NCBI RefSeq assembly: GCF_014201315.1
Contig: NZ_JACHDY010000002.1
Location: 1,116,001-1,180,000, forward strand
Length of the DNA stretch: 64,000 bases
Direction of reading: 5' to 3'
From: Edaphobacter lichenicola
GTDB taxonomy: Bacteria > Acidobacteriota > Terriglobia > Terriglobales > Acidobacteriaceae
Shown here: piece after piece, positions 1 to 64,000 of the stretch
How the letters are laid out: the number at the start of each line of letters is the position of its first letter
How positions within the stretch are numbered: the first letter of the stretch is position 1
Program-made: the position numbers and the translations under genes
The notes under the pieces: model-generated
Database searches by the model: none
Told to the model about the DNA's origin: nothing
Seen by the model: only the letters and a program-made list of their open reading frames with translations

Positions 1-1193
1 GCATTCTGCCGCTGGAAGAAGCCTGTAGTCACGGTGCATCCCTGCGGACAGTTGTTCTGAACGCCGACGTTGATATTGGTGACGACTCCAGCGCTTGGAA
101 AAGAGACGAAGTTGTTGAGATAGCTGCCATTGCTGAGATACTGATCGAGCAGAGCAACCTGTGGACCGCCGATAGCCTGCAGTTGGGCATATCCAGCAGC
201 GTCGGGTAGCTCCAAACGGGTAGGAACTTCGTTCCCGTAGAGACGGGAGATCTGCAAGGCACCAAATGCAAAGAGTTTATCTTTGATAATAGGACCGCCT
301 GCTGTAAAGCCATATTGGTGCTGATTGAATCGTGCCTTGTTGGGCGGGACATAGCCGTCAGGCGGCGGCCCATGCACAATGCCTTGCCGTGTGACGCCAT
401 CGAGCGAGTCAAGACCTGATCCGGTGTAGCGCTCAAAGACGGAGCCGTGATACGTATTCGTGCCAGCCTTGGTTACGAGGTTGACAACTGCTCCGCCGGC
501 GCGGCCATACTCGGCGGACGGCGTATTCGTGATCACCGTGACAGACTGAAAGATGTCAGGAATGTTCGGCTGGAAAGCCTGACCGCCGATACCGACATCG
601 TTGATCTCTTGTCCATCGAGGAGATAGTTGTTTGCGCGAGGACGAGCTCCGTTCACCTCTATATTGACGCCGTTGGAAAAGCCGCTATTTTGGCTTACCG
701 GCTGGACTCCGGGTACCGTCAGCGCAAGTTCAACGGGATTGAGAGTAAAGATGGGCAGGTCCTGAAGTTGACGTGTCGAGATCACGCCCGCGAGCTGACC
801 GTTTTCGGTGTTGATACCACTATTCACGGCTTCGACCTGGACGGTATCGCTGACACCGCCGACTGTGAAGGTAGCGTCGAAGCTTGTCACGATGGACGCG
901 TTGACTACAAGATCGTTCGTCTCAACCGTCTTGAAACCGCTGTGCTTCATTTGAACGCTGTACCGTCCGGGTGTGAGCGCCTCCAGACTGTAAGCGCCGT
1001 CGTTGCGGGAGATTGTGTTACGAATTTCGTGCGTGTCTTGATTTGTTACGATCACCTCAGCCCCCGAGACAACGGCCCCGGTTGAATCGCGAACTACCCC
1101 GGAAAGGATGCCTTTGCTGGTCTGCGCCTGGAGGATTCCTGAGGCAAAGATAAGGGCGGCAGGAGCGAAATAGCGGAAGTACTTCAAGGACAT
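1..1193 (-). CDS. TonB-dependent receptor, Oar-like (N-terminal part only)
   Basis: Outer-membrane receptor of the acidobacterial Oar-like/CarboxypepD_reg type, expected to import or bind large substrates, often glycans. Translating leftwards from the ATG at 1193 gives an open frame of 397 codons that runs off the window. The start is supported by AGGAG seven bases upstream. The first ~24 residues look like a Sec signal peptide ending LQAQ. Residues ~25-110 are a carboxypeptidase-regulatory-like Ig fold (GVVRDSTGAVVSGAEV, then GAYSLEALTPGRYSV). The plug domain follows, with NGARPRANNYLLDGQEIND and EYGRAGGAVVNLVTKAGTN. The barrel is mostly missing. It has no regulator beside it inside the window. 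Class is confident; substrate is unknown. Confidence 0.9.
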   Translation of the reverse strand, partial: MSLKYFRYFAPAALIFASGILQAQTSKGILSGVVRDSTGAVVSGAEVIVTNQDTHEIRNTISRNDGAYSLEALTPGRYSVQMKHSGFKTVETNDLVVNASIVTSFDATFTVGGVSDTVQVEAVNSGINTENGQLAGVISTRQLQDLPIFTLNPVELALTVPGVQPVSQNSGFSNGVNIEVNGARPRANNYLLDGQEINDVGIGGQAFQPNIPDIFQSVTVITNTPSAEYGRAGGAVVNLVTKAGTNTYHGSVFERYTGSGLDSLDGVTRQGIVHGPPPDGYVPPNKARFNQHQYGFTAGGPIIKDKLFAFGALQISRLYGNEVPTRLELPDAAGYAQLQAIGGPQVALLDQYLSNGSYLNNFVSFPSAGVVTNINVGVQNNCPQGCTVTTGFFQRQN

Positions 1194-1411
1194 TGGGATT
1201 CTCCTAGATGTTTGGGGCTCGGGAATTGCGTGAAAATGCGAGCGACACTAAATGCTATCTGCACGTGTATTGCCATTTCAAAAATCCCCGCTTCCATATG
1301 AAATGCAGTGTTTTAGCGATCAGTCTACGAAGATCTGTGAGAATACGAATTTACGAGCCCTAACTCTATGATTCTCGGAAGAAACGAATTCTGCAGCGTT
1401 GGTGCACAATA

Positions 1412-1867
1412 ATGAAGATCACGCTCTGCGCCATCACTCCTCGGCGTTCCCGGTCTAAAACTGATTCGAACGACCGCATGATTGAGGAATATGTCAAAAG
1501 GACTACCCGTCATTCACCATGCGAGTCGGAGCTTTTTGACAGCGAGGCTGCGTTACTGGACTGGGTGGACCGGCAGGCGGGGCGGACTCCAGCTTATGCG
1601 ATTCTGCTTGATAGTCGTGGGAAGGAATATAGCTCTGAAGAGTTTGCCGGTCAGATTGGGCGGCTTCGCGATGAGGGAACACAGCGGCTGGTGCTTGCGA
1701 TCGGGCCGGCGGACGGCTGGTCCCCGGAGGCGCGGCAGCGGGCGGATCTGCTTCTCTCTCTGGGTCGCATGACGCTGCCGCACCAACTGGCGCGGGTCGT
1801 GCTGGCGGAGCAGGTCTACCGCGCGTTTACCATCTTGGCCGGCCACCCGTATCACTCGGGGCACTGA
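1412..1867 (+). CDS. rlmH: RlmH, 23S rRNA pseudouridine-1915 N3-methyltransferase
   Basis: SPOUT-class methyltransferase that methylates pseudouridine 1915 in helix 69 of 23S rRNA on assembled ribosomes. At 151 residues it is close to the usual ~155. The C-terminal half holds the family hallmarks: the SAM-binding loop as LAIGPADGW at residues 95-103, LSLGRMTLPHQLARVVLAEQ at 116-133, and the terminal HPYHSGH in place of the usual HPYH(R/K)x. The first loop is slightly atypical (IGP rather than GGP). It stands alone, divergent from the TonB receptor. The assignment rests on family motifs I recognise, without alignment. Confidence 0.88.
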   Translation: MKITLCAITPRRSRSKTDSNDRMIEEYVKRTTRHSPCESELFDSEAALLDWVDRQAGRTPAYAILLDSRGKEYSSEEFAGQIGRLRDEGTQRLVLAIGPADGWSPEARQRADLLLSLGRMTLPHQLARVVLAEQVYRAFTILAGHPYHSGH

Positions 1868-2049
1868 CCTTTTGTTGGTTGTCGCTTGGGGCGGCGACAG
1901 GCACGATAGCTCTGACTTCGTCAGGCCGATGGCCCTACATGCGGATCGTCGATGCGGCCCCCTCGATTGAGATGCACTCGATGAAGCGTATACAGGAGCT
2001 TGATGTGGTCGGAAGATCTGTTCTGAAGGTAAGAGTTGTGAGCACACTC

Positions 2050-2292
2050 CTACTCGTCAATTCGTGCATCTTTGGCCTTGCGAGGTTTGGAGGTCATCGT
2101 TTCGACTATACATTTTTCGGACACGCGCTGAGGATTCGCGCATTTTCCGGCTGCTGCGCGGGTGAACGCACGATAGAGACGGTCCACGTCGACTTGCCCT
2201 TTGCGCCCCTGTGCCTCCAGGGCGGAGTGCATGGCCGATAACAGCTCAGACCTTAGTTCATGGAAGATCCTGTCGATATAGATGTACGGCAA
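2050..2292 (-). CDS. Small hypothetical protein, TTG start
   Basis: 80 codons of unrecognised function. I chose the TTG at 2292 because a perfect GGAGG lies five bases upstream, whereas the ATG farther upstream at 2325 has no ribosome-binding site and would place the GGAGG inside the gene. The protein opens with an amphipathic helix (IDRIFHELRSELLSAMHSAL) and ends in a basic tail (SKPRKAKDARIDE). It contains two cysteines and no membrane segment. The ribosome-binding site is the main evidence that it is real. Confidence 0.45.
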   Translation of the reverse strand: MPYIYIDRIFHELRSELLSAMHSALEAQGRKGQVDVDRLYRAFTRAAAGKCANPQRVSEKCIVETMTSKPRKAKDARIDE

Positions 2293-2643
2293 TTGACCCT
2301 CCGCGGCCCCTGACACACGATACATGGGCCACGTGCGACGGTGCGCGAGACAGGCAGGCGTCCGGCATGTGTTGCCCCTGCTTCACTTGGACCGAAAGGG
2401 GGGACTGGTGCTTCGAAATAGTCAGGGGCTGCTGCTCTTGGGGCGTGGTCGAAAGTCTCCATAAAAAACTCTCGGATAGTCGTTCGTTCAGGTCAGAGAA
2501 GGTCGTAATCGAGAACGATCTTATCGTCCATCCCACAATAGATGGTTCTTTTGTGTAGGTTTAGCGCATGTTTTTTCTTAATTAGAAAGCATCCATGGCC
2601 TAGGCTGATGCAAGCGCACATTTGCGCACTAGGAGCCTTCCCC
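2293..2643. other. Intergenic stretch without a supported gene
   Basis: About 350 bases between the small TTG-start gene and the secreted peptide gene. Several frames are open on both strands but none has a ribosome-binding site, and they overlap one another. I see no clear promoter or terminator. It may hold the promoter for the plus-strand run that follows. Confidence 0.4.
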
Positions 2644-2805
2644 ATGAATAAGTCGATCCGCAATCTCGCGCTGACCGCCACTGTCCTCTTCTCCACCGCT
2701 GCTCCGATGTTTGCAAACACCACAACTGGAGTTCCACACCCAAACTGCCTCATTCTTTCGCTTGGGGACTACGCGGGAATCGTCCTCTCGGTTCTCGGGT
2801 TGTAA
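2644..2805 (+). CDS. Small secreted or membrane peptide (53 aa)
   Basis: Unrecognised. The ATG at 2644 follows AGGAG nine bases upstream. The first ~24 residues form a classical signal peptide: basic MNKSIR, a hydrophobic LALTATVLFSTAAP core, and a likely cleavage after MFA. The mature part is only ~29 residues and ends with a second hydrophobic stretch (GIVLSVLGL). It lies 30 bases before the next membrane-protein gene and is probably co-transcribed with it. Confidence 0.55.
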   Translation: MNKSIRNLALTATVLFSTAAPMFANTTTGVPHPNCLILSLGDYAGIVLSVLGL

Positions 2806-2835
2806 GATCGTTCCCGATAGGCTGGCGAGGAAAGC

Positions 2836-3612
2836 ATGAATTTTCCGGCTCTGGACAACATCATATGGGCGGCGAATTTTCTAGGTATCGCCGCCCTCCT
2901 CCTCGTGTTGCTCGTGCGTAGGCGATGGCGTCAGTTCCCGATCTTCACTTGGTTCATGGCCTATTCCATTGTTGTGTCTGCTGGAATGTTCTTGATTTCG
3001 CGTTACAGCACGCCGACGGTCTACCGGATTGCTTATTGGACTATTTCCGGCGGCGACATTTTATTCCAGCTTGGTTTGATCTTTGAGATCACCCGTGTTG
3101 TTTTGCGCCCAACTGGAACGTGGATTCGGGACGCACGCTCTTCGTTTGTGCTCGTCGGGGTGACTGGCACAGCCGTTGCCGCTGGACTTTGCCTTGCAAT
3201 AAAGACGCCGCCGGGTTCGACCGCCGGAATCTGGGAGATTCGGGGGGACTTGTTCACTGCCTTGCTCGATTGTGGACTTTTTCTCGCTATGCTCTTTGCT
3301 TCCAACAGGTTAGGGCTGGAATGGCGTAACCACGTGATGGCCCTCGCGCAGGGATTGACGCTTTGGGCTTTCGGCTCCGCTGTCAGCGACCTGGCCAGTA
3401 TCTTTCTGGGATGGACGCAGCAATATCGAGTGGTCCAGCTTTTCCCCTCTTTCCTCTATATTGCCGTCTTGTTGTACTGGGCGGTGGCCTTCTGGAGGCC
3501 AGAACGCGTCCGTGCGCCTCTTTCGAACGAAATGAAAGATTATCTCGTTGCTCTTCACACCCGAGTGCAGTACGATCTTCAGCAGGTCACTCGTACGCGC
3601 GACCACACGTAA
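2836..3612 (+). CDS. Multi-pass membrane protein, unknown function
   Basis: 258 residues with about seven predicted transmembrane helices: roughly residues 8-28 (IIWAANFLGIAALLLVLLV), 38-55, 67-87, 104-124, 137-156, 168-186 and 199-220. A short charged C-terminal tail follows. No catalytic motif is recognised. GAGGAAAGC precedes the ATG. The following gene starts six bases after its stop, so the two are an operon. Similar unnamed membrane proteins occur in acidobacterial genomes, from memory only. Confidence 0.7.
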   Translation: MNFPALDNIIWAANFLGIAALLLVLLVRRRWRQFPIFTWFMAYSIVVSAGMFLISRYSTPTVYRIAYWTISGGDILFQLGLIFEITRVVLRPTGTWIRDARSSFVLVGVTGTAVAAGLCLAIKTPPGSTAGIWEIRGDLFTALLDCGLFLAMLFASNRLGLEWRNHVMALAQGLTLWAFGSAVSDLASIFLGWTQQYRVVQLFPSFLYIAVLLYWAVAFWRPERVRAPLSNEMKDYLVALHTRVQYDLQQVTRTRDHT

Positions 3613-3617
3613 CCCAT

Positions 3618-4148
3618 ATGGCACCTATAGTCATTACCGCTCTGGTTACTATCCTGTTAGGCTGCGCCCTTCTCCATTCCTATTTGACGGCAAGACGTCT
3701 GGCTCGCTGTACGTGGGAGGAGCTGGTGGCCAAGCTTCATCCGATTGAGTCTAAGGGTGTAATGACCGTGGCACTGAATCATCTTGTGCCGCAGAAGGAT
3801 GCTCTCAATCTGGAGCCGGCAGAGATGTGGAGTTTGATGGGCGGCCTCGAAGGGGTTCAGCGGATGCGCGAAAACGGCCGGATCTTGGTCGCGCTCGCCT
3901 CCTACGTGGAACGTTGGAACTTCGACGAAGGCATCATCATTGCCGAGCGTATGCGCCGCGACGGATTGCAGCTGCGCCGCGCAGTCACACAAATTATGGT
4001 GGCGACCTTCTTCGGACGGCAACAGATGCGGATTCCCTTCTATCTGCACGAAGTGGCCTCTTCGTACTACCTGATGCGGCAGAGGCTGCTGGTTCTGTAT
4101 GAGACCAATCATTCTGGTCTCTACTCTCGCCTTGCCGAAGCGCTCTAA
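3618..4148 (+). CDS. Hypothetical protein with N-terminal membrane anchor
   Basis: 176 residues. The ATG at 3618 is chosen because the longer frame overlaps the previous gene by 250 bases, while this start is just after its stop. The first ~20 residues (MAPIVITALVTILLGCALLH) are a membrane anchor. The rest is soluble and mostly helical, with no known motif. It sits between a multi-pass membrane protein and accD in the same orientation and probably works with the former. Confidence 0.65.
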   Translation: MAPIVITALVTILLGCALLHSYLTARRLARCTWEELVAKLHPIESKGVMTVALNHLVPQKDALNLEPAEMWSLMGGLEGVQRMRENGRILVALASYVERWNFDEGIIIAERMRRDGLQLRRAVTQIMVATFFGRQQMRIPFYLHEVASSYYLMRQRLLVLYETNHSGLYSRLAEAL

Positions 4149-4230
4149 TCTCCAGCTCAACCACCAACGCACCGCGCAAACTGTTCAGTCGTTACAATGA
4201 ACAGGGCGACGGTCGAAAGGGTATGCAAGG

Positions 4231-5070
4231 ATGAGTTGGTTCAAGCGCGAAGATAACGAGATCGTCAACGACTCGGAGAAGACGGTTCGGACCGAGGGAC
4301 TATGGATCCGTTGTCCCGACTGCGGCAAGATTCTATTCAAGGCTGAGCTTGAAGCCAACCAGCACGTCTGCTGGCACTGCGGCCATCACTTTCGCATTGA
4401 CGCTCGTACGCGGATTGAAAATCTGCTGGAGCCGGGGTATGAGCTTGTCGACCTGGAACTTCGCTCGACCGATCCTTTGAACTTTACCGATCTGAAGCCC
4501 TACAAGCGGCGGCTTGCGGAGGCGCAGACAAAGACCGGGTTGAACGACGCGATCGTTAATGCCATTGGACAGCTTGGGCCGCACAGCGTTGTCCTTAGCG
4601 TGATGGAGTACGCCTTTATTGGCGGGAGCATGGGAGCGGTTGTCGGCGAGACAATTGCGCGGGCGGTCGATCGTTCGCTGGCCACACGACATCCGCTGAT
4701 CATTATTGCTGCCTCGGGTGGTGCACGCATGATGGAGGGTATTGCTTCGCTGATGCAACTGGCGAAGATCTCTGCGGGTCTGGCGCGCATGGATGATGCG
4801 AAGATTCCTTATATCTCGGTGATGACAGATCCAACTACAGGGGGCGTCACTGCAAGTTTTGCGATGCTCGGCGATCTGAATATCGCAGAGCCGGGGGCGC
4901 TGATCGGCTTTGCGGGGCCTCGCGTGATCGAGCAGACTATTCGGCAGAAGCTGCCGGAGGGCTTTCAGCGCTCCGAGTTTCTGCTTGAGCATGGGTTTCT
5001 TGATGCGATTGTCTCGCGTAAAGAGATGAAAGACTATCTTTCGCAGACCTTGAGCTGGATGGGCGCTTAG
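4231..5070 (+). CDS. accD: Acetyl-CoA carboxylase carboxyltransferase subunit beta
   Basis: Transfers the carboxyl group from carboxybiotin to acetyl-CoA with AccA, giving malonyl-CoA for fatty-acid synthesis. 279 residues, near the usual 280-300. The N-terminal zinc ribbon is intact: Cys28, Cys31, Cys47 and Cys50 (CPDC...CWHC). The carboxyltransferase core follows with GGSMGAVVGE, the ASGGARMMEG oxyanion-hole loop, TDPTTGGVTASFA and GFAGPRVIEQT, all typical of AccD. accA is not in the window. A methyltransferase gene follows after 18 bases, probably co-transcribed. Confidence 0.96.
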   Translation: MSWFKREDNEIVNDSEKTVRTEGLWIRCPDCGKILFKAELEANQHVCWHCGHHFRIDARTRIENLLEPGYELVDLELRSTDPLNFTDLKPYKRRLAEAQTKTGLNDAIVNAIGQLGPHSVVLSVMEYAFIGGSMGAVVGETIARAVDRSLATRHPLIIIAASGGARMMEGIASLMQLAKISAGLARMDDAKIPYISVMTDPTTGGVTASFAMLGDLNIAEPGALIGFAGPRVIEQTIRQKLPEGFQRSEFLLEHGFLDAIVSRKEMKDYLSQTLSWMGA

Positions 5071-5088
5071 GCGCGGTTAGCGGATCGC

Positions 5089-5946
5089 ATGCAATCGGCG
5101 AGTCCATCACGCACAGCACTTCGCGTAGCACTACGCCGCGCGGCGCACCAACTCTACGATGCAAAGCCTCTCGTCTTTGAAGACCCTGTTGCCGTCCCCA
5201 TTCTCGGCGGCTCCTACGCGGAGGAGTTGCGCCGGACTCCAACTCGCAATCCGGATCGAAAGGATCGGCCGTTCTCTGTTGGTCTGCGGGCTTTCCTGGT
5301 TGCACGTAGTCGGTATGCCGAAGACACTCTTGCCCGGGCTGTTTCGCAGGGTGTTAGCCAGTATGTTTTGCTTGGGGCGGGGCTCGATACTTTTGCTCAT
5401 CGAAATCCTTATCCCCAACTTCTCGTCTTCGAAGTGGACCATCCGGCTACGCAGCAGTGGAAGCGCGATCTTCTTGAAAACACTGCGCTATCTGCGCCGA
5501 GGAACCTTACTTATGTGCCTGTGAACTTCGAAGAGCAGTCTCTCCTCGCTCAGCTACAGGCCGGCGGATTCAACACGAAGGCACCGGCTGTGTTCGCATG
5601 GCTTGGCGTGGTCCCGTACCTTACGCTTGAGGCCTTCCGCGCTACAACCAGGTTTCTGGCGTCACAGGCTGCTGGCAGTGCGCTCGTTCTCGACTACGGC
5701 CAACCGCGGTCCGCGCTTCCATTCTTTGAGCAACTGGCCCACGACTCTCTCGCTTCACGGGTTCAACAGGCCGGAGAGCCGTTCAAGCTCTTCTTCACTC
5801 CGCCTGACATCGCTGCTGAACTCAGCGCGTTCCGTAGTCTTGAAGATCTTGGGTCTGCTGAGATCAATGCCCGCTACTTCACCGGCCGCGCCGACTCGCT
5901 GAAGGTGCTTGGGAGTGCTGGGCGCTTGCTCAGTGCGTGGCTTTGA
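5089..5946 (+). CDS. Class I SAM-dependent methyltransferase, LCM/PPM family
   Basis: Putative O-methyltransferase of the leucine carboxyl methyltransferase-like (Ppm1/TIGR00027) group. Family features are the N-terminal SRTALRVALRRAAHQ and FEDPVA, the SAM-binding motif QYVLLGAGLDTFAHR near residue 100, the acidic FEVDHPATQQWKR motif after the second strand, and the VFAWLGVVPYL block. 285 residues, of usual length. The substrate cannot be told; some relatives act in polyketide pathways but nothing of that kind is nearby. It follows accD closely. Confidence 0.85.
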   Translation: MQSASPSRTALRVALRRAAHQLYDAKPLVFEDPVAVPILGGSYAEELRRTPTRNPDRKDRPFSVGLRAFLVARSRYAEDTLARAVSQGVSQYVLLGAGLDTFAHRNPYPQLLVFEVDHPATQQWKRDLLENTALSAPRNLTYVPVNFEEQSLLAQLQAGGFNTKAPAVFAWLGVVPYLTLEAFRATTRFLASQAAGSALVLDYGQPRSALPFFEQLAHDSLASRVQQAGEPFKLFFTPPDIAAELSAFRSLEDLGSAEINARYFTGRADSLKVLGSAGRLLSAWL

Positions 5947-6004
5947 GGCCCATCGGCGCGTCGGCCATCGTAGGATTGAGTAACTATCAGGAGATGGCTG
6001 CCGG

Positions 6005-6571
6005 ATGACAAAGACAAAGAAGGCCGTTCACCGGTGCGCATGGGCAGACAACGATCCACTGATGCGCGTGTATCACGACGAAGAGTGGGGCGTGCCGGAG
6101 CGCGACAGCCGCGTGCTGTGGGAGGCGCTCATGCTCGATGGCTTTCAGGCAGGGCTATCGTGGCTCACCATCCTGCGTAAGCGCGAGGCTTTTCGTAAGG
6201 CATTTCGGAACTTCGATCCGAAGAAGGTTGCTCGTATGGGTGAAGCCGATGTCGAGCGCCTGATGCAGAATGAAGGCATCATTCGTTCACGCGCCAAGAT
6301 TGAAGCGACCATCAACGGCGCACGGATTTATGTGGCTATGGCCGACGCGGGAGAGGACTTCTCCACCTACGTCTGGAAGATGGCTGGGAACAAACCGATC
6401 CAAAATTCCGGACCGGTTCCCGCTAAGACTCCACTGTCTGAAGAGATCTCTGCCGCACTGAAGAAACGCGGCTTCAAGTTTGTCGGCCCTGTCATTGTGT
6501 ATGCGTGGATGCAGGCTGTTGGCATCGTGAACGACCATAGTCCGGACTGTTTTCGGCGTAAGGCCGTTTGA
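6005..6571 (+). CDS. tag: DNA-3-methyladenine glycosylase I
   Basis: Base-excision-repair enzyme that removes 3-methyladenine from alkylated DNA. The Tag zinc site is visible: Cys11 and His24 at the N-terminus (RCAWADNDPLM, YHDEEWG) and His178 and Cys182 at the end (NDHSPDCFR). The spacing matches the known Cys4/His17/His175/Cys179 ligands of E. coli Tag. The base-binding region reads LDGFQAGLSWLTILRKR, with Asp45 where E. coli has Glu38, a substitution I believe is common in the family. GIIRSRAKIEA and ALKKRGFKFVGP are also diagnostic. 188 residues, full length. Confidence 0.95.
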   Translation: MTKTKKAVHRCAWADNDPLMRVYHDEEWGVPERDSRVLWEALMLDGFQAGLSWLTILRKREAFRKAFRNFDPKKVARMGEADVERLMQNEGIIRSRAKIEATINGARIYVAMADAGEDFSTYVWKMAGNKPIQNSGPVPAKTPLSEEISAALKKRGFKFVGPVIVYAWMQAVGIVNDHSPDCFRRKAV

Positions 6572-6588
6572 ACGGGTGCAGGGCGCAG

Positions 6589-6987
6589 TTATTTCGCGGC
6601 TTTGGTGGCGAGCATCCCTGCGGCGGCGAGGTTCGCGGTTAGATCCGCGGGGAAGCCGTGGCGTTGTTCCAGCCATGCGGGATCATTCCAGGAGAGGAGC
6701 ACCTTGCCGTCGGCTCCTTCGGCAACAAGGATTCTTAGCGGAAGATCGAGCGCTGCCGACGGTGCGGCGAGCATGACGGGAGTGCCGGCCTTCGGGCTGC
6801 CGAAGATCAATAACTTTGTCGGATGCATCTCGAAGCCCGCTGTGGCTGCCTCGCCAGAGTGATCCACAATGGCGAACAGCTTGACTCCCTTTTCCTTGAG
6901 AAGAGCTTCGAGCCGGGAGACTGTCTTGTCGACGGAATATCGGCTGGTGCAGGTTTTTATTCCTTCGCTCGTCTTCTGATCAGTCAT
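6589..6987 (-). CDS. DUF302 domain protein
   Basis: A DUF302-type protein of 132 residues; the family has a small alpha/beta fold and no agreed function. Diagnostic stretches are LEALLKEKGVKLFAIVDHS, MHPTKLLIFGSPKAGTP and LLSWNDPAWL. Two ATGs stand in tandem (6990 and 6987). GGAGG lies four bases before the first and seven before the second, so the second is preferred. It converges with tag, with 17 bases between the stops. Confidence 0.85.
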   Translation of the reverse strand: MTDQKTSEGIKTCTSRYSVDKTVSRLEALLKEKGVKLFAIVDHSGEAATAGFEMHPTKLLIFGSPKAGTPVMLAAPSAALDLPLRILVAEGADGKVLLSWNDPAWLEQRHGFPADLTANLAAAGMLATKAAK

Positions 6988-7027
6988 CATCAAACCTCCG
7001 AATTAAGTTGGCCACTTAACGAAGATA

Positions 7028-7045
7028 ACCCCCTCGGAAGGGGGT
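7028..7045 (-). terminator. Hairpin after the M28 peptidase gene
   Basis: A seven-base perfect inverted repeat (ACCCCCT/AGGGGGT, loop CGGA) lies 35 bases beyond the peptidase stop and before the DUF302 ribosome-binding site. There is no T-tract on either side, so it could be a weak terminator or a processing/stability hairpin. Confidence 0.4.
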
Positions 7046-7079
7046 ATCTGTGAGCTGGCGATGATAGTTATTTGTGTTT

Positions 7080-8867
7080 TTATTTCGCTGCGTTGGCGGG
7101 AGGAACTGCGTTTGGATAAATTTCGGGAATTGGCGCGGTTCTTTGCTTCTCCAACTCTGGATGCGGGAACGGCTTGCGCGGCATCATGGCCTCGCGCTCG
7201 CTGGTGTTGTAGAGGAAGATCGCCTCGACTACCGCTGCCTGCTCGAGATCGAGCGCGTGCAGACGGTCGTAGGTGTCCATGTCGGAGTGATGGGTTCGCG
7301 TCTCGTAGTCCATCGGATCCTGAATGTACTGGAAGCCTGGGAGACCAACCGCATCGAACGATAAGTGATCGGTGCCGCCGGTGTTGCGGTTGGAGATCGT
7401 CGTTACGCCGAGGTCGGCGAGGGGCGCGATCCACTGCTTGAAGATCGGAGCAATCGCCCAGTTGTCCTGCGTGTAGACGCCGCGTACCTTGCCTGTGCCG
7501 TTGTCCAAATTGTAGTAGGCGTCGAGGGTCTCCCACTCCTTGGTCGTGGACAGAGCGCCATGCTGACGCAGAAAGGAGGGCACGCTTGCAGGCTCGGGAA
7601 CCTTTGGCTCTGCGAAGGTACCGAAGTGCTGCTTGACGTATCCCTGTGAGCCGAAGAGACCCTGCTCTTCGCCAGACCAGAGCGCGATCCGGATGGTGCG
7701 TTTGGGCTTGACGCCGAGAGACTTCAGGATTCGAACGGCTTCCATTGCGACGATCGAACCTGCGCCGTTGTCGGTCGCGCCGGTACCGGAGATCCAACTG
7801 TCGAGATGGCCGCCGACCATGACGACCTGATCCTTCAACTTGGGATCGGTTCCGGGGATTTCTGCGACCGTGTCGAAGCCATGCTCGTGGTCGCCGGTAA
7901 ACTTCGTTTCGATGTTGAGCTCGAGCGTTACCGGGACGTGGTTTTCTACCATGCGTCCGAGGCGATTGTAGTGCTCGATCATCATCACCGCGTTGGGGAT
8001 GGTGACTGCGTTTTCTTTTTTCTGTGCGTCGCGGGCGAGGTTCGCACCGTTGTCGTCGAAGATAATGCCGGTTCCACCTCCGTCTCCGCCGTCGCGGCTC
8101 GGTGTCAGCACAGCAAGCGAGCCCTCGTCTGCCATCATCTTGAGGGCAGCTTTTCGAATCTCGCTGATCTTCATGCGCTCGGCGAGGAACTTTGCAAATT
8201 CTGGAGAGCCCGGGGTGAAGCGTCCGCCACGCGACTCATAGGTTTCCATCTCCTTAAGTTCTGCATCGGTGTAGCGGCGGAATAACGGGTCGGTGATGTC
8301 GGGGGTGGGACGCATTGCGCCCAGGAGAACGATCTTGCCTTTGAGCGTCCCTTTGTATTTCTCGAGGTCGCTCATCTCCTGCACGTTCATATAAACGACT
8401 TCGCCGGTGACCGGACCGTTGGTTGCTGGGGACCATGGAGCAGCTTGTGCCCAGAGGGGTTCTGGATCGGGCGACACCATTCGCACCCAGGTGTTGATCT
8501 GTTGCCAGCCCATGCCGAACTCGCCCCAATCTTCGAGGTGTGCGTTTTCGAGACCAATCTTCGTCAGCGTGTCACGCGTCCAGGCGTTGGCCTTGGCCAT
8601 GTTCGGCGAGCCGGTTAGCCGGGGTCCGATTCCATCGGCCAATGCCCCGCCGAACTCCATCACGTGGGAGTGTTTGAAGCCCTCTTCGCGGATTCGCGCA
8701 TACATCGTGAGATCGATGTTCTCGGTCGCGGGCTGCGGTCCGTAGTAGGAAGGGGTTTCGACCGCGGCATCTTTGGCTTTCTTGTCTGCGGCGACGGAAG
8801 GAACGGCGAAGCTTGCGATTGCAGCCGTACAGCAGCCCCAACGCGCAAAGGCACGAACAAATGACAT
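7080..8867 (-). CDS. Secreted M28-family zinc aminopeptidase
   Basis: Putative exported aminopeptidase (M28, bacterial glutamate carboxypeptidase-like). From the ATG at 8867 it has 595 residues, with GGAGG ten bases upstream. A signal peptide covers ~25 residues (FARWGCCTAAIASFAVPSVAA). The M28 metal site is present: GGHLDSW near residue 350, ATDNGAGS just after, SGEEQGLFGS near 400, and THHSDMDTYD near 525, giving the expected His/Asp/Glu/Asp/His set. An inserted protease-associated-like region with AVLTPSRDGGDGGGTG lies between the leader and the catalytic part. The substrate is unknown; a nutritional role is likely. Confidence 0.9.
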   Translation of the reverse strand: MSFVRAFARWGCCTAAIASFAVPSVAADKKAKDAAVETPSYYGPQPATENIDLTMYARIREEGFKHSHVMEFGGALADGIGPRLTGSPNMAKANAWTRDTLTKIGLENAHLEDWGEFGMGWQQINTWVRMVSPDPEPLWAQAAPWSPATNGPVTGEVVYMNVQEMSDLEKYKGTLKGKIVLLGAMRPTPDITDPLFRRYTDAELKEMETYESRGGRFTPGSPEFAKFLAERMKISEIRKAALKMMADEGSLAVLTPSRDGGDGGGTGIIFDDNGANLARDAQKKENAVTIPNAVMMIEHYNRLGRMVENHVPVTLELNIETKFTGDHEHGFDTVAEIPGTDPKLKDQVVMVGGHLDSWISGTGATDNGAGSIVAMEAVRILKSLGVKPKRTIRIALWSGEEQGLFGSQGYVKQHFGTFAEPKVPEPASVPSFLRQHGALSTTKEWETLDAYYNLDNGTGKVRGVYTQDNWAIAPIFKQWIAPLADLGVTTISNRNTGGTDHLSFDAVGLPGFQYIQDPMDYETRTHHSDMDTYDRLHALDLEQAAVVEAIFLYNTSEREAMMPRKPFPHPELEKQRTAPIPEIYPNAVPPANAAK

Positions 8868-8990
8868 ACTTGATGGTCCTCCGGAAGTGTTCTGAGAGCG
8901 AAGAATAGCAGATATCACCGATAGACCGCATCGAGCGAATCCCTTCTCAGACTTATTTGGAGAACCGAGCGAAAACTATCTGACTGGCTA

Positions 8991-9308
8991 TTAGCTTTTG
9001 CGAAGCTGCCTGCGTATCCACAGGGTGCCCAGGTAAGACAGCGCCACCAGCAGCACCAGGACGCCCACCGGCAATCCAACCCGCGTGTAGGTCAGCGAGA
9101 AATCGACCGCATGGTGGGTTGCCGTGTTGTAGAAGAGAACTGCGAGGATTGCGCAGAAGGTCGCCGCGAAGAAAGCTGCAAACCCCAGCGCAAAGCTCAT
9201 CAGGAGGCTGGTAAACCAGCCCAGGTCGCCCAGGGGTACACCAAAGAGATAGCCCGCGCCAAAGGTTCGAGGCGAGGCTGAACTTCCGTTCTGCGATGCT
9301 TGCGCCAT
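8991..9308 (-). CDS. Small membrane protein, unknown function
   Basis: 105 residues with two or three membrane helices (about 30-60 and 76-95: FTSLLMSFALGFAAFFAAT, VGVLVLLVALSYLGTLW) and a basic C-terminus RRQLRKS. It is divergent from the next gene with only 19 bases between the starts, so both promoters must overlap or lie inside the genes. No domain recognised. Confidence 0.6.
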   Translation of the reverse strand: MAQASQNGSSASPRTFGAGYLFGVPLGDLGWFTSLLMSFALGFAAFFAATFCAILAVLFYNTATHHAVDFSLTYTRVGLPVGVLVLLVALSYLGTLWIRRQLRKS

Positions 9309-9327
9309 ACCAGTAGAATACTGCTTT

Positions 9328-10098
9328 ATGGCAGAAGGTGTTCAGAGCGAGTTGGTACAAGCAGCACAGGTGATCCGCAAGGCAGTGGTGCGGCAGGCGC
9401 CAAACGGCATTCGTTATGCGGCGTTTGGTGATAACAACCTTGAGGCAAGTGACCTCGAGCGCATGGTCCAGGCTGTGCCCATCACCATCTCCGGTGCAAT
9501 CTCGCGCAAGACTTACTACTTTGTGCCGCTTGCTTTGAGCGAGGCTCGGGGCAGCGAAGCTACGATGGTTGCGTCGGCCTACACACCTGAGCTCGGCGAC
9601 CAGGCGATCTGCCATCGCAACGTGACGCACGATGGCACGGACGGCGTCTTCATCTCTACTCGTCTGCTGGGGGACCGATTTGCGCTGGCGTTTGAGTTCT
9701 TCATCAATGTTGGCCACGCCTTCGTCGATGCTGTGGGTGTTCCACAGGCCTTTGACCAGCTCGTCTGGGGTCAGGCTCTGGCTGATGTTCGCGGTGAGAC
9801 CAGCCAGGATGCCTGGGAGAGCCGCGGTCTCGCGCTTGGCGGGAAGGCGGAAAAGATTGACGGCAAACCGGTGATCGACGAGAAGGCCAAAATAGCCTTC
9901 CTTGAATCTGCTTTCTCGGACGCAGTCGCTATCTATCAGCTCTCGCTCTCGGTAGACTTCGACTACTCCGAGCTTCGGGAGCGTGAGTATCCGCTGCTCG
10001 CTCCTCTGGCACTCGCGGATCGTCTTCGCCTGGTGGCGCGGCTCTTTCCACCGAACCCGACCTACGAATTTTCCATCCGATATCGTCGGCGCGCCTGA
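9328..10098 (+). CDS. Conserved hypothetical soluble protein
   Basis: 256 residues, no signal peptide and no membrane segment. No catalytic motif is recognised. It contains GIRYAAFGDNNLEASDLERMVQA near the start and ends FPPNPTYEFSIRYRRRA. The reading frame is well defined by codon use and by the closely divergent neighbour. Confidence 0.6.
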   Translation: MAEGVQSELVQAAQVIRKAVVRQAPNGIRYAAFGDNNLEASDLERMVQAVPITISGAISRKTYYFVPLALSEARGSEATMVASAYTPELGDQAICHRNVTHDGTDGVFISTRLLGDRFALAFEFFINVGHAFVDAVGVPQAFDQLVWGQALADVRGETSQDAWESRGLALGGKAEKIDGKPVIDEKAKIAFLESAFSDAVAIYQLSLSVDFDYSELREREYPLLAPLALADRLRLVARLFPPNPTYEFSIRYRRRA

Positions 10099-10258
10099 GC
10101 TGTGGCCGTGATATATTCGCGCGGAAATCTCGTTCAATCTCGATTTAGCCGCTTGTTGCCAAGCCGAAGAAGAACGCTGGAGCACTGCTTGCGAACAACT
10201 AGCAGGTGAGACCAAATCGGCAAAGAAACATCTAATTTCAGTGGAATGGGAGACGTTA

Positions 10259-10705
10259 ATGCCTGCAATTCGAAGCTGCAAACAGTGTGGCCAGAAGAAT
10301 CGTATTGCTGCAAATCACCTTTCCGACACAGGCCGTTGCGGCGCGTGTAAGACTCCGCTGCCGCCGCTCGACGAGCCTTTGCAGGTCGATGCGGCGCTCT
10401 TCGACGAGATTGTCCAAAACTCGCGCGTCCCCGTTCTCGTTGACTTCTGGGCGGAGTGGTGTGGGCCTTGTCGTGCTGCCGCTCCAGAGGTTGCGCGCAC
10501 GGCGAGGGATATGGCGGGAGACGCTCTTGTGTTGAAGGTCGATACCGACAAACACCAGCAGTTCGCCGCACGGTTCCAGGTGCGCGGTATCCCCAACTTC
10601 GCCGTCTTTTCGGCCGGCAAGCTTGTGAAACAGCAGGCTGGCGTCGTTGGGCACGACGTGATGGAGGAATGGCTGCGATCTGTTGCGCCGTCTCGAACGG
10701 CCTGA
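10259..10705 (+). CDS. trxC: Thioredoxin 2 (zinc-ribbon thioredoxin)
   Basis: Cytoplasmic disulphide reductase of the TrxC type. The ATG at 10259 has GGGAG six bases upstream and gives 148 residues. The N-terminal zinc ribbon has Cys7/Cys10 (CKQC) and Cys27/Cys30 (CGAC). The thioredoxin fold carries the canonical active site DFWAEWCGPC with Cys68 and Cys71, and the cis-proline loop VRGIPNF. In E. coli trxC is OxyR-controlled; no such site is evident here. A P-loop gene follows about 55 bases downstream. Confidence 0.93.
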   Translation: MPAIRSCKQCGQKNRIAANHLSDTGRCGACKTPLPPLDEPLQVDAALFDEIVQNSRVPVLVDFWAEWCGPCRAAAPEVARTARDMAGDALVLKVDTDKHQQFAARFQVRGIPNFAVFSAGKLVKQQAGVVGHDVMEEWLRSVAPSRTA

Positions 10706-10760
10706 GGAATGGGACTCGTATACTTGGCGCGGAGTAATTGCGTGTGAAGGATACGAATCG

Positions 10761-11306
10761 ATGAAGCTGATCTTTCTCTATGGTCTGCCCGCTACCGGAA
10801 AGTTGAGCGTCGCGCAGGAGTTGGCAGCGATGACCGGCTACAAACTCTTCCACAACCATCTCACGGTCGATCTGCTTCTGTCGGTCTTTGACTTCGGTTC
10901 GCCAGGCTTCGTCGCACTGCGGGAAGAGATCTGGCTTTCGGTATTCGATCAGGCCAGTCTTAGCCAATTGCCAGCCCTCATCTTTACCTTCGCCCCCGAA
11001 CCAACGGTGCGGCCCAGCTTTCTTCCGAACACGCTGAATACCACTGCTCAGAGAGGCGATGAGGTGGAGTTTGTCGAACTCGTCTGTCCGCTAAGCGAGT
11101 TAAAGCGGCGACTGAACAGTCCATCGCGACTTCAATATCGCAAATTGACTTCAGAGATGCTGTTCGATCAGATTCATACGGCGGGAGGATTCGAGGGATC
11201 ATTCCTGCCGAAGCCACGGATCTCGATCGACACGAGTTTATGTACGCCCCCACAGGCAGCCGCGAAGATCGCTGAAGTGCTGGCACTGGATCTATCGCTG
11301 ACTTGA
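10761..11306 (+). CDS. P-loop small-molecule kinase-like protein
   Basis: 181 residues from the ATG at 10761. A Walker A motif GLPATGKLS lies at residues 8-16, followed by FHNHLTVDLLL. This resembles the AAA_33/shikimate-kinase-like group of small P-loop kinases. The substrate cannot be inferred. A longer frame upstream would overlap trxC and is not used. Confidence 0.7.
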   Translation: MKLIFLYGLPATGKLSVAQELAAMTGYKLFHNHLTVDLLLSVFDFGSPGFVALREEIWLSVFDQASLSQLPALIFTFAPEPTVRPSFLPNTLNTTAQRGDEVEFVELVCPLSELKRRLNSPSRLQYRKLTSEMLFDQIHTAGGFEGSFLPKPRISIDTSLCTPPQAAAKIAEVLALDLSLT

Positions 11307-11329
11307 CCGGGTTGTGGCTCAGAAGCGAT

Positions 11330-11539
11330 CTACCAATCGCGGCTGTGATGGGGGATACGGCCGCAGTCGCCTTCGGTGAGGTAGCAGCGGAGTATTCCGA
11401 AGAGCACGGTTGCGCCAGCACCGATGATCATGAAGAGAATGCCGGTTGTAATTCTTCCCGTGAAGTATGGAAACAGGAAGACTACAACTCCCGCGTACAT
11501 CAAAATCGTCAGCACAATCCGCGTAATGCTTCTTGTCAT
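11330..11539 (-). CDS. Small two-helix membrane protein
   Basis: 69 residues. GGAGG sits seven bases before the ATG at 11539. Two hydrophobic helices, about 7-25 (RIVLTILMYAGVVVFLFPY) and 30-49 (ITTGILFMIIGAGATVLFGI), are followed by a short tail. No family recognised. The strong ribosome-binding site supports expression. Confidence 0.55.
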   Translation of the reverse strand: MTRSITRIVLTILMYAGVVVFLFPYFTGRITTGILFMIIGAGATVLFGILRCYLTEGDCGRIPHHSRDW

Positions 11540-11785
11540 GTCTCTACCTCCCAGTAGAGGCCCCGGCAGTTGATCTTTTCAGCAGGAACAGATTCTTTTG
11601 CTTCGGCACTCGTCCCAGGCCCATGCGAGGATTCGCTTTCAGCTATCTACACGCGTTGGTATGGCACATCCTACTCTGACGCGATTGAGTTTTGCCAAAT
11701 TTTTCGGTGTATCGGGGGCAACTGCAACGTCTTGCAACTTTGCAAGGCCGGAGAGAAGTTGAGCATGTAGTTGTGGCAAAACGCG

Positions 11786-12274
11786 TTATCCGGTCACAAT
11801 CCCCATCGCGAGGACCGCGCCCAGGACCGCGCTCAGATCCTCGACGAGTGCCACCGGCCAGTCTTTACACCCTAACCACACTACGATCTCTCGGCGAATC
11901 AGGAAGCCGGCGAAGGCACCGATCAAGGATCCCAGCACGCAGAGGATGACGCCCTCGACTCCGGATCCGTTGAGTCCTGCAGCCACGATGGCTCCAACCA
12001 GACCGGCAAAGACAAGCCTTGCGATCAATGGGAACGGTGCCGTTCGATTGGGCGTCTTAGGTAGCTTGTCCCCAACGAGCTCGCCTAATGCCAGCACGGT
12101 GAAGACGATTGCGGTGACGAGTTTTCCGCTCCAGGCCGCCCAGCTATCGTCTACTGGTAGATGACCCGCGTAGGCGAACCAGCAAAGAACAGCCATGGCG
12201 GTCATCGTTCGGAGGCCGGTGACGAGACCTAGCAGGGGGATGGCGATCAACCAGGTCAACATTTGCATCGCCAT
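11786..12274 (-). CDS. DUF4126-like membrane protein
   Basis: 162 residues with about five membrane helices. The opening LIAIPLLGLVTGLRTMTAMAV and the middle GDKLPKTPNRT resemble the DUF4126 family of small integral membrane proteins, function unknown. GGGGACTTT directly precedes the ATG at 12274. It stands alone. Confidence 0.75.
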   Translation of the reverse strand: MAMQMLTWLIAIPLLGLVTGLRTMTAMAVLCWFAYAGHLPVDDSWAAWSGKLVTAIVFTVLALGELVGDKLPKTPNRTAPFPLIARLVFAGLVGAIVAAGLNGSGVEGVILCVLGSLIGAFAGFLIRREIVVWLGCKDWPVALVEDLSAVLGAVLAMGIVTG

Positions 12275-12464
12275 AAAGTCCCCTTTCCTTCGAAGGTTCG
12301 AAAAGACAGCGCTCCTGGTTCACTGCCATCGGTCTGTGTCAGCGTTTCAAGCGAAAACTATACTCGCAGATTCGTTATCGGCTGCAGCGGTGAATCGAAG
12401 TTGCCGCGCCACATACCGCACTTACGATGTCTATTTAGGCTGAAACAGTTTGATTTCGAGAAGG

Positions 12465-13730
12465 TTATGTTTCTCGCAGCCATTTGTACAGAGGGAAATT
12501 CTCCGCCATTTCGAGCACTTGGTTGCGGATCTGCTGCAACTTGGTAGAGTCGGTCCGGTGTTCGAGAGCCTGCGCGATCCAGCCGGCAATGACGCGCATC
12601 TCGGGCTCCTTCATACCCCTTGTCGTCAAGGCTGGCGTGCCGATTCGGATGCCGCTGGGCTTCATCGGCGGGTTCGTGTCATAGGGGATTGCATTCTTGT
12701 TGACCGTGATCCCAGCCTCTCCCAGAGCGTGTTCTGCCTCTGAGCCTAGTATTCCTTTCTGGAAGACGTCGATGAGGATGACATGCGTGTCGGTGCCCCC
12801 GGAGATGATGCGATAGCCCTCGGCGGCGATGGCTTCGGCGAGGACTTTGGCATTGGTGACTACCTGGCTCGCGTAGGTCGCGAACTCCGGTGCCAGAGCC
12901 TCTTTGAAGGCTACTGCTTTGGCCGCGACGATGTGAATGAGTGGGCCACCCTGTTGGCCAGGAAAGACACTGCGGTCTACGCCTGCAGCAAACTCCTGAT
13001 TGCAGAGGATCATGCCGGCGCGCGGTCCACGCAGGGTTTTGTGGGTGGTGGTGGTGACGATGTGGGCGTGGGGAACGGGCGAAGGATGGGCTCCTCCAGC
13101 TACCAGGCCGGCGAAGTGGGCCATGTCGACCATGAAGTAGGCGCCTACTTTGTCGGCGATGGCGCGCATGCGGGGGAAGTCGAACTGGCGCGGGTAGGCG
13201 CTGCCTCCCCCTACGATTACCTTAGGTTTTTCGCGGAGTGCGGTGGCTTCAAGTTCATCATAATCAACGGTTTCGGTATCTTTGCGGACCTGGTAGCCGA
13301 CGATTCTGTAGAGTTTGCCTGAGAAGTTGAGCTTGTGGCCGTGGGTGAGGTGGCCGCCGTGGGCCAGGTCGAGGCCGAGGAGGCAGTCGCCGGGGTTGAG
13401 GATGGTCATGTAGGCGGCGGCGTTGGCCTGGGAGCCGGAGTGGGGCTGGACGTTGACGTGGTCGGCGCCGAAGAGTTGTTTGGCGCGGTCGCGGGCTATG
13501 TTTTCGACGACGTCGGCGTACTCGCAGCCGCCGTAGTAGCGCTTTCCGGGGTAGCCTTCTGCGTATTTGTTGGTGAAAACGGTGCCTGCGGCCTCGAGCA
13601 CCGCGCGGCTTACGAAGTTTTCGGAGGCGATCATCTCGAGGCCTTCGTGCTGGCGCTTTATTTCGTTTTCAATCTGAGCGGCGATTTCGGGGTCGGCGGC
13701 GGCCAGCGGGGCGTTACGGTCGATGGGCAT
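12465..13730 (-). CDS. glyA: Serine hydroxymethyltransferase
   Basis: PLP enzyme interconverting serine plus tetrahydrofolate with glycine plus 5,10-methylene-tetrahydrofolate; the main source of one-carbon units. 421 residues, full length. Characteristic blocks: [42 protein letters not shown], the PLP-lysine motif [15 protein letters not shown], and FPGQQGGP. No good Shine-Dalgarno precedes the ATG; the leader is strikingly C/A-rich (see 13745-13865). Confidence 0.98.
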
Positions 13731-13744
13731 GGCGTTATTTTATG

Positions 13745-13865
13745 TCACGGTTTTCTGCGTTTTTTTTCTGGGGTGGTGGCGGAGTGGGGTTTTGTGGTTT
13801 TGCTGTAGTTTTTGAGGGGTGTTTTGGGAAAAGGGGGTGTTTCGGTGTGGTGTTTTGATGGTGAG
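13745..13865 (-). promoter_or_regulatory. C/A-rich, G-poor leader of glyA (possible Rho-utilisation region)
   Basis: Over roughly 110 bases upstream of glyA the plus strand is almost free of C, so a glyA leader transcript would be almost free of G and rich in C and A. Such C>G bubbles are typical of Rho-loading (rut) sites. The complementary strand has several G-runs of 3-5. No SD sequence precedes glyA. The assignment is compositional only. Confidence 0.35.
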
Positions 13866-13988
13866 TTTGTGGTGGAATGCGTGGCTGATGTGGACACGAG
13901 ACAATGCACTTTTCGGCAGCTAAAAATGCGCCACGAATTTCAAGTTTATTTTTTGTTCTGCTTCTTCGTTCTGCTCCTTTGTTCTGTC

Positions 13989-14396
13989 CTAGGACTGCTT
14001 GCGCGGTCTGAGCGCCAGAATGTCATAGACCGGCTTATTGTCCGCGAAGACGCGCCACTCGGCTACCTGCCCGTTGTTGATCGTTGCCAGCCAGGCTGCG
14101 GGCGTTTGCCAGGCGACATTGTCGATCGTGCCGCCGGCTACGCCAGTCGACATGACTGTGTCTGAGTTCGCGAGAGTTTTTCTGACTACGATGGCGTAGT
14201 CCGGGCACATGGCAAAGTATGCGCGCCAGCCGGTCTTCATGGAAGCGGCTCCCTGTACGCGGTTGCCCAACGAATCTACGAAGAGATGATCGGTTGTCAT
14301 GAGCCGGATCAGAGCTTCAATGTTGTGGCTGTTGATCGCAACAACGAACTTTTCAAACGTCTCCGTTGCGGATGCGGGATTGGTTTCTATGGACAT
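13989..14396 (-). CDS. SnoaL/NTF2-like protein
   Basis: 135 residues in the SnoaL-like fold of the NTF2 superfamily: FEKFVVAINSHNIEALIRLMTTDHLFVDS at the start, GWRAYFAMCPDY in the middle, AAWLATINNGQVAEWRVFADN near the end. These are usually small ligand-binding proteins or isomerases; no specific reaction can be assigned. GGAGGACC lies upstream of the ATG. Confidence 0.75.
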   Translation of the reverse strand: MSIETNPASATETFEKFVVAINSHNIEALIRLMTTDHLFVDSLGNRVQGAASMKTGWRAYFAMCPDYAIVVRKTLANSDTVMSTGVAGGTIDNVAWQTPAAWLATINNGQVAEWRVFADNKPVYDILALRPRKQS

Positions 14397-14625
14397 AGAG
14401 GGTCCTCCTGGGCAGTAGGTTCGGGCAGTTTACGCCTGCTGTCCGCCAGGAGTTGTTTCTATTGTGTTGAGTAGTTGCCAAGTTGGTTGCCTCTGAAAAT
14501 GTAATATTTCGAGATATTTCGACGGTTAATTTTGGTTTTCGAACGAATAAGGTTTTAACGGGGGCATCCATTCGGTAGCTGTTGGCGTTCTTACTTACAG
14601 CAAGCAGCATTTGAGAGGATCACCT

Positions 14626-14745
14626 ATGCAGACTCTATATATTGGAATTGCGTTTTCGATGATGGTGATTCTTCCGCTTCTTGTCGCGAAGTGGAGCGGG
14701 ACGCCACGAGAGGATTTCGACTCCTCCATCAATAGTGAGCGATAA
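14626..14745 (+). CDS. 39-residue single-helix membrane peptide
   Basis: AGAGGATCACCT precedes the ATG at 14626. The peptide has one membrane helix at about residues 4-21 (LYIGIAFSMMVILPLLV) followed by a charged, mainly acidic tail (GTPREDFDSSINSER). A clean terminator follows 29 bases after the stop, so this is a compact single-gene unit. Function unknown. Confidence 0.55.
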   Translation: MQTLYIGIAFSMMVILPLLVAKWSGTPREDFDSSINSER

Positions 14746-14774
14746 ACAGCTTCGTTCAATCAGAAGATTAGAAG

Positions 14775-14805
14775 GCCACGAATGTGAGACGTTCGTGGCT
14801 TTTCT
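14775..14805 (+). terminator. Rho-independent terminator
   Basis: Perfect eight-base stem GCCACGAA/TTCGTGGC (14775-14782 and 14792-14799) with a nine-base loop, followed by TTTTCT. It serves the 39-residue peptide gene. Confidence 0.8.
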
Positions 14806-14957
14806 CTGCGCGTTGTGAAGTTGAGAGTCCGAGGCTTTGTTATTGGCTACCAGCTTCCCCGGTGAGTAGCGCTGCGGAGCGTGCCTGGGTCTTTGCAACG
14901 GCAGAGTTCAGGATTAGCCCTGGCATCGGCCACCGCAGTAAAATCCACCCAACAGAG

Positions 14958-15431
14958 ATGAAGCGCACCGTTCTCAGCCACGTCCTACTTCTCGGCCTCG
15001 TCGGCGGCGTCCTCATCGCCATCCTCCGCTGGTCCGAGTACCAGTTCCTCGTCATCGAGCACTCCTTTGAGATCTATGGCGCCATCGTCGCCATCCTCTT
15101 TTCTGCCTTCGGCATCTGGCTGGGCCTCAAGCTCACCAAACCTCGCGAAAAAATCATCCTCCGCGAAGTCCTCGTCCCCCCGGCCGCGCCAGCTACGCTT
15201 GACCCCTTCACTGCGAACCAGCCCCAGCTCGACGCACTCGGCATCACCCCTCGCGAGCTCGAGATCCTGAGCCTTATCGCTGAGGGCCTCAGCAACCGCG
15301 AGATCGCCGGCCGTCTCTTCGTCAGTGAGAACACCGTCAAAACCCACTGCAGCCGGGCCTTCGACAAGCTGGGGGCTCGCCGTCGCACCCAGGCCGTCCA
15401 GCTAGGCAAACAACTCGGCCTCCTCCCCTAG
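14958..15431 (+). CDS. Membrane-anchored LuxR-type regulator
   Basis: 157 residues. Two membrane helices lie at about 6-24 and 36-56 (VLLLGLVGGVLIAIL, EIYGAIVAILFSAFGIWLGL). A linker leads to a LuxR-type HTH at about 91-150: ITPRELEILSLIAEGLSNRE, then VSENTVKTHCSRAFDKLGAR. No receiver or sensor domain is seen, so the membrane segment may be the sensor or anchor. The ATG at 14958 is used rather than upstream codons because it starts the hydrophobic domain directly. Confidence 0.85.
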   Translation: MKRTVLSHVLLLGLVGGVLIAILRWSEYQFLVIEHSFEIYGAIVAILFSAFGIWLGLKLTKPREKIILREVLVPPAAPATLDPFTANQPQLDALGITPRELEILSLIAEGLSNREIAGRLFVSENTVKTHCSRAFDKLGARRRTQAVQLGKQLGLLP

Positions 15432-15664
15432 AGCAGTTCGCTGTGGTGTACCCGAGGCTTCAGGTGCTATGGCCGTTTTGCGGTAGTGGGTCAGCTTCGA
15501 GTCCGTGACCGCAAGAAGCAACTGAAAACCCCGTTTTCAAGGACTTTCGATTCTGGCTGACATCACTCGTCAGCATCGAGATCAATCGGACCCGAAGTGG
15601 CCCCGTAGGATCGCGAGCATATAAGCTTTTCTTCGACCGCACAACGCATCTCTGAGAGGTCCAG

Positions 15665-16900
15665 ATGAGAGCACTTCTACTCGCCGCAATCCTCGGCTCT
15701 GCAGCCTTGCTCTCAGGCGCCACCCCACGTCCTAGCCTCGCCGGCACTGTTCTCGATTCGAACGGCCACCCACTTGCCGGTGTTACCGTCATGGTCTACC
15801 ACGCCGGCGTCAAGGTTGGCTACAGCACTTTCTGCCCAAGCTGCTACGTCGACTGCGGCAAGCGGACCAAAACCGACGCCAAGGGCGCCTTTGAGATCAA
15901 GGACCTCGCCCCCGACCTCTGGTTCACCCTGCTTGCGGCCCGCGACGGATACGTCCCCGAGATTACTAAGACCATCGACCCGGTGAAAGTTCCCACTGTC
16001 TCCCTCAAACTCGCCGCCAGACCTTCAACCGCCGACTTCAGTGGCACCGTTCGCGGTCGCGTCGTCGAGTCGGACGGCTCGCCCGTCCCGGACGCGATCA
16101 TTAATCCAACCGGCCTCATCATTGGAGAAGGCAGCACCTACGGCGCCGTCCCGGGACTTCAGCCCATCTCAGTCACCAACAAGCAGGGAGAGTTCGAAGT
16201 CGCCTACTCGAAACCCACGCCGAAGATGCTCCTCGAAGTCGAAGCCCGCGGGCTGGCCCCAAAGTTTGTTGTCATGGAGACCGGACCCGACCGCCGCTCC
16301 GTCACCCTCGCCGATGGGGCTACCATCGTCGGCCGTCTCGTCCAAAATGGTAAGTCAGTCCCCAACGCCCAGATCGGTCTCATCGCGAAGGAACGTGGCG
16401 GTTTCGGCGACAACCTCAATCTCATCGGGAATCCATATGAAGTAGTTCGCATCGGGACCGACGCAAACGGCCGCTTCACTATTCCCAACGTTCCCGCCGC
16501 CGTCGACTGGTACCTTTACGCCACCATGGACTCCATCTCCACCCTCGGCGCAGCCAGCCCAATCGAGGTCTACGTCGGCAAAGACGGCCAGTACCTGCAG
16601 GTTCCGGACCTCGTCATCAAACCCGGCTTATACATCCGCGGAACCATTCATGCAAGCGATAACAAGCCAATTGCGGATGGCATGCGCGTGACCCTCTCAT
16701 CCGAAACGGTCTGGGACTTTCAGACCGTCCCGCTCGTCGCCGGCTACTTCGAGTTCACTAGTCTTGCATTTGGCAAATACACTATCAGCGCGTCCGTCAA
16801 GGGATACCACGAAAAAAACCCGCAGTACGGCCCCACCCCTTTTTCGGTCGATCACGACGTCGACAACTTCACGATCACGATCTACCCAAACGCTCCTTAG
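15665..16900 (+). CDS. Secreted carboxypeptidase-regulatory-domain protein
   Basis: 411 residues; TCTGAGAGGTCCAG precedes the ATG. A signal peptide covers ~19 residues (MRALLLAAILGSAALLSGA). The rest is a chain of three or four CarboxypepD_reg-like Ig domains, each beginning like GTVLDSNGHPLAGVTVMVY or GRVVESDGSPVPDAIINP and ending in a DLAPDLWFTL- or NVPAAVDWYLY-like strand. A CPSC...DC cysteine group near 58-66 is unusual and could bind metal or form disulphides. There is no TonB barrel, so this is not a receptor. Likely periplasmic or surface-bound; function unknown. Confidence 0.75.
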   Translation: MRALLLAAILGSAALLSGATPRPSLAGTVLDSNGHPLAGVTVMVYHAGVKVGYSTFCPSCYVDCGKRTKTDAKGAFEIKDLAPDLWFTLLAARDGYVPEITKTIDPVKVPTVSLKLAARPSTADFSGTVRGRVVESDGSPVPDAIINPTGLIIGEGSTYGAVPGLQPISVTNKQGEFEVAYSKPTPKMLLEVEARGLAPKFVVMETGPDRRSVTLADGATIVGRLVQNGKSVPNAQIGLIAKERGGFGDNLNLIGNPYEVVRIGTDANGRFTIPNVPAAVDWYLYATMDSISTLGAASPIEVYVGKDGQYLQVPDLVIKPGLYIRGTIHASDNKPIADGMRVTLSSETVWDFQTVPLVAGYFEFTSLAFGKYTISASVKGYHEKNPQYGPTPFSVDHDVDNFTITIYPNAP

Positions 16901-17082
16901 GTGGACGGTGCACATGTGTCTGCAAAGTCCGGTTTTCGGCAAGTTGAGTCGTTCACATCAAACTGACCCACTATCCGTTTTTCCCAACAAGAACGGCGCT
17001 CGCATATCGTAGGATTGGGCGCGGTGACAGTGAAAGTGCTCTGAGCGGGGTCCTGAAATGTCGTGGCGTGACCGAAAAACGT

Positions 17083-17150
17083 ACCCCAGCGGCTAAAGCC
17101 GTATTGCAGTGGAAGCGCTTTACGGCACGGCTGAAGCCGTGCCCTTAACG
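17083..17150. repeat. REP-like palindromic repeat, copy 1
   Basis: Starts with ACCCCAGCGGCTAAAGCCG, contains the palindrome GGCACGG/CCGTGCC around CTGAAG, and ends CCCTTAACG. The same opening and ending occur again at 17886-17976, so the DUF4199 gene is bracketed by two copies. Confidence 0.75.
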
Positions 17151-17297
17151 AAAGAAGACTTTTCGGCATTCTCTTATACCCTCATCCCAAAGCATGATTT
17201 GCGGCACCCATCCCTCAAAATCACCCAAAAGCATGACGACAAGCACCGCCTCCGTCCTGCAAAGTGTCTTCAAGTCCACCTCTACAGGAGCCTCACA

Positions 17298-17846
17298 TTG
17301 AAGAAGACCATTGTTACCTTCGGCCTTATCTCCGGCGTTCTCTCCTCCGTCATGATGTGCGGCACGCTCCGTTTCCTCAGCGACCTCAACCACGGTCAAA
17401 AAGCTCTGGTCATCGGCTACACGACCATCGTGCTTTCCTTCCTCCTTGTCTACTTCGGCATCCGCTCCTACCGGGACAACCTCGCCGGCGGCACTATCAC
17501 CTTCGGCCGTGCCTTCACGATTGGCATTTGCATCACCCTCATCTCCTGCATCTTCTACGTCGTGACGTGGGAGATACTCTACTTCAACTTCATGCACGGC
17601 ATCATGGACAGCTACTTCGCTAAGCTCATTGAGAAGGCTCAATCTGCACCCGGCACCGCCGAAGCGATCCAGGCCAAAGTCGCCGCCATCCGCCACGAGC
17701 AGCAGATGTACGAGAACCCCTTGGTCAACGCGCTCTACACCTTCATAGAACCGTTCCCAGTGGGGCTTCTCATCACCCTGATCTCCGCGGCCATCCTCCG
17801 CAAGAAGCCACAATCGCAAGCCACGTCACTTGCGGCGACAGCTTAA
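17298..17846 (+). CDS. DUF4199-like membrane protein, TTG start
   Basis: 182 residues from a TTG at 17298, chosen because AGGAG lies exactly seven bases upstream and the hydrophobic domain begins at once. Four membrane helices: about 5-23, 34-55, 70-92 and 148-167. The architecture and the stretch LVYFGIRSYRDNLAGGTITFGRAF match DUF4199, a family of unknown function common in Bacteroidetes and Acidobacteria. It lies between two REP-like repeats. Confidence 0.75.
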   Translation: MKKTIVTFGLISGVLSSVMMCGTLRFLSDLNHGQKALVIGYTTIVLSFLLVYFGIRSYRDNLAGGTITFGRAFTIGICITLISCIFYVVTWEILYFNFMHGIMDSYFAKLIEKAQSAPGTAEAIQAKVAAIRHEQQMYENPLVNALYTFIEPFPVGLLITLISAAILRKKPQSQATSLAATA

Positions 17847-17885
17847 AGAGCTTCGCGTTTAAGGGTACGAGCCTTCTGAGAGCTG

Positions 17886-17976
17886 ACCCCAGCGGCTAAA
17901 GCCGCATTTGAAGATGGGCCAATTGCGGCACGGAGACCCAAGGCTAAAGCCTTGGGCTACCAGCCGTGCCCTTAAC
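17886..17976. repeat. REP-like palindromic repeat, copy 2
   Basis: Again ACCCCAGCGGCTAAAGCCGC, then the GGCACGG/CCGTGCC pair now separated by an inserted palindrome (CCCAAGGCTAAAGCCTTGGG), ending CCCTTAACG. A third, diverged piece with GCGGCTAAAACCGC occurs near 48030. Confidence 0.75.
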
Positions 17977-18008
17977 GTTCACCAGAGCCACTCGGTGCTT
18001 ACCGAGGC

Positions 18009-18122
18009 TTACCGTTTCTTGAGACTTGCTTGAGGTTCGAGTGCTGAGGCGGTCTTCGTTTGCGCGAGGTGCTTGAAGGATTTGTAGATGAAGGAGCCGA
18101 GATACCAGCCGTCGATGTACAT
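18009..18122 (-). pseudogene. Orphan 3' fragment of an alpha/beta-hydrolase paralogue
   Basis: On the minus strand 37 codons plus a stop match the C-terminal end of the intact hydrolase at 19628-20866: the stretch YIDGWYLGSFIYKSFKHLAQ is identical, followed by TKT and then divergent tails. Nucleotide similarity covers about 18050-18122. The remaining ~370 codons are absent. It is either a relic of a tandem duplication or a recombination leftover. Confidence 0.8.
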
Positions 18123-18437
18123 GTTATAGAAGGGGGTGAAATTTTGGACCTTGAGCTTTTAGGCACTTACGCGGTAGGGGACAAGCACAGGAACGCAAGC
18201 AGAACGTGAATTAATAAAGCCTTGTAGAGTTAGCGGAATTTCCGTGGGTTAACGTACTATTTTGTCGATTGGTGTGGCTTGACAACGCTTAAGTAGAAGG
18301 CGTAGCGTGAGCGTCCTGTAGGTAACGCGATGCGTTCTGGACGCCGTGGAGAGGGCCAGCAGGCAGGTCAATTTTCCATCGAAAATCGCGCCGGGTAGTC
18401 CCAAGAAGCCTTTCAAGAATACATCGGGAGGTGGAAG

Positions 18438-18854
18438 ATGGCAGATATTTCGGGCGGCATCCTAGATCCTTCGGTTTGGTATGATCCCCCGCCGGGGGGT
18501 GGCCTCGCGAACCCGACGAATGGGACGATGGTAAGAGGGGACCGGCTATTTTCGTTCGACCGACAATTTTATGTCGCCATGCAGACGGACGGCAACTTTG
18601 TCATCTATGGCTCAGCTGGGGATTTTTCAGGTTGGGCTGTCTCGAACTTTTACGATGAATACCGTTTGATCAATAAGGTGGTCATGCAGGGCGACGGTAA
18701 CTTAGTGTGGCAGACGTACGACGGCGTGCCTCTTTTGGCGACAAACACGCAAGGCCATTGGGGTGCTTTTGCGGTGATGCAGGATGACCGCAACTTCGTG
18801 ATTTACAACAGCGATAACAGTTGGTCTGGCTGGTCATCCGGGTCACAAGTATGA
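18438..18854 (+). CDS. Bulb-type (B-lectin) mannose-binding-like protein
   Basis: 138 residues without signal peptide or membrane segment. A single B-lectin beta-prism with three binding-site repeats of the QxDxNxVxY type: QTDGNFVIY (49-57) and QDDRNFVIY (115-123) are intact, QGDGNLVWQ (84-92) has lost the final Tyr. GGAGGTGGAAG precedes the ATG. Bacterial proteins of this fold include lectin-like bacteriocins, which usually have two such domains; this has one. No immunity or export gene is next to it. Confidence 0.85.
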   Translation: MADISGGILDPSVWYDPPPGGGLANPTNGTMVRGDRLFSFDRQFYVAMQTDGNFVIYGSAGDFSGWAVSNFYDEYRLINKVVMQGDGNLVWQTYDGVPLLATNTQGHWGAFAVMQDDRNFVIYNSDNSWSGWSSGSQV

Positions 18855-19017
18855 AGATGTGCCACTCACCACAGAGATCCCAGTAAAAATGATCGACGTG
18901 TTGAGAGGATACTCCTTAGCATTCAACAGAGTAGAATGATGAATTCACCACACGGCAGCGGAGCAACAAAACGTGCACCCATTCATGTGGCTCGCGGTTT
19001 GGGCAGCCCGCGCGGCA

Positions 19018-19330
19018 TGGCTGAGCCTCGGTTCGTCCCCTCTGGTTCAACCACACCGCCTCCAGGCGGTTTTGGCTCCGTTGGCCTAAATCCCCGCCCG
19101 CGCGGCATAGTTGCGCCTCGTTTCGTCCCCTCTGGTTCAAGCACACCACCTCCAGGCGGTTTTGGCTCCGTTGGCCTAAATCCCCGCCCGCGCGGCATAG
19201 TTGCGCCCCGCTTCGTCCCCTCTGGCTCAAGCACACCACCTCCAGGCGGTTTTGGCTCCGTTGGCCTAAATCCCCGCCCGCGCGGCATAGTTGCGCCCCG
19301 TTTCGTCCCCTCTGGCTCCGCCTTGGGGAC
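19018..19330. repeat. 90-bp tandem repeat array, about 3.3 copies
   Basis: A unit of exactly 90 bases repeats with the marker CCCCTCTGG at about 19037, 19127, 19217 and 19307. Copies 2 and 3 differ at only three positions. As 90 is divisible by three, frames stay open on both strands: Pro/Gly/Arg-rich 30-residue repeats either way (plus-strand frame 18936-19340, minus-strand frame 18983-19498). Neither frame has a ribosome-binding site or known domain, so I list it as a repeat rather than a gene. Confidence 0.9.
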
Positions 19331-19627
19331 TAGCAGCTGAAGAGCACCGGGAAATCCCTTCGGCTTGTTTTTTCCCATCCTGGAAATCCCCGCCGTCGCA
19401 ATTTCGATGGCAATCCGCGGTGCCCCAAAAACGGGGTTTTCGGCAACTTCGACTGATGAGGATAGCTGGGCACCGGATTGGTACCGATAAACGCGCATCT
19501 CGTCAGTAAAGCGTGTTCTGCTTTGGCAAGCGCGCGTTGGAAGTGACAGATTGAGAAGCAGGTTCCTCCACTCCGCTGCGCTCCGGTCGGAATGACACCG
19601 TGTGGTAATTGCTCAGAAACAGTGAAT

Positions 19628-20866
19628 TTATTGAGCTTTTGCGGTTAGGTGCGATTCGAGAGATGTGATGGTCTTCGTTTGTGCGAGGTGCTTGAAGGAC
19701 TTGTAGATGAAGGAGCCTAGATACCAGCCGTCGATGTACTTGTAGGGGGTTTCGCCGGTGGTGTAGTGGCCGCAGGGGAGGACCTTGGAGATGTAGTCGA
19801 TCTTGAGGGCGTCGAAGTTGGTGAGTACGTCGAGCGAGTATTTCAGGGGGAAGGTTAGGTCGTAGGTGGCGTGGACGACTAAGACTCGTTTGGGGGTTGC
19901 AGCGAAGCGGTCCATGTAGGACATGGGGCTGACGATGGAGAAGATCTCGCGGACCTGATCTTGCGTTAGGCCGGACTGCTCGAAGGCGGCGCGGATGTGG
20001 CGGGTGCTCTGGCCGGCCCATACGACGTCTCCGAACCAGGTGGAGGCGTGGTTGAAGGCGCAGACCTGGAGACGCTGGTCGAAGGCGGCGGCGATGAAGG
20101 CGTAGCAACTGCCGAGACTGGTCCCGAGGACGCCGAAGTGCTCGTAGCCCTGGGATTCGAGCCAGTCGATGCAGCTGCGGATGTCGACTACGGCCTGACG
20201 GCAGGCCTCGGTGGTGCGGCCTACGTTGGAGCTGACGGCGTAGTCGGAGCGCTCGAGTTCGGCTGGGCGGCGGACGTCGTGGTAGGGCTTGGAGAGGCGG
20301 AGGCAGGAGATGCCGAAGCTGTTGAAGAGGGTGCAGAGGGCGTTGTGGGAGAAGGCGTCGGCGTTCCACTGGGGCATGACGATCATGGCCTGCTTCGGCC
20401 TTCCCTTTTGTGCTTCGGGGTGGGCGGGATACCAGCGGGCGTTGACCTGGTCGTTCTCTGGATAGCGGGTGCGGATGGGCGAGGTGAAGCGAAGGAACTC
20501 GGCCTCTTCGATCTCGCCGGTCTCGGCCTGGCGTTTGAGTTCGGCATCCTCTTCGAGCGTCTCGGGGCGGACGTTGGTGGGGTAGAGCTGGGGGTGTCGG
20601 CGCTCGAGGCGGAAGTCGGTGGGGGTCTCGTAGCCGAAGAACTCGTCGGCTCGCGCGACGATGTCGCGGTTGACGGCGGTCATGCGGGCGTAGTCGTCTG
20701 CCACGGGCGTGTCGCCGAGGTGCGGGTTGGCTGCTAGAGCCAGGGGGCTGAAGTCCTCGAGCCAGTCGAAGCCCCACTCGAGGGGGCGAACGATGCGGTT
20801 GGTGTCGCGTGTGGTGAGGGCTGTCTCCCAGGAGTACATCCACTTTGCATAAAGCCTTGAGAGCAT
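19628..20866 (-). CDS. Alpha/beta hydrolase
   Basis: 412 residues. Nucleophile elbow GTSLGS near residue 250, a likely acid in VVHATYDLTFP near 334, and a catalytic His in LPCGHYTTGETP near 366. A long N-terminal region precedes the hydrolase fold. The family resembles ABHD18-type hydrolases, substrate unknown. No signal peptide. A fragment of a second copy lies 1.6 kb downstream at 18009-18122. Confidence 0.8.
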   Translation of the reverse strand: MLSRLYAKWMYSWETALTTRDTNRIVRPLEWGFDWLEDFSPLALAANPHLGDTPVADDYARMTAVNRDIVARADEFFGYETPTDFRLERRHPQLYPTNVRPETLEEDAELKRQAETGEIEEAEFLRFTSPIRTRYPENDQVNARWYPAHPEAQKGRPKQAMIVMPQWNADAFSHNALCTLFNSFGISCLRLSKPYHDVRRPAELERSDYAVSSNVGRTTEACRQAVVDIRSCIDWLESQGYEHFGVLGTSLGSCYAFIAAAFDQRLQVCAFNHASTWFGDVVWAGQSTRHIRAAFEQSGLTQDQVREIFSIVSPMSYMDRFAATPKRVLVVHATYDLTFPLKYSLDVLTNFDALKIDYISKVLPCGHYTTGETPYKYIDGWYLGSFIYKSFKHLAQTKTITSLESHLTAKAQ

Positions 20867-20922
20867 TCATTCAGTTTACCAAGGGTAGCGGGGGAGCGCC
20901 GGTACTGCCTGGATCGAAGCTC

Positions 20923-21007
20923 TGTCCTGCCGGACGGGCGCCCTGCGCGCGCCGCGGTCCCTTCGTGACTTGTATACCCCTTCGGTTGGCGCTCCCGCTG
21001 GTCGCGA
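20923..21007 (+). repeat. Structured dispersed repeat (family P), single arm
   Basis: About 85 bases beginning TGTCCTGCCGGACGG and ending GGCGCTCCCGCTGGTCGCGA, with the internal marker TTGTATACCCC. Related copies lie at 23218-23292 and, as an inverted pair, at 38415-38593. Confidence 0.8.
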
Positions 21008-21055
21008 ACCTCCTCATTTGATGGTCCGCCGCTTGATTGCTCAGCCGCGTCGTAT

Positions 21056-21580
21056 CTACGCTGCGGCTGCATGCGGGGCGAGGGCTCGATCCGCCTTGAG
21101 CCGAGGGCGCGCCAACCAGTACAAAGCGACGAAGTGCGTGATCATCAGCAGAGGCACGTAGAGGATCGGGATGGCATAGAGAGAGCCCAACTCTCCAGCC
21201 ATCGCAGGAAGGTTGAGCCGGACAGCATGGTAGTAGGCGAGGAAGAGATCGACCACGCCCACGAGGTTGAAGGAAACGATGAACAGCCAGAAGAGGGGAC
21301 GCGCCCTTGCTGTGAGAAGCGCCAGCAGGGCCAGGACTCCAGTCGCAAAGTCGCCATAGGCGGTGTAGGTAGTAAAGCCGGAGGGGAGATGAGGGCCGAC
21401 AACGCCTGGGAGGAGAAAGACGAGGCCGAAGAAGCGGAAGCTATGCAGAGTCGCGATGGCGCGGTGCGCTTCGAACGGCTCCATCGACCTGAGTCTGGGC
21501 AGGATGTACACGCGGAAACAAAGTAGCCACGCGACATAACCTAAAGCGAGATGGATTCGGAAGATAGTTTCTGGCGACAT
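21056..21580 (-). CDS. Membrane protein, unknown function
   Basis: 174 residues from the ATG at 21580, which has AGGAGG six bases upstream; the ATG at 21616 lacks one. Five predicted helices, with LALGYVAWLLCFRVYILP, FFGLVFLLPGVVGP and YAIPILYVPLLMITHFVALYWL among them. It is divergent from a TetR gene, which often controls its neighbour, so regulation by that protein is likely. Confidence 0.7.
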   Translation of the reverse strand: MSPETIFRIHLALGYVAWLLCFRVYILPRLRSMEPFEAHRAIATLHSFRFFGLVFLLPGVVGPHLPSGFTTYTAYGDFATGVLALLALLTARARPLFWLFIVSFNLVGVVDLFLAYYHAVRLNLPAMAGELGSLYAIPILYVPLLMITHFVALYWLARPRLKADRALAPHAAAA

Positions 21581-21703
21581 TTGGGGCCTCCTGCCACATG
21601 GGATTATTTGTATCATCCTATGGACTCAGAATTTCTTCGAACGGGCCTTCGGTCCTTCGGTCCCGGGCGGATTGGTTGCACGGTGAGATGATCGTCAGCA
21701 TCC

Positions 21704-21709
21704 TATAAT
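21704..21709 (+). promoter_or_regulatory. TATAAT -10 box overlapping the TetR start region
   Basis: A perfect TATAAT ends five bases before the ATG at 21715, so transcription should start at or next to the start codon and the message would be leaderless. The -35 is weak. Confidence 0.4.
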
Positions 21710-21714
21710 GCGTT

Positions 21715-22290
21715 ATGCGATATGGGCCAGAGCACAAAGGCGAAGTCCATCAGAAGATTGTGAAAGACGGCTCGCGCCGCGTTCGCACGGAAGGCATCAC
21801 CGGCGCCGCGGTTTCAGCCGTGATGAGAGATGCCGGCCTGACCCACGGAGGCTTTTACAAGCACTTCGGAAGCAAGGACGAACTGCTGATGGAGTCGGTG
21901 TGCGAGGCTTTTCGCGAGATGTCCGACAGCCTGGTTGAGGCTGGGGAAAGGTCCCAACCGGGTACGGCGTGGAAGGCGATTGTGAAGGCCTATCTGAGCG
22001 TGGAGCACTGTGATCACGCCGAAGACGGGTACCCCTTGACGGCTCTTGCTCCGGAGTTGGCGCGGGCCGATAAGGCGATGAAAGCCCCGATGCTTGGGGA
22101 GCTGGTGAAGTACAAGAATCGAATGCTTCCCTTTATGCCGGGCCGGCGAACTGCGGACAAGGAGAGGGCTTTCTTTTCGATCTTTTCCACGATGATCGGG
22201 ACAGTTGAGATCGCTCGGATGCTGCCCGAGCCCGCGATGCGAGAGAAGGTGCTGGCTAGTGCCAGGGAGTTTCTGTTGCGCAGCTTTTGA
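21715..22290 (+). CDS. TetR-family transcriptional regulator
   Basis: 191 residues. N-terminal HTH: RVRTEGITGAAVSAVMRDAG followed by LTHGGFYKHFGSKDELLMES, the diagnostic TetR recognition helix with Tyr-x-His-Phe. The opening MRYGPEHK is typical of one TetR subgroup, which supports this start. The ligand-binding C-terminus has no clue to its ligand. It is divergent from the membrane protein at 21056-21580, its likely target. Confidence 0.9.
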   Translation: MRYGPEHKGEVHQKIVKDGSRRVRTEGITGAAVSAVMRDAGLTHGGFYKHFGSKDELLMESVCEAFREMSDSLVEAGERSQPGTAWKAIVKAYLSVEHCDHAEDGYPLTALAPELARADKAMKAPMLGELVKYKNRMLPFMPGRRTADKERAFFSIFSTMIGTVEIARMLPEPAMREKVLASAREFLLRSF

Positions 22291-22795
22291 GTTGGTTTTT
22301 AGTCGATACAGGAAGTTGCCGAGGAAACGGCTGAAGGTACAGGGTGAAACGTTCGGGCGGTTTGGGGGAGTGAAGCTCTTCGGGATCCTTCGCTGCGCTC
22401 AGGGTGACAGCAAGAACGAGTCGAGGCGAGACGGAATGGAGTGGATGACAGCAAGAACGTGTGGGTGGACGCCTTGCCTGTGACACGAAGGTAGGATTTC
22501 GTTAATTCTTCGCTTATGGTTGCTTTTGTGGGCCGCTGATCGATCTTCCAGCATCAGATGAGTGTGTCCCCGCTCTATTGCTGAAGAAATTACCCTTCGG
22601 ACGGGAGAGTGGAAAATGTTTTCCTATTCTTGCCAATCCAGAGCATTCGATGGCGTCGCTGGAGTGGTGACGGATGCGGCAGTCGCGTTGAAAACAAAGA
22701 AATACGGACGTTTTCGCAGCATTGGCAGCCCAAGTGCAACTATGCAAGATGTAGCACACAGTTCGCGGGAACAACGGGACGGAGAGGAGAGTTAT
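22291..22795. other. Intergenic stretch without a supported gene
   Basis: About 500 bases. It contains a dispersed short motif of the type CGCTGCGCTCAGGGTGACAG (22390-22410), related to CTCCGCTGCGCTCCGGTCGG at 19568. Open frames here are short and lack ribosome-binding sites. Confidence 0.4.
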
Positions 22796-23086
22796 ATGGC
22801 TGCAATTACGATTTATACATGCGTTTGCGGGGTGCAGAAGAAGACCAGCAATCATTGGGTTTTGGCCAAGGTTACGTCGCACGGCGTTACGTTTATGCCG
22901 TGGGATGCGGAGTTGGCGCGGAGCCGGGATATCACCATTCTTTGCGGTGAGGGTTGCGCAGCATCGATGCTGAGCCGCTCGCTGGGCGATTGGAAGAAGC
23001 CTGCAGTAGGCGTAACTAACGTTGGTTCGGTGACCGATATCAGCGCGGTGATCAGCGCGGAAGAGTACGAGTTGGCGGTAGCTTAG
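22796..23086 (+). CDS. Small cysteine-containing hypothetical protein
   Basis: 96 residues; GAGGAG lies six bases before the ATG at 22796, which is why the longer frame upstream is not used. Four cysteines as TCVCG near the start and ILCGEGC in the middle suggest a metal site. No family recognised. Confidence 0.6.
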   Translation: MAAITIYTCVCGVQKKTSNHWVLAKVTSHGVTFMPWDAELARSRDITILCGEGCAASMLSRSLGDWKKPAVGVTNVGSVTDISAVISAEEYELAVA

Positions 23087-23217
23087 GCTGGCTTGTCCCC
23101 GGGGAGCCGCAAGGGGCGCTCTGCGGGGATTTCGCGGTCGGTATGTGTCCTAAACGGAGACGGCTGAACGCTTGGGGGTTGGGCTTTCCTGGTAACTATA
23201 AGTGCTGAAGATTTGAG

Positions 23218-23292
23218 TTCGCCCTACGCGGGCAGCGCCCACTTCGTGGGGTGTATACCGGCTTCGCCTCGGGCCTCCCGTTGGTCGGCGGG
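23218..23292 (+). repeat. Structured dispersed repeat (family P), partial
   Basis: Shares CACTTCGTGG, GTGTATACC and CTCCCGTTGGTCG with the copies at 20923 and 38415. The small internal hairpin here is CCCACttcGTGGG, a compensated variant of CCACttcGTGG in the 38-kb copy. Confidence 0.65.
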
Positions 23293-23303
23293 TGACTTCT
23301 GGG

Positions 23304-23594
23304 TTACGAAGGCGGAGTGATGCTTTCGACGATGACGCCTTCGGTTTCGAAGTGAGTGACGCGGTGGTCGGTGGTGTGGCCCATGTGGATCGCCTTCTTG
23401 AGAAGGGTGATGAGGGGGCGTGAGGTCTCGGGGAACCAGCGGTCGGAGGATTGGTCCCAGTCGACGGCGAGGAGATAGGTGGCGGCGCATCGGGGGCAGG
23501 TGAGGGGCGTTTCGAGCCAGCGGTGGAAGGAGCCGGTGGTTAGCTTGCGAACGGGGTCGGTGCCGGAGCGGATAGCTGCTATGCGGAGGTTCAT
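23304..23594 (-). CDS. Small hypothetical protein with CxxC motif
   Basis: 96 residues from the ATG at 23594. One CPRC pair (PLTCPRCAATYLLAVDWD) suggests half a zinc knuckle. The sequence is otherwise soluble and unrecognised. No clear ribosome-binding site. Confidence 0.45.
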   Translation of the reverse strand: MNLRIAAIRSGTDPVRKLTTGSFHRWLETPLTCPRCAATYLLAVDWDQSSDRWFPETSRPLITLLKKAIHMGHTTDHRVTHFETEGVIVESITPPS

Positions 23595-23620
23595 CGCTTG
23601 GGACAGGTTACATGACGGCG

Positions 23621-23687
23621 AGAACAGCAACGGCGTGCTGCGCGCACTGCGCGATCTGCCACAAGAGGCTGACGCGCCTGCGGCGCC
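23621..23687 (+). repeat. Two-hairpin dispersed repeat (family H), copy A
   Basis: Core GATCTGCCACAAGAGGCTGA flanked by two GC hairpins, GCGCGCactGCGCG and GCGCCtgcGGCGC. Other copies are at 27375-27437 and 28324-28389. Confidence 0.85.
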
Positions 23688-23701
23688 TTGCTCTGTGGCG
23701 T

Positions 23702-24418
23702 TCAGAGTTCGGAGAAGATGAGGCAGACGCGGCCTACGAGGTAGTCGGCCGGGGTTTCGTGCGAGGCCAGAGACAGGAGCTGGACGGGGAAGTCGCGGGA
23801 GTAGGGACGGAGGATGAGACGGCCCTCGTCGAAGTCCACGAAACGCAGCAGGAGAGCGGCTCCGCAGCGTACGGCGTAGAGGGTGGGCTGGTGGGCGCGG
23901 TAGGGAGCGAGGGAGTTGTAGTGGCGGTCGAGGACGGCGATGGCTCCGGGGGAGAGGAGCGGGTCCATGGCGGCGGATTGCTGGGCGTCGGCGCGGATGG
24001 CGAGGAAGCGCTGCCAGTGGGCGTATTTGCTCGAGGGACGGGCGCGGTTGTCCTGGAGGCGGGAGGCGGAGACCTGGATGGTCTCGATGATGGAGGCGGG
24101 GGGAATGCGCGCGTCGTCCATGGCGGCGGAGGGAGAGACGACGGGGACGGTCTCGATGGGATCGCGGTTTTCGGTGGGAGTTGGGGCGGAGGCTGCGTTG
24201 AGGTCGAGTGGTAGGATGTGCTCGACTGAGAGCTTCTGCGAGGCGAGGACGCGGTCTAGGCCTTCGAGGGAGAGGGCGCGTTTTCGGTTGAGGAAGTTGG
24301 AGATGTGGGCTTGCTGGAAGCCGGCCTGCTGGGCGAGGCGGCTGCCGGTGAGGAGGCCTCGGTCGATGCGTCGAAGGAGTTCAAGCCGAAGGAGTTCGTG
24401 GAGATCTTGAAAGTTCAT
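23702..24418 (-). CDS. XRE-type HTH repressor with S24/LexA-like C-terminus
   Basis: 238 residues from the ATG at 24418. An N-terminal helix-turn-helix at about 20-60 (LTGSRLAQQAGFQQAHISNF, then LNRKRALSLEGLDRVL) is followed by a disordered Ser/Pro linker and a C-terminal part resembling phage CI/LexA: AMDPLLSPGAIAVLDRHY, then TLYAVRCGAALLLRFVDF and a final strand. The usual catalytic Ser-Met and Lys are not clearly conserved, so autocleavage is doubtful. No SD sequence. It is divergent from the virion cluster and is its likely master repressor. Confidence 0.7.
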   Translation of the reverse strand: MNFQDLHELLRLELLRRIDRGLLTGSRLAQQAGFQQAHISNFLNRKRALSLEGLDRVLASQKLSVEHILPLDLNAASAPTPTENRDPIETVPVVSPSAAMDDARIPPASIIETIQVSASRLQDNRARPSSKYAHWQRFLAIRADAQQSAAMDPLLSPGAIAVLDRHYNSLAPYRAHQPTLYAVRCGAALLLRFVDFDEGRLILRPYSRDFPVQLLSLASHETPADYLVGRVCLIFSEL

Positions 24419-24432
24419 AATGGAGGGTAACC

Positions 24433-24483
24433 TTCGGCGAACCATATCATTGGGCATGGCGAAGATAAAGCGAAATATTCGCT
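24433..24483. promoter_or_regulatory. Palindromic sites beside the repressor start (candidate operators)
   Basis: AGCGAA-ATA-TTCGCT, a perfect 15-bp palindrome, lies at 24469-24483. A shorter TTCGGCGAA palindrome with the same CGAA half-site lies at 24433-24441. Both are within 65 bases of the repressor start, as expected for autoregulation. Confidence 0.45.
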
Positions 24484-24560
24484 TGACGCAATAAGTTTGG
24501 CCTTCAAACTACTGCTAACGAGGGATATACGAGACAGCATAGCCTGAGGAAAGATTGCAG

Positions 24561-24589
24561 TTGACAGTAATTTTGTCAAAAGCTATAAC
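24561..24589 (+). promoter_or_regulatory. Strong sigma-70 promoter with overlapping inverted repeat
   Basis: TTGACA at 24561-24566, exactly 17 bases, then TATAAC at 24584-24589. The -35 is the left half of TTGACA-GTAATTT-TGTCAA, an inverted repeat that could be an operator. It is the best-looking promoter of the element and points into it. Confidence 0.7.
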
Positions 24590-24903
24590 CTTGAGACTTT
24601 CTCAATACGGAACCGAAGTGGTAAAGCGACTGAAGACCTTAGCTCGGGGCCGAAGTGCTGGACCGCGATCGGAGACGTGTGGGCGGGGCGACAGGGTGAT
24701 CGATTTTTCCCAAGGTACGACACCGAACTGAAGCAACGATAAATGAATGTTGTCGTTTGTCCGATGGAGCCAGGAGAGCGAAGCGGCGAAGCGAACGGCG
24801 TTCCATAGCAGCTTAGGCGAGCCCACTCGACCATTGTAAAAAATTTGAGGCTCGTCCGGGGGAGAAGTACGCCTTGAAAGGGAACGAAGTGAACTACTTG
24901 CGC
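24590..24903. other. Untranslated leader between promoter and first cluster gene
   Basis: About 310 bases downstream of the strong promoter with no convincing gene. A possible 37-codon frame from a GTG near 24618 has no ribosome-binding site. A long leader could host regulation by antitermination. Confidence 0.4.
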
Positions 24904-25116
24904 ATGGATTTGAAGGTATGTGAAGGGTGCGGGGCGCTTTGGCTCCGTACGTGCTCTGACGGTGTGTACTGCCGGGGATGTGCTGGGCGACTGGCAGAGT
25001 TTCCGGCTCCGCGAGGCAAGCATGCTGGAGGAAGAAAGCGTCGGCATGGGCGTAGCGGGGTAGTACGCAGCGTTGGCTGCACCGCGGCGGTGGCGGTTGC
25101 TGGAGGTGCGCGATGA
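24904..25116 (+). CDS. Zinc-finger small protein
   Basis: 70 residues from the ATG at 24904; a TTG ten codons upstream is a possible alternative. One four-cysteine zinc ribbon, CEGC...CRGC (residues 6-9 and 22-25 or so), followed by a strongly basic segment (GKHAGGRKRRHGR). Its stop overlaps the next start by four bases (ATGA), so the two are translated together. Likely a nucleic-acid-binding regulator of the cluster. Confidence 0.65.
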   Translation: MDLKVCEGCGALWLRTCSDGVYCRGCAGRLAEFPAPRGKHAGGRKRRHGRSGVVRSVGCTAAVAVAGGAR

Positions 25117-25607
25117 GTGCAGCTTTGGTGATTCTGCCGGTGGTGTGGGCTACGGCTGCGCCTTCTCGTAAGAAGACGCTGCCAGAGGTGGTGGAACAGA
25201 AGAAGACGGCTCCGGAACTGGCGTTCTACCGGAAGTATACGGAGGGAATGCTGCGACGGTATGTGAGGCTGTCGATGGAGGCGGGAAGAGCGCCGTCGTT
25301 GCTGGGCCGCGAGATGTTTCGCGGGAAGGTGACGAGCTACCGAGTGCACAGCTTTGAAGATGTGGTGATCTTCGTGCATGACGTGGAGACGTGTCTCAAG
25401 AAGCTGAACGAGGGACAACAACACTTGATCCGACGGATTGCGCTGCAGGAGTTTACGCAGGCGGAGACGGCGGGGCTGCTGGGGTTGAGCCTGAGGTCGG
25501 TGCACCGGCAGTATGCGGATGCGCTGGATGAGCTGACGGAGATCTTCCTGGAACGGAAACTTCTGGAGCCTGCGAAGGCTTGTCAAGAGGCTGGAACTAT
25601 CCTGTAA
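25113..25607 (+). CDS. Sigma-70 region-4-like HTH protein
   Basis: 164 residues. The C-terminal half looks like a sigma region 4 / ArpU-type helix-turn-helix: LNEGQQHLIRRIALQEFTQA then ETAGLLGLSLRSVHRQYADA. Region 2 is not recognisable, so it is not a full sigma factor. By position, after the repressor and before virion genes, it is a candidate late-gene activator. Translationally coupled to the zinc-finger gene. Confidence 0.65.
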   Translation: MSAALVILPVVWATAAPSRKKTLPEVVEQKKTAPELAFYRKYTEGMLRRYVRLSMEAGRAPSLLGREMFRGKVTSYRVHSFEDVVIFVHDVETCLKKLNEGQQHLIRRIALQEFTQAETAGLLGLSLRSVHRQYADALDELTEIFLERKLLEPAKACQEAGTIL

Positions 25608-25618
25608 GGCGTAAACAA

Positions 25619-25748
25619 CTGTTTCAATTGCTGTTATTTCTGTCTTGAAGTTGGCGTATGAGTTATGCGCCGAGTGCTACTCTGGTAAGGTAATAAAATT
25701 GAGACGGGAGAGCGCCTGGCGGCTGCTCTCCCGTTTGCTTTTTGGGAG
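25619..25748 (+). promoter_or_regulatory. Duplicated promoter-hairpin block, copy 1
   Basis: Shares about 125 bases with 26007-26140. It contains TTGGCGTATGAGTTATG, an extended -10-like TGcTACTCT (25675-25683), then a ten-base stem ACGGGAGAGC/GCTCTCCCGT (25704-25713, 25725-25734) followed by TTGCTTTTT. No gene follows directly; the 250 bases after it look eroded. Confidence 0.65.
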
Positions 25749-26006
25749 TAGGGCGGTTTCGCGTTGAGATAGCTGAACGATGAGCAATCGCAGGGGGGAG
25801 AGGAGGAAATACAGGGATCTCTCCATTGCGTCGTGCGATGAGACCCGCGCGTCTTCGGTCGAGATGACGCGTCGTCATAAGCGGTAGTGGTTTCATCGTG
25901 TCCACAATCTCGCAGGGGGACCGCTTCGTCGCTGGTTCATCTGTGCCGATTTGGGAGTGAGGAAAAAGTTGTCAATAGGCGGAAAGTGACTCGGAGAGGG
26001 TAAGTC

Positions 26007-26140
26007 GTTGTTTCGATGGTGATTATTTGTGCTGAAAAGTTGGCGTATTAGTTATGGTCCAACTGCTATTCTGGAAAGGTAGTAAAGAATTGAAACGGGA
26101 GAGAGCCTGAGGGCTGCTCTCCCGTTTGCTTTTGGGAGGA
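26007..26140 (+). promoter_or_regulatory. Duplicated promoter-hairpin block, copy 2
   Basis: As copy 1: TTGGCGTATTAGTTATG, extended -10-like TGcTATTCT (26064-26072), an 11-base stem AAACGGGAGAG/CTCTCCCGTTT (26093-26103, 26117-26127), then GCTTTT. The ribosome-binding site GGGAGGAG of the next gene follows at once. Confidence 0.65.
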
Positions 26141-26147
26141 GACCAGG

Positions 26148-26492
26148 GTGGAACGGAAGCGGGTGGCGGGACGGTTTGTGCGACAGGGACTGGACGGGGA
26201 CGGTGGAGTTCAGGGGGCAGGAGACAAAGGTGCAGGAGCTGATGGTGCTACTGCGAAGGGTCCGCGGCCGAAGTTCTGCAGGACGTTTACGCGGGCTCGG
26301 GTGGCGGAGGCGCTGCCGGAGATTGTGGAGCGGTTTGTGGAGGAGGCTAAGAAGGGCAGCATTGCGCACACAAAGATGCTGGCCAATCTGGGAGGCCTGG
26401 ACAAAGGCGAGATGCCGGAGGCGACAAAGCGGCGAGGAAAGAGCGTTGTAGGGAAGCTGCTGGAGAAGATGGCTCGCGAGCCGGAGGAGTAG
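26148..26492 (+). CDS. Small basic cluster protein, possible small terminase
   Basis: 114 residues from a GTG at 26148 with GGAGGAG seven bases upstream. A Gly-rich N-terminus, then a helical segment ARVAEALPEIVERFVEEAKK and MLANLGGLDK, and a basic C-terminus. It sits at the head of the virion genes where a small terminase often lies, but no terminase signature is seen. Treat the role as a guess. Confidence 0.6.
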   Translation: MERKRVAGRFVRQGLDGDGGVQGAGDKGAGADGATAKGPRPKFCRTFTRARVAEALPEIVERFVEEAKKGSIAHTKMLANLGGLDKGEMPEATKRRGKSVVGKLLEKMAREPEE

Positions 26493-26534
26493 GTAAGGCG
26501 GATTCCTGGGTGGTCGGGGGTTGTTCCGCGGTGA

Positions 26535-26595
26535 TTTGTAACTGATCTTGATCGGTGTGAGATTTATTTGTAATCGATATTGATCGTTATGAGAT
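26535..26595. repeat. 29-bp imperfect direct repeat with GATC cores
   Basis: TTTGTAACTGATCTTGATCG and TTTGTAATCGATATTGATCG, each continued to TGAGAT, start at 26535 and 26567; 24 of 29 positions agree. The 32-base spacing is about three helical turns, suggesting a pair of protein-binding sites upstream of the protease gene. Confidence 0.6.
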
Positions 26596-26727
26596 CGAGC
26601 GCGGGAGAGCGTGGTGGGGATGTCCCTGCTGGGCGTGCCGGTTGAGAAAAAAGGCAGCCGCGCACGTTCGCGGGGACGGTAGTAGTGGTGTGGTTCGTTG
26701 GGCGAAGGAAAAAATACAGGAGGTGCA

Positions 26728-27366
26728 ATGGGACACTCGGAGGGGCTTCATCGGCGAAGTGCTGGGCTTGCTGGATGGTCGGAGCTTGCAGGCAGGCGGG
26801 ATGGTTTGCGGGGTGCGGCGGGCCTGGAGATGCGGGCGATGGCGGTGGAGTTTCCGGTAGTGCACGGACATCCGAACCGATTGCCGTTTGAAGGAGTGTT
26901 GACGCTGGTGGATGTGGCGAGCGATAAGGCTCCCAGTGGTGCGAAGGGGCACCGGGTGGTGCTGACGCGTGCGGCTGCGGAGGCTGCGCTGCCAAGTCTG
27001 CTGGGGATGGCTGTCGACTACAAGGCGGGGTGGGATGGACATGATGCGCGACAGAAGTGCGGCATCATTACAGCCGCTGAGTTGGACGGACAGAAGCTGA
27101 TGGTTGCGGGTTACTTGTTTGCGCGGGACTTTCCGGAGATGGAGGCGAAGATCCAGGGGAGCGGAGCTACGTCAAACTTGATGGGGATGAGCTATGAGCT
27201 GGCGGATGCACATGTGGCGGATATGCGGGCGCAGGTGTGGACTCTGACTCGTGCGACCTTTACCGGGGCTGCGATTCTGCTGCGGGAGAAGGCCGCTTAT
27301 CGGAGTACGAGCTTTCGTGTGAAGCGGCCGGCTTCGGTTGGGCGACGGGTGGCTGTGGCTCGGTAA
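26728..27366 (+). CDS. Putative prohead (capsid maturation) protease
   Basis: 212 residues from the ATG at 26728, with AGGAGG four bases upstream. The core resembles head-maturation proteases: PFEGVLTLVDVASDKAPSG, then GHDARQKCGIITAAELDG, LMVAGYLFARDFPEM and NLMGMSYEL, with a conserved His in GHD and Ser in GMSYE that could form the active site. Position supports it: just before scaffold-like and capsid genes. I have no alignment, so the family is inferred. Confidence 0.5.
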   Translation: MGHSEGLHRRSAGLAGWSELAGRRDGLRGAAGLEMRAMAVEFPVVHGHPNRLPFEGVLTLVDVASDKAPSGAKGHRVVLTRAAAEAALPSLLGMAVDYKAGWDGHDARQKCGIITAAELDGQKLMVAGYLFARDFPEMEAKIQGSGATSNLMGMSYELADAHVADMRAQVWTLTRATFTGAAILLREKAAYRSTSFRVKRPASVGRRVAVAR

Positions 27367-27374
27367 ATAGCGGA

Positions 27375-27437
27375 AAGACAACTGCGTGCTGCGCACATGG
27401 CGCGATCTGCCACAGGAGGCAGACCGCCTTCGGCGCC
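27375..27437 (+). repeat. Two-hairpin dispersed repeat (family H), copy B
   Basis: Lies exactly in the gap between the protease and the next gene. Core GATCTGCCACAGGAGGC; hairpins GCGCacatgGCGC and GCCttcGGC, shorter than in the other copies but still paired. Confidence 0.85.
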
Positions 27438-27455
27438 TAAACGAATGAGGGGACG

Positions 27456-27839
27456 ATGAGTTTTATAAGTGTGATGGAGACGATTGGGAAGGGCTTTGCC
27501 AAGGGGCTGAAGTGGGCGGTGGAGTATGCGGTTCCGGTGGAGAAGCTGGTTGGGCTTCTGTTTCCGGTTGCTGCTCCGATTGCGAATGAGGTGGCCGATG
27601 CTACTTCGCTGATTCAGACGGCGGTGCTGCTGGTGGAGCAGAAGTATGCGGCCTCCGGCGCGCAGAGCGGCACGGGTGCACAGAAGCTTTCTGAGGTTCT
27701 GCTGCTGACTGAGCAGGCGGTGACTGCGCTGTTGGCGAAGGCAGGCATTACTGCTGACAGTAGCTACATCGCGAATGTGGTCTCTGCCGTAGTGGCGATT
27801 CTGAATGTGCAGAATGGCCAGGGCTCGGTTGCGGCCTAA
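27456..27839 (+). CDS. Small phage-cluster protein with hydrophobic segments (holin-like)
   Basis: 127 residues; GAGGGG precedes the ATG. Hydrophobic stretches VEKLVGLLFPVAAPIANEV and IANVVSAVVAILNVQ could be membrane-active. The pattern of a short hydrophobic N-terminus followed by an Ala-rich helix recalls the small protein at 44317. Function unknown; holin-like is a suggestion from composition. Confidence 0.6.
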   Translation: MSFISVMETIGKGFAKGLKWAVEYAVPVEKLVGLLFPVAAPIANEVADATSLIQTAVLLVEQKYAASGAQSGTGAQKLSEVLLLTEQAVTALLAKAGITADSSYIANVVSAVVAILNVQNGQGSVAA

Positions 27840-27889
27840 GACGAGATTCAGTGGGTGGACTGATTAACCGAAGAGAAAGGCGAAAGAGC

Positions 27890-28321
27890 ATGGAGATGGA
27901 ACTGGAGATGAAAGACGAGCTGGGAAGCACGGTGGAGCGTTTGGCTGCCGCGGCTGGTTTGCTGGAGCAGGCGGTCGAGAGGCTGGCACAGCGGCAGAAC
28001 GACTTTGCCATGGATGCCGAGGCTTCGATTGGCCGGATCGTCGCAACTGTCGAGAGACAGCGTGAGGCAGAGCTGGAGGAGAAGCTGGCTGCTGCGGAGG
28101 CTCAGATTGCTGAGTTGAAGGCCGCTGCTGCTTCTGTGCCTGCTGAGGTTACACATGGACGGAAGACCCTTCCTGTATCCATGGCGAACCTGCTGGCGAA
28201 GCAGGGAGTAACGGTGGATACGATGGAGGCCGGAGCTGTCGATGCTGCGCTGGTGAGTTTGAGCGTGGAGCAGCGGATTGCGGTGAAGGCTCAGTTGATG
28301 CGGTCTGGCTTGCTGGCTTAG
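27890..28321 (+). CDS. Coiled-coil scaffold-like protein
   Basis: 143 residues from the ATG at 27890. Strongly helical and charged; a coiled coil covers about 5-90 (LGSTVERLAAAAGLLEQAVE, EAELEEKLAAAEAQIAELKA). A compact C-terminal part ends AQLMRSGLLA. Directly upstream of the capsid gene, the standard place for a scaffolding protein. Confidence 0.6.
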   Translation: MEMELEMKDELGSTVERLAAAAGLLEQAVERLAQRQNDFAMDAEASIGRIVATVERQREAELEEKLAAAEAQIAELKAAAASVPAEVTHGRKTLPVSMANLLAKQGVTVDTMEAGAVDAALVSLSVEQRIAVKAQLMRSGLLA

Positions 28322-28323
28322 AT

Positions 28324-28389
28324 CAACAGCAAATGCGTGCTGCGCGCACGGCGCGATCTGCCACAAGAGGCTGACGCGCCTTCGGCGCC
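28324..28389 (+). repeat. Two-hairpin dispersed repeat (family H), copy C
   Basis: Between the scaffold-like and capsid genes. Hairpins CGCGCacgGCGCG and GCGCCttcGGCGC around the core GATCTGCCACAAGAGGCTGA. Confidence 0.85.
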
Positions 28390-28409
28390 AGTGATGAGTT
28401 TTCTAGATG

Positions 28410-28440
28410 GGCGCGGCTCTGGCTGTGCCTTTTTTGTTTT
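28410..28440 (+). terminator. Terminator-like hairpin before the capsid gene
   Basis: Stem GGCGCGGC/GCTGTGCC with two G-U pairs, loop TCTG (28410-28429), then TTTTTTGTTTT. It ends 14 bases before the capsid ATG, so it may attenuate rather than end the operon. Confidence 0.65.
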
Positions 28441-28453
28441 GAAAGGGAGAAAG

Positions 28454-29425
28454 ATGAACGCGAAGTTTACCGATATTAATGGCGCTGCAGATTTCATTGG
28501 ACCTGGCGCGATTGAAGTTCCGCTGTATCAGACAGAGATTCTGGACCTGGTTCAGCGGCGTGGGATCTTTGGCCGCCGAATCAAGCAGGTTCCTGCAACC
28601 GGCCATCCTTCACGCTACTTTGAAGAGACTGCGATTCCGTCGCCTTCGGCTTCGGCTGGATTCGTCGATCCGCGCAATATCGTTGCGCCGCTGGTGAGCC
28701 CGACTCGCGTGGAACGCAGTGTTCCACTGAAGGCCCTGGTTGCGCAGATCAACTACAACCTGTTCGATATCGAGCTTGGCCAGCAGCAGAGCCAGTTTGC
28801 TTATCTGCAGGCGAAGGATCTTGCCGATACTGTTGACGGCGTTCTGCGTACGCATGACGTTGCTCTGTGGAACGGCAGCGATACCAGCCTCAGTTCGCCT
28901 ACGACTGCGCAGTATTTTGGCGCGGGTGCGCAGATTGCTGCGGGCGGCAACACGGTTTCGATCGGCACCAACCAGAGCATCGTCGATGGCTTCAAGTCGA
29001 CCATTGCCCAGATGGTTTCGAACAGCTCGTTTGGCGTTCGTCCTACTGCGATCTATGCCAATCCTGTGCTGCTCGATCTGATCGATCGCGAGATGAAGGC
29101 GGAGTTCAACGTGGTTCTGCAGAGCAAGGAGATCGCTGCCGGTTTTAGCGTAAAGACTCTTTCGACTCAGGCGGGCGATATTCCGCTGATTCCTGAGTGG
29201 ACGCTGAGCTATACCGGCACTCCCGGTTCTGGTTCGGCTGTGCTTCCGGCTTACATCGTGACCGAGGACTTGATCGAATACCACTGGTTGAGCGATCCGA
29301 ATCCTCGCATCTTCCAACTCGGCGTCCCTGGTTCGCTGGCTTCGCAGTATGTGGTTGTGAAGTTTGGCGGCGTTGTTGTAAAGGGCGCTAACTATGCACA
29401 CTACCAGGTTCTGGTTGACCGCTAG
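28454..29425 (+). CDS. Major capsid protein, HK97-like
   Basis: 323 residues from the ATG at 28454 with GGGAG upstream. Features of HK97-fold capsids: an N-arm with EVPLYQTEILDLVQRRG, FEETAIPSPSASAGF, a spine-helix region, a substantial central domain with ALWNGSDTSLSSPT, TAIYANPVLLDLIDREM (a typical P-domain helix), and a final beta region with AYIVTEDLIEYHWLSDP. The family is inferred from these and from the neighbours (scaffold-like before, connectors after). Confidence 0.8.
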   Translation: MNAKFTDINGAADFIGPGAIEVPLYQTEILDLVQRRGIFGRRIKQVPATGHPSRYFEETAIPSPSASAGFVDPRNIVAPLVSPTRVERSVPLKALVAQINYNLFDIELGQQQSQFAYLQAKDLADTVDGVLRTHDVALWNGSDTSLSSPTTAQYFGAGAQIAAGGNTVSIGTNQSIVDGFKSTIAQMVSNSSFGVRPTAIYANPVLLDLIDREMKAEFNVVLQSKEIAAGFSVKTLSTQAGDIPLIPEWTLSYTGTPGSGSAVLPAYIVTEDLIEYHWLSDPNPRIFQLGVPGSLASQYVVVKFGGVVVKGANYAHYQVLVDR

Positions 29426-29464
29426 AGCTTCTTCTGTTTTTGACTGGTTTGATTGATAACTGCG

Positions 29465-29502
29465 GGGACCGGTGCTATTTTGTGCCGGTCCCTGTTGCTT
29501 TT
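29465..29502 (+). terminator. Terminator-like hairpin before the connector gene
   Basis: Perfect stem GGGACCGG/CCGGTCCC (29465-29472, 29485-29492) with a 12-base loop, then TGTTGCTTTT. The GAGAGAGGG ribosome-binding site of the next gene follows immediately. Confidence 0.7.
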
Positions 29503-29516
29503 GAGAGAGGGATGCG

Positions 29517-30140
29517 ATGGGCTATTTGTTGCCGACGGAGTATGTGCAGTATGGGCTGACGGCAGAGACTACGGATGACTGGGTGACGATGGCTTCCGCG
29601 CTGATGGAGTCTTATTGTCGGCGGCCTAGTCTGCTAGTGACGCAGTATGTGGAGCGAATGCGGTTGACTGCCGGCGCGCAGACGGTGCGGCTGAGCTATC
29701 GTCCGCTGGCGGCTGCGGTTGGAGCTGCTTCGGCGCTGGTTGGGGTGAGGGTTCGGTTTGCAAGACCGCGCAGGGGAGAATTGCCCGATCCGTTTCATGA
29801 GCAGATTGCGTGGGCGTTCAGCGTGCCGGGGAGCTGGAGTGCCTTGGATGTGACGACGGTCGATGTGAATCAGACGACGGCTGAGCTTACGTTTCCCAGG
29901 AACTTTCTGGGGATCGACTACAACGAGGTTGAGGTGACCTACACTTCAGGGCTGGTGACGGTGCCCGATGCGGTGAAGGTGGCTTGCGTGCAGATTGTGA
30001 AGAATGCACAGGCGACGCCGGGGACGAATGTGAAACAGACCAAGATGGACACGATGTGGATGCAGTACTTCAGCAGCTCGCTCATCGACCCTCAGGTGCA
30101 GATGCTGCTGAAGCCCTATGTCGCAGAGAGGCTCGGGTGA
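29517..30140 (+). CDS. Head-tail connector-like protein (gp6-type)
   Basis: 207 residues. The opening LLPTEYVQYGLTAETTDDWV followed by MESYCRRPSLL, and the ending helices VKVACVQIVKNAQ, resemble gp6-like head-completion/connector proteins that bind under the portal. Located straight after the capsid gene as in many siphoviruses. Confidence in the class is moderate. Confidence 0.6.
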   Translation: MGYLLPTEYVQYGLTAETTDDWVTMASALMESYCRRPSLLVTQYVERMRLTAGAQTVRLSYRPLAAAVGAASALVGVRVRFARPRRGELPDPFHEQIAWAFSVPGSWSALDVTTVDVNQTTAELTFPRNFLGIDYNEVEVTYTSGLVTVPDAVKVACVQIVKNAQATPGTNVKQTKMDTMWMQYFSSSLIDPQVQMLLKPYVAERLG

Positions 30141-30144
30141 GGCG

Positions 30145-30567
30145 ATGGGAGATGCATCGATAAGGGCGTTGCGGACGGCGGAGGTGTTGTTGCGATCCTG
30201 CGGGGGGCGGTCTGTGTTTCTGCGGATGCCGGCACTGGCGAGTTCGGGCGACACGACAGAGCAGCTGGGGCTGGCTGTGCCGACGTTTCAGGATGTGGCG
30301 CTGGTGCCGGTGGTGTTTCGGAAGGCACGGGCTACTTTGGCTAATGGTAAAGCGGCTAAGAGCGAGCTGTTTGTTTCGGCTACGGCGGTGAACGCGCTGG
30401 TGGGATCGATGGGATATTCGGCTGCGAATGTCTTGTTTGCCACGGCGTTCGGAGTGCTGATCGACGACATGCTGCTGGAGATTGAATCAGCTTCGGAGTC
30501 GGAGGTGGGCGGCGCTACCTATGTCTATCGGCTTGTGCTGCGGGCACCGTTGGCGTTGATGGTTTAG
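30145..30567 (+). CDS. Head-completion/neck-like protein
   Basis: 140 residues from the ATG at 30145, four bases after the connector stop. It contains RMPALASSGDTTEQLGLAVP and a hydrophobic middle GYSAANVLFATAFGVLIDDM. Beta-rich ending typical of small neck proteins. Assigned by position; no signature recognised. Confidence 0.5.
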   Translation: MGDASIRALRTAEVLLRSCGGRSVFLRMPALASSGDTTEQLGLAVPTFQDVALVPVVFRKARATLANGKAAKSELFVSATAVNALVGSMGYSAANVLFATAFGVLIDDMLLEIESASESEVGGATYVYRLVLRAPLALMV

Positions 30568-30603
30568 TTGCGGCGTAAATGCCACTGGAAAGGTTACAGA
30601 TAA

Positions 30604-31116
30604 ATGCAGAATGCTAGAGATACGTTTTATGTCACGCTGCGGGACAGGCTGGCGGCGGTGAATCCGGCACGAACGATCGTACTGCGCGGGGTGATACGGC
30701 CTGGCGTGCTGGTGGAGGAGAACGAGCTGGCTTCTGCGACTGTGCCGGTGAATGCGTTTTGCCTGCACTGGACGGGGCTTAGCGTGGATGCGCAGGGGGC
30801 GCTGCCGCTGGCCACGATGACTTGCGAGATCAGCTATGCGACGGATGGCGACTCTGGCAACGGCGGAATGGATCGGGGGCGGTTGCTGTCGGCGATGGAT
30901 GCAGAGCTGGTGGCGGCGGTGAGTGCGGCTCCGCAGAGTGTGACGAAGAGGAACTATGTTGGCGCGGCGGGCGGGTCGGGGCTGGCTCCGGTGGCAATGG
31001 GGACGAATGTGTTCTGGGGTGACGCTGCGTTTGGGGCTGCGGTGGTGAACACGGAGCGGCTGGAGCGTGTGGCTACGGTCGAGGTGTTTTGCTACCAGGA
31101 AGCGGGTGAGCTGTGA
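30604..31116 (+). CDS. Tail-completion/terminator-like protein
   Basis: 170 residues. DTFYVTLRDRLAAVNPARTI at the start, then a beta-rich body and VATVEVFCYQEAGEL at the end. The size, the place between neck and tail genes and the N-terminal helix fit a tail terminator. Its stop overlaps the next start (GTGA), so the two are translationally coupled. Confidence 0.5.
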   Translation: MQNARDTFYVTLRDRLAAVNPARTIVLRGVIRPGVLVEENELASATVPVNAFCLHWTGLSVDAQGALPLATMTCEISYATDGDSGNGGMDRGRLLSAMDAELVAAVSAAPQSVTKRNYVGAAGGSGLAPVAMGTNVFWGDAAFGAAVVNTERLERVATVEVFCYQEAGEL

Positions 31117-32105
31117 GCACGACGGTTACTGCGGTTGGTCTGGTGGGGGCGGTGGCTCCGGTGACGCGGAGGGTGAGGGCTTACTTTGCTCCGGTGAATC
31201 GGGCGGCGGGAGCGCCTACGGTGTTCGATGCGGCGCATAGCGGGACGTTTGCGTTGAGCTCGCCGCCGGCGCCATGGGTGGATCTGGGATGGTGCACCAA
31301 GTTCGCCAGGAAGAGCGAGACGAAGATTGGCGCACTGACGACGGGGGCTCCGGCGGTGGTGCAGAGCCAGGTGGTGACGCAGGTGGAGGCGACGTTGCAG
31401 CTCGAATTTGAGAGCTGGGGGAAGCTGCAGCTGGCGCTGGCTGCGGGGTCGCAGCAGATGAACCTGCTGCAGACTGCGACTGGAGCCGCTGCGAATGGGA
31501 GTGGGGGCAGGGCGGCACAGGCTGTTTTGCTGACTGGAGCGGCTGCATCGACGGCGACTGCTTTGAATGTAGGGGCCGCGGCGGCGGCGCAGTTTGAGGT
31601 TGGGCAGCTGGTGTCGGTCGATGAGGACTATGTGGCGCAGGTGGGATTTGTTGGGAGCGGGGTTAGCGCGGCGTATGTTAGCTCGCCGGCTTCGGTGGCG
31701 AACGACATCAATTACATTCGGCGGGTTTCGTTGAATGTGGGGCGGGTGGTGTCGATTGCCAACGGAGTGCTGCAGTTGGGAGCGCCGCTGCTGGCGGGAG
31801 CACCGCCTTCGGGGATGCAGGTAAGTCCGCTGATGGGGTTTGTCGATCGTGAGGGCGGCGGATTTTTTCAGGAGTGGTCGGGGCTGTTTGTGATGGATGG
31901 AGAGCAGGGAGACCGGGTGATCTACCACTATCCGCGGCTGCAGGCGATGCAGGGCTCGGCGGAGATGGCGGAGGCGCTGGCAGGACCGTTAGAGAAGGTG
32001 AAACTGGCGGGAGCGTTTCGCGCGCTGCCGGTGAAGGACGCTAACGACGGCGAGACGGTTTTGTGCTTCCGCAGTTATCTGCCGGGAGCGATGCGGGCTG
32101 TTTAG
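31113..32105 (+). CDS. Tail-tube-like structural protein
   Basis: 330 residues from a GTG at 31113. Rich in Ala, Gly, Val and Thr with beta-strand pattern; RRVRAYFAPVNRAAGAPTVF near the start, ending FRALPVKDANDGETVLCFRS. The composition and position suggest the major tail protein. No tape-measure gene follows, which is unusual. Confidence 0.5.
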   Translation: MSTTVTAVGLVGAVAPVTRRVRAYFAPVNRAAGAPTVFDAAHSGTFALSSPPAPWVDLGWCTKFARKSETKIGALTTGAPAVVQSQVVTQVEATLQLEFESWGKLQLALAAGSQQMNLLQTATGAAANGSGGRAAQAVLLTGAAASTATALNVGAAAAAQFEVGQLVSVDEDYVAQVGFVGSGVSAAYVSSPASVANDINYIRRVSLNVGRVVSIANGVLQLGAPLLAGAPPSGMQVSPLMGFVDREGGGFFQEWSGLFVMDGEQGDRVIYHYPRLQAMQGSAEMAEALAGPLEKVKLAGAFRALPVKDANDGETVLCFRSYLPGAMRAV

Positions 32106-32226
32106 CGGATCAACACAAGCCTGTGGGGGTTGGAGCGGGGCAACCGGGGACTACTTCCGGCAACGAGCTGCGCCGAGGGACCGTGCTCGCGGCGAACGAA
32201 AGTGAACAGGAACGAGGAGAACAGAG

Positions 32227-35200
32227 ATGCATTGGAAGCCTAAGGGATGGACGCTGATCGGGATGCTGCTGCTGGCAGCTCCGGGCGCGATGACGGTGAT
32301 GAAGGTGGCCGCTGCGGCACAGGCGACGACACCGAACACAATTGCTACTACGCAGGTTACAGATACGATCTACCGCGGAGACGGGACGCTGGCGAATGGG
32401 AGCGTGATTGTGAGCTGGCAGGCCTTTACCGCCGCGAGCGGGCAGGCTGTGCCGAGCGGCACCACTTCGGCTACGATCACGAACGGAGCTCTGAGTCTGG
32501 CCCTGGTTCCGAATGCGGGGTCGACGCCGATTGGGACCTACTATACGGCGGTGTATCACCTGGATGATGGGACGGTCAGCCGGCAGTTCTGGGTGGTTCC
32601 TGTAAGCCAGGCTCCGGTGCAGGTGAGCACGATCGAGAGCACGGTGCTTCCTACCTCGGTGGCGATGCAGACGGTGAGCAAGAACTATGTGGACACGGCG
32701 ATTGCAGCCGCGGTGACGGGACATCCGCTGGATAGCACGAATCCGTTTGTCGAGAAGGCGGGGGATACGATGACTGGACCGCTGGTGCTACCGGGCGACC
32801 CGACTACTTCGAACCAGGCGGCTGATAAGCACTATGTCGATGTGAATGTGACCGGCGTTGCGGCGGGGCTGGGACAGAAGGTTTCGACGGTGCCGGCAGC
32901 GACCCAGGTTGTGGTGCAGCCTTTGGGGACGCAGCTGCAGGTGAATAACCTGAATGGCGATGAGTATGCGAGCCAATATGTAACCGGTCTGGGCGGCAAC
33001 GGAATTGCAAATGCGGTGACGAGTCCTGATTGCGCGAGCGGCTGCGAGGTGAAGGTAGAACACAGCTATCCGGTGGGCGAGAACTATGCGGCGAGTACAT
33101 GGAATAGTGGCGCAGGAGGAACCCATATCGAGGATGACAGGAACGGACAGCGACGCGATACCTACTTCAACCCGACGAGTTCGGTCGAGGCCGGAGTTGA
33201 TGCCGGTCAGGTCATCGATGTGACTTCGACCCGGAACTCCCAGGCCGAGTTTGCGGCGGGAGGGTCATCGGATCCGAACTCCTATGCGCTGTCGATCGTT
33301 CATCGCGGCGTGACGGGGGGGTCCAATCTGTTTGCAGCGGGGATCGGAAGTGTTCCTTACTTCAAGACGAACTATAACGCGATGAACGTAGAGGGCGAGT
33401 ACAACACGCTGGGTCAGCATGTTCTGGATTCGCAGGCAATCAACTGCTATGGGGTTGGCGATTGTCTGATGGGATCGCAGATCCTGACCTCGTCGGGGGG
33501 ATTCCGCGATGAGGCAGATGAGGGCGCGCACCCCTACGATATTCAGATTCAGGAGGATTTCAACGTCTTCCAGGGAGTCTGTAGCGCGGGGTGTTCTCCG
33601 GGATCTACGGTGGTGACGGTAGGTTCCATTCAGGCGGCGGGGACGCAGGGTGAGGGGCGATATCTGATCGACAAGAATCCGGCGAAGACGATTACGATTG
33701 GGGTGTTGACGGGTGGAACGGGCCAGGTGAACTTTGGTCCGGGTCCGATCGCGACCTTCAGTGGGACGAACTTTCCGGTGAGCGTGTTTCTGGCGACGGC
33801 ACAGGTGATACCGTCTCAGGCAAACAACACCGCTCCGGGAGCAGTGACGGTGGCGATTGCGACGACCGGGGTGACGGCTGGATTCGCGACGAGTACGGCC
33901 GCGATTCCGAGTCCAAGTGGGGTGGCCTGCCTTATGGACCCTCCTATCAAGACTTCAACCACGAACTACGAGATGGCGAACTACTCGGTGGTGGATGGAA
34001 CACACCTGCAGATGACTTTGAATAAGCCGCATTATGCCGGGACCACGATTGCGTTTGGGGGGTTGTGCGGATATGGGCTGGAACAGACGGTGGATACGGT
34101 GGGGGCGATCCGGCAGGTGTTTCCTGTCGTCGGGTCTTACTCAACGACGGGTCTGTACTATGCAGGCTCGCTGACTTCGATTGTGGGCGTGCAGAAGAAC
34201 ACCAGCGGCTTTTTGAATGTGTCGCTAGCGATTTCCGCGATTGCCAGGAGCAATGGTGTGGTTACGGTTACGACGGCGGGTTCGTTGCCGGTGGATGTGA
34301 ATGGATTGAACATGACCATCTCGGGTGTGGCGGACCAGAGCTACAACGGTAACTTCGTTGTGACTACTACTGGGTCGAACACGTTGACGTTCTCAGAGAC
34401 GGGCGCCAACAGTACGAGCACGGGCGGTACTGTGTCCAAGGTGACGGGGGGATATGTTTTGTATCCCATGGCCGAGGTGCTGGGAGTATTTGATACGGCG
34501 ACGAAGAGCGTGGATGGGCAACTGACGCTGGCGCCGAACACTGTCGCCTGGGCCGTGAACGATTCTCTGGAAGAGCCGCATTATTATCAGCAGCGAGTTG
34601 CGCCGGATGTGTCCTTCATTGGACAGTGGACGCCTCGTGCTACGGTGGGGCAGACGGCGGGAGTTGAGTATGAGAACAATGTAGGCCCCGGTGTGAGCGG
34701 GTGGACGGTTTCGAATAACGTCTCTGCGTCCAACTATCTGGGCAATGGTGGAACCCATACTGAGCCGGGTTATGCCTACGTCGTGCAGGGGATCTGGCAA
34801 CGGACGATGGATGTGCAGGCGGGAGAGCAGAGTGTGTTCTCAGTTCACTGCAACTCTCATGGGTGTGGGAACTGGAACTCCGGCTACGATCTTTTTGAGT
34901 TGGACAGCAGTGCCGGGTCGGATTCGGTCTCCTTCCAGCCGACGACGAGTACGCTGCATATGAACCTGCGAGGCACGAACTATCAGTTCAGCCCACAGGC
35001 GTTTACAGCAGGGACGATCAATGCGGGGACGGTGAATGCGACGACATTGAATGGCACTGTGGGTGCGGCGCAGCTTCCGTTGTTTGGAGCTTCGGGTACG
35101 ACTCACTCTCCTGGTGCGGTTCCTGATCCTGGCGCGACGGCGGGTACAGCACGCTATCTGCGGGAGGATGGGACGTGGTCAGTTCCTGCAGGTTCGACCG

Positions 35201-36828
35201 GTGGTGGACAGACTGGATCGGGGTTGCCGAGTGGGGTGGCACCGATTGCGGGAGCGACGGCTGACTATGACTTCCTTCAAGGCAGCGGATCGGTTCTGAC
35301 GGATATCAGTGGGAATGGGAATAGCGGCACGCTGGGTTCTGGTGCGGCTGCACCCCAATGGATACCGAATGGATTGAGTTTTACTGCCTTGACGCAATCG
35401 GTTTCGCTGCCGGCCAGCTTGAACGGTTCGCAGGGATGGATCTTTTCGGTTTACGTCAATCCGTTGACTCAGGTTGCTCTGGCTTCAAACCAGTATTCGA
35501 TGATTTTAGCGTCGACCCTCGGGCCTTCTGGGTTGAACCTGCTTTATCAGGATCTCGGCTTGCAGGGATCGGCCTTCTCTCCGTCCAGCTACTCTGGCGG
35601 AAGTGCGCAGAGCTCCTGCACTACTTTGGTTGCTGGGTTCCACGTGTTCGGCTATATTCTCGGGGTTTCGGGAACGAGCACCGATCACTTCTACATTGAT
35701 GGCAACGAGTGCACGAGAGGCGGGGGGACTTCGGCGGGTTTTCAGACGAGCGGAAACCTTGTTCTTGGCTCCAGCCCTTCGGGTTCTTTCAACGGTTCGG
35801 GCTTTTATGGAAATATGTACCGCGCCGTTGCCTTTCCGACACTGAACGCTGCCCAGATGAAGCTGTACAGCCAACAGTTGACATCGGATGCGGCGAGCCG
35901 TGGAGTTCCTCTTGTTCCAGCGCTGGCTCCACAGCCGGCGCCGTCACTATTTGCGATAGGCGATTCGATTACGTTCGGTATCGGTGTCACGACACCCTGG
36001 CCGTCGCTGTTGAACCTGACTAATCAGCAGCCTTACGTGATCAACAACTATGGGATTCCAGGAGCAAAGCTCGCCGAGATGGCTGGTTCCGAAGCTAACC
36101 GTGTCGCTCCGCAATGCGGGGGATCTGGGCCGATGGTTGCGACCGTGTTTGCAGGAACCAACGACCTGAACAGCTATCCAACGCCACTGCAGACGATGAG
36201 TTTTATGTCGTCTGAGATTGCGACCCTGAAGGCTGCGGGCTGCAGGGTGTTCGTGGGGACGATGCTGTCTCGGGCGGGCAATGCGGGAGCGGGCGGGACG
36301 ATGGATGCAGCAAAGGATAGCTACGACGCGCTCATTCTTTCTGGCGCAAAGATAGCGGGTGCGGAGGGAGTCATCGACTTTGCGGCAGAGCCGTTGATTG
36401 GGGCAGACGGAGCGTCGGCAAACGGCTCCAACTTCCCCGACGGCATTCATCCTAGTCAGACTCTGCAAAACCGCATGGGTGTGATCGCCAGCAACACGCT
36501 GAACTACTCCTTCGGGTTTAGCCAGTTGAATCCGCATGTTGTTACCGCGGCGACTTACACCATGTTGAGTGGGGACGGCTATGTAACGGCGAGTCCTGTG
36601 GCAAATCAGACACTGACGCTGCCTGATTGCACCGGACCGAGCGGGGCTACCTACACGGTCTCGAATATCCAGTCGGCCTTTACGGTTGGTGTGGTGACTG
36701 GAAGTTCGTCGCAGCTGATCAATGGGCTGGCGGCGGGCACGGTGGTGCCGGTGCCGCCGAATAAGTCGTTGACGCTGCGGGATGTTCCCAACCCTAAGAC
36801 GGTTTCGGGATGTCATTGGGAGATGTAG
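32227..36828 (+). CDS. Giant fibre-like protein with signal peptide and SGNH esterase domain
   Basis: 1533 residues; ACGAGGAGAACAGAG precedes the ATG. The N-terminus is a convincing Sec signal peptide (basic MHWKPKG, hydrophobic WTLIGMLLLAAPGAM, ending AAAAQA), odd for a virion protein. Near 156-200 come tail-fibre motifs KNYVDTAIAAAV, KAGDTMTGPLVLPG and DKHYVD. A long beta-rich shaft follows, then a LamG/concanavalin-like module at about 1010-1225 (DISGNGNSGTLGSGAA), then an SGNH hydrolase at about 1240-1420: block I IGDSITFG, block II GIPGAK, block III FAGTNDL, block V DGIHPS. The catalytic Ser, Gly, Asn, Asp and His are present. It probably removes acyl groups from a surface polysaccharide. 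Confidence 0.85.
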   Translation: MHWKPKGWTLIGMLLLAAPGAMTVMKVAAAAQATTPNTIATTQVTDTIYRGDGTLANGSVIVSWQAFTAASGQAVPSGTTSATITNGALSLALVPNAGSTPIGTYYTAVYHLDDGTVSRQFWVVPVSQAPVQVSTIESTVLPTSVAMQTVSKNYVDTAIAAAVTGHPLDSTNPFVEKAGDTMTGPLVLPGDPTTSNQAADKHYVDVNVTGVAAGLGQKVSTVPAATQVVVQPLGTQLQVNNLNGDEYASQYVTGLGGNGIANAVTSPDCASGCEVKVEHSYPVGENYAASTWNSGAGGTHIEDDRNGQRRDTYFNPTSSVEAGVDAGQVIDVTSTRNSQAEFAAGGSSDPNSYALSIVHRGVTGGSNLFAAGIGSVPYFKTNYNAMNVEGEYNTLGQHVLDSQAINCYGVGDCLMGSQILTSSGGFRDEADEGAHPYDIQIQEDFNVFQGVCSAGCSPGSTVVTVGSIQAAGTQGEGRYLIDKNPAKTITIGVLTGGTGQVNFGPGPIATFSGTNFPVSVFLATAQVIPSQANNTAPGAVTVAIATTGVTAGFATSTAAIPSPSGVACLMDPPIKTSTTNYEMANYSVVDGTHLQMTLNKPHYAGTTIAFGGLCGYGLEQTVDTVGAIRQVFPVVGSYSTTGLYYAGSLTSIVGVQKNTSGFLNVSLAISAIARSNGVVTVTTAGSLPVDVNGLNMTISGVADQSYNGNFVVTTTGSNTLTFSETGANSTSTGGTVSKVTGGYVLYPMAEVLGVFDTATKSVDGQLTLAPNTVAWAVNDSLEEPHYYQQRVAPDVSFIGQWTPRATVGQTAGVEYENNVGPGVSGWTVSNNVSASNYLGNGGTHTEPGYAYVVQGIWQRTMDVQAGEQSVFSVHCNSHGCGNWNSGYDLFELDSSAGSDSVSFQPTTSTLHMNLRGTNYQFSPQAFTAGTINAGTVNATTLNGTVGAAQLPLFGASGTTHSPGAVPDPGATAGTARYLREDGTWSVPAGSTGGGQTGSGLPSGVAPIAGATADYDFLQGSGSVLTDISGNGNSGTLGSGAAAPQWIPNGLSFTALTQSVSLPASLNGSQGWIFSVYVNPLTQVALASNQYSMILASTLGPSGLNLLYQDLGLQGSAFSPSSYSGGSAQSSCTTLVAGFHVFGYILGVSGTSTDHFYIDGNECTRGGGTSAGFQTSGNLVLGSSPSGSFNGSGFYGNMYRAVAFPTLNAAQMKLYSQQLTSDAASRGVPLVPALAPQPAPSLFAIGDSITFGIGVTTPWPSLLNLTNQQPYVINNYGIPGAKLAEMAGSEANRVAPQCGGSGPMVATVFAGTNDLNSYPTPLQTMSFMSSEIATLKAAGCRVFVGTMLSRAGNAGAGGTMDAAKDSYDALILSGAKIAGAEGVIDFAAEPLIGADGASANGSNFPDGIHPSQTLQNRMGVIASNTLNYSFGFSQLNPHVVTAATYTMLSGDGYVTASPVANQTLTLPDCTGPSGATYTVSNIQSAFTVGVVTGSSSQLINGLAAGTVVPVPPNKSLTLRDVPNPKTVSGCHWEM

Positions 36829-36841
36829 TTGGTTGCAGTTG

Positions 36842-36886
36842 GGCGCGGCCTCGTTGTGCTGGCGGGGCTGCGCCTGCAGTTTTTCT
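36842..36886 (+). terminator. Terminator-like hairpin before the terminase gene
   Basis: GGCGCGGC pairs with GCTGCGCC (36842-36849, 36867-36874; one G-U), followed by TGCAGTTTTTCT. It ends about 17 bases before the terminase ATG. Confidence 0.55.
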
Positions 36887-36902
36887 GGATGAGGTTGGTG
36901 GA

Positions 36903-38414
36903 ATGGGTGAAGCTCAGCGGGATGTGGAAGATCTGCTGACGGTTGGCAGGTGGATGGATGAGAACCCAACGAGATTGATGAAGGTGGCTGAGGGGTGGTT
37001 GAAGGTTCGGGATCGTGAGGGCGTGGAGCGGCCGCTGCGGGCCAATGCGGTGCAGAAGGCGTTTGAACGCGAGCGCGGCAACCAGAACATTGTGCTGAAG
37101 GCCAGGCAGATGGGGATTACAACCTGGGTGGCGGGACGGTTTTTTTTGAAGACCATTACGGCTCGCGGCGTAATGACGGTGCAGGTGGCGCAGACGAGAG
37201 AGGCGGCAGAGGGAATCTTTCGGATGGTGCAGCGATTCTGGGAGTGTCTGCCGGAGGAGCTGCGCGAGGGTGCGCTGCGGCGGAGTAAGGCGAATGCGGG
37301 GCAGATGTGTTTTCCGGCGCTGGATAGTGAGTTTCGCGTGGTGAGCGCGGGGGATGAGAATGCTGGGCGTGGGTTGACGGTGCAGTATCTGCATTGCAGC
37401 GAGGTGAGCCGGTGGCCGGGAGATGCGGGGGCTACGCTGGCGGGGCTTCGGGCGGCGCTTGCTCCTGGGGGCGAGATGGTGATGGAGTCTACGCCGAATG
37501 GGGCTTATGGATGCTTCTATGAGGAGTGGGGACGGGCGCTGGAGCAACGAGTCGGCGAGTTAGCTGGTCAGCGGGATAGCGGTGTGGTTCGGCACTTTTT
37601 TCCGTGGTGGATGGAGGAGGCCTATGTGGCGGCTCCTGTGGGTCCTGTGGATGCGCTGCGGGAGGATGAGCTTCGGCTGGTGACGGCGCATGGTTTGACG
37701 GCGCGGCAGATTGGGTTTCGCAGAGGGCTGGAGGCTAGTTATCGGGGGCTGCGGTCGCAGGAGTTTGCAGAGGATGCGGAGAGCTGCTTCAAGGCTACGG
37801 GCGAGTGCTGCTTTGAGGTGGAGGCTGTGGAGGAGCGGCTGGCTTCGGTGGGTGAGCCTCTGGTGATGCGGCGGGGTGGGGCGTTGCAGATTTGGCTGCC
37901 TCCTATTGCCGGGAAGGAGTATGTGGTTGCGGTCGATACTGCCGGAGGTGGGACGGATGGCGACTTTGCGGCGGTGCAGGTGATCGAGAGGGAGTCCGGG
38001 TTGCAGTGCGCGGAGTTGCAGCAGAGGCTGGGGACGCTGGAGTTGGCGAGGGTTTCGGCGGATCTGGCGAGGGAGTATGGCGGGGCGATGATTGCGGTGG
38101 AGAGGAATAATCATGGAGCTGGTGTGCTTGCTTATCTGGATAGCGTGGAGCGGTATGCGCGTGTGTATGAGCAGAGTGGCGTTGCGGGTTGGTTGACGAC
38201 TGCGGGGTCGAAGCCTGGGATGGTGAGCCGGATGGGAGCTTTGCTGGTGGAGTCGCCTGGGATGTTTTTTAGCCGGCGGTTGCTGGGGGAGTGTCGGACT
38301 TTCGTTGCTATGGCTGGGGGGAGAACTGGGGCTGTGAATGGGGCGCATGATGATTGCTTGATGGCGATGGCGATTGGGCAGGCGGTTCGGGCTGAGTTGC
38401 TGGGGAAGAGATGA
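36903..38414 (+). CDS. Large terminase subunit
   Basis: Packaging motor ATPase/nuclease, 503 residues from the ATG at 36903. The ATPase has the terminase-type Walker A LKARQMGITT (66-75) and a Walker B-like YLHCSE ending in Glu167, with the coupling motif MESTPNGAYG after it. The RNase H-like nuclease has its acidic residues in EYVVAVDTAGGGTDGDF (Asp near 345), AVERNNHG (Glu near 399) and AHDDCLMAMAIG (Asp near 481). All key residues are present, so it should be functional. It lies after the tail genes instead of before the portal and capsid. Confidence 0.93.
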   Translation: MGEAQRDVEDLLTVGRWMDENPTRLMKVAEGWLKVRDREGVERPLRANAVQKAFERERGNQNIVLKARQMGITTWVAGRFFLKTITARGVMTVQVAQTREAAEGIFRMVQRFWECLPEELREGALRRSKANAGQMCFPALDSEFRVVSAGDENAGRGLTVQYLHCSEVSRWPGDAGATLAGLRAALAPGGEMVMESTPNGAYGCFYEEWGRALEQRVGELAGQRDSGVVRHFFPWWMEEAYVAAPVGPVDALREDELRLVTAHGLTARQIGFRRGLEASYRGLRSQEFAEDAESCFKATGECCFEVEAVEERLASVGEPLVMRRGGALQIWLPPIAGKEYVVAVDTAGGGTDGDFAAVQVIERESGLQCAELQQRLGTLELARVSADLAREYGGAMIAVERNNHGAGVLAYLDSVERYARVYEQSGVAGWLTTAGSKPGMVSRMGALLVESPGMFFSRRLLGECRTFVAMAGGRTGAVNGAHDDCLMAMAIGQAVRAELLGKR

Positions 38415-38593
38415 TGTCCTGCCGGACGGGCCCACTGCGCGTGGGGCGGCCACTTCGTGGTTTGTATACCCCTGCGGTTGGCGCTCCCGTTGGTCGCGAG
38501 GGAAGATTGTGCCGACCAACGGGAGGACCGCGCGAAGCTCTAAAAAGGCGTGCGAACGCCCGCCCTCCGCGCAGGAGGCCGTCCGGCAGGACA
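38415..38593. repeat. REPIN-like inverted pair of family P repeats
   Basis: 179 bases bounded by perfect 15-bp inverted repeats, TGTCCTGCCGGACGG at 38415 and CCGTCCGGCAGGACA at 38579. The two ~85-base arms are diverged copies of the same unit in opposite directions around a short centre (AGGGAAGATTGTGCC); inner arms CTCCCGTTGGTCG and CGACCAACGGGAG also pair. It starts right at the terminase stop and reaches to 22 bases before the kinase start. Confidence 0.85.
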
Positions 38594-38615
38594 CACGGGT
38601 TATTCTGTTGCTGGG

Positions 38616-39491
38616 GTGCTCGGCTTGGCGGTATTGGCAGTACAGGCGATCAGAAGAATGCGAGGTGGAGCGCAGAGCCAGCTGATGCTGGGGGCGGATG
38701 GCAAGCTTTGGGTGGTGAAGTTTCAGAATAATCCGCAGGATGTGCGGGTGCTGGCGAATGAGCTGATCGCAACACGACTGGCCGCAGCAGTGGGGCTGAC
38801 GGTGCCGAAGAGCGATGTGGTCGAGGTAACCGAGTGGCTGGTGGCGAATACGCTGGATATGTTTGTCGAGATGCCGAAGGGGCTGCGGCAGAGGTACGCG
38901 GCGGGGTTGCAGTTCGGATCGCAGTTTGTGGGTGGATTGATGCCAGGGCAGGTGGTGGACTATCTGCCGGAGCAGCAGCTGGATGAGGTGAGGAACCTGG
39001 CGGAGTTCGCGGGGATGTTGTGCATCGATAAGTGGGCGGGGAATTGTAACGGTCGGCAGGCAGTGTTTGAGAGGAAGCCTCGGGAGAAGAAGTATCGGGC
39101 GACGTTTATCGATCAGGGATTTTGCTTCAACGCGGGAGAGTGGACGTTTCCGGATTCGCCACTGCGCGGGGTGTACCAGAGGAACCAGGTGTATGCGCGG
39201 GTGACAGGGTGGGAGAGCTTCGAGCCGTGGCTGAGCCGGGTGGAGGCGATGGAGGCTGGGACGTTGTGGGAGATCGCAGAGGCGGTGCCGCCGGAGTGGT
39301 ATGGCGGGGATACAGAGGTGATCGAGCGGCTGATGGAGCAGATGCTGAGGCGGCGGTCGCGGGTGAGGGAGTTGATCGGGGAGTTTCGGGATTCGAACAG
39401 GGAACCATTCCCGATGTGGGCGTCGGGGAAGAAAATTGTTGTGCCGAGGCAGTTTGAAGAGATGAGTGGAGTGGGAAAATTTGTAATGTAG
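38616..39491 (+). CDS. HipA-like protein kinase
   Basis: 291 residues from a GTG at 38616; TTG at 38625 is an alternative, and the start may have been altered by the palindromic element just upstream. HipA/PI3-kinase-like features: AIRRMRGGAQSQ, the ATP-binding lysine in WVVKFQNNP (Lys35), the catalytic loop CIDKWAGNCNGRQ (Asp138, Asn143, Asn145) and the metal-binding FIDQG (Asp166). These residues are all in place, so it should be active. HipA proper phosphorylates a tRNA synthetase; the substrate here is unknown. There is no HipB-type antitoxin; a DUF3037 gene follows. Confidence 0.8.
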   Translation: MLGLAVLAVQAIRRMRGGAQSQLMLGADGKLWVVKFQNNPQDVRVLANELIATRLAAAVGLTVPKSDVVEVTEWLVANTLDMFVEMPKGLRQRYAAGLQFGSQFVGGLMPGQVVDYLPEQQLDEVRNLAEFAGMLCIDKWAGNCNGRQAVFERKPREKKYRATFIDQGFCFNAGEWTFPDSPLRGVYQRNQVYARVTGWESFEPWLSRVEAMEAGTLWEIAEAVPPEWYGGDTEVIERLMEQMLRRRSRVRELIGEFRDSNREPFPMWASGKKIVVPRQFEEMSGVGKFVM

Positions 39492-39536
39492 TTGTTGGGG
39501 TCGGGTGGGTACGTGTGGTAGCGGGTTTGGAGGTTG

Positions 39537-40394
39537 ATGGCTGAGCGGGTCCAATGCGAGTTCTTCCTGATCCGGTATGTGCCGGATGTGGTGAAGGGCG
39601 AGTTTGCGAATATCGGCGTGCTGCTGCGGGAGGCAGGACGCGACGATAGCGCGGTGGTGCGCTTTACACGGGACTGGGCTCGAGTGAAGTGCATGGATGC
39701 GGATGCGGATATTGGTTTGCTGGAGGCGCTGGAGGGGGAGATTGGAGCTCGGCTGCGGAGCGGGACCAGCCAGACGCCGGGAATCAAGCCGGTGATGGAG
39801 ATCCTTGAGGATACGCTGGCGAACTCGGTGCAAATGACCGAGGTGCGTGCTTGCCTGGCGGAGAGCCTGCCTGCAGAGATTGAGCAGTTGATGAAGATGT
39901 ATGTGGAGCCGTTGAAGGTGAAGGCCGAGCGGAAGAAAACGGGACGAGCGGCGATCGCTGGGGCGATGCGGACAGAGTTTGAGCGGGCTGGAGTGTGGGG
40001 GCTGATGCGGAAGAGGATTGCGGCTTCGCTGTATACGCGGGCGGGCGATCCGATGAAGATCGATTGTGGGTATCGGGCTGGATCGAGAGAGGCAACTGTG
40101 GGTGGGGTGATTCGGATGTTGCAGGCAGTGTCGCTGGAGGGCGATGTGGAGGCGGCGAAGGGGTTGGCTTATTCGGCTCCGCAGTTGGTGGAGGGCGTGC
40201 AGAGGGTGGAGGGGGCGAAGCTGGAGTTGACTGCGATTGTGGAGCCGCTACGGGCTGTCTCGGACACTGAAGACGAGGCGATGGAGCGGTATCGGTTTGG
40301 GGTGGAGGCGATGGAGCGGCAGGAGATTCGCGTGGTGACGTTGAGCGATCTGGCTCGGGTGGCCGAGACGGCTCGGGTGGAGTTGAGGGTTTGA
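39537..40394 (+). CDS. DUF3037 family protein
   Basis: 285 residues from the ATG at 39537, with GGAGG just upstream. The family signature is clear at the start: CEFFLIRYVPDVVKGEFANI then GVLLRE. The rest is helical. From memory, DUF3037 genes are often found beside HipA-like kinase genes, and the two probably act as a pair. Function unknown. Confidence 0.85.
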   Translation: MAERVQCEFFLIRYVPDVVKGEFANIGVLLREAGRDDSAVVRFTRDWARVKCMDADADIGLLEALEGEIGARLRSGTSQTPGIKPVMEILEDTLANSVQMTEVRACLAESLPAEIEQLMKMYVEPLKVKAERKKTGRAAIAGAMRTEFERAGVWGLMRKRIAASLYTRAGDPMKIDCGYRAGSREATVGGVIRMLQAVSLEGDVEAAKGLAYSAPQLVEGVQRVEGAKLELTAIVEPLRAVSDTEDEAMERYRFGVEAMERQEIRVVTLSDLARVAETARVELRV

Positions 40395-40442
40395 GAGGTT
40401 AGTTCCGGCTAGATTTCGGAAAGATGGTGGATTTCAAACGTA

Positions 40443-40475
40443 GGCATGGCCCAGGGGCTGTGCCTTTTCTTTTTG
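40443..40475 (+). terminator. Terminator-like hairpin before the portal gene
   Basis: GGCATGGC/GCTGTGCC (40443-40450, 40457-40464; two G-U pairs) followed by TTTTCTTTTT. Its right arm and T-tract are nearly the same as those of the hairpin before the capsid gene. It ends 30 bases before the portal start. Confidence 0.65.
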
Positions 40476-40504
40476 CAGTAGAGATGGAAAGAGAGAGGGT
40501 AGCG

Positions 40505-41746
40505 ATGGGCGTTCGGACGATGGTGAAGGATGTTTGGCAGAGACTGGCGGGAGTTGAGGCGGCGGCGGGCGATGCGGGGATGGGCGAGAGGAAGACGGCT
40601 ATGCTTCCCTCGGTGCTAAGTCCCTACAGACCGGCGGGGCGGCCTGGGCAGAACGCGTTGCCGAAGCCGACTGCGACGAATCTGCGGAAGTTCGCCGAGA
40701 CTCCAGTGGTGCGCCGGGCGATCAACGTGGTGAAGGACAAGATCGCGAGCATGGACTGGCAGGTGAAGGTGCGGCGCGGCTATTTGGGCGTGACGGTGCA
40801 GGATGCAGAGGCTCGCATGAAGGTTCTGCGGCAGTGTCTGGAAGAGCCGAATGCTTCGGACAGTTTTCGGGTGCTCTGGGAGCAGGTGCTGGAGGATCTG
40901 CTGGTGGGCGGATTCGGCGCGGTGGAGATGGAGAGTACGGGGGACCCTGAGAGACCGTTTCATCTTTGGCCGGTGGATGGCGCGACGATCCAAATCGATA
41001 CGAAGTGGGATGGCGATCCGAACAAGCCTCGCTATGCGCAGGCTACGGGGCGGATGGGACAGGAGTCCCTGGTGCCTCTGCTCGATGATGAGCTGATGTA
41101 TCTAAGGCTGAATCCACGTACCTACACGCCGTTTGGCCTGGGGAGGCTGGAGGTTGCGTTTGAGACGGTGAACCAGTTTCTGAGCGCGAGCCGGTATGCG
41201 GGGAAGCTCGCCAGCAACTCAGTGGCGCAGTACGCGATCTGGTTGAACGACGCTACTCCGGAGGAGCACGACCGGCTGATTCGGTGGTGGCAAGACGAGA
41301 TTGAAGGCACGGGCCGGGTTCCGTTTTTGAGCTGCGAGCAGAAGCCGGAGGTGATCCAGTTTGCCGGCGGCACGGATGCTGATCTGCGGCTGCAGTGGCA
41401 GGAGACGCTGATTCGGATGATCGCCAATGCGTTCGATCTGCCGCCGATGTTGCTTGGGGTGGCGAGCGATGTTAACAAATCGACCGCTGGGGAGATGGCA
41501 GACGAGGCGTTCCAAAGCGCGGTGGTTCCGGTTGCGAAGCTGGTGGCGGAGCACATTACGCGCGACCTGTTTGCGAAGAAGCTGGGCTGGCGCGAGTTCG
41601 AGTTCTGCTTCAACGACCTGGAGAGCAGGGATGAGATGGAGGAGCTGCAGATGCAGACGACGCTGTTGCAGGCGGGCGTACTGACCGTGGATGAGGTTCG
41701 CGCGATGCGGGGGTTAGGCCCGATCGAGGGGGCGGTGACACAGTGA
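40505..41746 (+). CDS. Portal protein, HK97-type
   Basis: 413 residues from the ATG at 40505; GAGAGGG precedes it by five bases. Portal features: ATNLRKFAETPVVRRAINVV, KDKIASMDWQVKV, DLLVGGFGAVEME, HLWPVDGATIQID, RTYTPFGLGRLEVAFETVNQ, and AFDLPPMLLGVASDVNKSTA followed by AGEMADEAFQ, all typical of the Phage_portal (HK97) family. It forms the DNA-entry ring of the capsid and docks the terminase. Its stop overlaps the next start (GTGA). Confidence 0.92.
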   Translation: MGVRTMVKDVWQRLAGVEAAAGDAGMGERKTAMLPSVLSPYRPAGRPGQNALPKPTATNLRKFAETPVVRRAINVVKDKIASMDWQVKVRRGYLGVTVQDAEARMKVLRQCLEEPNASDSFRVLWEQVLEDLLVGGFGAVEMESTGDPERPFHLWPVDGATIQIDTKWDGDPNKPRYAQATGRMGQESLVPLLDDELMYLRLNPRTYTPFGLGRLEVAFETVNQFLSASRYAGKLASNSVAQYAIWLNDATPEEHDRLIRWWQDEIEGTGRVPFLSCEQKPEVIQFAGGTDADLRLQWQETLIRMIANAFDLPPMLLGVASDVNKSTAGEMADEAFQSAVVPVAKLVAEHITRDLFAKKLGWREFEFCFNDLESRDEMEELQMQTTLLQAGVLTVDEVRAMRGLGPIEGAVTQ

Positions 41747-44073
41747 AGGTAACGATCGACAATCTGGATGGCGCGGGTGCGGTGGACTATAGCGGTGCCC
41801 TTTGTACTAGCGGGCCGCTGAAGATTGCACGCACGTTGAACACTCCTTCGATATGCAGCGGCATGCTGGATGTGAATGATGCTGGCCTGACGGTGCCGGT
41901 GCGGCGGGGGCGCGTTGTGGTTACGGCGGCAAACGGGACGGTTCTTTTTACGGGGTATATCGCTACGGACCCGGAGGCTGTGTATGCGGGGACTGGGTTG
42001 AAGGGCTCAGTCTACCGATACGCTTTCAGTGCGGTGAGCGATGAGTGGTTGCTGGATAAGCAGTCCGTTCCGCTGAGTGGGGCGGGGCTGGGGCAGAGCG
42101 GTGGACAGCTACTGACGACTCTTACGGATCGCGTTGATGCCGGGTTGTTTACGACAACCGGCGTGAAGAACGGGTTGTCGGTTGGAGTCTACGAACCCTC
42201 GCAGACAGAGAGCTGGTCTGCGAATGCGGGCGGCGTTGCGAGTGCAACCTATGCGGCGTATCGGGTGCTGGATGGCGCGATTGGACTGCAGCCGGCGGGG
42301 ACGGTGACCCACGCTTTGAGCGATGGAGATGGCTCGCTCCAGGTGGCGGCGTTGAAGACAACTGCGGTGAAGGAGCTTGCGAACGACGTTACGGTGAGCG
42401 GCGAAATTGAACCGACAGCCTATGTTACCGAGACGTTTGCGGGGGATGGAACGACGACCGTATTTCAGCTTTCGGAGGACCCGTTTCGTCCGAAGAAGAC
42501 AGCGAACTCGGTGCAGTTTCTTCTCGACAGCTTCAACGAGGCGGTGCTCGATACGCAGATCTGGCAAGTCACCGATCCGGGGTCGCATCTTGGACTGGGC
42601 GCATCCGGGCTGACGATGACTGGAGGAAATGGCTTCGATGGGCAGACCACACTGACCGCGATCGATCAGGTGGAGATGGGTGGCTCGCTGGTGATTGAAG
42701 CGGGAAGTCTGCAGCTTGGAGGAGCAAGCGCCGGGGTGGTGTGCGGGTTGTACCAGGGAGCTACGCAGAGTGCGAACTGCTTTGTGGGTTACAACGTGCG
42801 GCAGAGTGGAGGAAACACGGTTGCGGTTCCATTTGTGAATGGCGCTGAGGTGGGGACGGTGTTCCCGATGCTGCAGGGGCATACCTATACCCTGCGCATT
42901 CGGTTGCATTGCGTGGAGATACAACGTGTATTGCAAAACTACTACGCGATGGTGGATGGCGTGGTGAAGTCGTTTGGCGGCGGACTGGTGACAGCGCCGA
43001 TGTCTGTGGTGTTTGAACTGCAGGATCTCGGGGCAGCTTCGAATACTCCGGCTACAGTTCTGTATGACGGATCGGTGGTGACCTCGCCGGCCAACTGCAC
43101 CTTTGTTGCGGTGAACAGCGTGCAGCTGATCGGGTCGATGGGTTACTGCAGGATCATGCAGACGGGCTCTGGCTGGGTGGTGAGTACGCTGCCGAGCGGC
43201 GTGAAGATGACGCGGCTGATCGGTGTTGCGGGTGAGGGCGTTGATTGCAAGATATCTGCAGCAGGAAAGGTTACATTCTTTGCCGGCAGAGTTCCAGTGG
43301 CGGGGGAACTTGTAACCGTCACGTATCGTGGGCGGCTGAGAGCTGTGGCACGGTTGGCTGATACGGCAAGCGTTGCCGAGGAGGCTGCCGGTGGCATGCC
43401 GGGAACGGCGCAGTGGCTGGGGAAGGTGGTGAAGCCGGCGGCGCGGAGTTCGATGGATTGCGAGGGTGCTGCGATGGCGGTGTTGAGTTTTTCAGCCAGT
43501 CGAGCGGCGGCTGTCTCTGGGACTTATGTGGCGGTAAATCCTCAGGACGTTTGGCCGGGAGATGTTCTCGCAATTACCAGCGCTGGACAGACGATGAGTG
43601 CGGTGGTGCGAAAGGTCGAGATCGTCGATGGGATGGGGCGTCCCGAGATGCTCACCTATCGAATGGCGTTTGCTAATGACTGGGCTGAGGGGCTGGGGCT
43701 GACGCTGTCCGAGGCAATCGCTGTCGATGCGCTGCTGCCACAGAAGGCGTTGAGTTCGACGTTGCCGGTTGGTGGGAGCGTGCTGGCAAATTTGCAACAG
43801 TTGCAGGTCGTGAGCGCTACAGGGACGGATCTGCAGGTGGACTGTGGAACGGCTCCTCCAACCGGGGGTGGGTTCGAGGTGAGGCGGCGGGACGGTAATT
43901 TTGGGCCGGGAGTGGATCAGGATCTGGTGCTGAGGAGTCCGGTGCGGAGCTTTTCGATTCCTCGCGAGGGACAGGTGGAGCACTACTACGTCAGGATGTT
44001 CGATGGGTCGACGCCTCCGTTGTACTCGCGATTTTCAAGTGCGGTGTTTACGAATTTACCGGTAAGTGAGTGA
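41743..44073 (+). CDS. Large tail hub/fibre-like structural protein
   Basis: 776 residues from a GTG at 41743, coupled to the portal gene. The N-terminal 110 residues (GPLKIARTLNTPSICSGMLD, RGRVVVTAANGTVLFTGYIA) resemble baseplate-hub proteins. A jelly-roll-like insertion at about 260-450 (DSFNEAVLDTQIWQVTDPGS) looks like a carbohydrate-binding module. The C-terminal ~90 residues look like a fibronectin-type domain (QVDCGTAPPTGGGFEVRRRD). No signal peptide. Assignment is from architecture. Confidence 0.6.
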   Translation: MKVTIDNLDGAGAVDYSGALCTSGPLKIARTLNTPSICSGMLDVNDAGLTVPVRRGRVVVTAANGTVLFTGYIATDPEAVYAGTGLKGSVYRYAFSAVSDEWLLDKQSVPLSGAGLGQSGGQLLTTLTDRVDAGLFTTTGVKNGLSVGVYEPSQTESWSANAGGVASATYAAYRVLDGAIGLQPAGTVTHALSDGDGSLQVAALKTTAVKELANDVTVSGEIEPTAYVTETFAGDGTTTVFQLSEDPFRPKKTANSVQFLLDSFNEAVLDTQIWQVTDPGSHLGLGASGLTMTGGNGFDGQTTLTAIDQVEMGGSLVIEAGSLQLGGASAGVVCGLYQGATQSANCFVGYNVRQSGGNTVAVPFVNGAEVGTVFPMLQGHTYTLRIRLHCVEIQRVLQNYYAMVDGVVKSFGGGLVTAPMSVVFELQDLGAASNTPATVLYDGSVVTSPANCTFVAVNSVQLIGSMGYCRIMQTGSGWVVSTLPSGVKMTRLIGVAGEGVDCKISAAGKVTFFAGRVPVAGELVTVTYRGRLRAVARLADTASVAEEAAGGMPGTAQWLGKVVKPAARSSMDCEGAAMAVLSFSASRAAAVSGTYVAVNPQDVWPGDVLAITSAGQTMSAVVRKVEIVDGMGRPEMLTYRMAFANDWAEGLGLTLSEAIAVDALLPQKALSSTLPVGGSVLANLQQLQVVSATGTDLQVDCGTAPPTGGGFEVRRRDGNFGPGVDQDLVLRSPVRSFSIPREGQVEHYYVRMFDGSTPPLYSRFSSAVFTNLPVSE

Positions 44074-44092
44074 TGGGTGGAAGGAGGAGAAG

Positions 44093-44308
44093 GTGACAGA
44101 GTTCGAAGGGCAGGTATTAGCGGATTTGAGTGTGCTGAAGAACCAGATGGAACATCTGCTGGGGATAGGACAGCCAGGGAGACTGACCCAGCTGGAGGAC
44201 AGGGTCGAGCAGCATGAACGCAGCGTGCAGCGTATCAAGGGGCTGCTGGGCGCAGGTGGAGCTGTGTTGGCGATGTTTCATATGGCGATTGACTACTTGA
44301 GGCGATAG
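44093..44308 (+). CDS. XhlA-like coiled-coil membrane protein
   Basis: 71 residues from a GTG at 44093 with AGGAGG five bases upstream. A coiled coil (LADLSVLKNQMEHLL, TQLEDRVEQHERSVQRIKGL) is followed by one C-terminal membrane helix (GAGGAVLAMFHMAIDYL). This is the layout of haemolysin XhlA-type phage proteins that work with a holin. Confidence 0.65.
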   Translation: MTEFEGQVLADLSVLKNQMEHLLGIGQPGRLTQLEDRVEQHERSVQRIKGLLGAGGAVLAMFHMAIDYLRR

Positions 44309-44316
44309 GAGAAGTT

Positions 44317-44577
44317 ATGGATTTTCTGAAGCTGTTTTTGCGATCGATCGCCCTGCTTCCAGGGGTGATTCAAGGAACTGAGGCTTTGTTTGGGGCGAAG
44401 ACCGGGGAGCAAAAGAAGGATGCGGCGGTGGAGATCGTGGGAGCTGCGATCAACATCACCGATGCTGTGACGAGGAAGCAAATCGCCGACGCGGACAAGT
44501 TTACCCAGGGGCTGAGTATGACGATTGACGGCGTGGTGATGTGCTTGAACGCGAGTCTATGGGCAAATCGCTCGTAG
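44317..44577 (+). CDS. Small phage-cluster protein, holin-like
   Basis: 86 residues; GGAGAAGTT precedes the ATG, eight bases after the XhlA-like stop. The N-terminus is hydrophobic (FLKLFLRSIALLPGVIQG), followed by an amphipathic helix rich in Ala and Ile. Similar in style to the 127-residue protein at 27456. It is the last gene of the cluster. Confidence 0.6.
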   Translation: MDFLKLFLRSIALLPGVIQGTEALFGAKTGEQKKDAAVEIVGAAINITDAVTRKQIADADKFTQGLSMTIDGVVMCLNASLWANRS

Positions 44578-44610
44578 TGCTGCCAGGGGCGCGGTGTGCG
44601 CTGGAAACCG

Positions 44611-44616
44611 TATAAT
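44611..44616 (+). promoter_or_regulatory. TATAAT -10 box before purE
   Basis: A perfect TATAAT lies six bases before the purE ATG, so the message should start at or next to the start codon. This also marks a promoter boundary between the virion cluster and the purine genes. Confidence 0.45.
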
Positions 44617-44622
44617 CGGGCC

Positions 44623-45141
44623 ATGGACGCCGAGCCGCTGGGCACTGTTTTAGTTGGAGTTGTGATGGGGAGCCGCAGCGATTATGCGGTGATGCGAGGC
44701 GCCGTCGAGGTGCTGAAGGAGTTTGGAGTTGCGCACGAGGTGCGCGTCGTGTCGGCTCATCGGACGCCTGATCTTCTGTTTGATTATGCAGATTCTGCCG
44801 TTGCGCGCGGACTTCGGGTGATCATTGCTGGTGCAGGCGGCGCGGCACATCTGCCTGGGATGATTGCGGCGAAGACTGTTGTGCCTGTGCTTGGCGTGCC
44901 GATTCCGGCGACAGCGCTGCAAGGGATGGATTCGCTGTTGAGCATTGTGCAGATGCCGAAGGGGATTCCAGTGGGAACGCTGGCGATTGGGGCGGCCGGG
45001 GCTACGAACGCTGGATTGTTGGCTGTGGCGATATTGGCTACTACGGATGCGGCGCTGCAGAAGCGACTCGTGGCCTGGCGCATGGCGCGGCGGGATGGGG
45101 TTCTTGCGCAGGTAGTCGGAGAAGGTGAGGTTGGCGCGTGA
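44623..45141 (+). CDS. purE: N5-carboxyaminoimidazole ribonucleotide mutase
   Basis: Purine synthesis: converts N5-CAIR to CAIR. 172 residues. Family signatures [37 protein letters not shown] and [20 protein letters not shown] are all present, as is the catalytic His in SAHR. The start at 44623 is preferred because it gives the usual short leader before VVMGS. Its stop overlaps the purK start. Confidence 0.97.
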
Positions 45142-46316
45142 GCTCTGGTTCTTCGAATGCGAAGCCGATTTTGCCGGGTGCGACGATCGGGATCTTTGGT
45201 GGTGGGCAGCTGGGGCGGATGACGGCGATGGCGGCTCGCGGAATGGGGTATCGCATCCTTGTGCTTGATCCCGATCCGGCTTGTCCTGCGCGGTTTGTGG
45301 TGGATGGATGCATCGAGGCGGGATGGGATGATTCGCGGGAGGCGGCGAATCTTGCGCGCGGCTGTGACGTAGTGACGCTGGAGATTGAACAGATCTCGCC
45401 GGCGAGTATGGAAGCGGCGGCGAGCTACGCGCCGGTGCGGCCGGGCGGTGCTATGCTCGCGGTGATTCAGGACAGGATCGAGCAAAAGGATTGGCTGCGG
45501 CGAAATGGATTTCCGGTTGGGGAGTATCGCGCGGTTCGATCGCTGGATGAGTTGCGGGATGCGGTGGTTGCACTTGGCGGCAGATGTTTCTGTAAGAGTG
45601 CGACTGGCGGATATGACGGAAGGGGTCAGGGTAAGGTTGGATTTACTGTCGGCGCCTCTGTCGAAGATGAGGTGAGGGGCGCCTGGGAGGCGTTGGGGGA
45701 GCGGGCTGGCGTGGCCGAGAAGGCAGTCAATCTGGCGAAAGAGATCTCTGTGTTGGTTGCACGTGCTCCTAATGGCGAGGTGAAGGTTTATCCGGCAGCG
45801 CTGAATCACCATGAGGAGCAGATTCTGGCCTGGAGCGTAATTCCTGCTCCACTCTCTTCGGAGATGGAGGCGAAGGCTCGAGAGATCGCGGAGGCGATTG
45901 CCGATACGTTTCAGCTTGAGGGAGTTCTTGCGGTTGAGATGTTTTGCATGACCGATGGGAAGCTGCTGGTGAATGAACTAGCTCCGCGGCCGCACAACAG
46001 CTATCACGCGAGTGTGCGGGCGTGTGTGACGGGACAGTTCGAGCAGTTGGTGCGGGCCGTGTGTGATCTGCCGCTGGGTGATGTTGGTATTGTGCAACCT
46101 GCTGCCATTGCGAATCTGCTCGGAGATTTGTGGCTGAAGGATGGACAGGCTGTCGAACCCAGGTTCGATGCGGCACTTGCTGTACCCGGGGTTCGGCTGC
46201 ATTTATATGAGAAACATAGGCCCCGAAAAGGGCGGAAGATGGGGCATCTCTCGGCGGTTGGTGCAACGGCAGATGAGGCGGTTGAGCTGGTGTTGCGGGC
46301 GAAGGCTCTGCTGTAA
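45138..46316 (+). CDS. purK: N5-carboxyaminoimidazole ribonucleotide synthase
   Basis: ATP-grasp enzyme that makes N5-CAIR from AIR and bicarbonate. 392 residues from a GTG overlapping the purE stop. Signatures: [39 protein letters not shown], and [20 protein letters not shown] followed by [16 protein letters not shown]. Functions directly upstream of PurE in the pathway; a two-gene operon closed by a strong terminator. Confidence 0.97.
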
Positions 46317-46331
46317 ACGAAATGAGAAAAG

Positions 46332-46368
46332 AAAGCGCGGCAGACTTATTTCAAGTCTGCCGCGCTTT
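46332..46368. terminator. Bidirectional Rho-independent terminator
   Basis: AAAGCGCGGCAGACTT and AAGTCTGCCGCGCTTTT form a 16-bp near-perfect stem (46332-46347, 46353-46368) with a five-base loop, A-rich on the left and T-rich on the right. It can end both purK (+) and the E2 gene (-). Confidence 0.9.
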
Positions 46369-46388
46369 TGTATTTAAAGTTGAAGCTG

Positions 46389-47996
46389 CTAGCCGATGTC
46401 CTCGGACCAGTTCTCCAAGTATGCCTTGAAGTCGGACATGAATTTGCCGGCGTCGGCGCCGTCTACGATGCGATGGTCGAAGCCAAGCGTGAAGCGCTGA
46501 ATGGAGCGGATCGCGATGGAGTCGTTGCCGTCTTTGTCGGTGATGACTTCGGCTTCCTTATTGAGGCCGCCGATTCCGAGAATCGCGCTCTGTGGCTGGT
46601 TGATGATCGGTGTGCCGAACTGCTCGCCGAAGATGCCGGAGTTGGTCAGCGTGAAGGTGCCACCCGAGATCTCATCGGGTAAAAGTTTCTTGTTGCGGGC
46701 ACGATCGGCTACGTCGACGATGCCGCGCGCGATGCCGAGGAAGTTCTTCTCCTCAGTCTGCTTTAGAACGGGAACGATGAGGCCCCAGTCGAGCGCGACG
46801 GCAATCCCGATGTTGATGTTCTTGTTGTAGCGGATGGCGTCGCCTTCCACCGAACCGTTGACGATGGGGTGCTTGCGCAACGCGACGATAGCGGCGCGGG
46901 TGATGAAGGGCATGTAGGTCAGCTTGACGCCGTTGCGCTGCTCGTACTTTGACTTCTCCTTCTCGCGGAGCTTGACGATGCGCGTCATGTCCACCTTGAA
47001 GACGGTGTGGACGTGCGGGCTGGTGCGTTTGGACTCGACCATGCGCTGCGCGATGATGGAGCGCATCTTGGTCATCGGAACGAGTTCGCCGGGCTGCGGC
47101 TGAGGGGCGGCCGGCTTGGCAGCGGTTGGGGCTGGCGAGGAGGCTGCAGGAGCGACGGACGCGGCGGAGACAGGCTTCGGACCCTGCTCCAGATGGCTGA
47201 CGATGTCGGTCTTGGTGATGCGGCCCGCGGCTCCTGTACCAGGAACCTGCGAGAGATCGACGTTGTTGTCTTTTGCAATCTTGCGGACCAGCGGTGAAGA
47301 GCGAACCCGTTCGCCTGCCGAAGCGGAAGATACTGCAGAGGTCGCAGGCGCCGAAGCAGCCGCGGCTGGAGCGGGAGTAGACACAGCCGGAGCGGACGAT
47401 TTGCCGGCAGCGCCGCCGATAACCGCGACGACCGTGTTGATCGTGACGGTGGCACCCTCCTGAACCTTGATCTCGGAGAGGATACCGGCTACGGGCGATG
47501 GGATCTCGGCGTCAACTTTGTCGGTCGAAATCTCGAAGATAGGCTCGTCGCGCTGGACGGTATCGCCCACCTTCTTAAGCCACTTGGTAATGGTCCCCTC
47601 GGTGATGGACTCGCCCATCTGAGGCATCAGGACTTCGGTTCCCGGACCCGTTGCGGCAGGGGGATTTCCCTGAGCTGCGGCCGTTGCGACAGTGTTCGCT
47701 GCGGGAGCAGCCGCGGTTTCAGCCTTTGCGGGCGCGGCGGCAGGTGCGGAGGACGAGCCTGTTTCGTCGATGCTGCAGACGACAGTGTTGATCTGGACCG
47801 TAGTTCCTTCGGCGATCTTGATCTCCTTCAGAGTGCCAGCGGCGGGCGACGGAATCTCCGCGTCTACTTTGTCGGTCGAGATCTCAAAGAGGGGTTCGTC
47901 CCGCTGAATGGCGTCGCCCGGTTTTTTAAGCCATTTTGTGATGGTGCCTTCGGTGATGGATTCGCCCATCTGGGGCATAACTACGTCAGTCGGCAT
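46389..47996 (-). CDS. 2-oxoacid dehydrogenase E2 (dihydrolipoamide succinyltransferase-like)
   Basis: 535 residues from the ATG at 47996. Two lipoyl domains, each with the lipoylated lysine in STDKVDAEIPSP, are joined by long Ala/Pro linkers. An E3-binding domain follows (RSSPLVRKIAKDNNVDLSQV, then PGTGAAGRITKTDI), then the acyltransferase core with GTFTLTNSGIFGEQFGTPII and the catalytic DHRIVDGADAG. The presence of two lipoyl domains recalls actinobacterial-type SucB or branched-chain/pyruvate E2; substrate cannot be decided. lipB and lpd lie upstream on the same strand. E1 is not in the window. Confidence 0.9.
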   Translation of the reverse strand: MPTDVVMPQMGESITEGTITKWLKKPGDAIQRDEPLFEISTDKVDAEIPSPAAGTLKEIKIAEGTTVQINTVVCSIDETGSSSAPAAAPAKAETAAAPAANTVATAAAQGNPPAATGPGTEVLMPQMGESITEGTITKWLKKVGDTVQRDEPIFEISTDKVDAEIPSPVAGILSEIKVQEGATVTINTVVAVIGGAAGKSSAPAVSTPAPAAAASAPATSAVSSASAGERVRSSPLVRKIAKDNNVDLSQVPGTGAAGRITKTDIVSHLEQGPKPVSAASVAPAASSPAPTAAKPAAPQPQPGELVPMTKMRSIIAQRMVESKRTSPHVHTVFKVDMTRIVKLREKEKSKYEQRNGVKLTYMPFITRAAIVALRKHPIVNGSVEGDAIRYNKNINIGIAVALDWGLIVPVLKQTEEKNFLGIARGIVDVADRARNKKLLPDEISGGTFTLTNSGIFGEQFGTPIINQPQSAILGIGGLNKEAEVITDKDGNDSIAIRSIQRFTLGFDHRIVDGADAGKFMSDFKAYLENWSEDIG

Positions 47997-48019
47997 GTAT
48001 CTCTCTTCTCCCCTAACTT

Positions 48020-48075
48020 CAGGTGCGGCTTTCAGGTGCGAGCGGCTAAAACCGCCTGGTATCAGCCCGGTCCGC
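48020..48075. repeat. Diverged REP-like palindrome
   Basis: Contains GCGGCTAAAACCGC, related to the AGCGGCTAAAGCCGC cores at 17083 and 17886, followed by CAGCCCGGTCCGCAATCGGG. Lies just upstream of the E2 gene. Confidence 0.5.
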
Positions 48076-48172
48076 AATCGGGCGTGCGCAAATGGGATTA
48101 TACGGCTGCTGAGTGAAACCTGGCTGCGCGGTGCGGTTAGCGAACAGCGGCTGTCTTACGAGATTTCGCGTT

Positions 48173-48898
48173 TCATACATGCGTGCCAAGGAGTTGATCG
48201 ACCGATTCGCACCAGAGCATCTGCCGCTCGAAGACTCGGCCGAAGTTTCTGGAGGCGGAGTTGAGAGCGGACTCCATCGTCGGCTGGCGGTCTGGGTCGG
48301 CCTCCAGTTCAAGGCTCGTGACCTGTCGATCGGTGATGCCGCAAGGGATGATCCAGTCGAAGTCTCTTAGATCCGTGGTTACGTTGAGCGCGAAGCCGTG
48401 CGAGGTGACGCCTTGAGAGACGTGGACGCCAATCGCCGCGATTTTTTTCTCGCGGATGCTTCCGCCTGCCATAGTCCAAACCCCAGTGAGCTTGCAGATG
48501 CGCTGGGTCATGACGCCGAAGTCGCCGCAGGTGCGGATTAAGACCTCCTCGAGCAGACGCACATAGTCGACCGGGCCTAGATGCGGTCCTTTTTTGCCCG
48601 GCAGGTCACCGCGTAGATCGATGATGGGGTAGCCGACGAGCTGGCCAGGACCGTGATAGGTTACGTCGCCGCCACGGTTGATCTCATGCAGCTCGACTCC
48701 CTGTTGGGTCAGTTGTTCGGCGCTCAAGAGAACGTTGGAGCGATGCGCGTTACGGCCAAGCGTCAGTACGGGCGGATGCTCCAACATCAGAAGCGTATCG
48801 CCGATCAGATTCTGCTTTCGCGCGGCGATGACCTGTTGCTGGATGGCGAGCGCTTCGCTGTATGGGACGCGACCGAGATTGAGGAGATTGATATGCAT
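48173..48898 (-). CDS. lipB: Lipoyl(octanoyl) transferase
   Basis: Transfers octanoyl from acyl carrier protein to lipoyl domains. 241 residues from the ATG at 48898; a TTG at 48940 is possible but would overlap the lpd terminator. Signatures: TLGRNAHRSN, EINRGGDVTYHGPGQLVGYP, and the acyl-thioester pair Lys152 (EKKIAAIGVH) and Cys186 (IIPCGITDRQVTSL). Both catalytic residues are present. Lies between its E2 substrate protein and lpd. Confidence 0.96.
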   Translation of the reverse strand: MHINLLNLGRVPYSEALAIQQQVIAARKQNLIGDTLLMLEHPPVLTLGRNAHRSNVLLSAEQLTQQGVELHEINRGGDVTYHGPGQLVGYPIIDLRGDLPGKKGPHLGPVDYVRLLEEVLIRTCGDFGVMTQRICKLTGVWTMAGGSIREKKIAAIGVHVSQGVTSHGFALNVTTDLRDFDWIIPCGITDRQVTSLELEADPDRQPTMESALNSASRNFGRVFERQMLWCESVDQLLGTHV

Positions 48899-48922
48899 GC
48901 TGTTTGTGGCTTCAACAGTTGA

Positions 48923-48951
48923 AGAAAACAGCCGAGCCAAGTGGCCCGGCT
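48923..48951 (-). terminator. Rho-independent terminator after lpd
   Basis: Minus-strand stem AGCCGGGCCA/TGGCTCGGCT with one mismatch and a two-base loop (48930-48951), followed by GTTTTCT. It separates lpd from lipB, so read-through or a separate promoter is needed for lipB. Confidence 0.75.
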
Positions 48952-48973
48952 GCAGTCTTAACCTTGATACGGA

Positions 48974-50392
48974 CTAGACGTTGACCGCCATGCCTTCAAC
49001 GCTTGAGAAGCCGTCGAGGAGCGCCTCGGCGACCGTCGGATGCGCGTGGATGGTGAACATCATCTCTTCGATCGTCGCCTCTAACTCAATTGCAGTAACG
49101 GCTTCGGCGATGATCTCTGTCGCGGTGGTGCCAATGATGTGGACGCCGAGAATCTCGCCGTGCTTCGCATCCGAGACGACCTTGACGAAGCCATCGTGTG
49201 CATCGAGGATCGTAGCCTTCGAGTTGCCGACGAACGGGAACTTGCCGACCTTGACCTGGAAGCCCTTCTCTTTTGCCTGCGCCTCGGTAAGACCGACGCT
49301 CGCAATCTGCGGATCACAGTAGGTGCAACCTGGAATGTGCGTGCGGTTCACAGGCTTGGCAAATTTGCCTGCTATTCTGGCCGCAACCACGAGCCCAGCC
49401 ATGCTGCCGACGTGCGCCAACTGAGGCAAACCTGCAACGATATCACCGATTGCATAGACGCCCGGTTCTGTCGTCTCCATCCATTCATTGGTGACGATAA
49501 AGCCACGATCTGGTGTGATCTTTACCTTGTCGAGACCTAGATCGTAGGTTCGCGGCGCACGGCCAACCGCTACCAGCACCTTCTCCGCCTGCTTGGTCTC
49601 GCCGGTGCCGTCTGCTTTGGTAAAGTGAACCACCACTCCATCTTTATTCTTTTCAAATTTATCGACCTTTGCTCCGAGGTGCACGTCGATTCCACGCTTC
49701 TTGAAGAGGCGCAGCAGCTCCTTGCTGACGTCCTCATCCTCCGCAGGCACCATGCGCGGCAACGCTTCGAGAATTGTCACCTCCGCTCCGAAGCTCTTGA
49801 AGACTGAAGCAAACTCGACCCCGACCGCACCGGATCCCACCACCACCAGCGACTTGGGGGCTTCGTCGATCTTCAGAATCTCGTAGTTGGTCAGGATGGT
49901 CGTGTCCGGGGTGTAACCCGGCAGCATGCGCGCGTCTGAGCCGGTCGCGAGCACCACCTTCTTGGCCTTGATCGTGTCGGTCTTGCCATCGGCAGTCTTC
50001 ACTTCGATGGTGTGGACGCCATCCTTCGCCGGACCAGTCAAACGACCGTAGCCCTTGATGGCGTTGATCTTGTTCTTCTTCATCAGGAAGTCGAGACCTT
50101 TGACGTGACGCGAGATCACATCGTCCTTGCGCGCCAGCACGCCCTTCCAGTTCAACTTGGGCGGCGCCACTTCGATGCCATAACGGTCGGCATGCTTCAG
50201 GTGATCCCACAGCTCGGCAGAGAAGAGCATCGACTTGGTGGGAATGCAGCCCCAGAGCAGGCACGTTCCGCCCAGCCGGTCATTCGCATCGATCAGCGCC
50301 GCCTTTAGACCATACTGCGACGCGCGAATCGCGCAGGTATATCCGGCGGGTCCACCGCCGAGCACTACAAGATCATAGATTGTATCTGCCAA
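48974..50392 (-). CDS. lpdA: Dihydrolipoyl dehydrogenase (E3)
   Basis: FAD enzyme that reoxidises dihydrolipoamide in 2-oxoacid dehydrogenase complexes. 472 residues. FAD-binding LGGGPAGYTCAIRASQYG, redox disulphide Cys44/Cys49 in GGTCLLWGCIPTKSML (NV of the usual GGTCLNVGCIPSK replaced by LW), NAD-binding VVGSGAVGVEFASVFKSFG, and the C-terminal catalytic HAHPTVAEAL. Full length. Confidence 0.95.
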   Translation of the reverse strand: MADTIYDLVVLGGGPAGYTCAIRASQYGLKAALIDANDRLGGTCLLWGCIPTKSMLFSAELWDHLKHADRYGIEVAPPKLNWKGVLARKDDVISRHVKGLDFLMKKNKINAIKGYGRLTGPAKDGVHTIEVKTADGKTDTIKAKKVVLATGSDARMLPGYTPDTTILTNYEILKIDEAPKSLVVVGSGAVGVEFASVFKSFGAEVTILEALPRMVPAEDEDVSKELLRLFKKRGIDVHLGAKVDKFEKNKDGVVVHFTKADGTGETKQAEKVLVAVGRAPRTYDLGLDKVKITPDRGFIVTNEWMETTEPGVYAIGDIVAGLPQLAHVGSMAGLVVAARIAGKFAKPVNRTHIPGCTYCDPQIASVGLTEAQAKEKGFQVKVGKFPFVGNSKATILDAHDGFVKVVSDAKHGEILGVHIIGTTATEIIAEAVTAIELEATIEEMMFTIHAHPTVAEALLDGFSSVEGMAVNV

Positions 50393-50630
50393 AGGAACAC
50401 TCCATAGGATGTAGGGAACTCAAACACTTCAATTTTACGCTCAAGCGATGGGCTATCGACAGAAGGCCCGCGACCACACTTCTCGCGCAGAGGACTGTCG
50501 ATCGTCAGGAACAGACGAAGACACCTCCTGAATAAATATCGCCGACAGGTAACGAACGAGTGAACTAAAGCGAAATTTCAGCGAAAACGCTTGACAGAGG
50601 CTTGATAATCGAACGAGGGAGAATGTTTCG

Positions 50631-50828
50631 ATGGTTAGTAATGTAGCCCGGCTGACGAGCGCACTGCGCAACAGCGTCTTCGAAGAGGAGGCCGATTCGT
50701 CCCCTTCACCGGAGACCACGCTTACCGAAAAGATCGACGCGGTACGACGCGATCTGGCCGCAAGCGGGGTAGCCCTCTTCACCGATGACCGAGGCCACCG
50801 CTTCCGCATCGTCCGCAAGTCCGCCTAG
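50631..50828 (+). CDS. Small hypothetical protein
   Basis: 65 residues, soluble and charged; GAGGGAGA precedes the ATG. The start ARLTSALRNSVFEEE is acidic-helical, and it ends DDRGHRFRIVRKSA. Unrecognised. The next gene begins three bases after its stop, so they are co-transcribed. Confidence 0.5.
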   Translation: MVSNVARLTSALRNSVFEEEADSSPSPETTLTEKIDAVRRDLAASGVALFTDDRGHRFRIVRKSA

Positions 50829-50831
50829 ACC

Positions 50832-51752
50832 ATGAGTGCGCTGGTCGCGGGATTTCTGCTGATCGGCTACCTGCTTGCGCCTGGTGTGATTTACCGCCTT
50901 TTCTTCTCTGCCTATATTCCCGCGAGAAGATACCAACGCACCCGCACCGAAGAGGTCGTCTTCTCGCTGCTCGTGACGGTGGCGCCCTTTGTTCTCTCGT
51001 GGATCCTGCTGGTTCATACACCTTTGGGCGAGTTGCCGACCCTGACAATCGGACCTCCGAAGGCCGAGGCATACCGCATTGTCTTTCGTTCGCTTCTGCC
51101 GGGCCCTGAACTTTCTCCGTCGAATCCACTTATCGCCAGAGTCCATCTGTCGGACGCTTACCTGCGTGCGTTTCTGGAGCAGGGACGTTTTCTCTCCTTG
51201 CTGTGGCTCTTCTGCGCGCTGGAGGGATGGGCGTCGGGCCTGATCGTCTCGCGCTACGGCGACTACAGTACCAACCAGCGCATGCACCGACTGCTAAAGC
51301 GCTTCTGCGATGACTTTCTGCTTACCTATGTCTCGGAGTGGGAGCTGCTGTTCACCACTCGTTCCCTGCCGCGAAGCCAGCAAGACTTCGACGTCGAGAT
51401 CGACGCCCTCGCTGCGGGTATTCTCTATCGCGGCAAACTTGTCGACTGGTTTCTCGATCAGGACGGGAAGCTGGAGGGCATCTTCCTTGAACGTGCTGCA
51501 CGCTACCAGCAGGCAGAGCTCGAACGCGATCGAGAGCGAGGCGCCGAAAAGGCCCGCGAGAGTTACTGGCGCACGATTCCAGGAGCAAAGCTCTATCTCG
51601 TGGCGAGTACCATTGCGAACTACAACATTCGCTATGTCCCACCCATGCAACAGGACACTACGCTCGCTCAGCTGCGCGCCCGCTTCGGGGAGGAGGCGAT
51701 CATCACCCAGCTTCCTCCTGACAGCTTCGACGATCCCATCAACTCGCCTTAG
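50832..51752 (+). CDS. DUF6338-like membrane protein
   Basis: 306 residues. Helices at about 2-22 (ALVAGFLLIGYLLAPGVIY), 43-62 and 119-139; a soluble C-terminal half. The pattern resembles DUF6338 proteins of unknown function. Forms an operon with the preceding 65-residue protein. Confidence 0.65.
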   Translation: MSALVAGFLLIGYLLAPGVIYRLFFSAYIPARRYQRTRTEEVVFSLLVTVAPFVLSWILLVHTPLGELPTLTIGPPKAEAYRIVFRSLLPGPELSPSNPLIARVHLSDAYLRAFLEQGRFLSLLWLFCALEGWASGLIVSRYGDYSTNQRMHRLLKRFCDDFLLTYVSEWELLFTTRSLPRSQQDFDVEIDALAAGILYRGKLVDWFLDQDGKLEGIFLERAARYQQAELERDRERGAEKARESYWRTIPGAKLYLVASTIANYNIRYVPPMQQDTTLAQLRARFGEEAIITQLPPDSFDDPINSP

Positions 51753-51782
51753 CTTGACGGGATCACCCTGATGAATCGCTTG

Positions 51783-52772
51783 TTACGCGAGTACTTTCGC
51801 CGCATCCTTCGCAAAGTACGTCACGATAAAGTCCGCTCCAGCCCTTCGGATCGACAGCAGAGACTCCATCATCGTCCGCTCGGGCTCCAGCCATCCGCGC
51901 TGAAACGCCGCATGCAGCATCGAGTACTCCCCCGAAACCTGATATGCGCCTATCGGCAGATCGTATCGCTCCCGCGCCGCGCGAATCACATCCAGATACG
52001 GCATCGCAGGCTTCATCAACAACATATCCGCACCCTCGGCGATGTCCTGATCGATCTCGCGCATCGCTTCACGAAGATTCGCACCATCCATCTGATAGCT
52101 GCGACGATCGCCAAACTGCGGAGCCGAGTCAGCCGCCTCGCGGAATGGTCCGTAGAACGCCGATGCGAACTTCGACGCATAGCTCATCACCGGAGTCTGT
52201 TCGTGCCCGCCCGCGTCGAGCGCATTTCGAATCGCCTCAACCCGGCCATCCATCATGTCCGAAGGCGCGACAATATCCGCGCCAGCCTTGGCCAATGACG
52301 CGGCCGTCTTCGCAATCAGCGCGACACTCGAATCATTCTGAATCTCGTAGTGATCACCATCCCGCGCCACAACTCCGCAGTGGCCATGTGAGGTGTACTC
52401 ACACAAACAGACATCGGCGATTGTGACCAGTGAATCAAGCGCTCTGTTCTTCTTCAACATTCGCAACGCCTGCTGCACGATGCCGTCCTCGGCCCAGGCG
52501 CCGGATGCCTCTTCGTCTTTCTCGGACGGCAGACCGAACAGCAGCAACCCTCCCAACCCAAGCGAGGCACAGGCCTCGGCTTCCTTCAAGGCTTCATCGA
52601 TCGACAGATTGAAGACCCCGGGCATGGAGCTGATCTCTTTGCGTATTCCTTCACCAGGGCAGATAAAAAGTGGGTAGATCAGCGCACCGGGGTGCAGATG
52701 AGTCTCGCGAACCAAAGATCGCATGGCCTCGGTACGGCGCAGACGGCGCAGACGCGTAGCTGGAAAGTTCAT
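51783..52772 (-). CDS. hemB: Delta-aminolevulinic acid dehydratase (porphobilinogen synthase)
   Basis: Condenses two 5-aminolevulinate molecules to porphobilinogen in haem synthesis. 329 residues, full length. Signatures: PLFICPGEG, the metal-binding region [16 protein letters not shown] with its cysteines, [17 protein letters not shown], active-site lysines in [17 protein letters not shown] and [10 protein letters not shown], and [10 protein letters not shown]. Confidence 0.97.
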
Positions 52773-52794
52773 ATCTCCAGTTTACGTCCACCCT

Positions 52795-53331
52795 TCAGCT
52801 TCGGTCTGCGATCGCGTCGTACTCGAGCCCCGACGCCCCTGGAGCCAATACCCAAAGCGTATAGATCCCCAGTGCTGTGCCGAAGAGTGGCTTCAGCAGA
52901 GTCAAGATTCCGACGACGATGGCGAACGTCCTTCCCCAAGGCCGCCTCGTCAAAAGGCTATACCCTACCAGCACCGCCAGCGCAGCCATAACTACAGTAT
53001 AAGCAGCGATTAGGGGAAACAACGCGCCCATCCACGAGTGCTCGAGGCCAGCATGGTTGTTGAACGGCCAGTCGAACCCGCCGAAGTTGCGGAACGCAAA
53101 TGCCCGCAGAAAGAACATACCCATCAACCCGCCGATAATCCGGTACGCTCCAAAGACAACCCAAAGCACTCCAAGCGTCTGCAGATTCCGCTGTACCCGG
53201 GGAACCGCCATGGGCACCGGCGGCTGCGGATAAGCAGCATACATTGGTTGCGCAGCAGCAACCTGCGCCCCGCACTTTGCACAAAAATGAACACCATCAA
53301 CAAGGGAAGACCCACATGCCTGACAGACCAT
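52795..53331 (-). CDS. Zinc-ribbon membrane protein
   Basis: 178 residues from the ATG at 53331, which has GGAGG six bases upstream. N-terminal double CxxC ribbon (VCQACGSS, HFCAKCGAQ), then a Pro-rich linker and four membrane helices (LGVLWVVFGAYRIIGGLMGM, VVMAALAVLVGYSLL among them). Function unknown; the layout is common among bacterial zinc-ribbon membrane proteins. Confidence 0.75.
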   Translation of the reverse strand: MVCQACGSSLVDGVHFCAKCGAQVAAAQPMYAAYPQPPVPMAVPRVQRNLQTLGVLWVVFGAYRIIGGLMGMFFLRAFAFRNFGGFDWPFNNHAGLEHSWMGALFPLIAAYTVVMAALAVLVGYSLLTRRPWGRTFAIVVGILTLLKPLFGTALGIYTLWVLAPGASGLEYDAIADRS

Positions 53332-53424
53332 CTCACACCTCCAACTACTCAAGGCGCCAGCCCAGCGTTCTCCTTGCTACGCAAGGTTTCGGTCGGCAGT
53401 TCCCTGGAGGGTACGATAAAAGAA

Positions 53425-55908
53425 GTGAATTCACCAGAGCTATTGCCGATCATCGCCTCTCCGCTGCGCGAAATGAGCGCCGCCGCCCTGGAGTGGCCGC
53501 GACTCCGTGAGTACATCGCCGGCCGCACCTTCTCCCCTCTCGGCCGCGCCTGGATCCTTGCGCTCGAACCCTGCGCCGACCTAGCCTGGATTGACCAGCA
53601 GCAACAACGCACCGCCGAGCTGCGCGCTATGCTCATGCGAGGCGGAAGCTTCGAGTTCCGCGGACTCTTCGATCCCACCACTCTTCTCGACAAAGCCCGC
53701 ATCGAAGGCGCTGCTCTTGAGTCCACCGAGATTCGTGATGTCCTCGCCGTCGTGGAACGCGTCGCTGCTTGGCGCAACCTCATCGACCCTCCCCAAAATG
53801 GGACCCGCTACGAGTGGCCGGGGATCGCCGCATTCTCCGCGCCTTTGCTCGACTACGACCTCGCGCCACTTCTTCGCCTCCTGCGCGGCAAGATCGAGCC
53901 TGACGGCAGCCTCAACGACGACGCTTCCTCAGAACTCAATCGCCTCCGCCGCGCCATGGAGCGCCAGCACCGCGCCATTGAAGCAACCCTCCGCAGATCT
54001 CTCCAAAGCCTCAGCGAAGGTGGCAGCACGCAGGAAGATCTCATCACCATTCGCGGCGATCGCTTCGTCATCCCCGTAAAGTCCGAGTTCAAGCGCAAGG
54101 TCCCCGGCGTCATTCACGGCTCGTCCTCGTCCGGCCAGACCGTCTTCGTCGAACCATTAGACACCATTGAGCAGAACAACGAGCTCGTGCGGCTTCTCGA
54201 CGAAGAACAGTCAGAGATACACCGCATCCTCGTCGCGATGACGCACGCTCTCGGTCAAAACTCTGCCGCCATCCACCTCGGCGCATGCATCCTCGCGGAG
54301 GTTGAATCGCACCACGCCCGCGCCCGCGTCGCCGAGACCCTCAACTGCTCCCGCCCAACCTTCACGCAAGAGCTATCGCTCACCGCCGCTCGCCATCCTC
54401 TGCTGGAGCTTCGCATGCGTGCGGACGCCTTAGCCGAAGGCGTAGAACCCAGGACGCCAGTTCCACTCACCATCATCCTCCCTCCCGAAGCAAAACAGCT
54501 CATCATCAGCGGCCCCAACACCGGAGGAAAGACTGTCTCTCTCAAGACCCTCGGTCTGCTCTCGCTGATGGCCCAGGCTGGAATACCGGTCCCTGCCGAA
54601 GAGGCGAAGCTCCCCCTCTTCCAAAGCATCTACGCCGACATCGGCGACGCCCAATCCATCGAGCGCAATCTCTCCAGCTTCTCCGCACACGTCGTCAATC
54701 TCGATCGCATCTCCCGCGAAGCCACAACCGATTCGCTCGTCCTGCTCGACGAACTAGGCTCCGCCACAGATCCCGAAGAAGGTGCGGCTCTCGCGGTCGC
54801 CATCGCAGCCCACTTCCTCACTCTGAATGCGTGGTGTTGCATCACGACTCACCTCACCTCACTGAAGGTCTACGCCGCCAATCACCACGGCGTTTTCAAC
54901 GCCGCCGTCGGCTTCGATCAGCAGACCCTTACCCCCACCTACGAACTGCGTCTCGGCGTACCCGGAGCGTCTGCCGGTCTCAACATCGCAGCGCGACTCG
55001 GGCTCGCACCTGACATCATAGCGGCTGCACGCGCCCAGATGACCACGCAGACAGCAGACATCGGAGCCTTCCTCGACCAGCTCCACGACCAGCTCACCGC
55101 AGCGGCCGCAGAACGCGAAACGATGCAGCAGCGTGAACGCGAGCTATCCCGCGAAAAAGCCCGCGTCGAAGTCGAAGGCCGCGTCGAACAAAAAGCCCGC
55201 ACCAAAGAGCTCGAAACCACGCTCAACTCTCTCCTCGAAGACTTCGCCTATCAGCTGCGCGAGACCGTAAAAGCCATTGACGACAAGACCCTCGCTCAAA
55301 AGATAGCTCGCGACTCCGATCGCCGCATGGCAACCCTTCGTCGAGAGTTTTCTGAGCAGTTCAACTCCACCGTCGTCGCGCACACAACACGAGCCGACAA
55401 GAACGACCCCGCCGCTCAACCCCACATTCCCAAAAGCATCAAGGTCGGCGACCTCGTCAAACTCAAATCCCTGGGACGTCAGGCGCGGGTGGACCGCATC
55501 ATCGACGCAAAAAACTTCGAAGTCTCTATGGGGCCGATGAAGATGCGCGCCGCCATCGACGACATTGCAGAGGTTGAGTCCGTTAAGGTCGTCACGCCGC
55601 TCGAAGCCGCACGCAAACGCGGAGGCATCACCGTCGCCACAGCCAACAGCGACACCGACTACATGACCTCCGAGATCAACGTGATCGGCCGTACCGCCGA
55701 CGAAGCGCAAACGGAAGTAGAGCGCTTTCTCGACCGCGCCTTTCTCGCCGGTCTGCCGCGCATTCGCATCGTGCACGGAACCGGCATGGGCGTCCTGCGT
55801 CGAACCTTGCGCGAATATCTCCGCAATCATCCTCACGTCACCACCGTCACCGAGCCGCCGCAAAATCAGGGCGGACAAGGCGCAACCGAAGTCGAACTGC
55901 GCCAGTGA
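53425..55908 (+). CDS. mutS2: MutS2 (recombination-suppressing / ribosome-collision ATPase)
   Basis: 827 residues from a GTG at 53425; ATG at 53473 is an alternative, and anything farther upstream would overlap the divergent gene. MutS-type ATPase with Walker A GPNTGGKTVSLKT (from about 363), Walker B LVLLDELGSATDPEEG (about 437) and ITTHLTSLKVYA. A coiled coil follows at about 545-620, then a KOW-like segment (KVGDLVKLKSLGRQARVDRI), and a C-terminal Smr domain with VHGTGMGVLRRTLREYL. The Smr LDxR motif is replaced by INVIGR. No mismatch-binding domain, as expected. Confidence 0.95.
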   Translation: MNSPELLPIIASPLREMSAAALEWPRLREYIAGRTFSPLGRAWILALEPCADLAWIDQQQQRTAELRAMLMRGGSFEFRGLFDPTTLLDKARIEGAALESTEIRDVLAVVERVAAWRNLIDPPQNGTRYEWPGIAAFSAPLLDYDLAPLLRLLRGKIEPDGSLNDDASSELNRLRRAMERQHRAIEATLRRSLQSLSEGGSTQEDLITIRGDRFVIPVKSEFKRKVPGVIHGSSSSGQTVFVEPLDTIEQNNELVRLLDEEQSEIHRILVAMTHALGQNSAAIHLGACILAEVESHHARARVAETLNCSRPTFTQELSLTAARHPLLELRMRADALAEGVEPRTPVPLTIILPPEAKQLIISGPNTGGKTVSLKTLGLLSLMAQAGIPVPAEEAKLPLFQSIYADIGDAQSIERNLSSFSAHVVNLDRISREATTDSLVLLDELGSATDPEEGAALAVAIAAHFLTLNAWCCITTHLTSLKVYAANHHGVFNAAVGFDQQTLTPTYELRLGVPGASAGLNIAARLGLAPDIIAAARAQMTTQTADIGAFLDQLHDQLTAAAAERETMQQRERELSREKARVEVEGRVEQKARTKELETTLNSLLEDFAYQLRETVKAIDDKTLAQKIARDSDRRMATLRREFSEQFNSTVVAHTTRADKNDPAAQPHIPKSIKVGDLVKLKSLGRQARVDRIIDAKNFEVSMGPMKMRAAIDDIAEVESVKVVTPLEAARKRGGITVATANSDTDYMTSEINVIGRTADEAQTEVERFLDRAFLAGLPRIRIVHGTGMGVLRRTLREYLRNHPHVTTVTEPPQNQGGQGATEVELRQ

Positions 55909-55938
55909 TTGATGAATAAGTCTTTTATCGATCCATGC

Positions 55939-55985
55939 AAAGAACCCACAATCTAGCTATTAAGCCAATTTGTGGGTTCTTTTTT
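55939..55985 (+). terminator. Rho-independent terminator after mutS2
   Basis: AAAGAACCCACAA and TTGTGGGTTCTTTTTT form an 11-13 bp stem (55939-55951, 55970-55985) with a long 18-base loop, ending in a T-run. Confidence 0.85.
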
Positions 55986-56216
55986 AGACGATAATCTTGC
56001 GCGATTAAGCATATATTGCGGGCCTAAATGACACGCATTGTGTGTGCGGGATGCTATGGAAAACAGGGGATTTAAACGATAATGTTGCGCTTTCAGAGAG
56101 TAAAGGAATTCACCGCACGAGCAACCGGCCAGCAGACGGGATCAAATCTATATATGACAGGGCTTCAAAATTCTGTTGTATCGTCTGGATGAGCTCAGGA
56201 ACGGGGTGCGCCAAGG
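55986..56216. other. Leader of the cytochrome gene with a short direct repeat
   Basis: ACGATAATCTTGCGC at 55988 and ACGATAATGTTGCGC at 56076 agree at 14 of 15 bases, 88 bases apart. They could be regulator sites for the cytochrome gene. No gene is supported here. Confidence 0.4.
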
Positions 56217-57443
56217 GTGAACTCATCAGGCCCAACAATTGCCGCGTGCGCAATGGGGTTGATTTTGATTGCACACGCGAGGACCAGTCACGGATTACAG
56301 ATATCGCACGACGCAGTGCAGGGATCCCATGTGCGCGAAGGCTATGTGGGCGATGCAACATGCAAGTCGTGTCACGTCGACCAGAGCTTGTCTTATGTGC
56401 ATACGGCGCATCACCTCACTTCACAGAATCCGACAGCTGAGGCCATTCTCGGTTCTTTCGCTAAGGGATCAAACACTCTTAAGATAGCTGACCCTGCGCC
56501 AGCTATCGGCGACCCAGGTATCTCTTATGAGATGGAGAAGAGAGGCGCGGAGTACTATATTGCGGCCGTTACTGGTTTTGCCGGAGATCTCCAGAGGAGA
56601 AGCGAAGAGGTTGGTGTGGTGGTTGGCTCAGGAGTGCGTGGACAGAGCTATCTGTATTGGCGAGGAGATCAGTTGTTCGAGTTGCCGGTAAGCTACTGGT
56701 CGGATGGCGGCCGATGGATTAATAGTCCGGGCTATAGGAATGGTCCGCCAAACTTCGATCGGCCTGCGTCTCCGCGATGTCTGGAGTGCCACGTCAGCTA
56801 TATTAAAGCACTATCGGACGACCCGATGGGCAACCGATACGACAGAGAGAGCCTGGTCCCCGGGATCTCCTGCGAGGTGTGCCATGGGCCGGGATCGCGG
56901 CATGCGGCGCTCTTTGCAACGGGTCAAACTAAGAGGCACTTGCAGGAGACGCTGATATTGAACCCGAAGCATTTCGCGCGAGATAGTCAGGTGGACCTAT
57001 GCGCACTTTGCCATAACGGTGCCGCACAGAAGGAGAACGCGCCTGCATTTTCCTTCACACCCGGGGAACCGCTTGCGCGATATCTGAGCGAGGATACTGC
57101 GACCGCAGACATGCATCCTGATGTGCACGCGAACCAGGTGGGCCTTTTGAAGCGTAGCCGGTGTTACTTATCGTCTCCGGAGATGAGTTGCTCTACGTGC
57201 CACGATGTGCATGCGGCTGAGCGGCCGGCGGCGTCGTACTCCGAGAGATGCTTGACCTGCCATCGTGTGGAAAGCTGTGGGATGGAAAAGACGATGGGTC
57301 CTTCGATCAAAGGCAACTGCATCGACTGCCACATGCCGATAGAGCAGACAAATGCAATCGTCTCTGAGACCGGCAACCAGGTGATTCGGACGAGGATGCG
57401 CACCCACTGGATCAAGGTGTATGCGCCGGCTGAACAACAATGA
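56217..57443 (+). CDS. Secreted seven-haem c-type cytochrome
   Basis: 408 residues from a GTG at 56217; the ribosome-binding site is weak. A signal peptide is likely over ~25 residues. Seven CxxCH haem sites: 49-53, 188-192, 219-223, 262-266, 325-329, 345-349 and 368-372. The spacing resembles cytochrome c554/NrfA-like multihaem scaffolds, but no catalytic lysine-haem (CxxCK) is seen. Suggested role: periplasmic electron transfer. Its stop abuts that of the TPR gene on the other strand with no gap. Confidence 0.85.
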   Translation: MNSSGPTIAACAMGLILIAHARTSHGLQISHDAVQGSHVREGYVGDATCKSCHVDQSLSYVHTAHHLTSQNPTAEAILGSFAKGSNTLKIADPAPAIGDPGISYEMEKRGAEYYIAAVTGFAGDLQRRSEEVGVVVGSGVRGQSYLYWRGDQLFELPVSYWSDGGRWINSPGYRNGPPNFDRPASPRCLECHVSYIKALSDDPMGNRYDRESLVPGISCEVCHGPGSRHAALFATGQTKRHLQETLILNPKHFARDSQVDLCALCHNGAAQKENAPAFSFTPGEPLARYLSEDTATADMHPDVHANQVGLLKRSRCYLSSPEMSCSTCHDVHAAERPAASYSERCLTCHRVESCGMEKTMGPSIKGNCIDCHMPIEQTNAIVSETGNQVIRTRMRTHWIKVYAPAEQQ

Positions 57444-58913
57444 CTACGGCTGCTCCTGAGGAGCGGCACTGGTCCGGGCAGGGAAAGATTTCCTTTCCTG
57501 GTCGATCTCATTATTCAGCACCGATTTGAGATGTTGGAGGGTTTGAGCCGCCTCGTCGTTGCGGTGCAGCTTGCGCAGAAGAATGAACTGACGGTCGAGT
57601 GCAGAACGGTTGTCCGGTTCTAACTCGATCGCTTTGCTGTAGTGAGCCACCGCGTCAGAGATATCGTTTTCCTGTTCAAGCAGGTGACCCATAAGGATCT
57701 GGGCTTCGGCGGAGTCTGGCTTCGTGGCAAGAGAGGTGGCGAGATAGCCTTTTGCTTCCTGAAAGGCCGGCTGGCCAGGTTGAACTCCCGAACGGATGAT
57801 GAGATCGGCAAGCAAATAGTTCGTGACGGAGTCTTTAGGAGTAATGGCGAGCTGCTTGGTGAGGAGCGCCTTCTCTTTATCGGGTTGATTGCGATCGGAG
57901 TACAGCATGCTCATGGCAACTACGCTATGCGGCTGATCTGGTTCGAGCTGCGCGGCATCCACGAAGTCTTTTTCAGCCTGGTCGTATTGGGCTAGCTGCG
58001 CATAGGCGACACCTCGAATGAGATAAAGAGATGCGGCCTTTGGGATTCGTGCGATTCCTGCGGTTGCTGCTTTAACAGATCTGTTTTCCTGGTTGTGCTC
58101 GAGACAGAGTATGGCGAGGTCGAGATAGTTTGTCTGATCCGTTGGTTTCAGCTCGATTGCCTTCTCGAGGACACGAAAGGCATCGTCGGGCTGATTCGTT
58201 TGGACGTAAGCTGAGGCCAAGAGATTGAGCAGATCGGAGTCGTTGGAGTTCGAGAGAGGCGTGAGGGTCTTGATCGCTTCGGCTGGCTGGTGAGTGCGCA
58301 GTTGTGCCACGGCAAGATTGTAGGTTAGGTCAGCTCTCTCTGGATGCAGCTGGGTTCCGCGCAGAAGGACACGCAGGGCCTCATCGTTTTGACCTTGTTT
58401 AAGAAGACAATCAGCGAACTCGTCGAGTGCTTTCGGATCGCGATATACCTGATCGTTACTGAGGGTGAAGTACGTGATCACGGCTGCGCAGTCATGTGCC
58501 TGGTAGGAGAGCGCTCCAGCCATAGCGTTGCCTACATCGTTGGCGGGCATGACCGCTAGTAGCTTCTTGACGTATTCCAGTGCACGAGGATTGGCGCGGA
58601 GATACGAGATTTGCGCTGCTCCCTTGAGTGCGGGGACGAAGGCGGGATCGATCGCAAGCGCTCGGTCGAAACTCGAGAGGCTTTCTGTGGTGCGGTCGAG
58701 ACCATCCAATGCAACACCACGCATCGTGAGTAGCATTGGATCGCGAGGGTGCTGTTTTAGTAGCGGTTCAAGGTCGCGAAGAGCCTGGTTGTACTGACGA
58801 GATGAGAGTGCGGATGCTGCGGCCTTACGAGCGGCCGTGGAGTCTTGGCCTTGAGCGAAGCAGGCGGCGACGAGAGAGACGCCGATGAGAGAGATAAACC
58901 GCTTGCTGGACAT
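57444..58913 (-). CDS. Secreted TPR-repeat protein
   Basis: 489 residues; signal peptide of ~22 residues (FISLIGVSLVAACFAQG; a Cys in the h-region suggests a possible lipoprotein variant, though the lipobox is poor). About ten tetratricopeptide repeats span residues 25-470, e.g. ALRDLEPLLKQHPRDPMLLT, AFRVLEKAIELKPTDQTNYL, AVAHYSKAIELEPDNRSALD. Such proteins often lie beside Oar-type receptors in acidobacteria. Likely a periplasmic adaptor; partner unknown. Confidence 0.85.
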   Translation of the reverse strand: MSSKRFISLIGVSLVAACFAQGQDSTAARKAAASALSSRQYNQALRDLEPLLKQHPRDPMLLTMRGVALDGLDRTTESLSSFDRALAIDPAFVPALKGAAQISYLRANPRALEYVKKLLAVMPANDVGNAMAGALSYQAHDCAAVITYFTLSNDQVYRDPKALDEFADCLLKQGQNDEALRVLLRGTQLHPERADLTYNLAVAQLRTHQPAEAIKTLTPLSNSNDSDLLNLLASAYVQTNQPDDAFRVLEKAIELKPTDQTNYLDLAILCLEHNQENRSVKAATAGIARIPKAASLYLIRGVAYAQLAQYDQAEKDFVDAAQLEPDQPHSVVAMSMLYSDRNQPDKEKALLTKQLAITPKDSVTNYLLADLIIRSGVQPGQPAFQEAKGYLATSLATKPDSAEAQILMGHLLEQENDISDAVAHYSKAIELEPDNRSALDRQFILLRKLHRNDEAAQTLQHLKSVLNNEIDQERKSFPARTSAAPQEQP

Positions 58914-58988
58914 TTTCAGAAAAACCCAGGAGATGAGATCCGCTGCGTATCAGTATAGAGACATAACTGATACGTAGCGGAGTCGTGA

Positions 58989-61900
58989 TCAGAATCGAAT
59001 CCGGCCAAGTACCTGAATAGTACGGGGAAGATTCTGGTCTGTAGATTTGCCGAATTCACCATTGGAGAGGTCGCTTACGGGATTGGTTAGATTAACTCTG
59101 TTGAAGAGATTGAGTATCTCGCCCCGCACCTGGAAGCTCCCGGCATCACCAAGGAAAGGTAACCGGAAGAGCCGTTCTGCGGCAAGGTTAGTGTTTGCCA
59201 GTCCAGGCCCATTGTAGGTGTTTCTGCCTAGATTACCCTCGGTTCCCATTGCTGGGAGGGGGAAGTCAGAGGTCGCGAAGACACCTTTGAGGAAGTCGGA
59301 TCGGCTTGTCGACTTGGTGCTACCAAAAGCCGGAGCGTTGGGAACATCGTAGTTATAACCGTCAGCGTTGAAGTCACCTGATGGGTAAGGCGCCGTGGTG
59401 TAAACCGTAAAGGGCTGCCCTGATTGAAGGACGATGACAGGAGACAGGGTCCAGCCACCTGTAATCAGGTGCTCAATGCCTTTTCCAATGCCTGGAATAT
59501 TCCAGACAGCGTCGATTGAGATGCGATGCCGCGAGTCGTAGTCGGCGCGACCGTAGTTGCGGCGTGGATTATTGACGTCGATTACATTCTCTGCTCCGCC
59601 AACTCCATTGTCATTGCTGCTGGTGTAGTCCAAGGCTTTGCCGTAGTTATAAATGGCATGGGTAGACCAGCCTCGAGAGAAGCGCTTGGAGATGGCTAAT
59701 GATCCGACTTCAGCATTCGCTTTACCGATGCTTTGGCCATAGACGACAGCACCGAAGCTGGAGTTGAGTCTAGAAAGTGAACCGTCATGTTGAATTAGAT
59801 CGCCAGCGTAGCGGTTGGAGTCGGTCTGAAAGTAGAGATGGGTGCTAGATGTGCCGAAGTAATCAGCTTCGATAACGACACTGCTGCCGATGCTACGCTG
59901 AATACTAATTGACCAATCCTGCACTTCAGGTGGAACGAGATTGGGTTGAAGGCCACCGACCCCAATGCGAGTTCCGACGAGACCGCCGTGGGGATCGACC
60001 TCGTACGAGATACCCGGTGGAGGCGCAAATCCAGTCGGGCCGCTGGTACTGGCGCCGTAAGAGAAATTCGCCAGGGTGGTGCCAGCGTTATAGATGCTGA
60101 TACTGGGATCTGCAAACTGAGGGGGATTCGTTCGAATTCCGTCTACGTATGACAGATCTCCGATTTTGTTGTTGAAGAGTCCCCATCCGCCGTGGACGGA
60201 CGTTGTACCGTCGCCAAAGACGTCATAGGCGAATCCGAAACGAGGAGCGAAGCGCCACATGGCATTGTCAACTACCTGACCGTTTGAACCACGGACGAGC
60301 ATCGAGCCGTTCGCGATCTGATCTTCAGCTGTTCCGCCAGAGCCAGGAGTAAATAGCGCCAGAGGATTCTTTCCGTAGCTCACGGTGCCGAGATGACCGA
60401 AGTAGTCCCAGCGGAGGCCAAGGTTCAGCGTGAGTTTCTTGGAGGCCTTCCAGTCGTCCTGGAGGAACGGAGCTGTTTGCAACATGAGAACACGTGAGTA
60501 GAGGCTCTGTGCTGTGCCACCAGCCTGAACGTTGACGATTGGACCGCTCTGGTAGTTTGGATGGTCGACGGCGAAGTCGACGATATTTGTGAAGTAAAAC
60601 GTAGGTCGATCCAAACCGGCAGTGAAGTTGTCGAGATCCTGCTGACGGTCGACGTCTATACCGATACGGATGTTGTGCGATCCTTGCACGTAGGTGAGGA
60701 CATCGTGCCAGTTCCAGTTGTTGTGCACCCATCCGGAAGGACCCCAAGAAGAAAATCCTCCGCCGAGGCCTCCGGGATAAGCATTCGGGAGATTGGGGAG
60801 ATCGTTAGGTGCGGCTGGCTGGTCTCCGACGGCGCGCACGTAAGAAGCACTGACCTCGTTGAGCAGCCTGGCAGAAAAAGTATGGATGTAGTCGACTTTG
60901 TGATACCAAGTCGCGTTAGGGCTCACATAGGCCAGGTTGGGCCGGGGATTGGCCACGCCGCCTTCGGTAGTATTGCGGAATAGGCTGTAAAAGAGCTTGT
61001 CGTTGCCGTCGTGGAAGTTATGATCGAGGCGTATGTGGCCTTGAAACCCGTTGTTGACGGGCGATTGATTGATCGATACGTTTCCCAGAGCAACAAGATC
61101 TCCTGGAATATTTGGAGGGAGATAAGGACTAACGAGCGATTGCTCAATCTGGCTGACTGTTTGAAAGCCGCTGGTTGGAATTCCACCGGCTGGCGCGTCT
61201 TTGAAGAAGGCCGCGGCGAGACTGTTGGGATAGTTCGTCTCCACATAGTTGACGAACTCGGGCGTTTCCATCGGTTGAGTGAGCGTGACGCCCTGGCTGC
61301 TCTTGCTCCAGAAGAGAGAACCGAAGAAGAAGGTCTTGTTCTTGAAGATAGGGCCACCGACTGACCCTCCGAAGTCGTTGCGAAGATAGCGAGGAACCTT
61401 GGTCTGAAATTCCGTGCGGGCGGTCAGCGCCGATCCTGTGTAGAACTCCGAAAGATCGCCATGGAAGCGGTTTGTTCCGGGCCTGGTGAAGACTTCGATC
61501 AACGCTCCGCTCTGTCTTCCCTTATCGGCTGAGAAGACGTCTGTGCTGATTTTAAGTTGCGCAACGGTATCAGGCTCTGGGGTTAAGTTCGTAATTCCAT
61601 CACGAGAGTTGCCGTTCACGCTGGTTCCGTCGACCTGGTATTCGTTGGCCTCCTGACGTTGACCGGCACCAATGATTTGAAAGCCTGGTTCGGCGTTGAA
61701 GCTGTTTGTTCCCTGCGATCCTGAACCGCTGGCGCCACCGAAGGATCCACCGAGACCAGTGACGCCGGGAGCGAGAGTAGCTACGCTGGCGTACAGATTT
61801 TCTCCGACGAGCGGAGCATTCTCGACGGTCTGTCTCTCAAGCACTCGGCTGATCGTTCCGCTTGTCGTTTCCACCGAGGAGGAGTTGGCTGTGACTTCAA

Positions 61901-62273
61901 CCGTGGCTTGCGTGGAACCGACCAGCAGTTTGGGGTAGATGGAGCGAACGTCGGTTCCTTCAATGTCGATATCCTTCTGCTCCCAAGTGGTGAATCCAGT
62001 GGCCACAACGGTCGCATGATAACGCCCTGGTGCTAGATGAAGAACCTGCACGAAGCCTTGAGCGTTTGAGATTGCGGTCTGTTTTACTTGCGTGTCTTGA
62101 TTAGTGACGGTGACCTGAGCGGAGGGAATCACTGCGCCACTCTGGTCTGTGACGGTTCCTTCAATTCCGCTGCTGTACTGGGCTATCGCTGGGAGTGTGG
62201 CCGCTGCTAAGAACAGGACCAATACGCTGAGGGATCGACTCCAGAGATGCTGTGTTCCTTTTTTCTCGCGCAT
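58989..62273 (-). CDS. TonB-dependent receptor, Oar-like (complete)
   Basis: 1094 residues. Signal peptide over ~32 residues (SLSVLVLFLAAATLPAIA). Residues ~35-120 are the CarboxypepD_reg-like domain (GIEGTVTDQSGAVIPSAQVT, APGRYHATVVATGF). The plug has TVENAPLVGENLYASVATLA and EANEYQVDGTSVNG, then the barrel to a terminal strand ending RIRF, as expected for an outer-membrane barrel. With the LacI gene and sugar transporter beside it, a role in glycan or oligosaccharide uptake is likely. Its leader holds a LacI-type operator. Confidence 0.93.
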   Translation of the reverse strand: MREKKGTQHLWSRSLSVLVLFLAAATLPAIAQYSSGIEGTVTDQSGAVIPSAQVTVTNQDTQVKQTAISNAQGFVQVLHLAPGRYHATVVATGFTTWEQKDIDIEGTDVRSIYPKLLVGSTQATVEVTANSSSVETTSGTISRVLERQTVENAPLVGENLYASVATLAPGVTGLGGSFGGASGSGSQGTNSFNAEPGFQIIGAGQRQEANEYQVDGTSVNGNSRDGITNLTPEPDTVAQLKISTDVFSADKGRQSGALIEVFTRPGTNRFHGDLSEFYTGSALTARTEFQTKVPRYLRNDFGGSVGGPIFKNKTFFFGSLFWSKSSQGVTLTQPMETPEFVNYVETNYPNSLAAAFFKDAPAGGIPTSGFQTVSQIEQSLVSPYLPPNIPGDLVALGNVSINQSPVNNGFQGHIRLDHNFHDGNDKLFYSLFRNTTEGGVANPRPNLAYVSPNATWYHKVDYIHTFSARLLNEVSASYVRAVGDQPAAPNDLPNLPNAYPGGLGGGFSSWGPSGWVHNNWNWHDVLTYVQGSHNIRIGIDVDRQQDLDNFTAGLDRPTFYFTNIVDFAVDHPNYQSGPIVNVQAGGTAQSLYSRVLMLQTAPFLQDDWKASKKLTLNLGLRWDYFGHLGTVSYGKNPLALFTPGSGGTAEDQIANGSMLVRGSNGQVVDNAMWRFAPRFGFAYDVFGDGTTSVHGGWGLFNNKIGDLSYVDGIRTNPPQFADPSISIYNAGTTLANFSYGASTSGPTGFAPPPGISYEVDPHGGLVGTRIGVGGLQPNLVPPEVQDWSISIQRSIGSSVVIEADYFGTSSTHLYFQTDSNRYAGDLIQHDGSLSRLNSSFGAVVYGQSIGKANAEVGSLAISKRFSRGWSTHAIYNYGKALDYTSSNDNGVGGAENVIDVNNPRRNYGRADYDSRHRISIDAVWNIPGIGKGIEHLITGGWTLSPVIVLQSGQPFTVYTTAPYPSGDFNADGYNYDVPNAPAFGSTKSTSRSDFLKGVFATSDFPLPAMGTEGNLGRNTYNGPGLANTNLAAERLFRLPFLGDAGSFQVRGEILNLFNRVNLTNPVSDLSNGEFGKSTDQNLPRTIQVLGRIRF

Positions 62274-62351
62274 GTCGGCTCTCCAAAATGAAGGTTTATG
62301 AAATGCTTTTCGACACTTTTTGGGCTGATCGCTCAGAAGTCGGGGCCCGTT

Positions 62352-62363
62352 TGAAAGCTTTCA
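62352..62363. promoter_or_regulatory. LacI-type operator upstream of the TonB receptor
   Basis: TGAAAGCTTTCA, a perfect 12-bp palindrome, about 80 bases before the receptor start. Identical to the site at 63750-63761. It lies 15 bases downstream of a predicted -10. Confidence 0.75.
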
Positions 62364-62378
62364 TTTAGATCGCCGAGA

Positions 62379-62408
62379 AGACTAGAACACGCATTGCGAT
62401 CTTGTCAA
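62379..62408 (-). promoter_or_regulatory. Predicted promoter of the TonB receptor
   Basis: On the minus strand TTGACA (62408-62403), an 18-base spacer and TAGTCT (62384-62379). The operator at 62352-62363 would be just past the start of transcription, a roadblock or start-site position for repression. Confidence 0.5.
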
Positions 62409-62459
62409 CGGCAAAATCTGCGAACCGCCGAAGACAACTCATCGCAAGGACAAGGTCGA

Positions 62460-63518
62460 CTATTTGCTAAGTCTGTTCCGCCGAGAGGAGGGGGATTTCT
62501 GGGCCGAGATCAGGCTAGGAGGAGCCACCGAATCTCTAATCTTCAGCGCTGTTTCAAGGACGAGATGCTTTGCTGGGCCATCATCGCCGCGGACACGATC
62601 AATCAGGATTTGAGCGGCCGAGGTTCCCATTTGAAAGCCTGGCTGGGATACGGATGAGAGCGGCGGGCTGGTCATCTCGGCAAATTGAAGATTGTCGAAA
62701 CCAATCAGGGATATGTCTTCGGGGCAGTGGAGGCCGGCTTCGCGAAAGGCCAGCAGGGCGCCGAACGCGATCATGTCGTTCGCTGCGAAGATCACCGTCG
62801 GCCTCGGGATCATGCGAAGAAGAAGCATAGTCTTCGCGTAACCGCCGTGTTGGTCGAAGCTTGCCTCTTGTATATATTCGGGACCGATTGGGATCTTTTT
62901 TTCGTGTAATGCGCGTTTAAAGCCAGCCAGGCGGTCTTGCGCATTCGTCAGGTGACGTGGGCCCATGACCATCGCAAGCTGCCGATGTCCTTGCCGGAGC
63001 ACGTAGCTGGTCGCCTCATAGGCTCCCTTCTCGTTGTCAGCAGTAACCGTGTCGCCGTCCCACCCTTTGGGAAGACGGTCGACGCAGACTACTGCTGTTC
63101 CAGACTTTCGATACGACTCGGCCTGTGCTGTGAGGTCACTGAAGTTAGATGGAATCACGATCAGACCAGACGGAAGGAACGTTCGAAGTTCATTGAGGTG
63201 AACGATCTCTTTGGAATGGTCGTTGTCAGTGTTGCAGAGGATTAAGCGATAGCCGTTTGCGAAGGCGACGTCCTCTGCGCCGCGAACTACTGCCGGGAAG
63301 AAGGGGTTCGTTACGTCTGGAATGATCATGCCGATCATGTTGGTCTTGTCCAGACGAAGCCCGCGCGCCAGTTGACTGGGCTGGTAGCCGACCGCATCGA
63401 CGGCGTCCATGACCCGCTTGCGAAGGTTTTCGCGAACGGGAGCAGATTTGTTGAGAACATGGGATACGGTGCCGAGTGAGACTCCAGCTATCTTTGCAAT
63501 CTGCTTCATGTTTGCCAT
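62460..63518 (-). CDS. LacI-family transcriptional regulator
   Basis: 352 residues; AGGAG lies eight bases before the ATG. N-terminal LacI HTH (QIAKIAGVSLGTVSHVLNKS) and hinge (GYQPSQLARGLRLDKTNMIG), then a periplasmic-binding-protein-like sensor domain with IIPDVTNPFFPAVVRGAED, AVVCVDRLPKGWDGDTV and TVIFAANDMIAFGALLAFRE. The effector is probably a sugar, unidentified. It lies between the two genes that carry the shared palindrome. Confidence 0.95.
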   Translation of the reverse strand: MANMKQIAKIAGVSLGTVSHVLNKSAPVRENLRKRVMDAVDAVGYQPSQLARGLRLDKTNMIGMIIPDVTNPFFPAVVRGAEDVAFANGYRLILCNTDNDHSKEIVHLNELRTFLPSGLIVIPSNFSDLTAQAESYRKSGTAVVCVDRLPKGWDGDTVTADNEKGAYEATSYVLRQGHRQLAMVMGPRHLTNAQDRLAGFKRALHEKKIPIGPEYIQEASFDQHGGYAKTMLLLRMIPRPTVIFAANDMIAFGALLAFREAGLHCPEDISLIGFDNLQFAEMTSPPLSSVSQPGFQMGTSAAQILIDRVRGDDGPAKHLVLETALKIRDSVAPPSLISAQKSPSSRRNRLSK

Positions 63519-63705
63519 TCGCTAAACTCCTGCGGATTTGAATTCCTCCGGCTCTTGTGCTTTTTTGAGCGTGTGCTTGAAGGCGAATGCCTGAACTGGT
63601 GCTGTGATGCTCAGGATTGAAGCGGCTCCGGAGCATACTTGAGTCTCGCATACCTTATAACGATTGCGTTTGGCCGATCGATTGAAAGGAGTGCAGAAAA
63701 CTTCC

Positions 63706-63734
63706 TTGACAAACTATGGCTGTCTTTTTATGCT
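63706..63734 (+). promoter_or_regulatory. Promoter of the sugar transporter gene
   Basis: TTGACA (63706-63711), a 17-base spacer and TATGCT (63729-63734). The predicted start of transcription is at about 63741, just before the operator. Confidence 0.65.
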
Positions 63735-63749
63735 TCGGAGGCTCCTATT

Positions 63750-63761
63750 TGAAAGCTTTCA
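63750..63761. promoter_or_regulatory. LacI-type operator upstream of the transporter
   Basis: TGAAAGCTTTCA, identical to 62352-62363, placed about 10 bases after the predicted start of transcription. Confidence 0.75.
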
Positions 63762-63819
63762 CCTGAAGCCCAACTGGAGATCTTCAAATGGTTGCAGAAA
63801 CCTAGAAGGAGCCCGACCA

Positions 63820-64000
63820 TTGTTTCAGCCTCAAACCTATGCGGTTGCTCTTTCGTTGATGCTCATCACAATGGTCTGTTGGGGTTCGTGGGCCAACACG
63901 ATGAAGTTGTGTCCTGGCTATCGATTCCAGCTCTTCTACTGGGATTATGTAATCGGGTTGATCCTGGCGGCTCTGATTTGGGGCTTTACGCTGGGAAGCA
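63820..64000 (+). CDS. Sugar transporter of the GRP/DMT type (5' end only)
   Basis: 60 codons before the window ends. The TTG at 63820 is chosen because AAGGAG lies eight bases upstream and the hydrophobic protein begins directly. Visible are one and a half membrane helices with MLITMVCWGSWANTMKL and FQLFYWDYVIGLILAALIW. CWGSWANT is a hallmark of the glucose/rhamnose (GRP/RhaT-like) transporter group. Expected to bring the sugar released from the receptor's substrate across the inner membrane. Confidence 0.75.
   Translation, partial: MFQPQTYAVALSLMLITMVCWGSWANTMKLCPGYRFQLFYWDYVIGLILAALIWGFTLGS

Follow-up and report, generated by a model that had tools for sequence, protein, structure and literature searches.

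We found that a phage-like operon in the window, a stretch of 64,000 nucleotides of the Edaphobacter lichenicola genome, contains terminator-like hairpins that recur at the same sites in related genomes, and that it is headed by a gene for a protein whose predicted fold resembles that of phage 21 Q. We consider it likely, with a probability of roughly 0.63, that a leader terminator and internal terminators silence this cluster and that a Q-type antiterminator opens it. About even odds can be given to a broader reading, in which the phage-like cluster, possibly a gene transfer agent, is inherited vertically across the Acidobacteriaceae and is governed by a Q-type antiterminator of a new family, with selection keeping the internal terminators as a fail-safe next to the conserved terminator of the leader.

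The initial annotation had described hairpins followed by T-tracts before five genes of the cluster. The first precedes g1 (26148..26492, + strand), which is the first ORF after the leader and gave no match in family searches. The second lies 5' of the capsid gene (28454..29425, +; hairpin 28409..28430, +, GGGCGCGGC..GGCTGTGCC-TTTTTTGTTTT); the capsid assignment is taken from the initial annotation, and Pfam and PHROG searches with this gene returned no match. The third (29462..29495, +) occupies the spacer between the capsid gene and the head-tail adaptor (connector) gene (29517..30140, +; phrog_442, E 1.5e-13). The hairpin 5' of the portal protein gene (40505..41746, +; PF04860, E 8e-55, and also phrog_2662) is the best conserved of all (40442..40465, +; AGGCATGGCC..GGCTGTGCCT-TTTCTTTTT), and that before the terminase large subunit gene, terL (36903..38414, +; phrog_2, E 3.3e-23), is a weak and poorly conserved member (36833..36879, +, including TTTTTCT). 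All five are G+C-rich RNA stems with minimum free energies of -15 to -30 kcal/mol: -25.5 (z -4.3) for 26090-26136, -15.0 (z -3.2) for 28405-28442, -27.6 (z -6.8) for 29460-29508, -30.5 (z -3.0) for 36830-36886, and -16.2 (z -2.1) for 40438-40477. The T-tract lies directly 3' of the stem, although for the terL hairpin it is reached only via an outer TGCAG/CTGCA helix. The reported spacing of 14-30 bases to the start codons applies if it is counted from the T-tract; counted from the stem end, the starts of g1, capsid, connector and portal are 22-39 nt away. The observation that the capsid and portal hairpins have in common the right arm GCTGTGCC and a TTTT-N-TTTT tail was correct, and with one mismatch allowed the GCTGTGCC-TTTT arm occurs at these two sites only in the 4.88-Mb genome.

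Within this genome alone, the excess of such sites is modest in comparison with the evidence from relatives, which is far stronger. Between 24 and 43.5 kb we observed 25 terminator-like sites, compared to 13.9 ± 4.5 in shuffles, with the four strongest + strand sites at 36840-36876, 29462-29495, 40442-40465 and 28409-28430. A same-strand hairpin match was present in 5 of 11 cluster spacers versus 1.75 expected by shuffling, a moderate excess in a count that takes in a weak match between terL and g12 and leaves out the terL hairpin. As background, 6 of 42 co-directional spacers of 60-150 nt had a terminator-like match in a 400-kb sample of the genome, for which a simple gene caller was used that overlooked terL as well as some further genes of the cluster. 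An Rfam search of 20-46.5 kb matched nothing relevant.

When relatives were searched for the same hairpins, as the initial annotation had proposed, four of the five were recurrent: the portal hairpin in 60 of 65 loci (7.0 expected by shuffling), the capsid hairpin in 55 of 103 (12 expected), the connector hairpin in 37 of 80 (11 expected) and the g1 hairpin, 26093-26127, in 9 of 11 (1.7 expected). The terL hairpin was found in 5 of 52 relatives (2.0 expected); it folds well, yet it is not an established member of the set, and the claim of a terminator before each key gene was an overstatement. Most of the remaining cluster genes are near expectation (g7, 2/73; g9, 4/71; g13, 3/74), and a milder excess is seen for g2 (6/21 versus 1.3), g4 (10/70 versus 3.0) and g8 (10/72 versus 3.3). 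Rather than being lost in homologues without compensating change, the portal hairpin shows double-sided compensatory change at 8 of its 9 pairs: 98.9% of 439 pair cells are standard, and 51 cells are altered on both sides versus 14.0 ± 2.5 in shuffles. It persists irrespective of gene order, and its distance to the portal start varies from about 17 to more than 70 nt among relatives. That distance is unconstrained modulo 3, by which we rejected the reading of the hairpins as coding sequence in the open frames 5' of portal, capsid and terL. In close relatives the capsid hairpin lies 20-26 nt from the start codon, and the spacer upstream of it varies and is unconserved. When a model built only from portal hairpins was run on 1.02 Mb from 51 sources, its matches were mainly the hairpins of the portal and capsid genes. 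The notion that these two hairpins change together within each genome was unsupported, many genomes having different stems at the two sites.

On the evidence of its sequence, the hairpin before 26148 is the end of a conserved operon leader. It is present twice, at 25702-25736 and 26093-26127, each time followed by a T-tract and within a leader copy: copy 1 (25620..25748, +) carries TTGGCG at 25651-25656 and a -10-like TACTCT at 25678-25683, and copy 2 (26010..26138, +) carries TTGGCG at 26040-26045 and, within the extended -10-like element TGCTATTCT, TATTCT at 26067-26072. These two copies are the only strong matches in the genome to covariance model R2. Directly 3' of the gene for the Q-like protein (25113..25607, +; 164 aa) the order is TGGC-N22-TATTCT, then a terminator about 24 nt later, then the first ORF. 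This motif is of the extended -10 type and has no -35 at normal spacing; a sigma-54 promoter or a normally spaced sigma-70 promoter was ruled out by inspection of the spacing. A strict pattern version of the motif gave no matches, and at least 8 of 9 positions matched behind the Q-like gene in 69 of 111 loci, versus 1 of 107 upstream controls and 2 of 111 shuffles. A terminator lies within 350 nt 3' of the Q-like gene in 86 of 114 cases versus 22 when shuffled, although the upstream control is also terminator-bearing in 41 of 108. Among 66 nonredundant loci, TG[GT]C occurs at one fixed offset in 56%, the leader terminator is present in 51 and starts at a median of +24, and the first ORF follows the hairpin at a median of 16 nt. 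The terminator lies 21-31 nt 3' of the predicted promoter motif, the signal for a -10-like pause element is weak (23% at a single offset), and in the clade of the window a dyad lies between the TGGC box and the -10.

The Q-like protein is a candidate processive antiterminator with a long N-terminal helix and a sigma-region-4-like domain; it has a Pfam Sigma70_r4 match, and fold searches likewise returned a sigma-region-4-like HTH. Its AF2 model has a pLDDT of 82.8, with low confidence for the loop at residues 59-80. Residues 32-164 align with phage 21 Q entries (Z 8.4-9.2 over 93-103 residues), and most sigma fold matches cover only about residues 65-153. The gene was found in 112 of 150 family genomes and in 83 of the 88 that carry the cluster portal (Fisher p 7e-12), and where both are on the same contig it lies 5-20 kb upstream of the portal on the same strand in 55 of 60 cases. 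By predicted fold and layout, then, the protein looks like an antiterminator. Family searches did not match its sequence to any named Q family, and AlpA was not listed among the fold matches, which excludes nothing. Divergent to the Q-like gene is a gene for an XRE-type HTH, repressor-like regulator (23702..24457, -; S24/CI-like C-terminus by inspection) with matches to phrog_4 transcriptional repressor (E 4.5e-4) and NCBIfam HipB-like (E 4.8e-5); it is present in 21 related loci, almost always adjoining the Q-like gene.

The Z values for phage 21 Q fall amid many sigma-region-4 matches, not far above plain sigma-4, and the Foldseek E-values exceed 0.05, so a plain sigma-4-type activator is also possible. 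The Q-like protein would then be an initiation activator (of the RinA/ArpU or GafY type) of a leader promoter that has no consensus -35, and polymerase would pass leaky hairpins by chance or through strong transcription, with no antitermination. The sigma-region-4-like HTH and the extended -10 motif lacking a normally spaced -35 suit this alternative, which we nevertheless regard as improbable: it leaves unexplained a terminator kept just behind the promoter motif and inside the operon family-wide, and the N-terminal helix aligns as in 21Q.

It is quite unlikely that the hairpins are partial terminators in a constitutive operon that fix the ratios of head proteins with no switch. In T7, a terminator is situated behind gene 10, and the strong hairpin behind the capsid gene resembles it; among close relatives the capsid hairpins also stay 20-26 nt from the start codon. 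However, a terminator before the capsid gene would lower the most abundant virion protein, pre-portal terminators persist in both gene orders, where their polar effect would fall on different genes, and the conserved leader goes unexplained. Since the capsid is needed in most copies, one suggestion of the initial annotation, tuning of the following gene by each hairpin, is the poorer fit, even with the constant capsid spacing. The other suggestion, silencing relieved by an antiterminator, gains independent support from the Q-like gene, the promoter-like motif and the predicted leader terminator.

Each hairpin might instead end a preceding unit, with later genes having promoters of their own, although we judge this very unlikely. 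Elsewhere in the genome, hairpins of this type do close ordinary genes, one instance standing between rho and a convergent gene; it is thus very probable that those in the cluster, too, are read as terminators by the host. A HipA-like and DUF3037 gene pair (38550-40394) lies immediately 5' of the portal hairpin and would on this view be a moron with its own promoter. With many hairpins, only about 15-35 nt separate the end of the hairpin from the start codon; a promoter could not fit there, and polymerase must pass the hairpin. Moreover, the spacers upstream of the capsid gene are unconserved, and only a single sigma-70-like match, a weak one, was seen close to a hairpin. An effect of hairpin and U-rich stretch on mRNA stability or translation, rather than on termination, is scarcely credible: it would suit the constant capsid spacing, but the T-tract follows the stem immediately in nearly all copies, and the variable distance to the portal start is what one expects of a terminator but not of an element acting in translation.

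In the reading that we favor, the hairpins would be intrinsic terminators inside a conserved phage-like operon. Transcription would start just 3' of the Q-like gene at the extended -10-like promoter and normally end at the leader hairpin, and leak from the leader or the flanks would be halted again before the capsid gene, behind it, and before the portal gene. Production of the Q-like protein would presumably follow release of its gene by the neighboring XRE/S24-like regulator; the protein would then join RNA polymerase at the leader and carry it through all the stops. Against this reading, the capsid hairpin and the connector hairpin are each detected in just about half of the loci, the TGGC box is placed 5' of where a Q site normally lies, the pause element is faint, the predicted fold alignment to 21Q is close to plain sigma-region-4 matches, the upstream control has terminators too, and a few genomes have the Q-like gene at another place or on the opposite strand.

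The cluster is present in most family genomes with high capsid identity (77-99% among the best 80 relatives), and purE/purK lie downstream of it in several relatives. The operon is probably vertically inherited in Acidobacteriaceae. One publication reported 35 prophages in acidobacterial genomes and none in strain KBS 146 (PMC5900883), which carries the cluster. We found no report of antitermination or gene transfer agents in Acidobacteria in a literature search. If our reading is true, Acidobacteriota have evolved or retained antitermination as the main control of a domesticated phage cluster, in parallel with Caulobacter but with another regulator family. One gene and one leader would then provide a handle to activate a cryptic, widespread cluster, and particle production and DNA transfer by this cluster, found in a major group of soil bacteria, would become testable.

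The cluster would be switched as one unit, as with lambda Q, AlpA and Caulobacter GafZ. In the Q-pR'-tR' arrangement of phages 21 and lambda (PMC6606751), a regulator gene lies directly 5' of a promoter and terminator heading the late genes, as the Q-like gene does with the predicted ones here, and phage 21 Q has the same combination of helix and sigma-region-4 fold that is predicted here. The differences are the Acidobacteriota host, the divergent sequence of the Q-like protein, the position of the conserved TGGC box, 5' of where the Q binding element lies, and the conservation of internal terminators as well. In Pseudomonas aeruginosa (AlpR/AlpA-P-alpB-tB; PMC7969949, PMC9371919), a 21Q-like antiterminator with a promoter-embedded site is under the control of a repressor, a scheme that may apply to our cluster. 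At the second AlpA target, 26 bp separate the start site from the beginning of the terminator; here the terminator comes about 24 nt after the -10 motif. AlpA switches lysis genes, whereas the genes here are for head and packaging. The Caulobacter gene transfer agent, controlled by RogA and GafY/GafZ (PMC11150451), is likewise a chromosomal phage-like cluster, and its internal terminators, its sigma-like HTH antiterminator acting at one promoter and its palindrome between -35 and -10 have predicted counterparts here; the Edaphobacter cluster is known here from its genes. GafZ, whose partners are GafY and IHF, was reported to be without structural similarity to Q/AlpA, and the terminator in that system consists of 150-bp repeats located 3' of the first gene. 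Mycobacteriophages of cluster K (PMC3203893) also have inverted repeats just 5' of a subset of gene starts, but these ESAS/SAS elements comprise a fixed 13-bp start-site sequence and conserved 17-bp repeats, whereas in the Edaphobacter hairpins the stem sequence varies, the pairing is kept, and a T-tract stands behind the stem.

The initial annotation placed a hairpin with a T-tract directly before five genes of the phage-like cluster (approximately 25.1-44.6 kb, + strand; head-tail adaptor, terminase, HipA-like/DUF3037 pair and portal). We recovered all five hairpins, before g1, the first ORF behind the leader (26093-26127), capsid (28409-28430), connector (29462-29495), the terminase large subunit gene terL (36833-36879) and portal (40442-40465). 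All of them fold better than nearly all shuffles, and four are the strongest terminator-like + strand sites. The hairpin excess within this single genome is moderate, and the decision therefore falls to the relatives, the nearest named ones being Edaphobacter and Granulicella. The 28454 gene, which has no family match, is designated capsid on the basis of the initial annotation and its conservation (77-99% identity among the best 80 relatives).

We scored every cluster gene in approximately 100 related loci for a hairpin and T-tract within 130 nt upstream. The counts are not entirely independent, since some loci duplicate one genome: 60 of 65 loci for portal (7 expected from shuffling), 55/103 for capsid (12 expected), 37/80 for connector (11 expected) and 9/11 for g1 (1.7 expected). 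At terL the count is only 5/52 (2 expected); counts at the remaining genes are mostly near expectation, with a milder excess at ORFs g2, g4 and g8. A set of 49 distinct portal hairpins shows standard pairing in 98.9% of pair cells and double-sided changes in 8 of 9 pairs (51 cells vs 14.0 ± 2.5 shuffled); these rows were preselected for the hairpin, which inflates the pairing yet does not affect how varied the compensating changes are. A portal-hairpin model matches mainly portal and capsid hairpins over 1.02 Mb, and in the whole 4.88 Mb genome it matches these and a small number of hairpins at ordinary gene ends, for example the one behind rho, so that by sequence we regard the cluster hairpins as host-type terminators at unusual spots. 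The capsid hairpin ends 20-26 nt before the ATG in close relatives, while its upstream spacer is unconserved (34 to 218 nt); the hairpin-to-start distance is more variable at portal. Where the T-tract almost reaches the ribosome site, it leaves no room for a promoter, and polymerase must pass the hairpin.

The g1 hairpin is the 3' end of an approximately 125-nt leader that occurs twice here, at 25620-25748 and at 26010-26138, and is shared by some 20 related loci; no third strong copy was found in the whole genome. Tracing the leader upstream revealed a Q-like gene (25113-25607, +). Immediately after its stop codon, 69/111 loci carry TTGNTATTCT at 8/9 matches or better, compared with 1/107 and 2/111 for two controls; a terminator-like site follows within 350 nt in 86/114, vs 22 shuffled and 41/108 for an upstream control. 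TG[GT]C occurs at a single fixed offset in 56% of 66 nonredundant loci, 51 of which have a terminator-like site, starting at a median of +24; in 43 of these 51, an ORF starts a median of 16 nt behind the terminator. The Q-like family is nearly always single-copy; of 150 genomes of the bacterial family, 112 carry it, and so do 83 of 88 genomes encoding the cluster portal (p 7e-12, Fisher test), these draft-genome counts being lower bounds. Under either gene order, the gene shares the strand of portal and sits 5-20 kb upstream of it (55/60 same-contig cases).

An AlphaFold2 model of the Q-like protein (101 sequences; pLDDT 82.8) predicts a sigma-region-4 bundle (81-147) preceded by a long helix (34-58) and a loop; 21Q is described as sigma region 4 plus an added helix (PMC6606751). 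Phage 21 Q structures align with residues 32-164 (Z 9.2, 103 residues, rmsd 7.7; for the crystal forms, Z 8.4, 93-95 residues, rmsd 3.2-3.5). Sigma-factor matches mostly cover the C-terminal domain only. The predicted fold match is suggestive but not proof, because sigma-4 domains are equal in Z and Foldseek E-values are weak.

Two gene orders exist, the family majority having terL-g12-g13-portal-g2-g4-capsid; in the window's clade the terL-portal block (36903-41746) is relocated behind the fibre gene, as seen against related loci L054, L057 and L060. Either order keeps the HipA-like kinase (PF20613) and DUF3037 genes (38550-40394) between terminase and portal. The cluster (25100-46300; related loci L033-L112), which may be a gene transfer agent or a domesticated prophage, occurs in most family genomes, with its portal in 77/110 high-quality ones. 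Behind it lie genes that we take to be purE/purK, also downstream in several relatives. Strain KBS 146 carries the cluster (L044); PMC5900883 reports no prophage there. Spacers around the cluster contain a G+C-rich 65-nt repeat family (23623-23687, 27374-27438, 28325-28389; 71-94% identical). An 85-nt repeat (20923-21007, 38415-38499; 87% identical), one copy of which separates terminase from the HipA-like gene, has a shorter relative at 23224, and a minus-strand open frame runs through three tandem 90-bp repeats (19006-19318; 92-93% identical).

Layout and conservation favor the silencing proposed in the initial annotation; in our reading, leader and internal terminators would keep the cluster silent and the Q-like protein would open it. 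The divergent neighbor of the Q-like gene, an XRE/S24-like regulator (23702-24457, -; in 21 related loci), is the obvious candidate for a repressor. The main rival is that the Q-like protein is a plain activator. Tuning of cluster genes by partial termination, the annotation's other proposal, is a less likely reading, since terminating ahead of capsid would reduce the most needed protein. The layout and conservation match those of lambda Q-pR'-tR', of AlpA, which resembles 21Q (PMC9371919) and has a terminator beginning 26 bp downstream of a start site (PMC7969949), and of GafZ, which antiterminates through terminators within the Caulobacter GTA cluster (PMC11150451).
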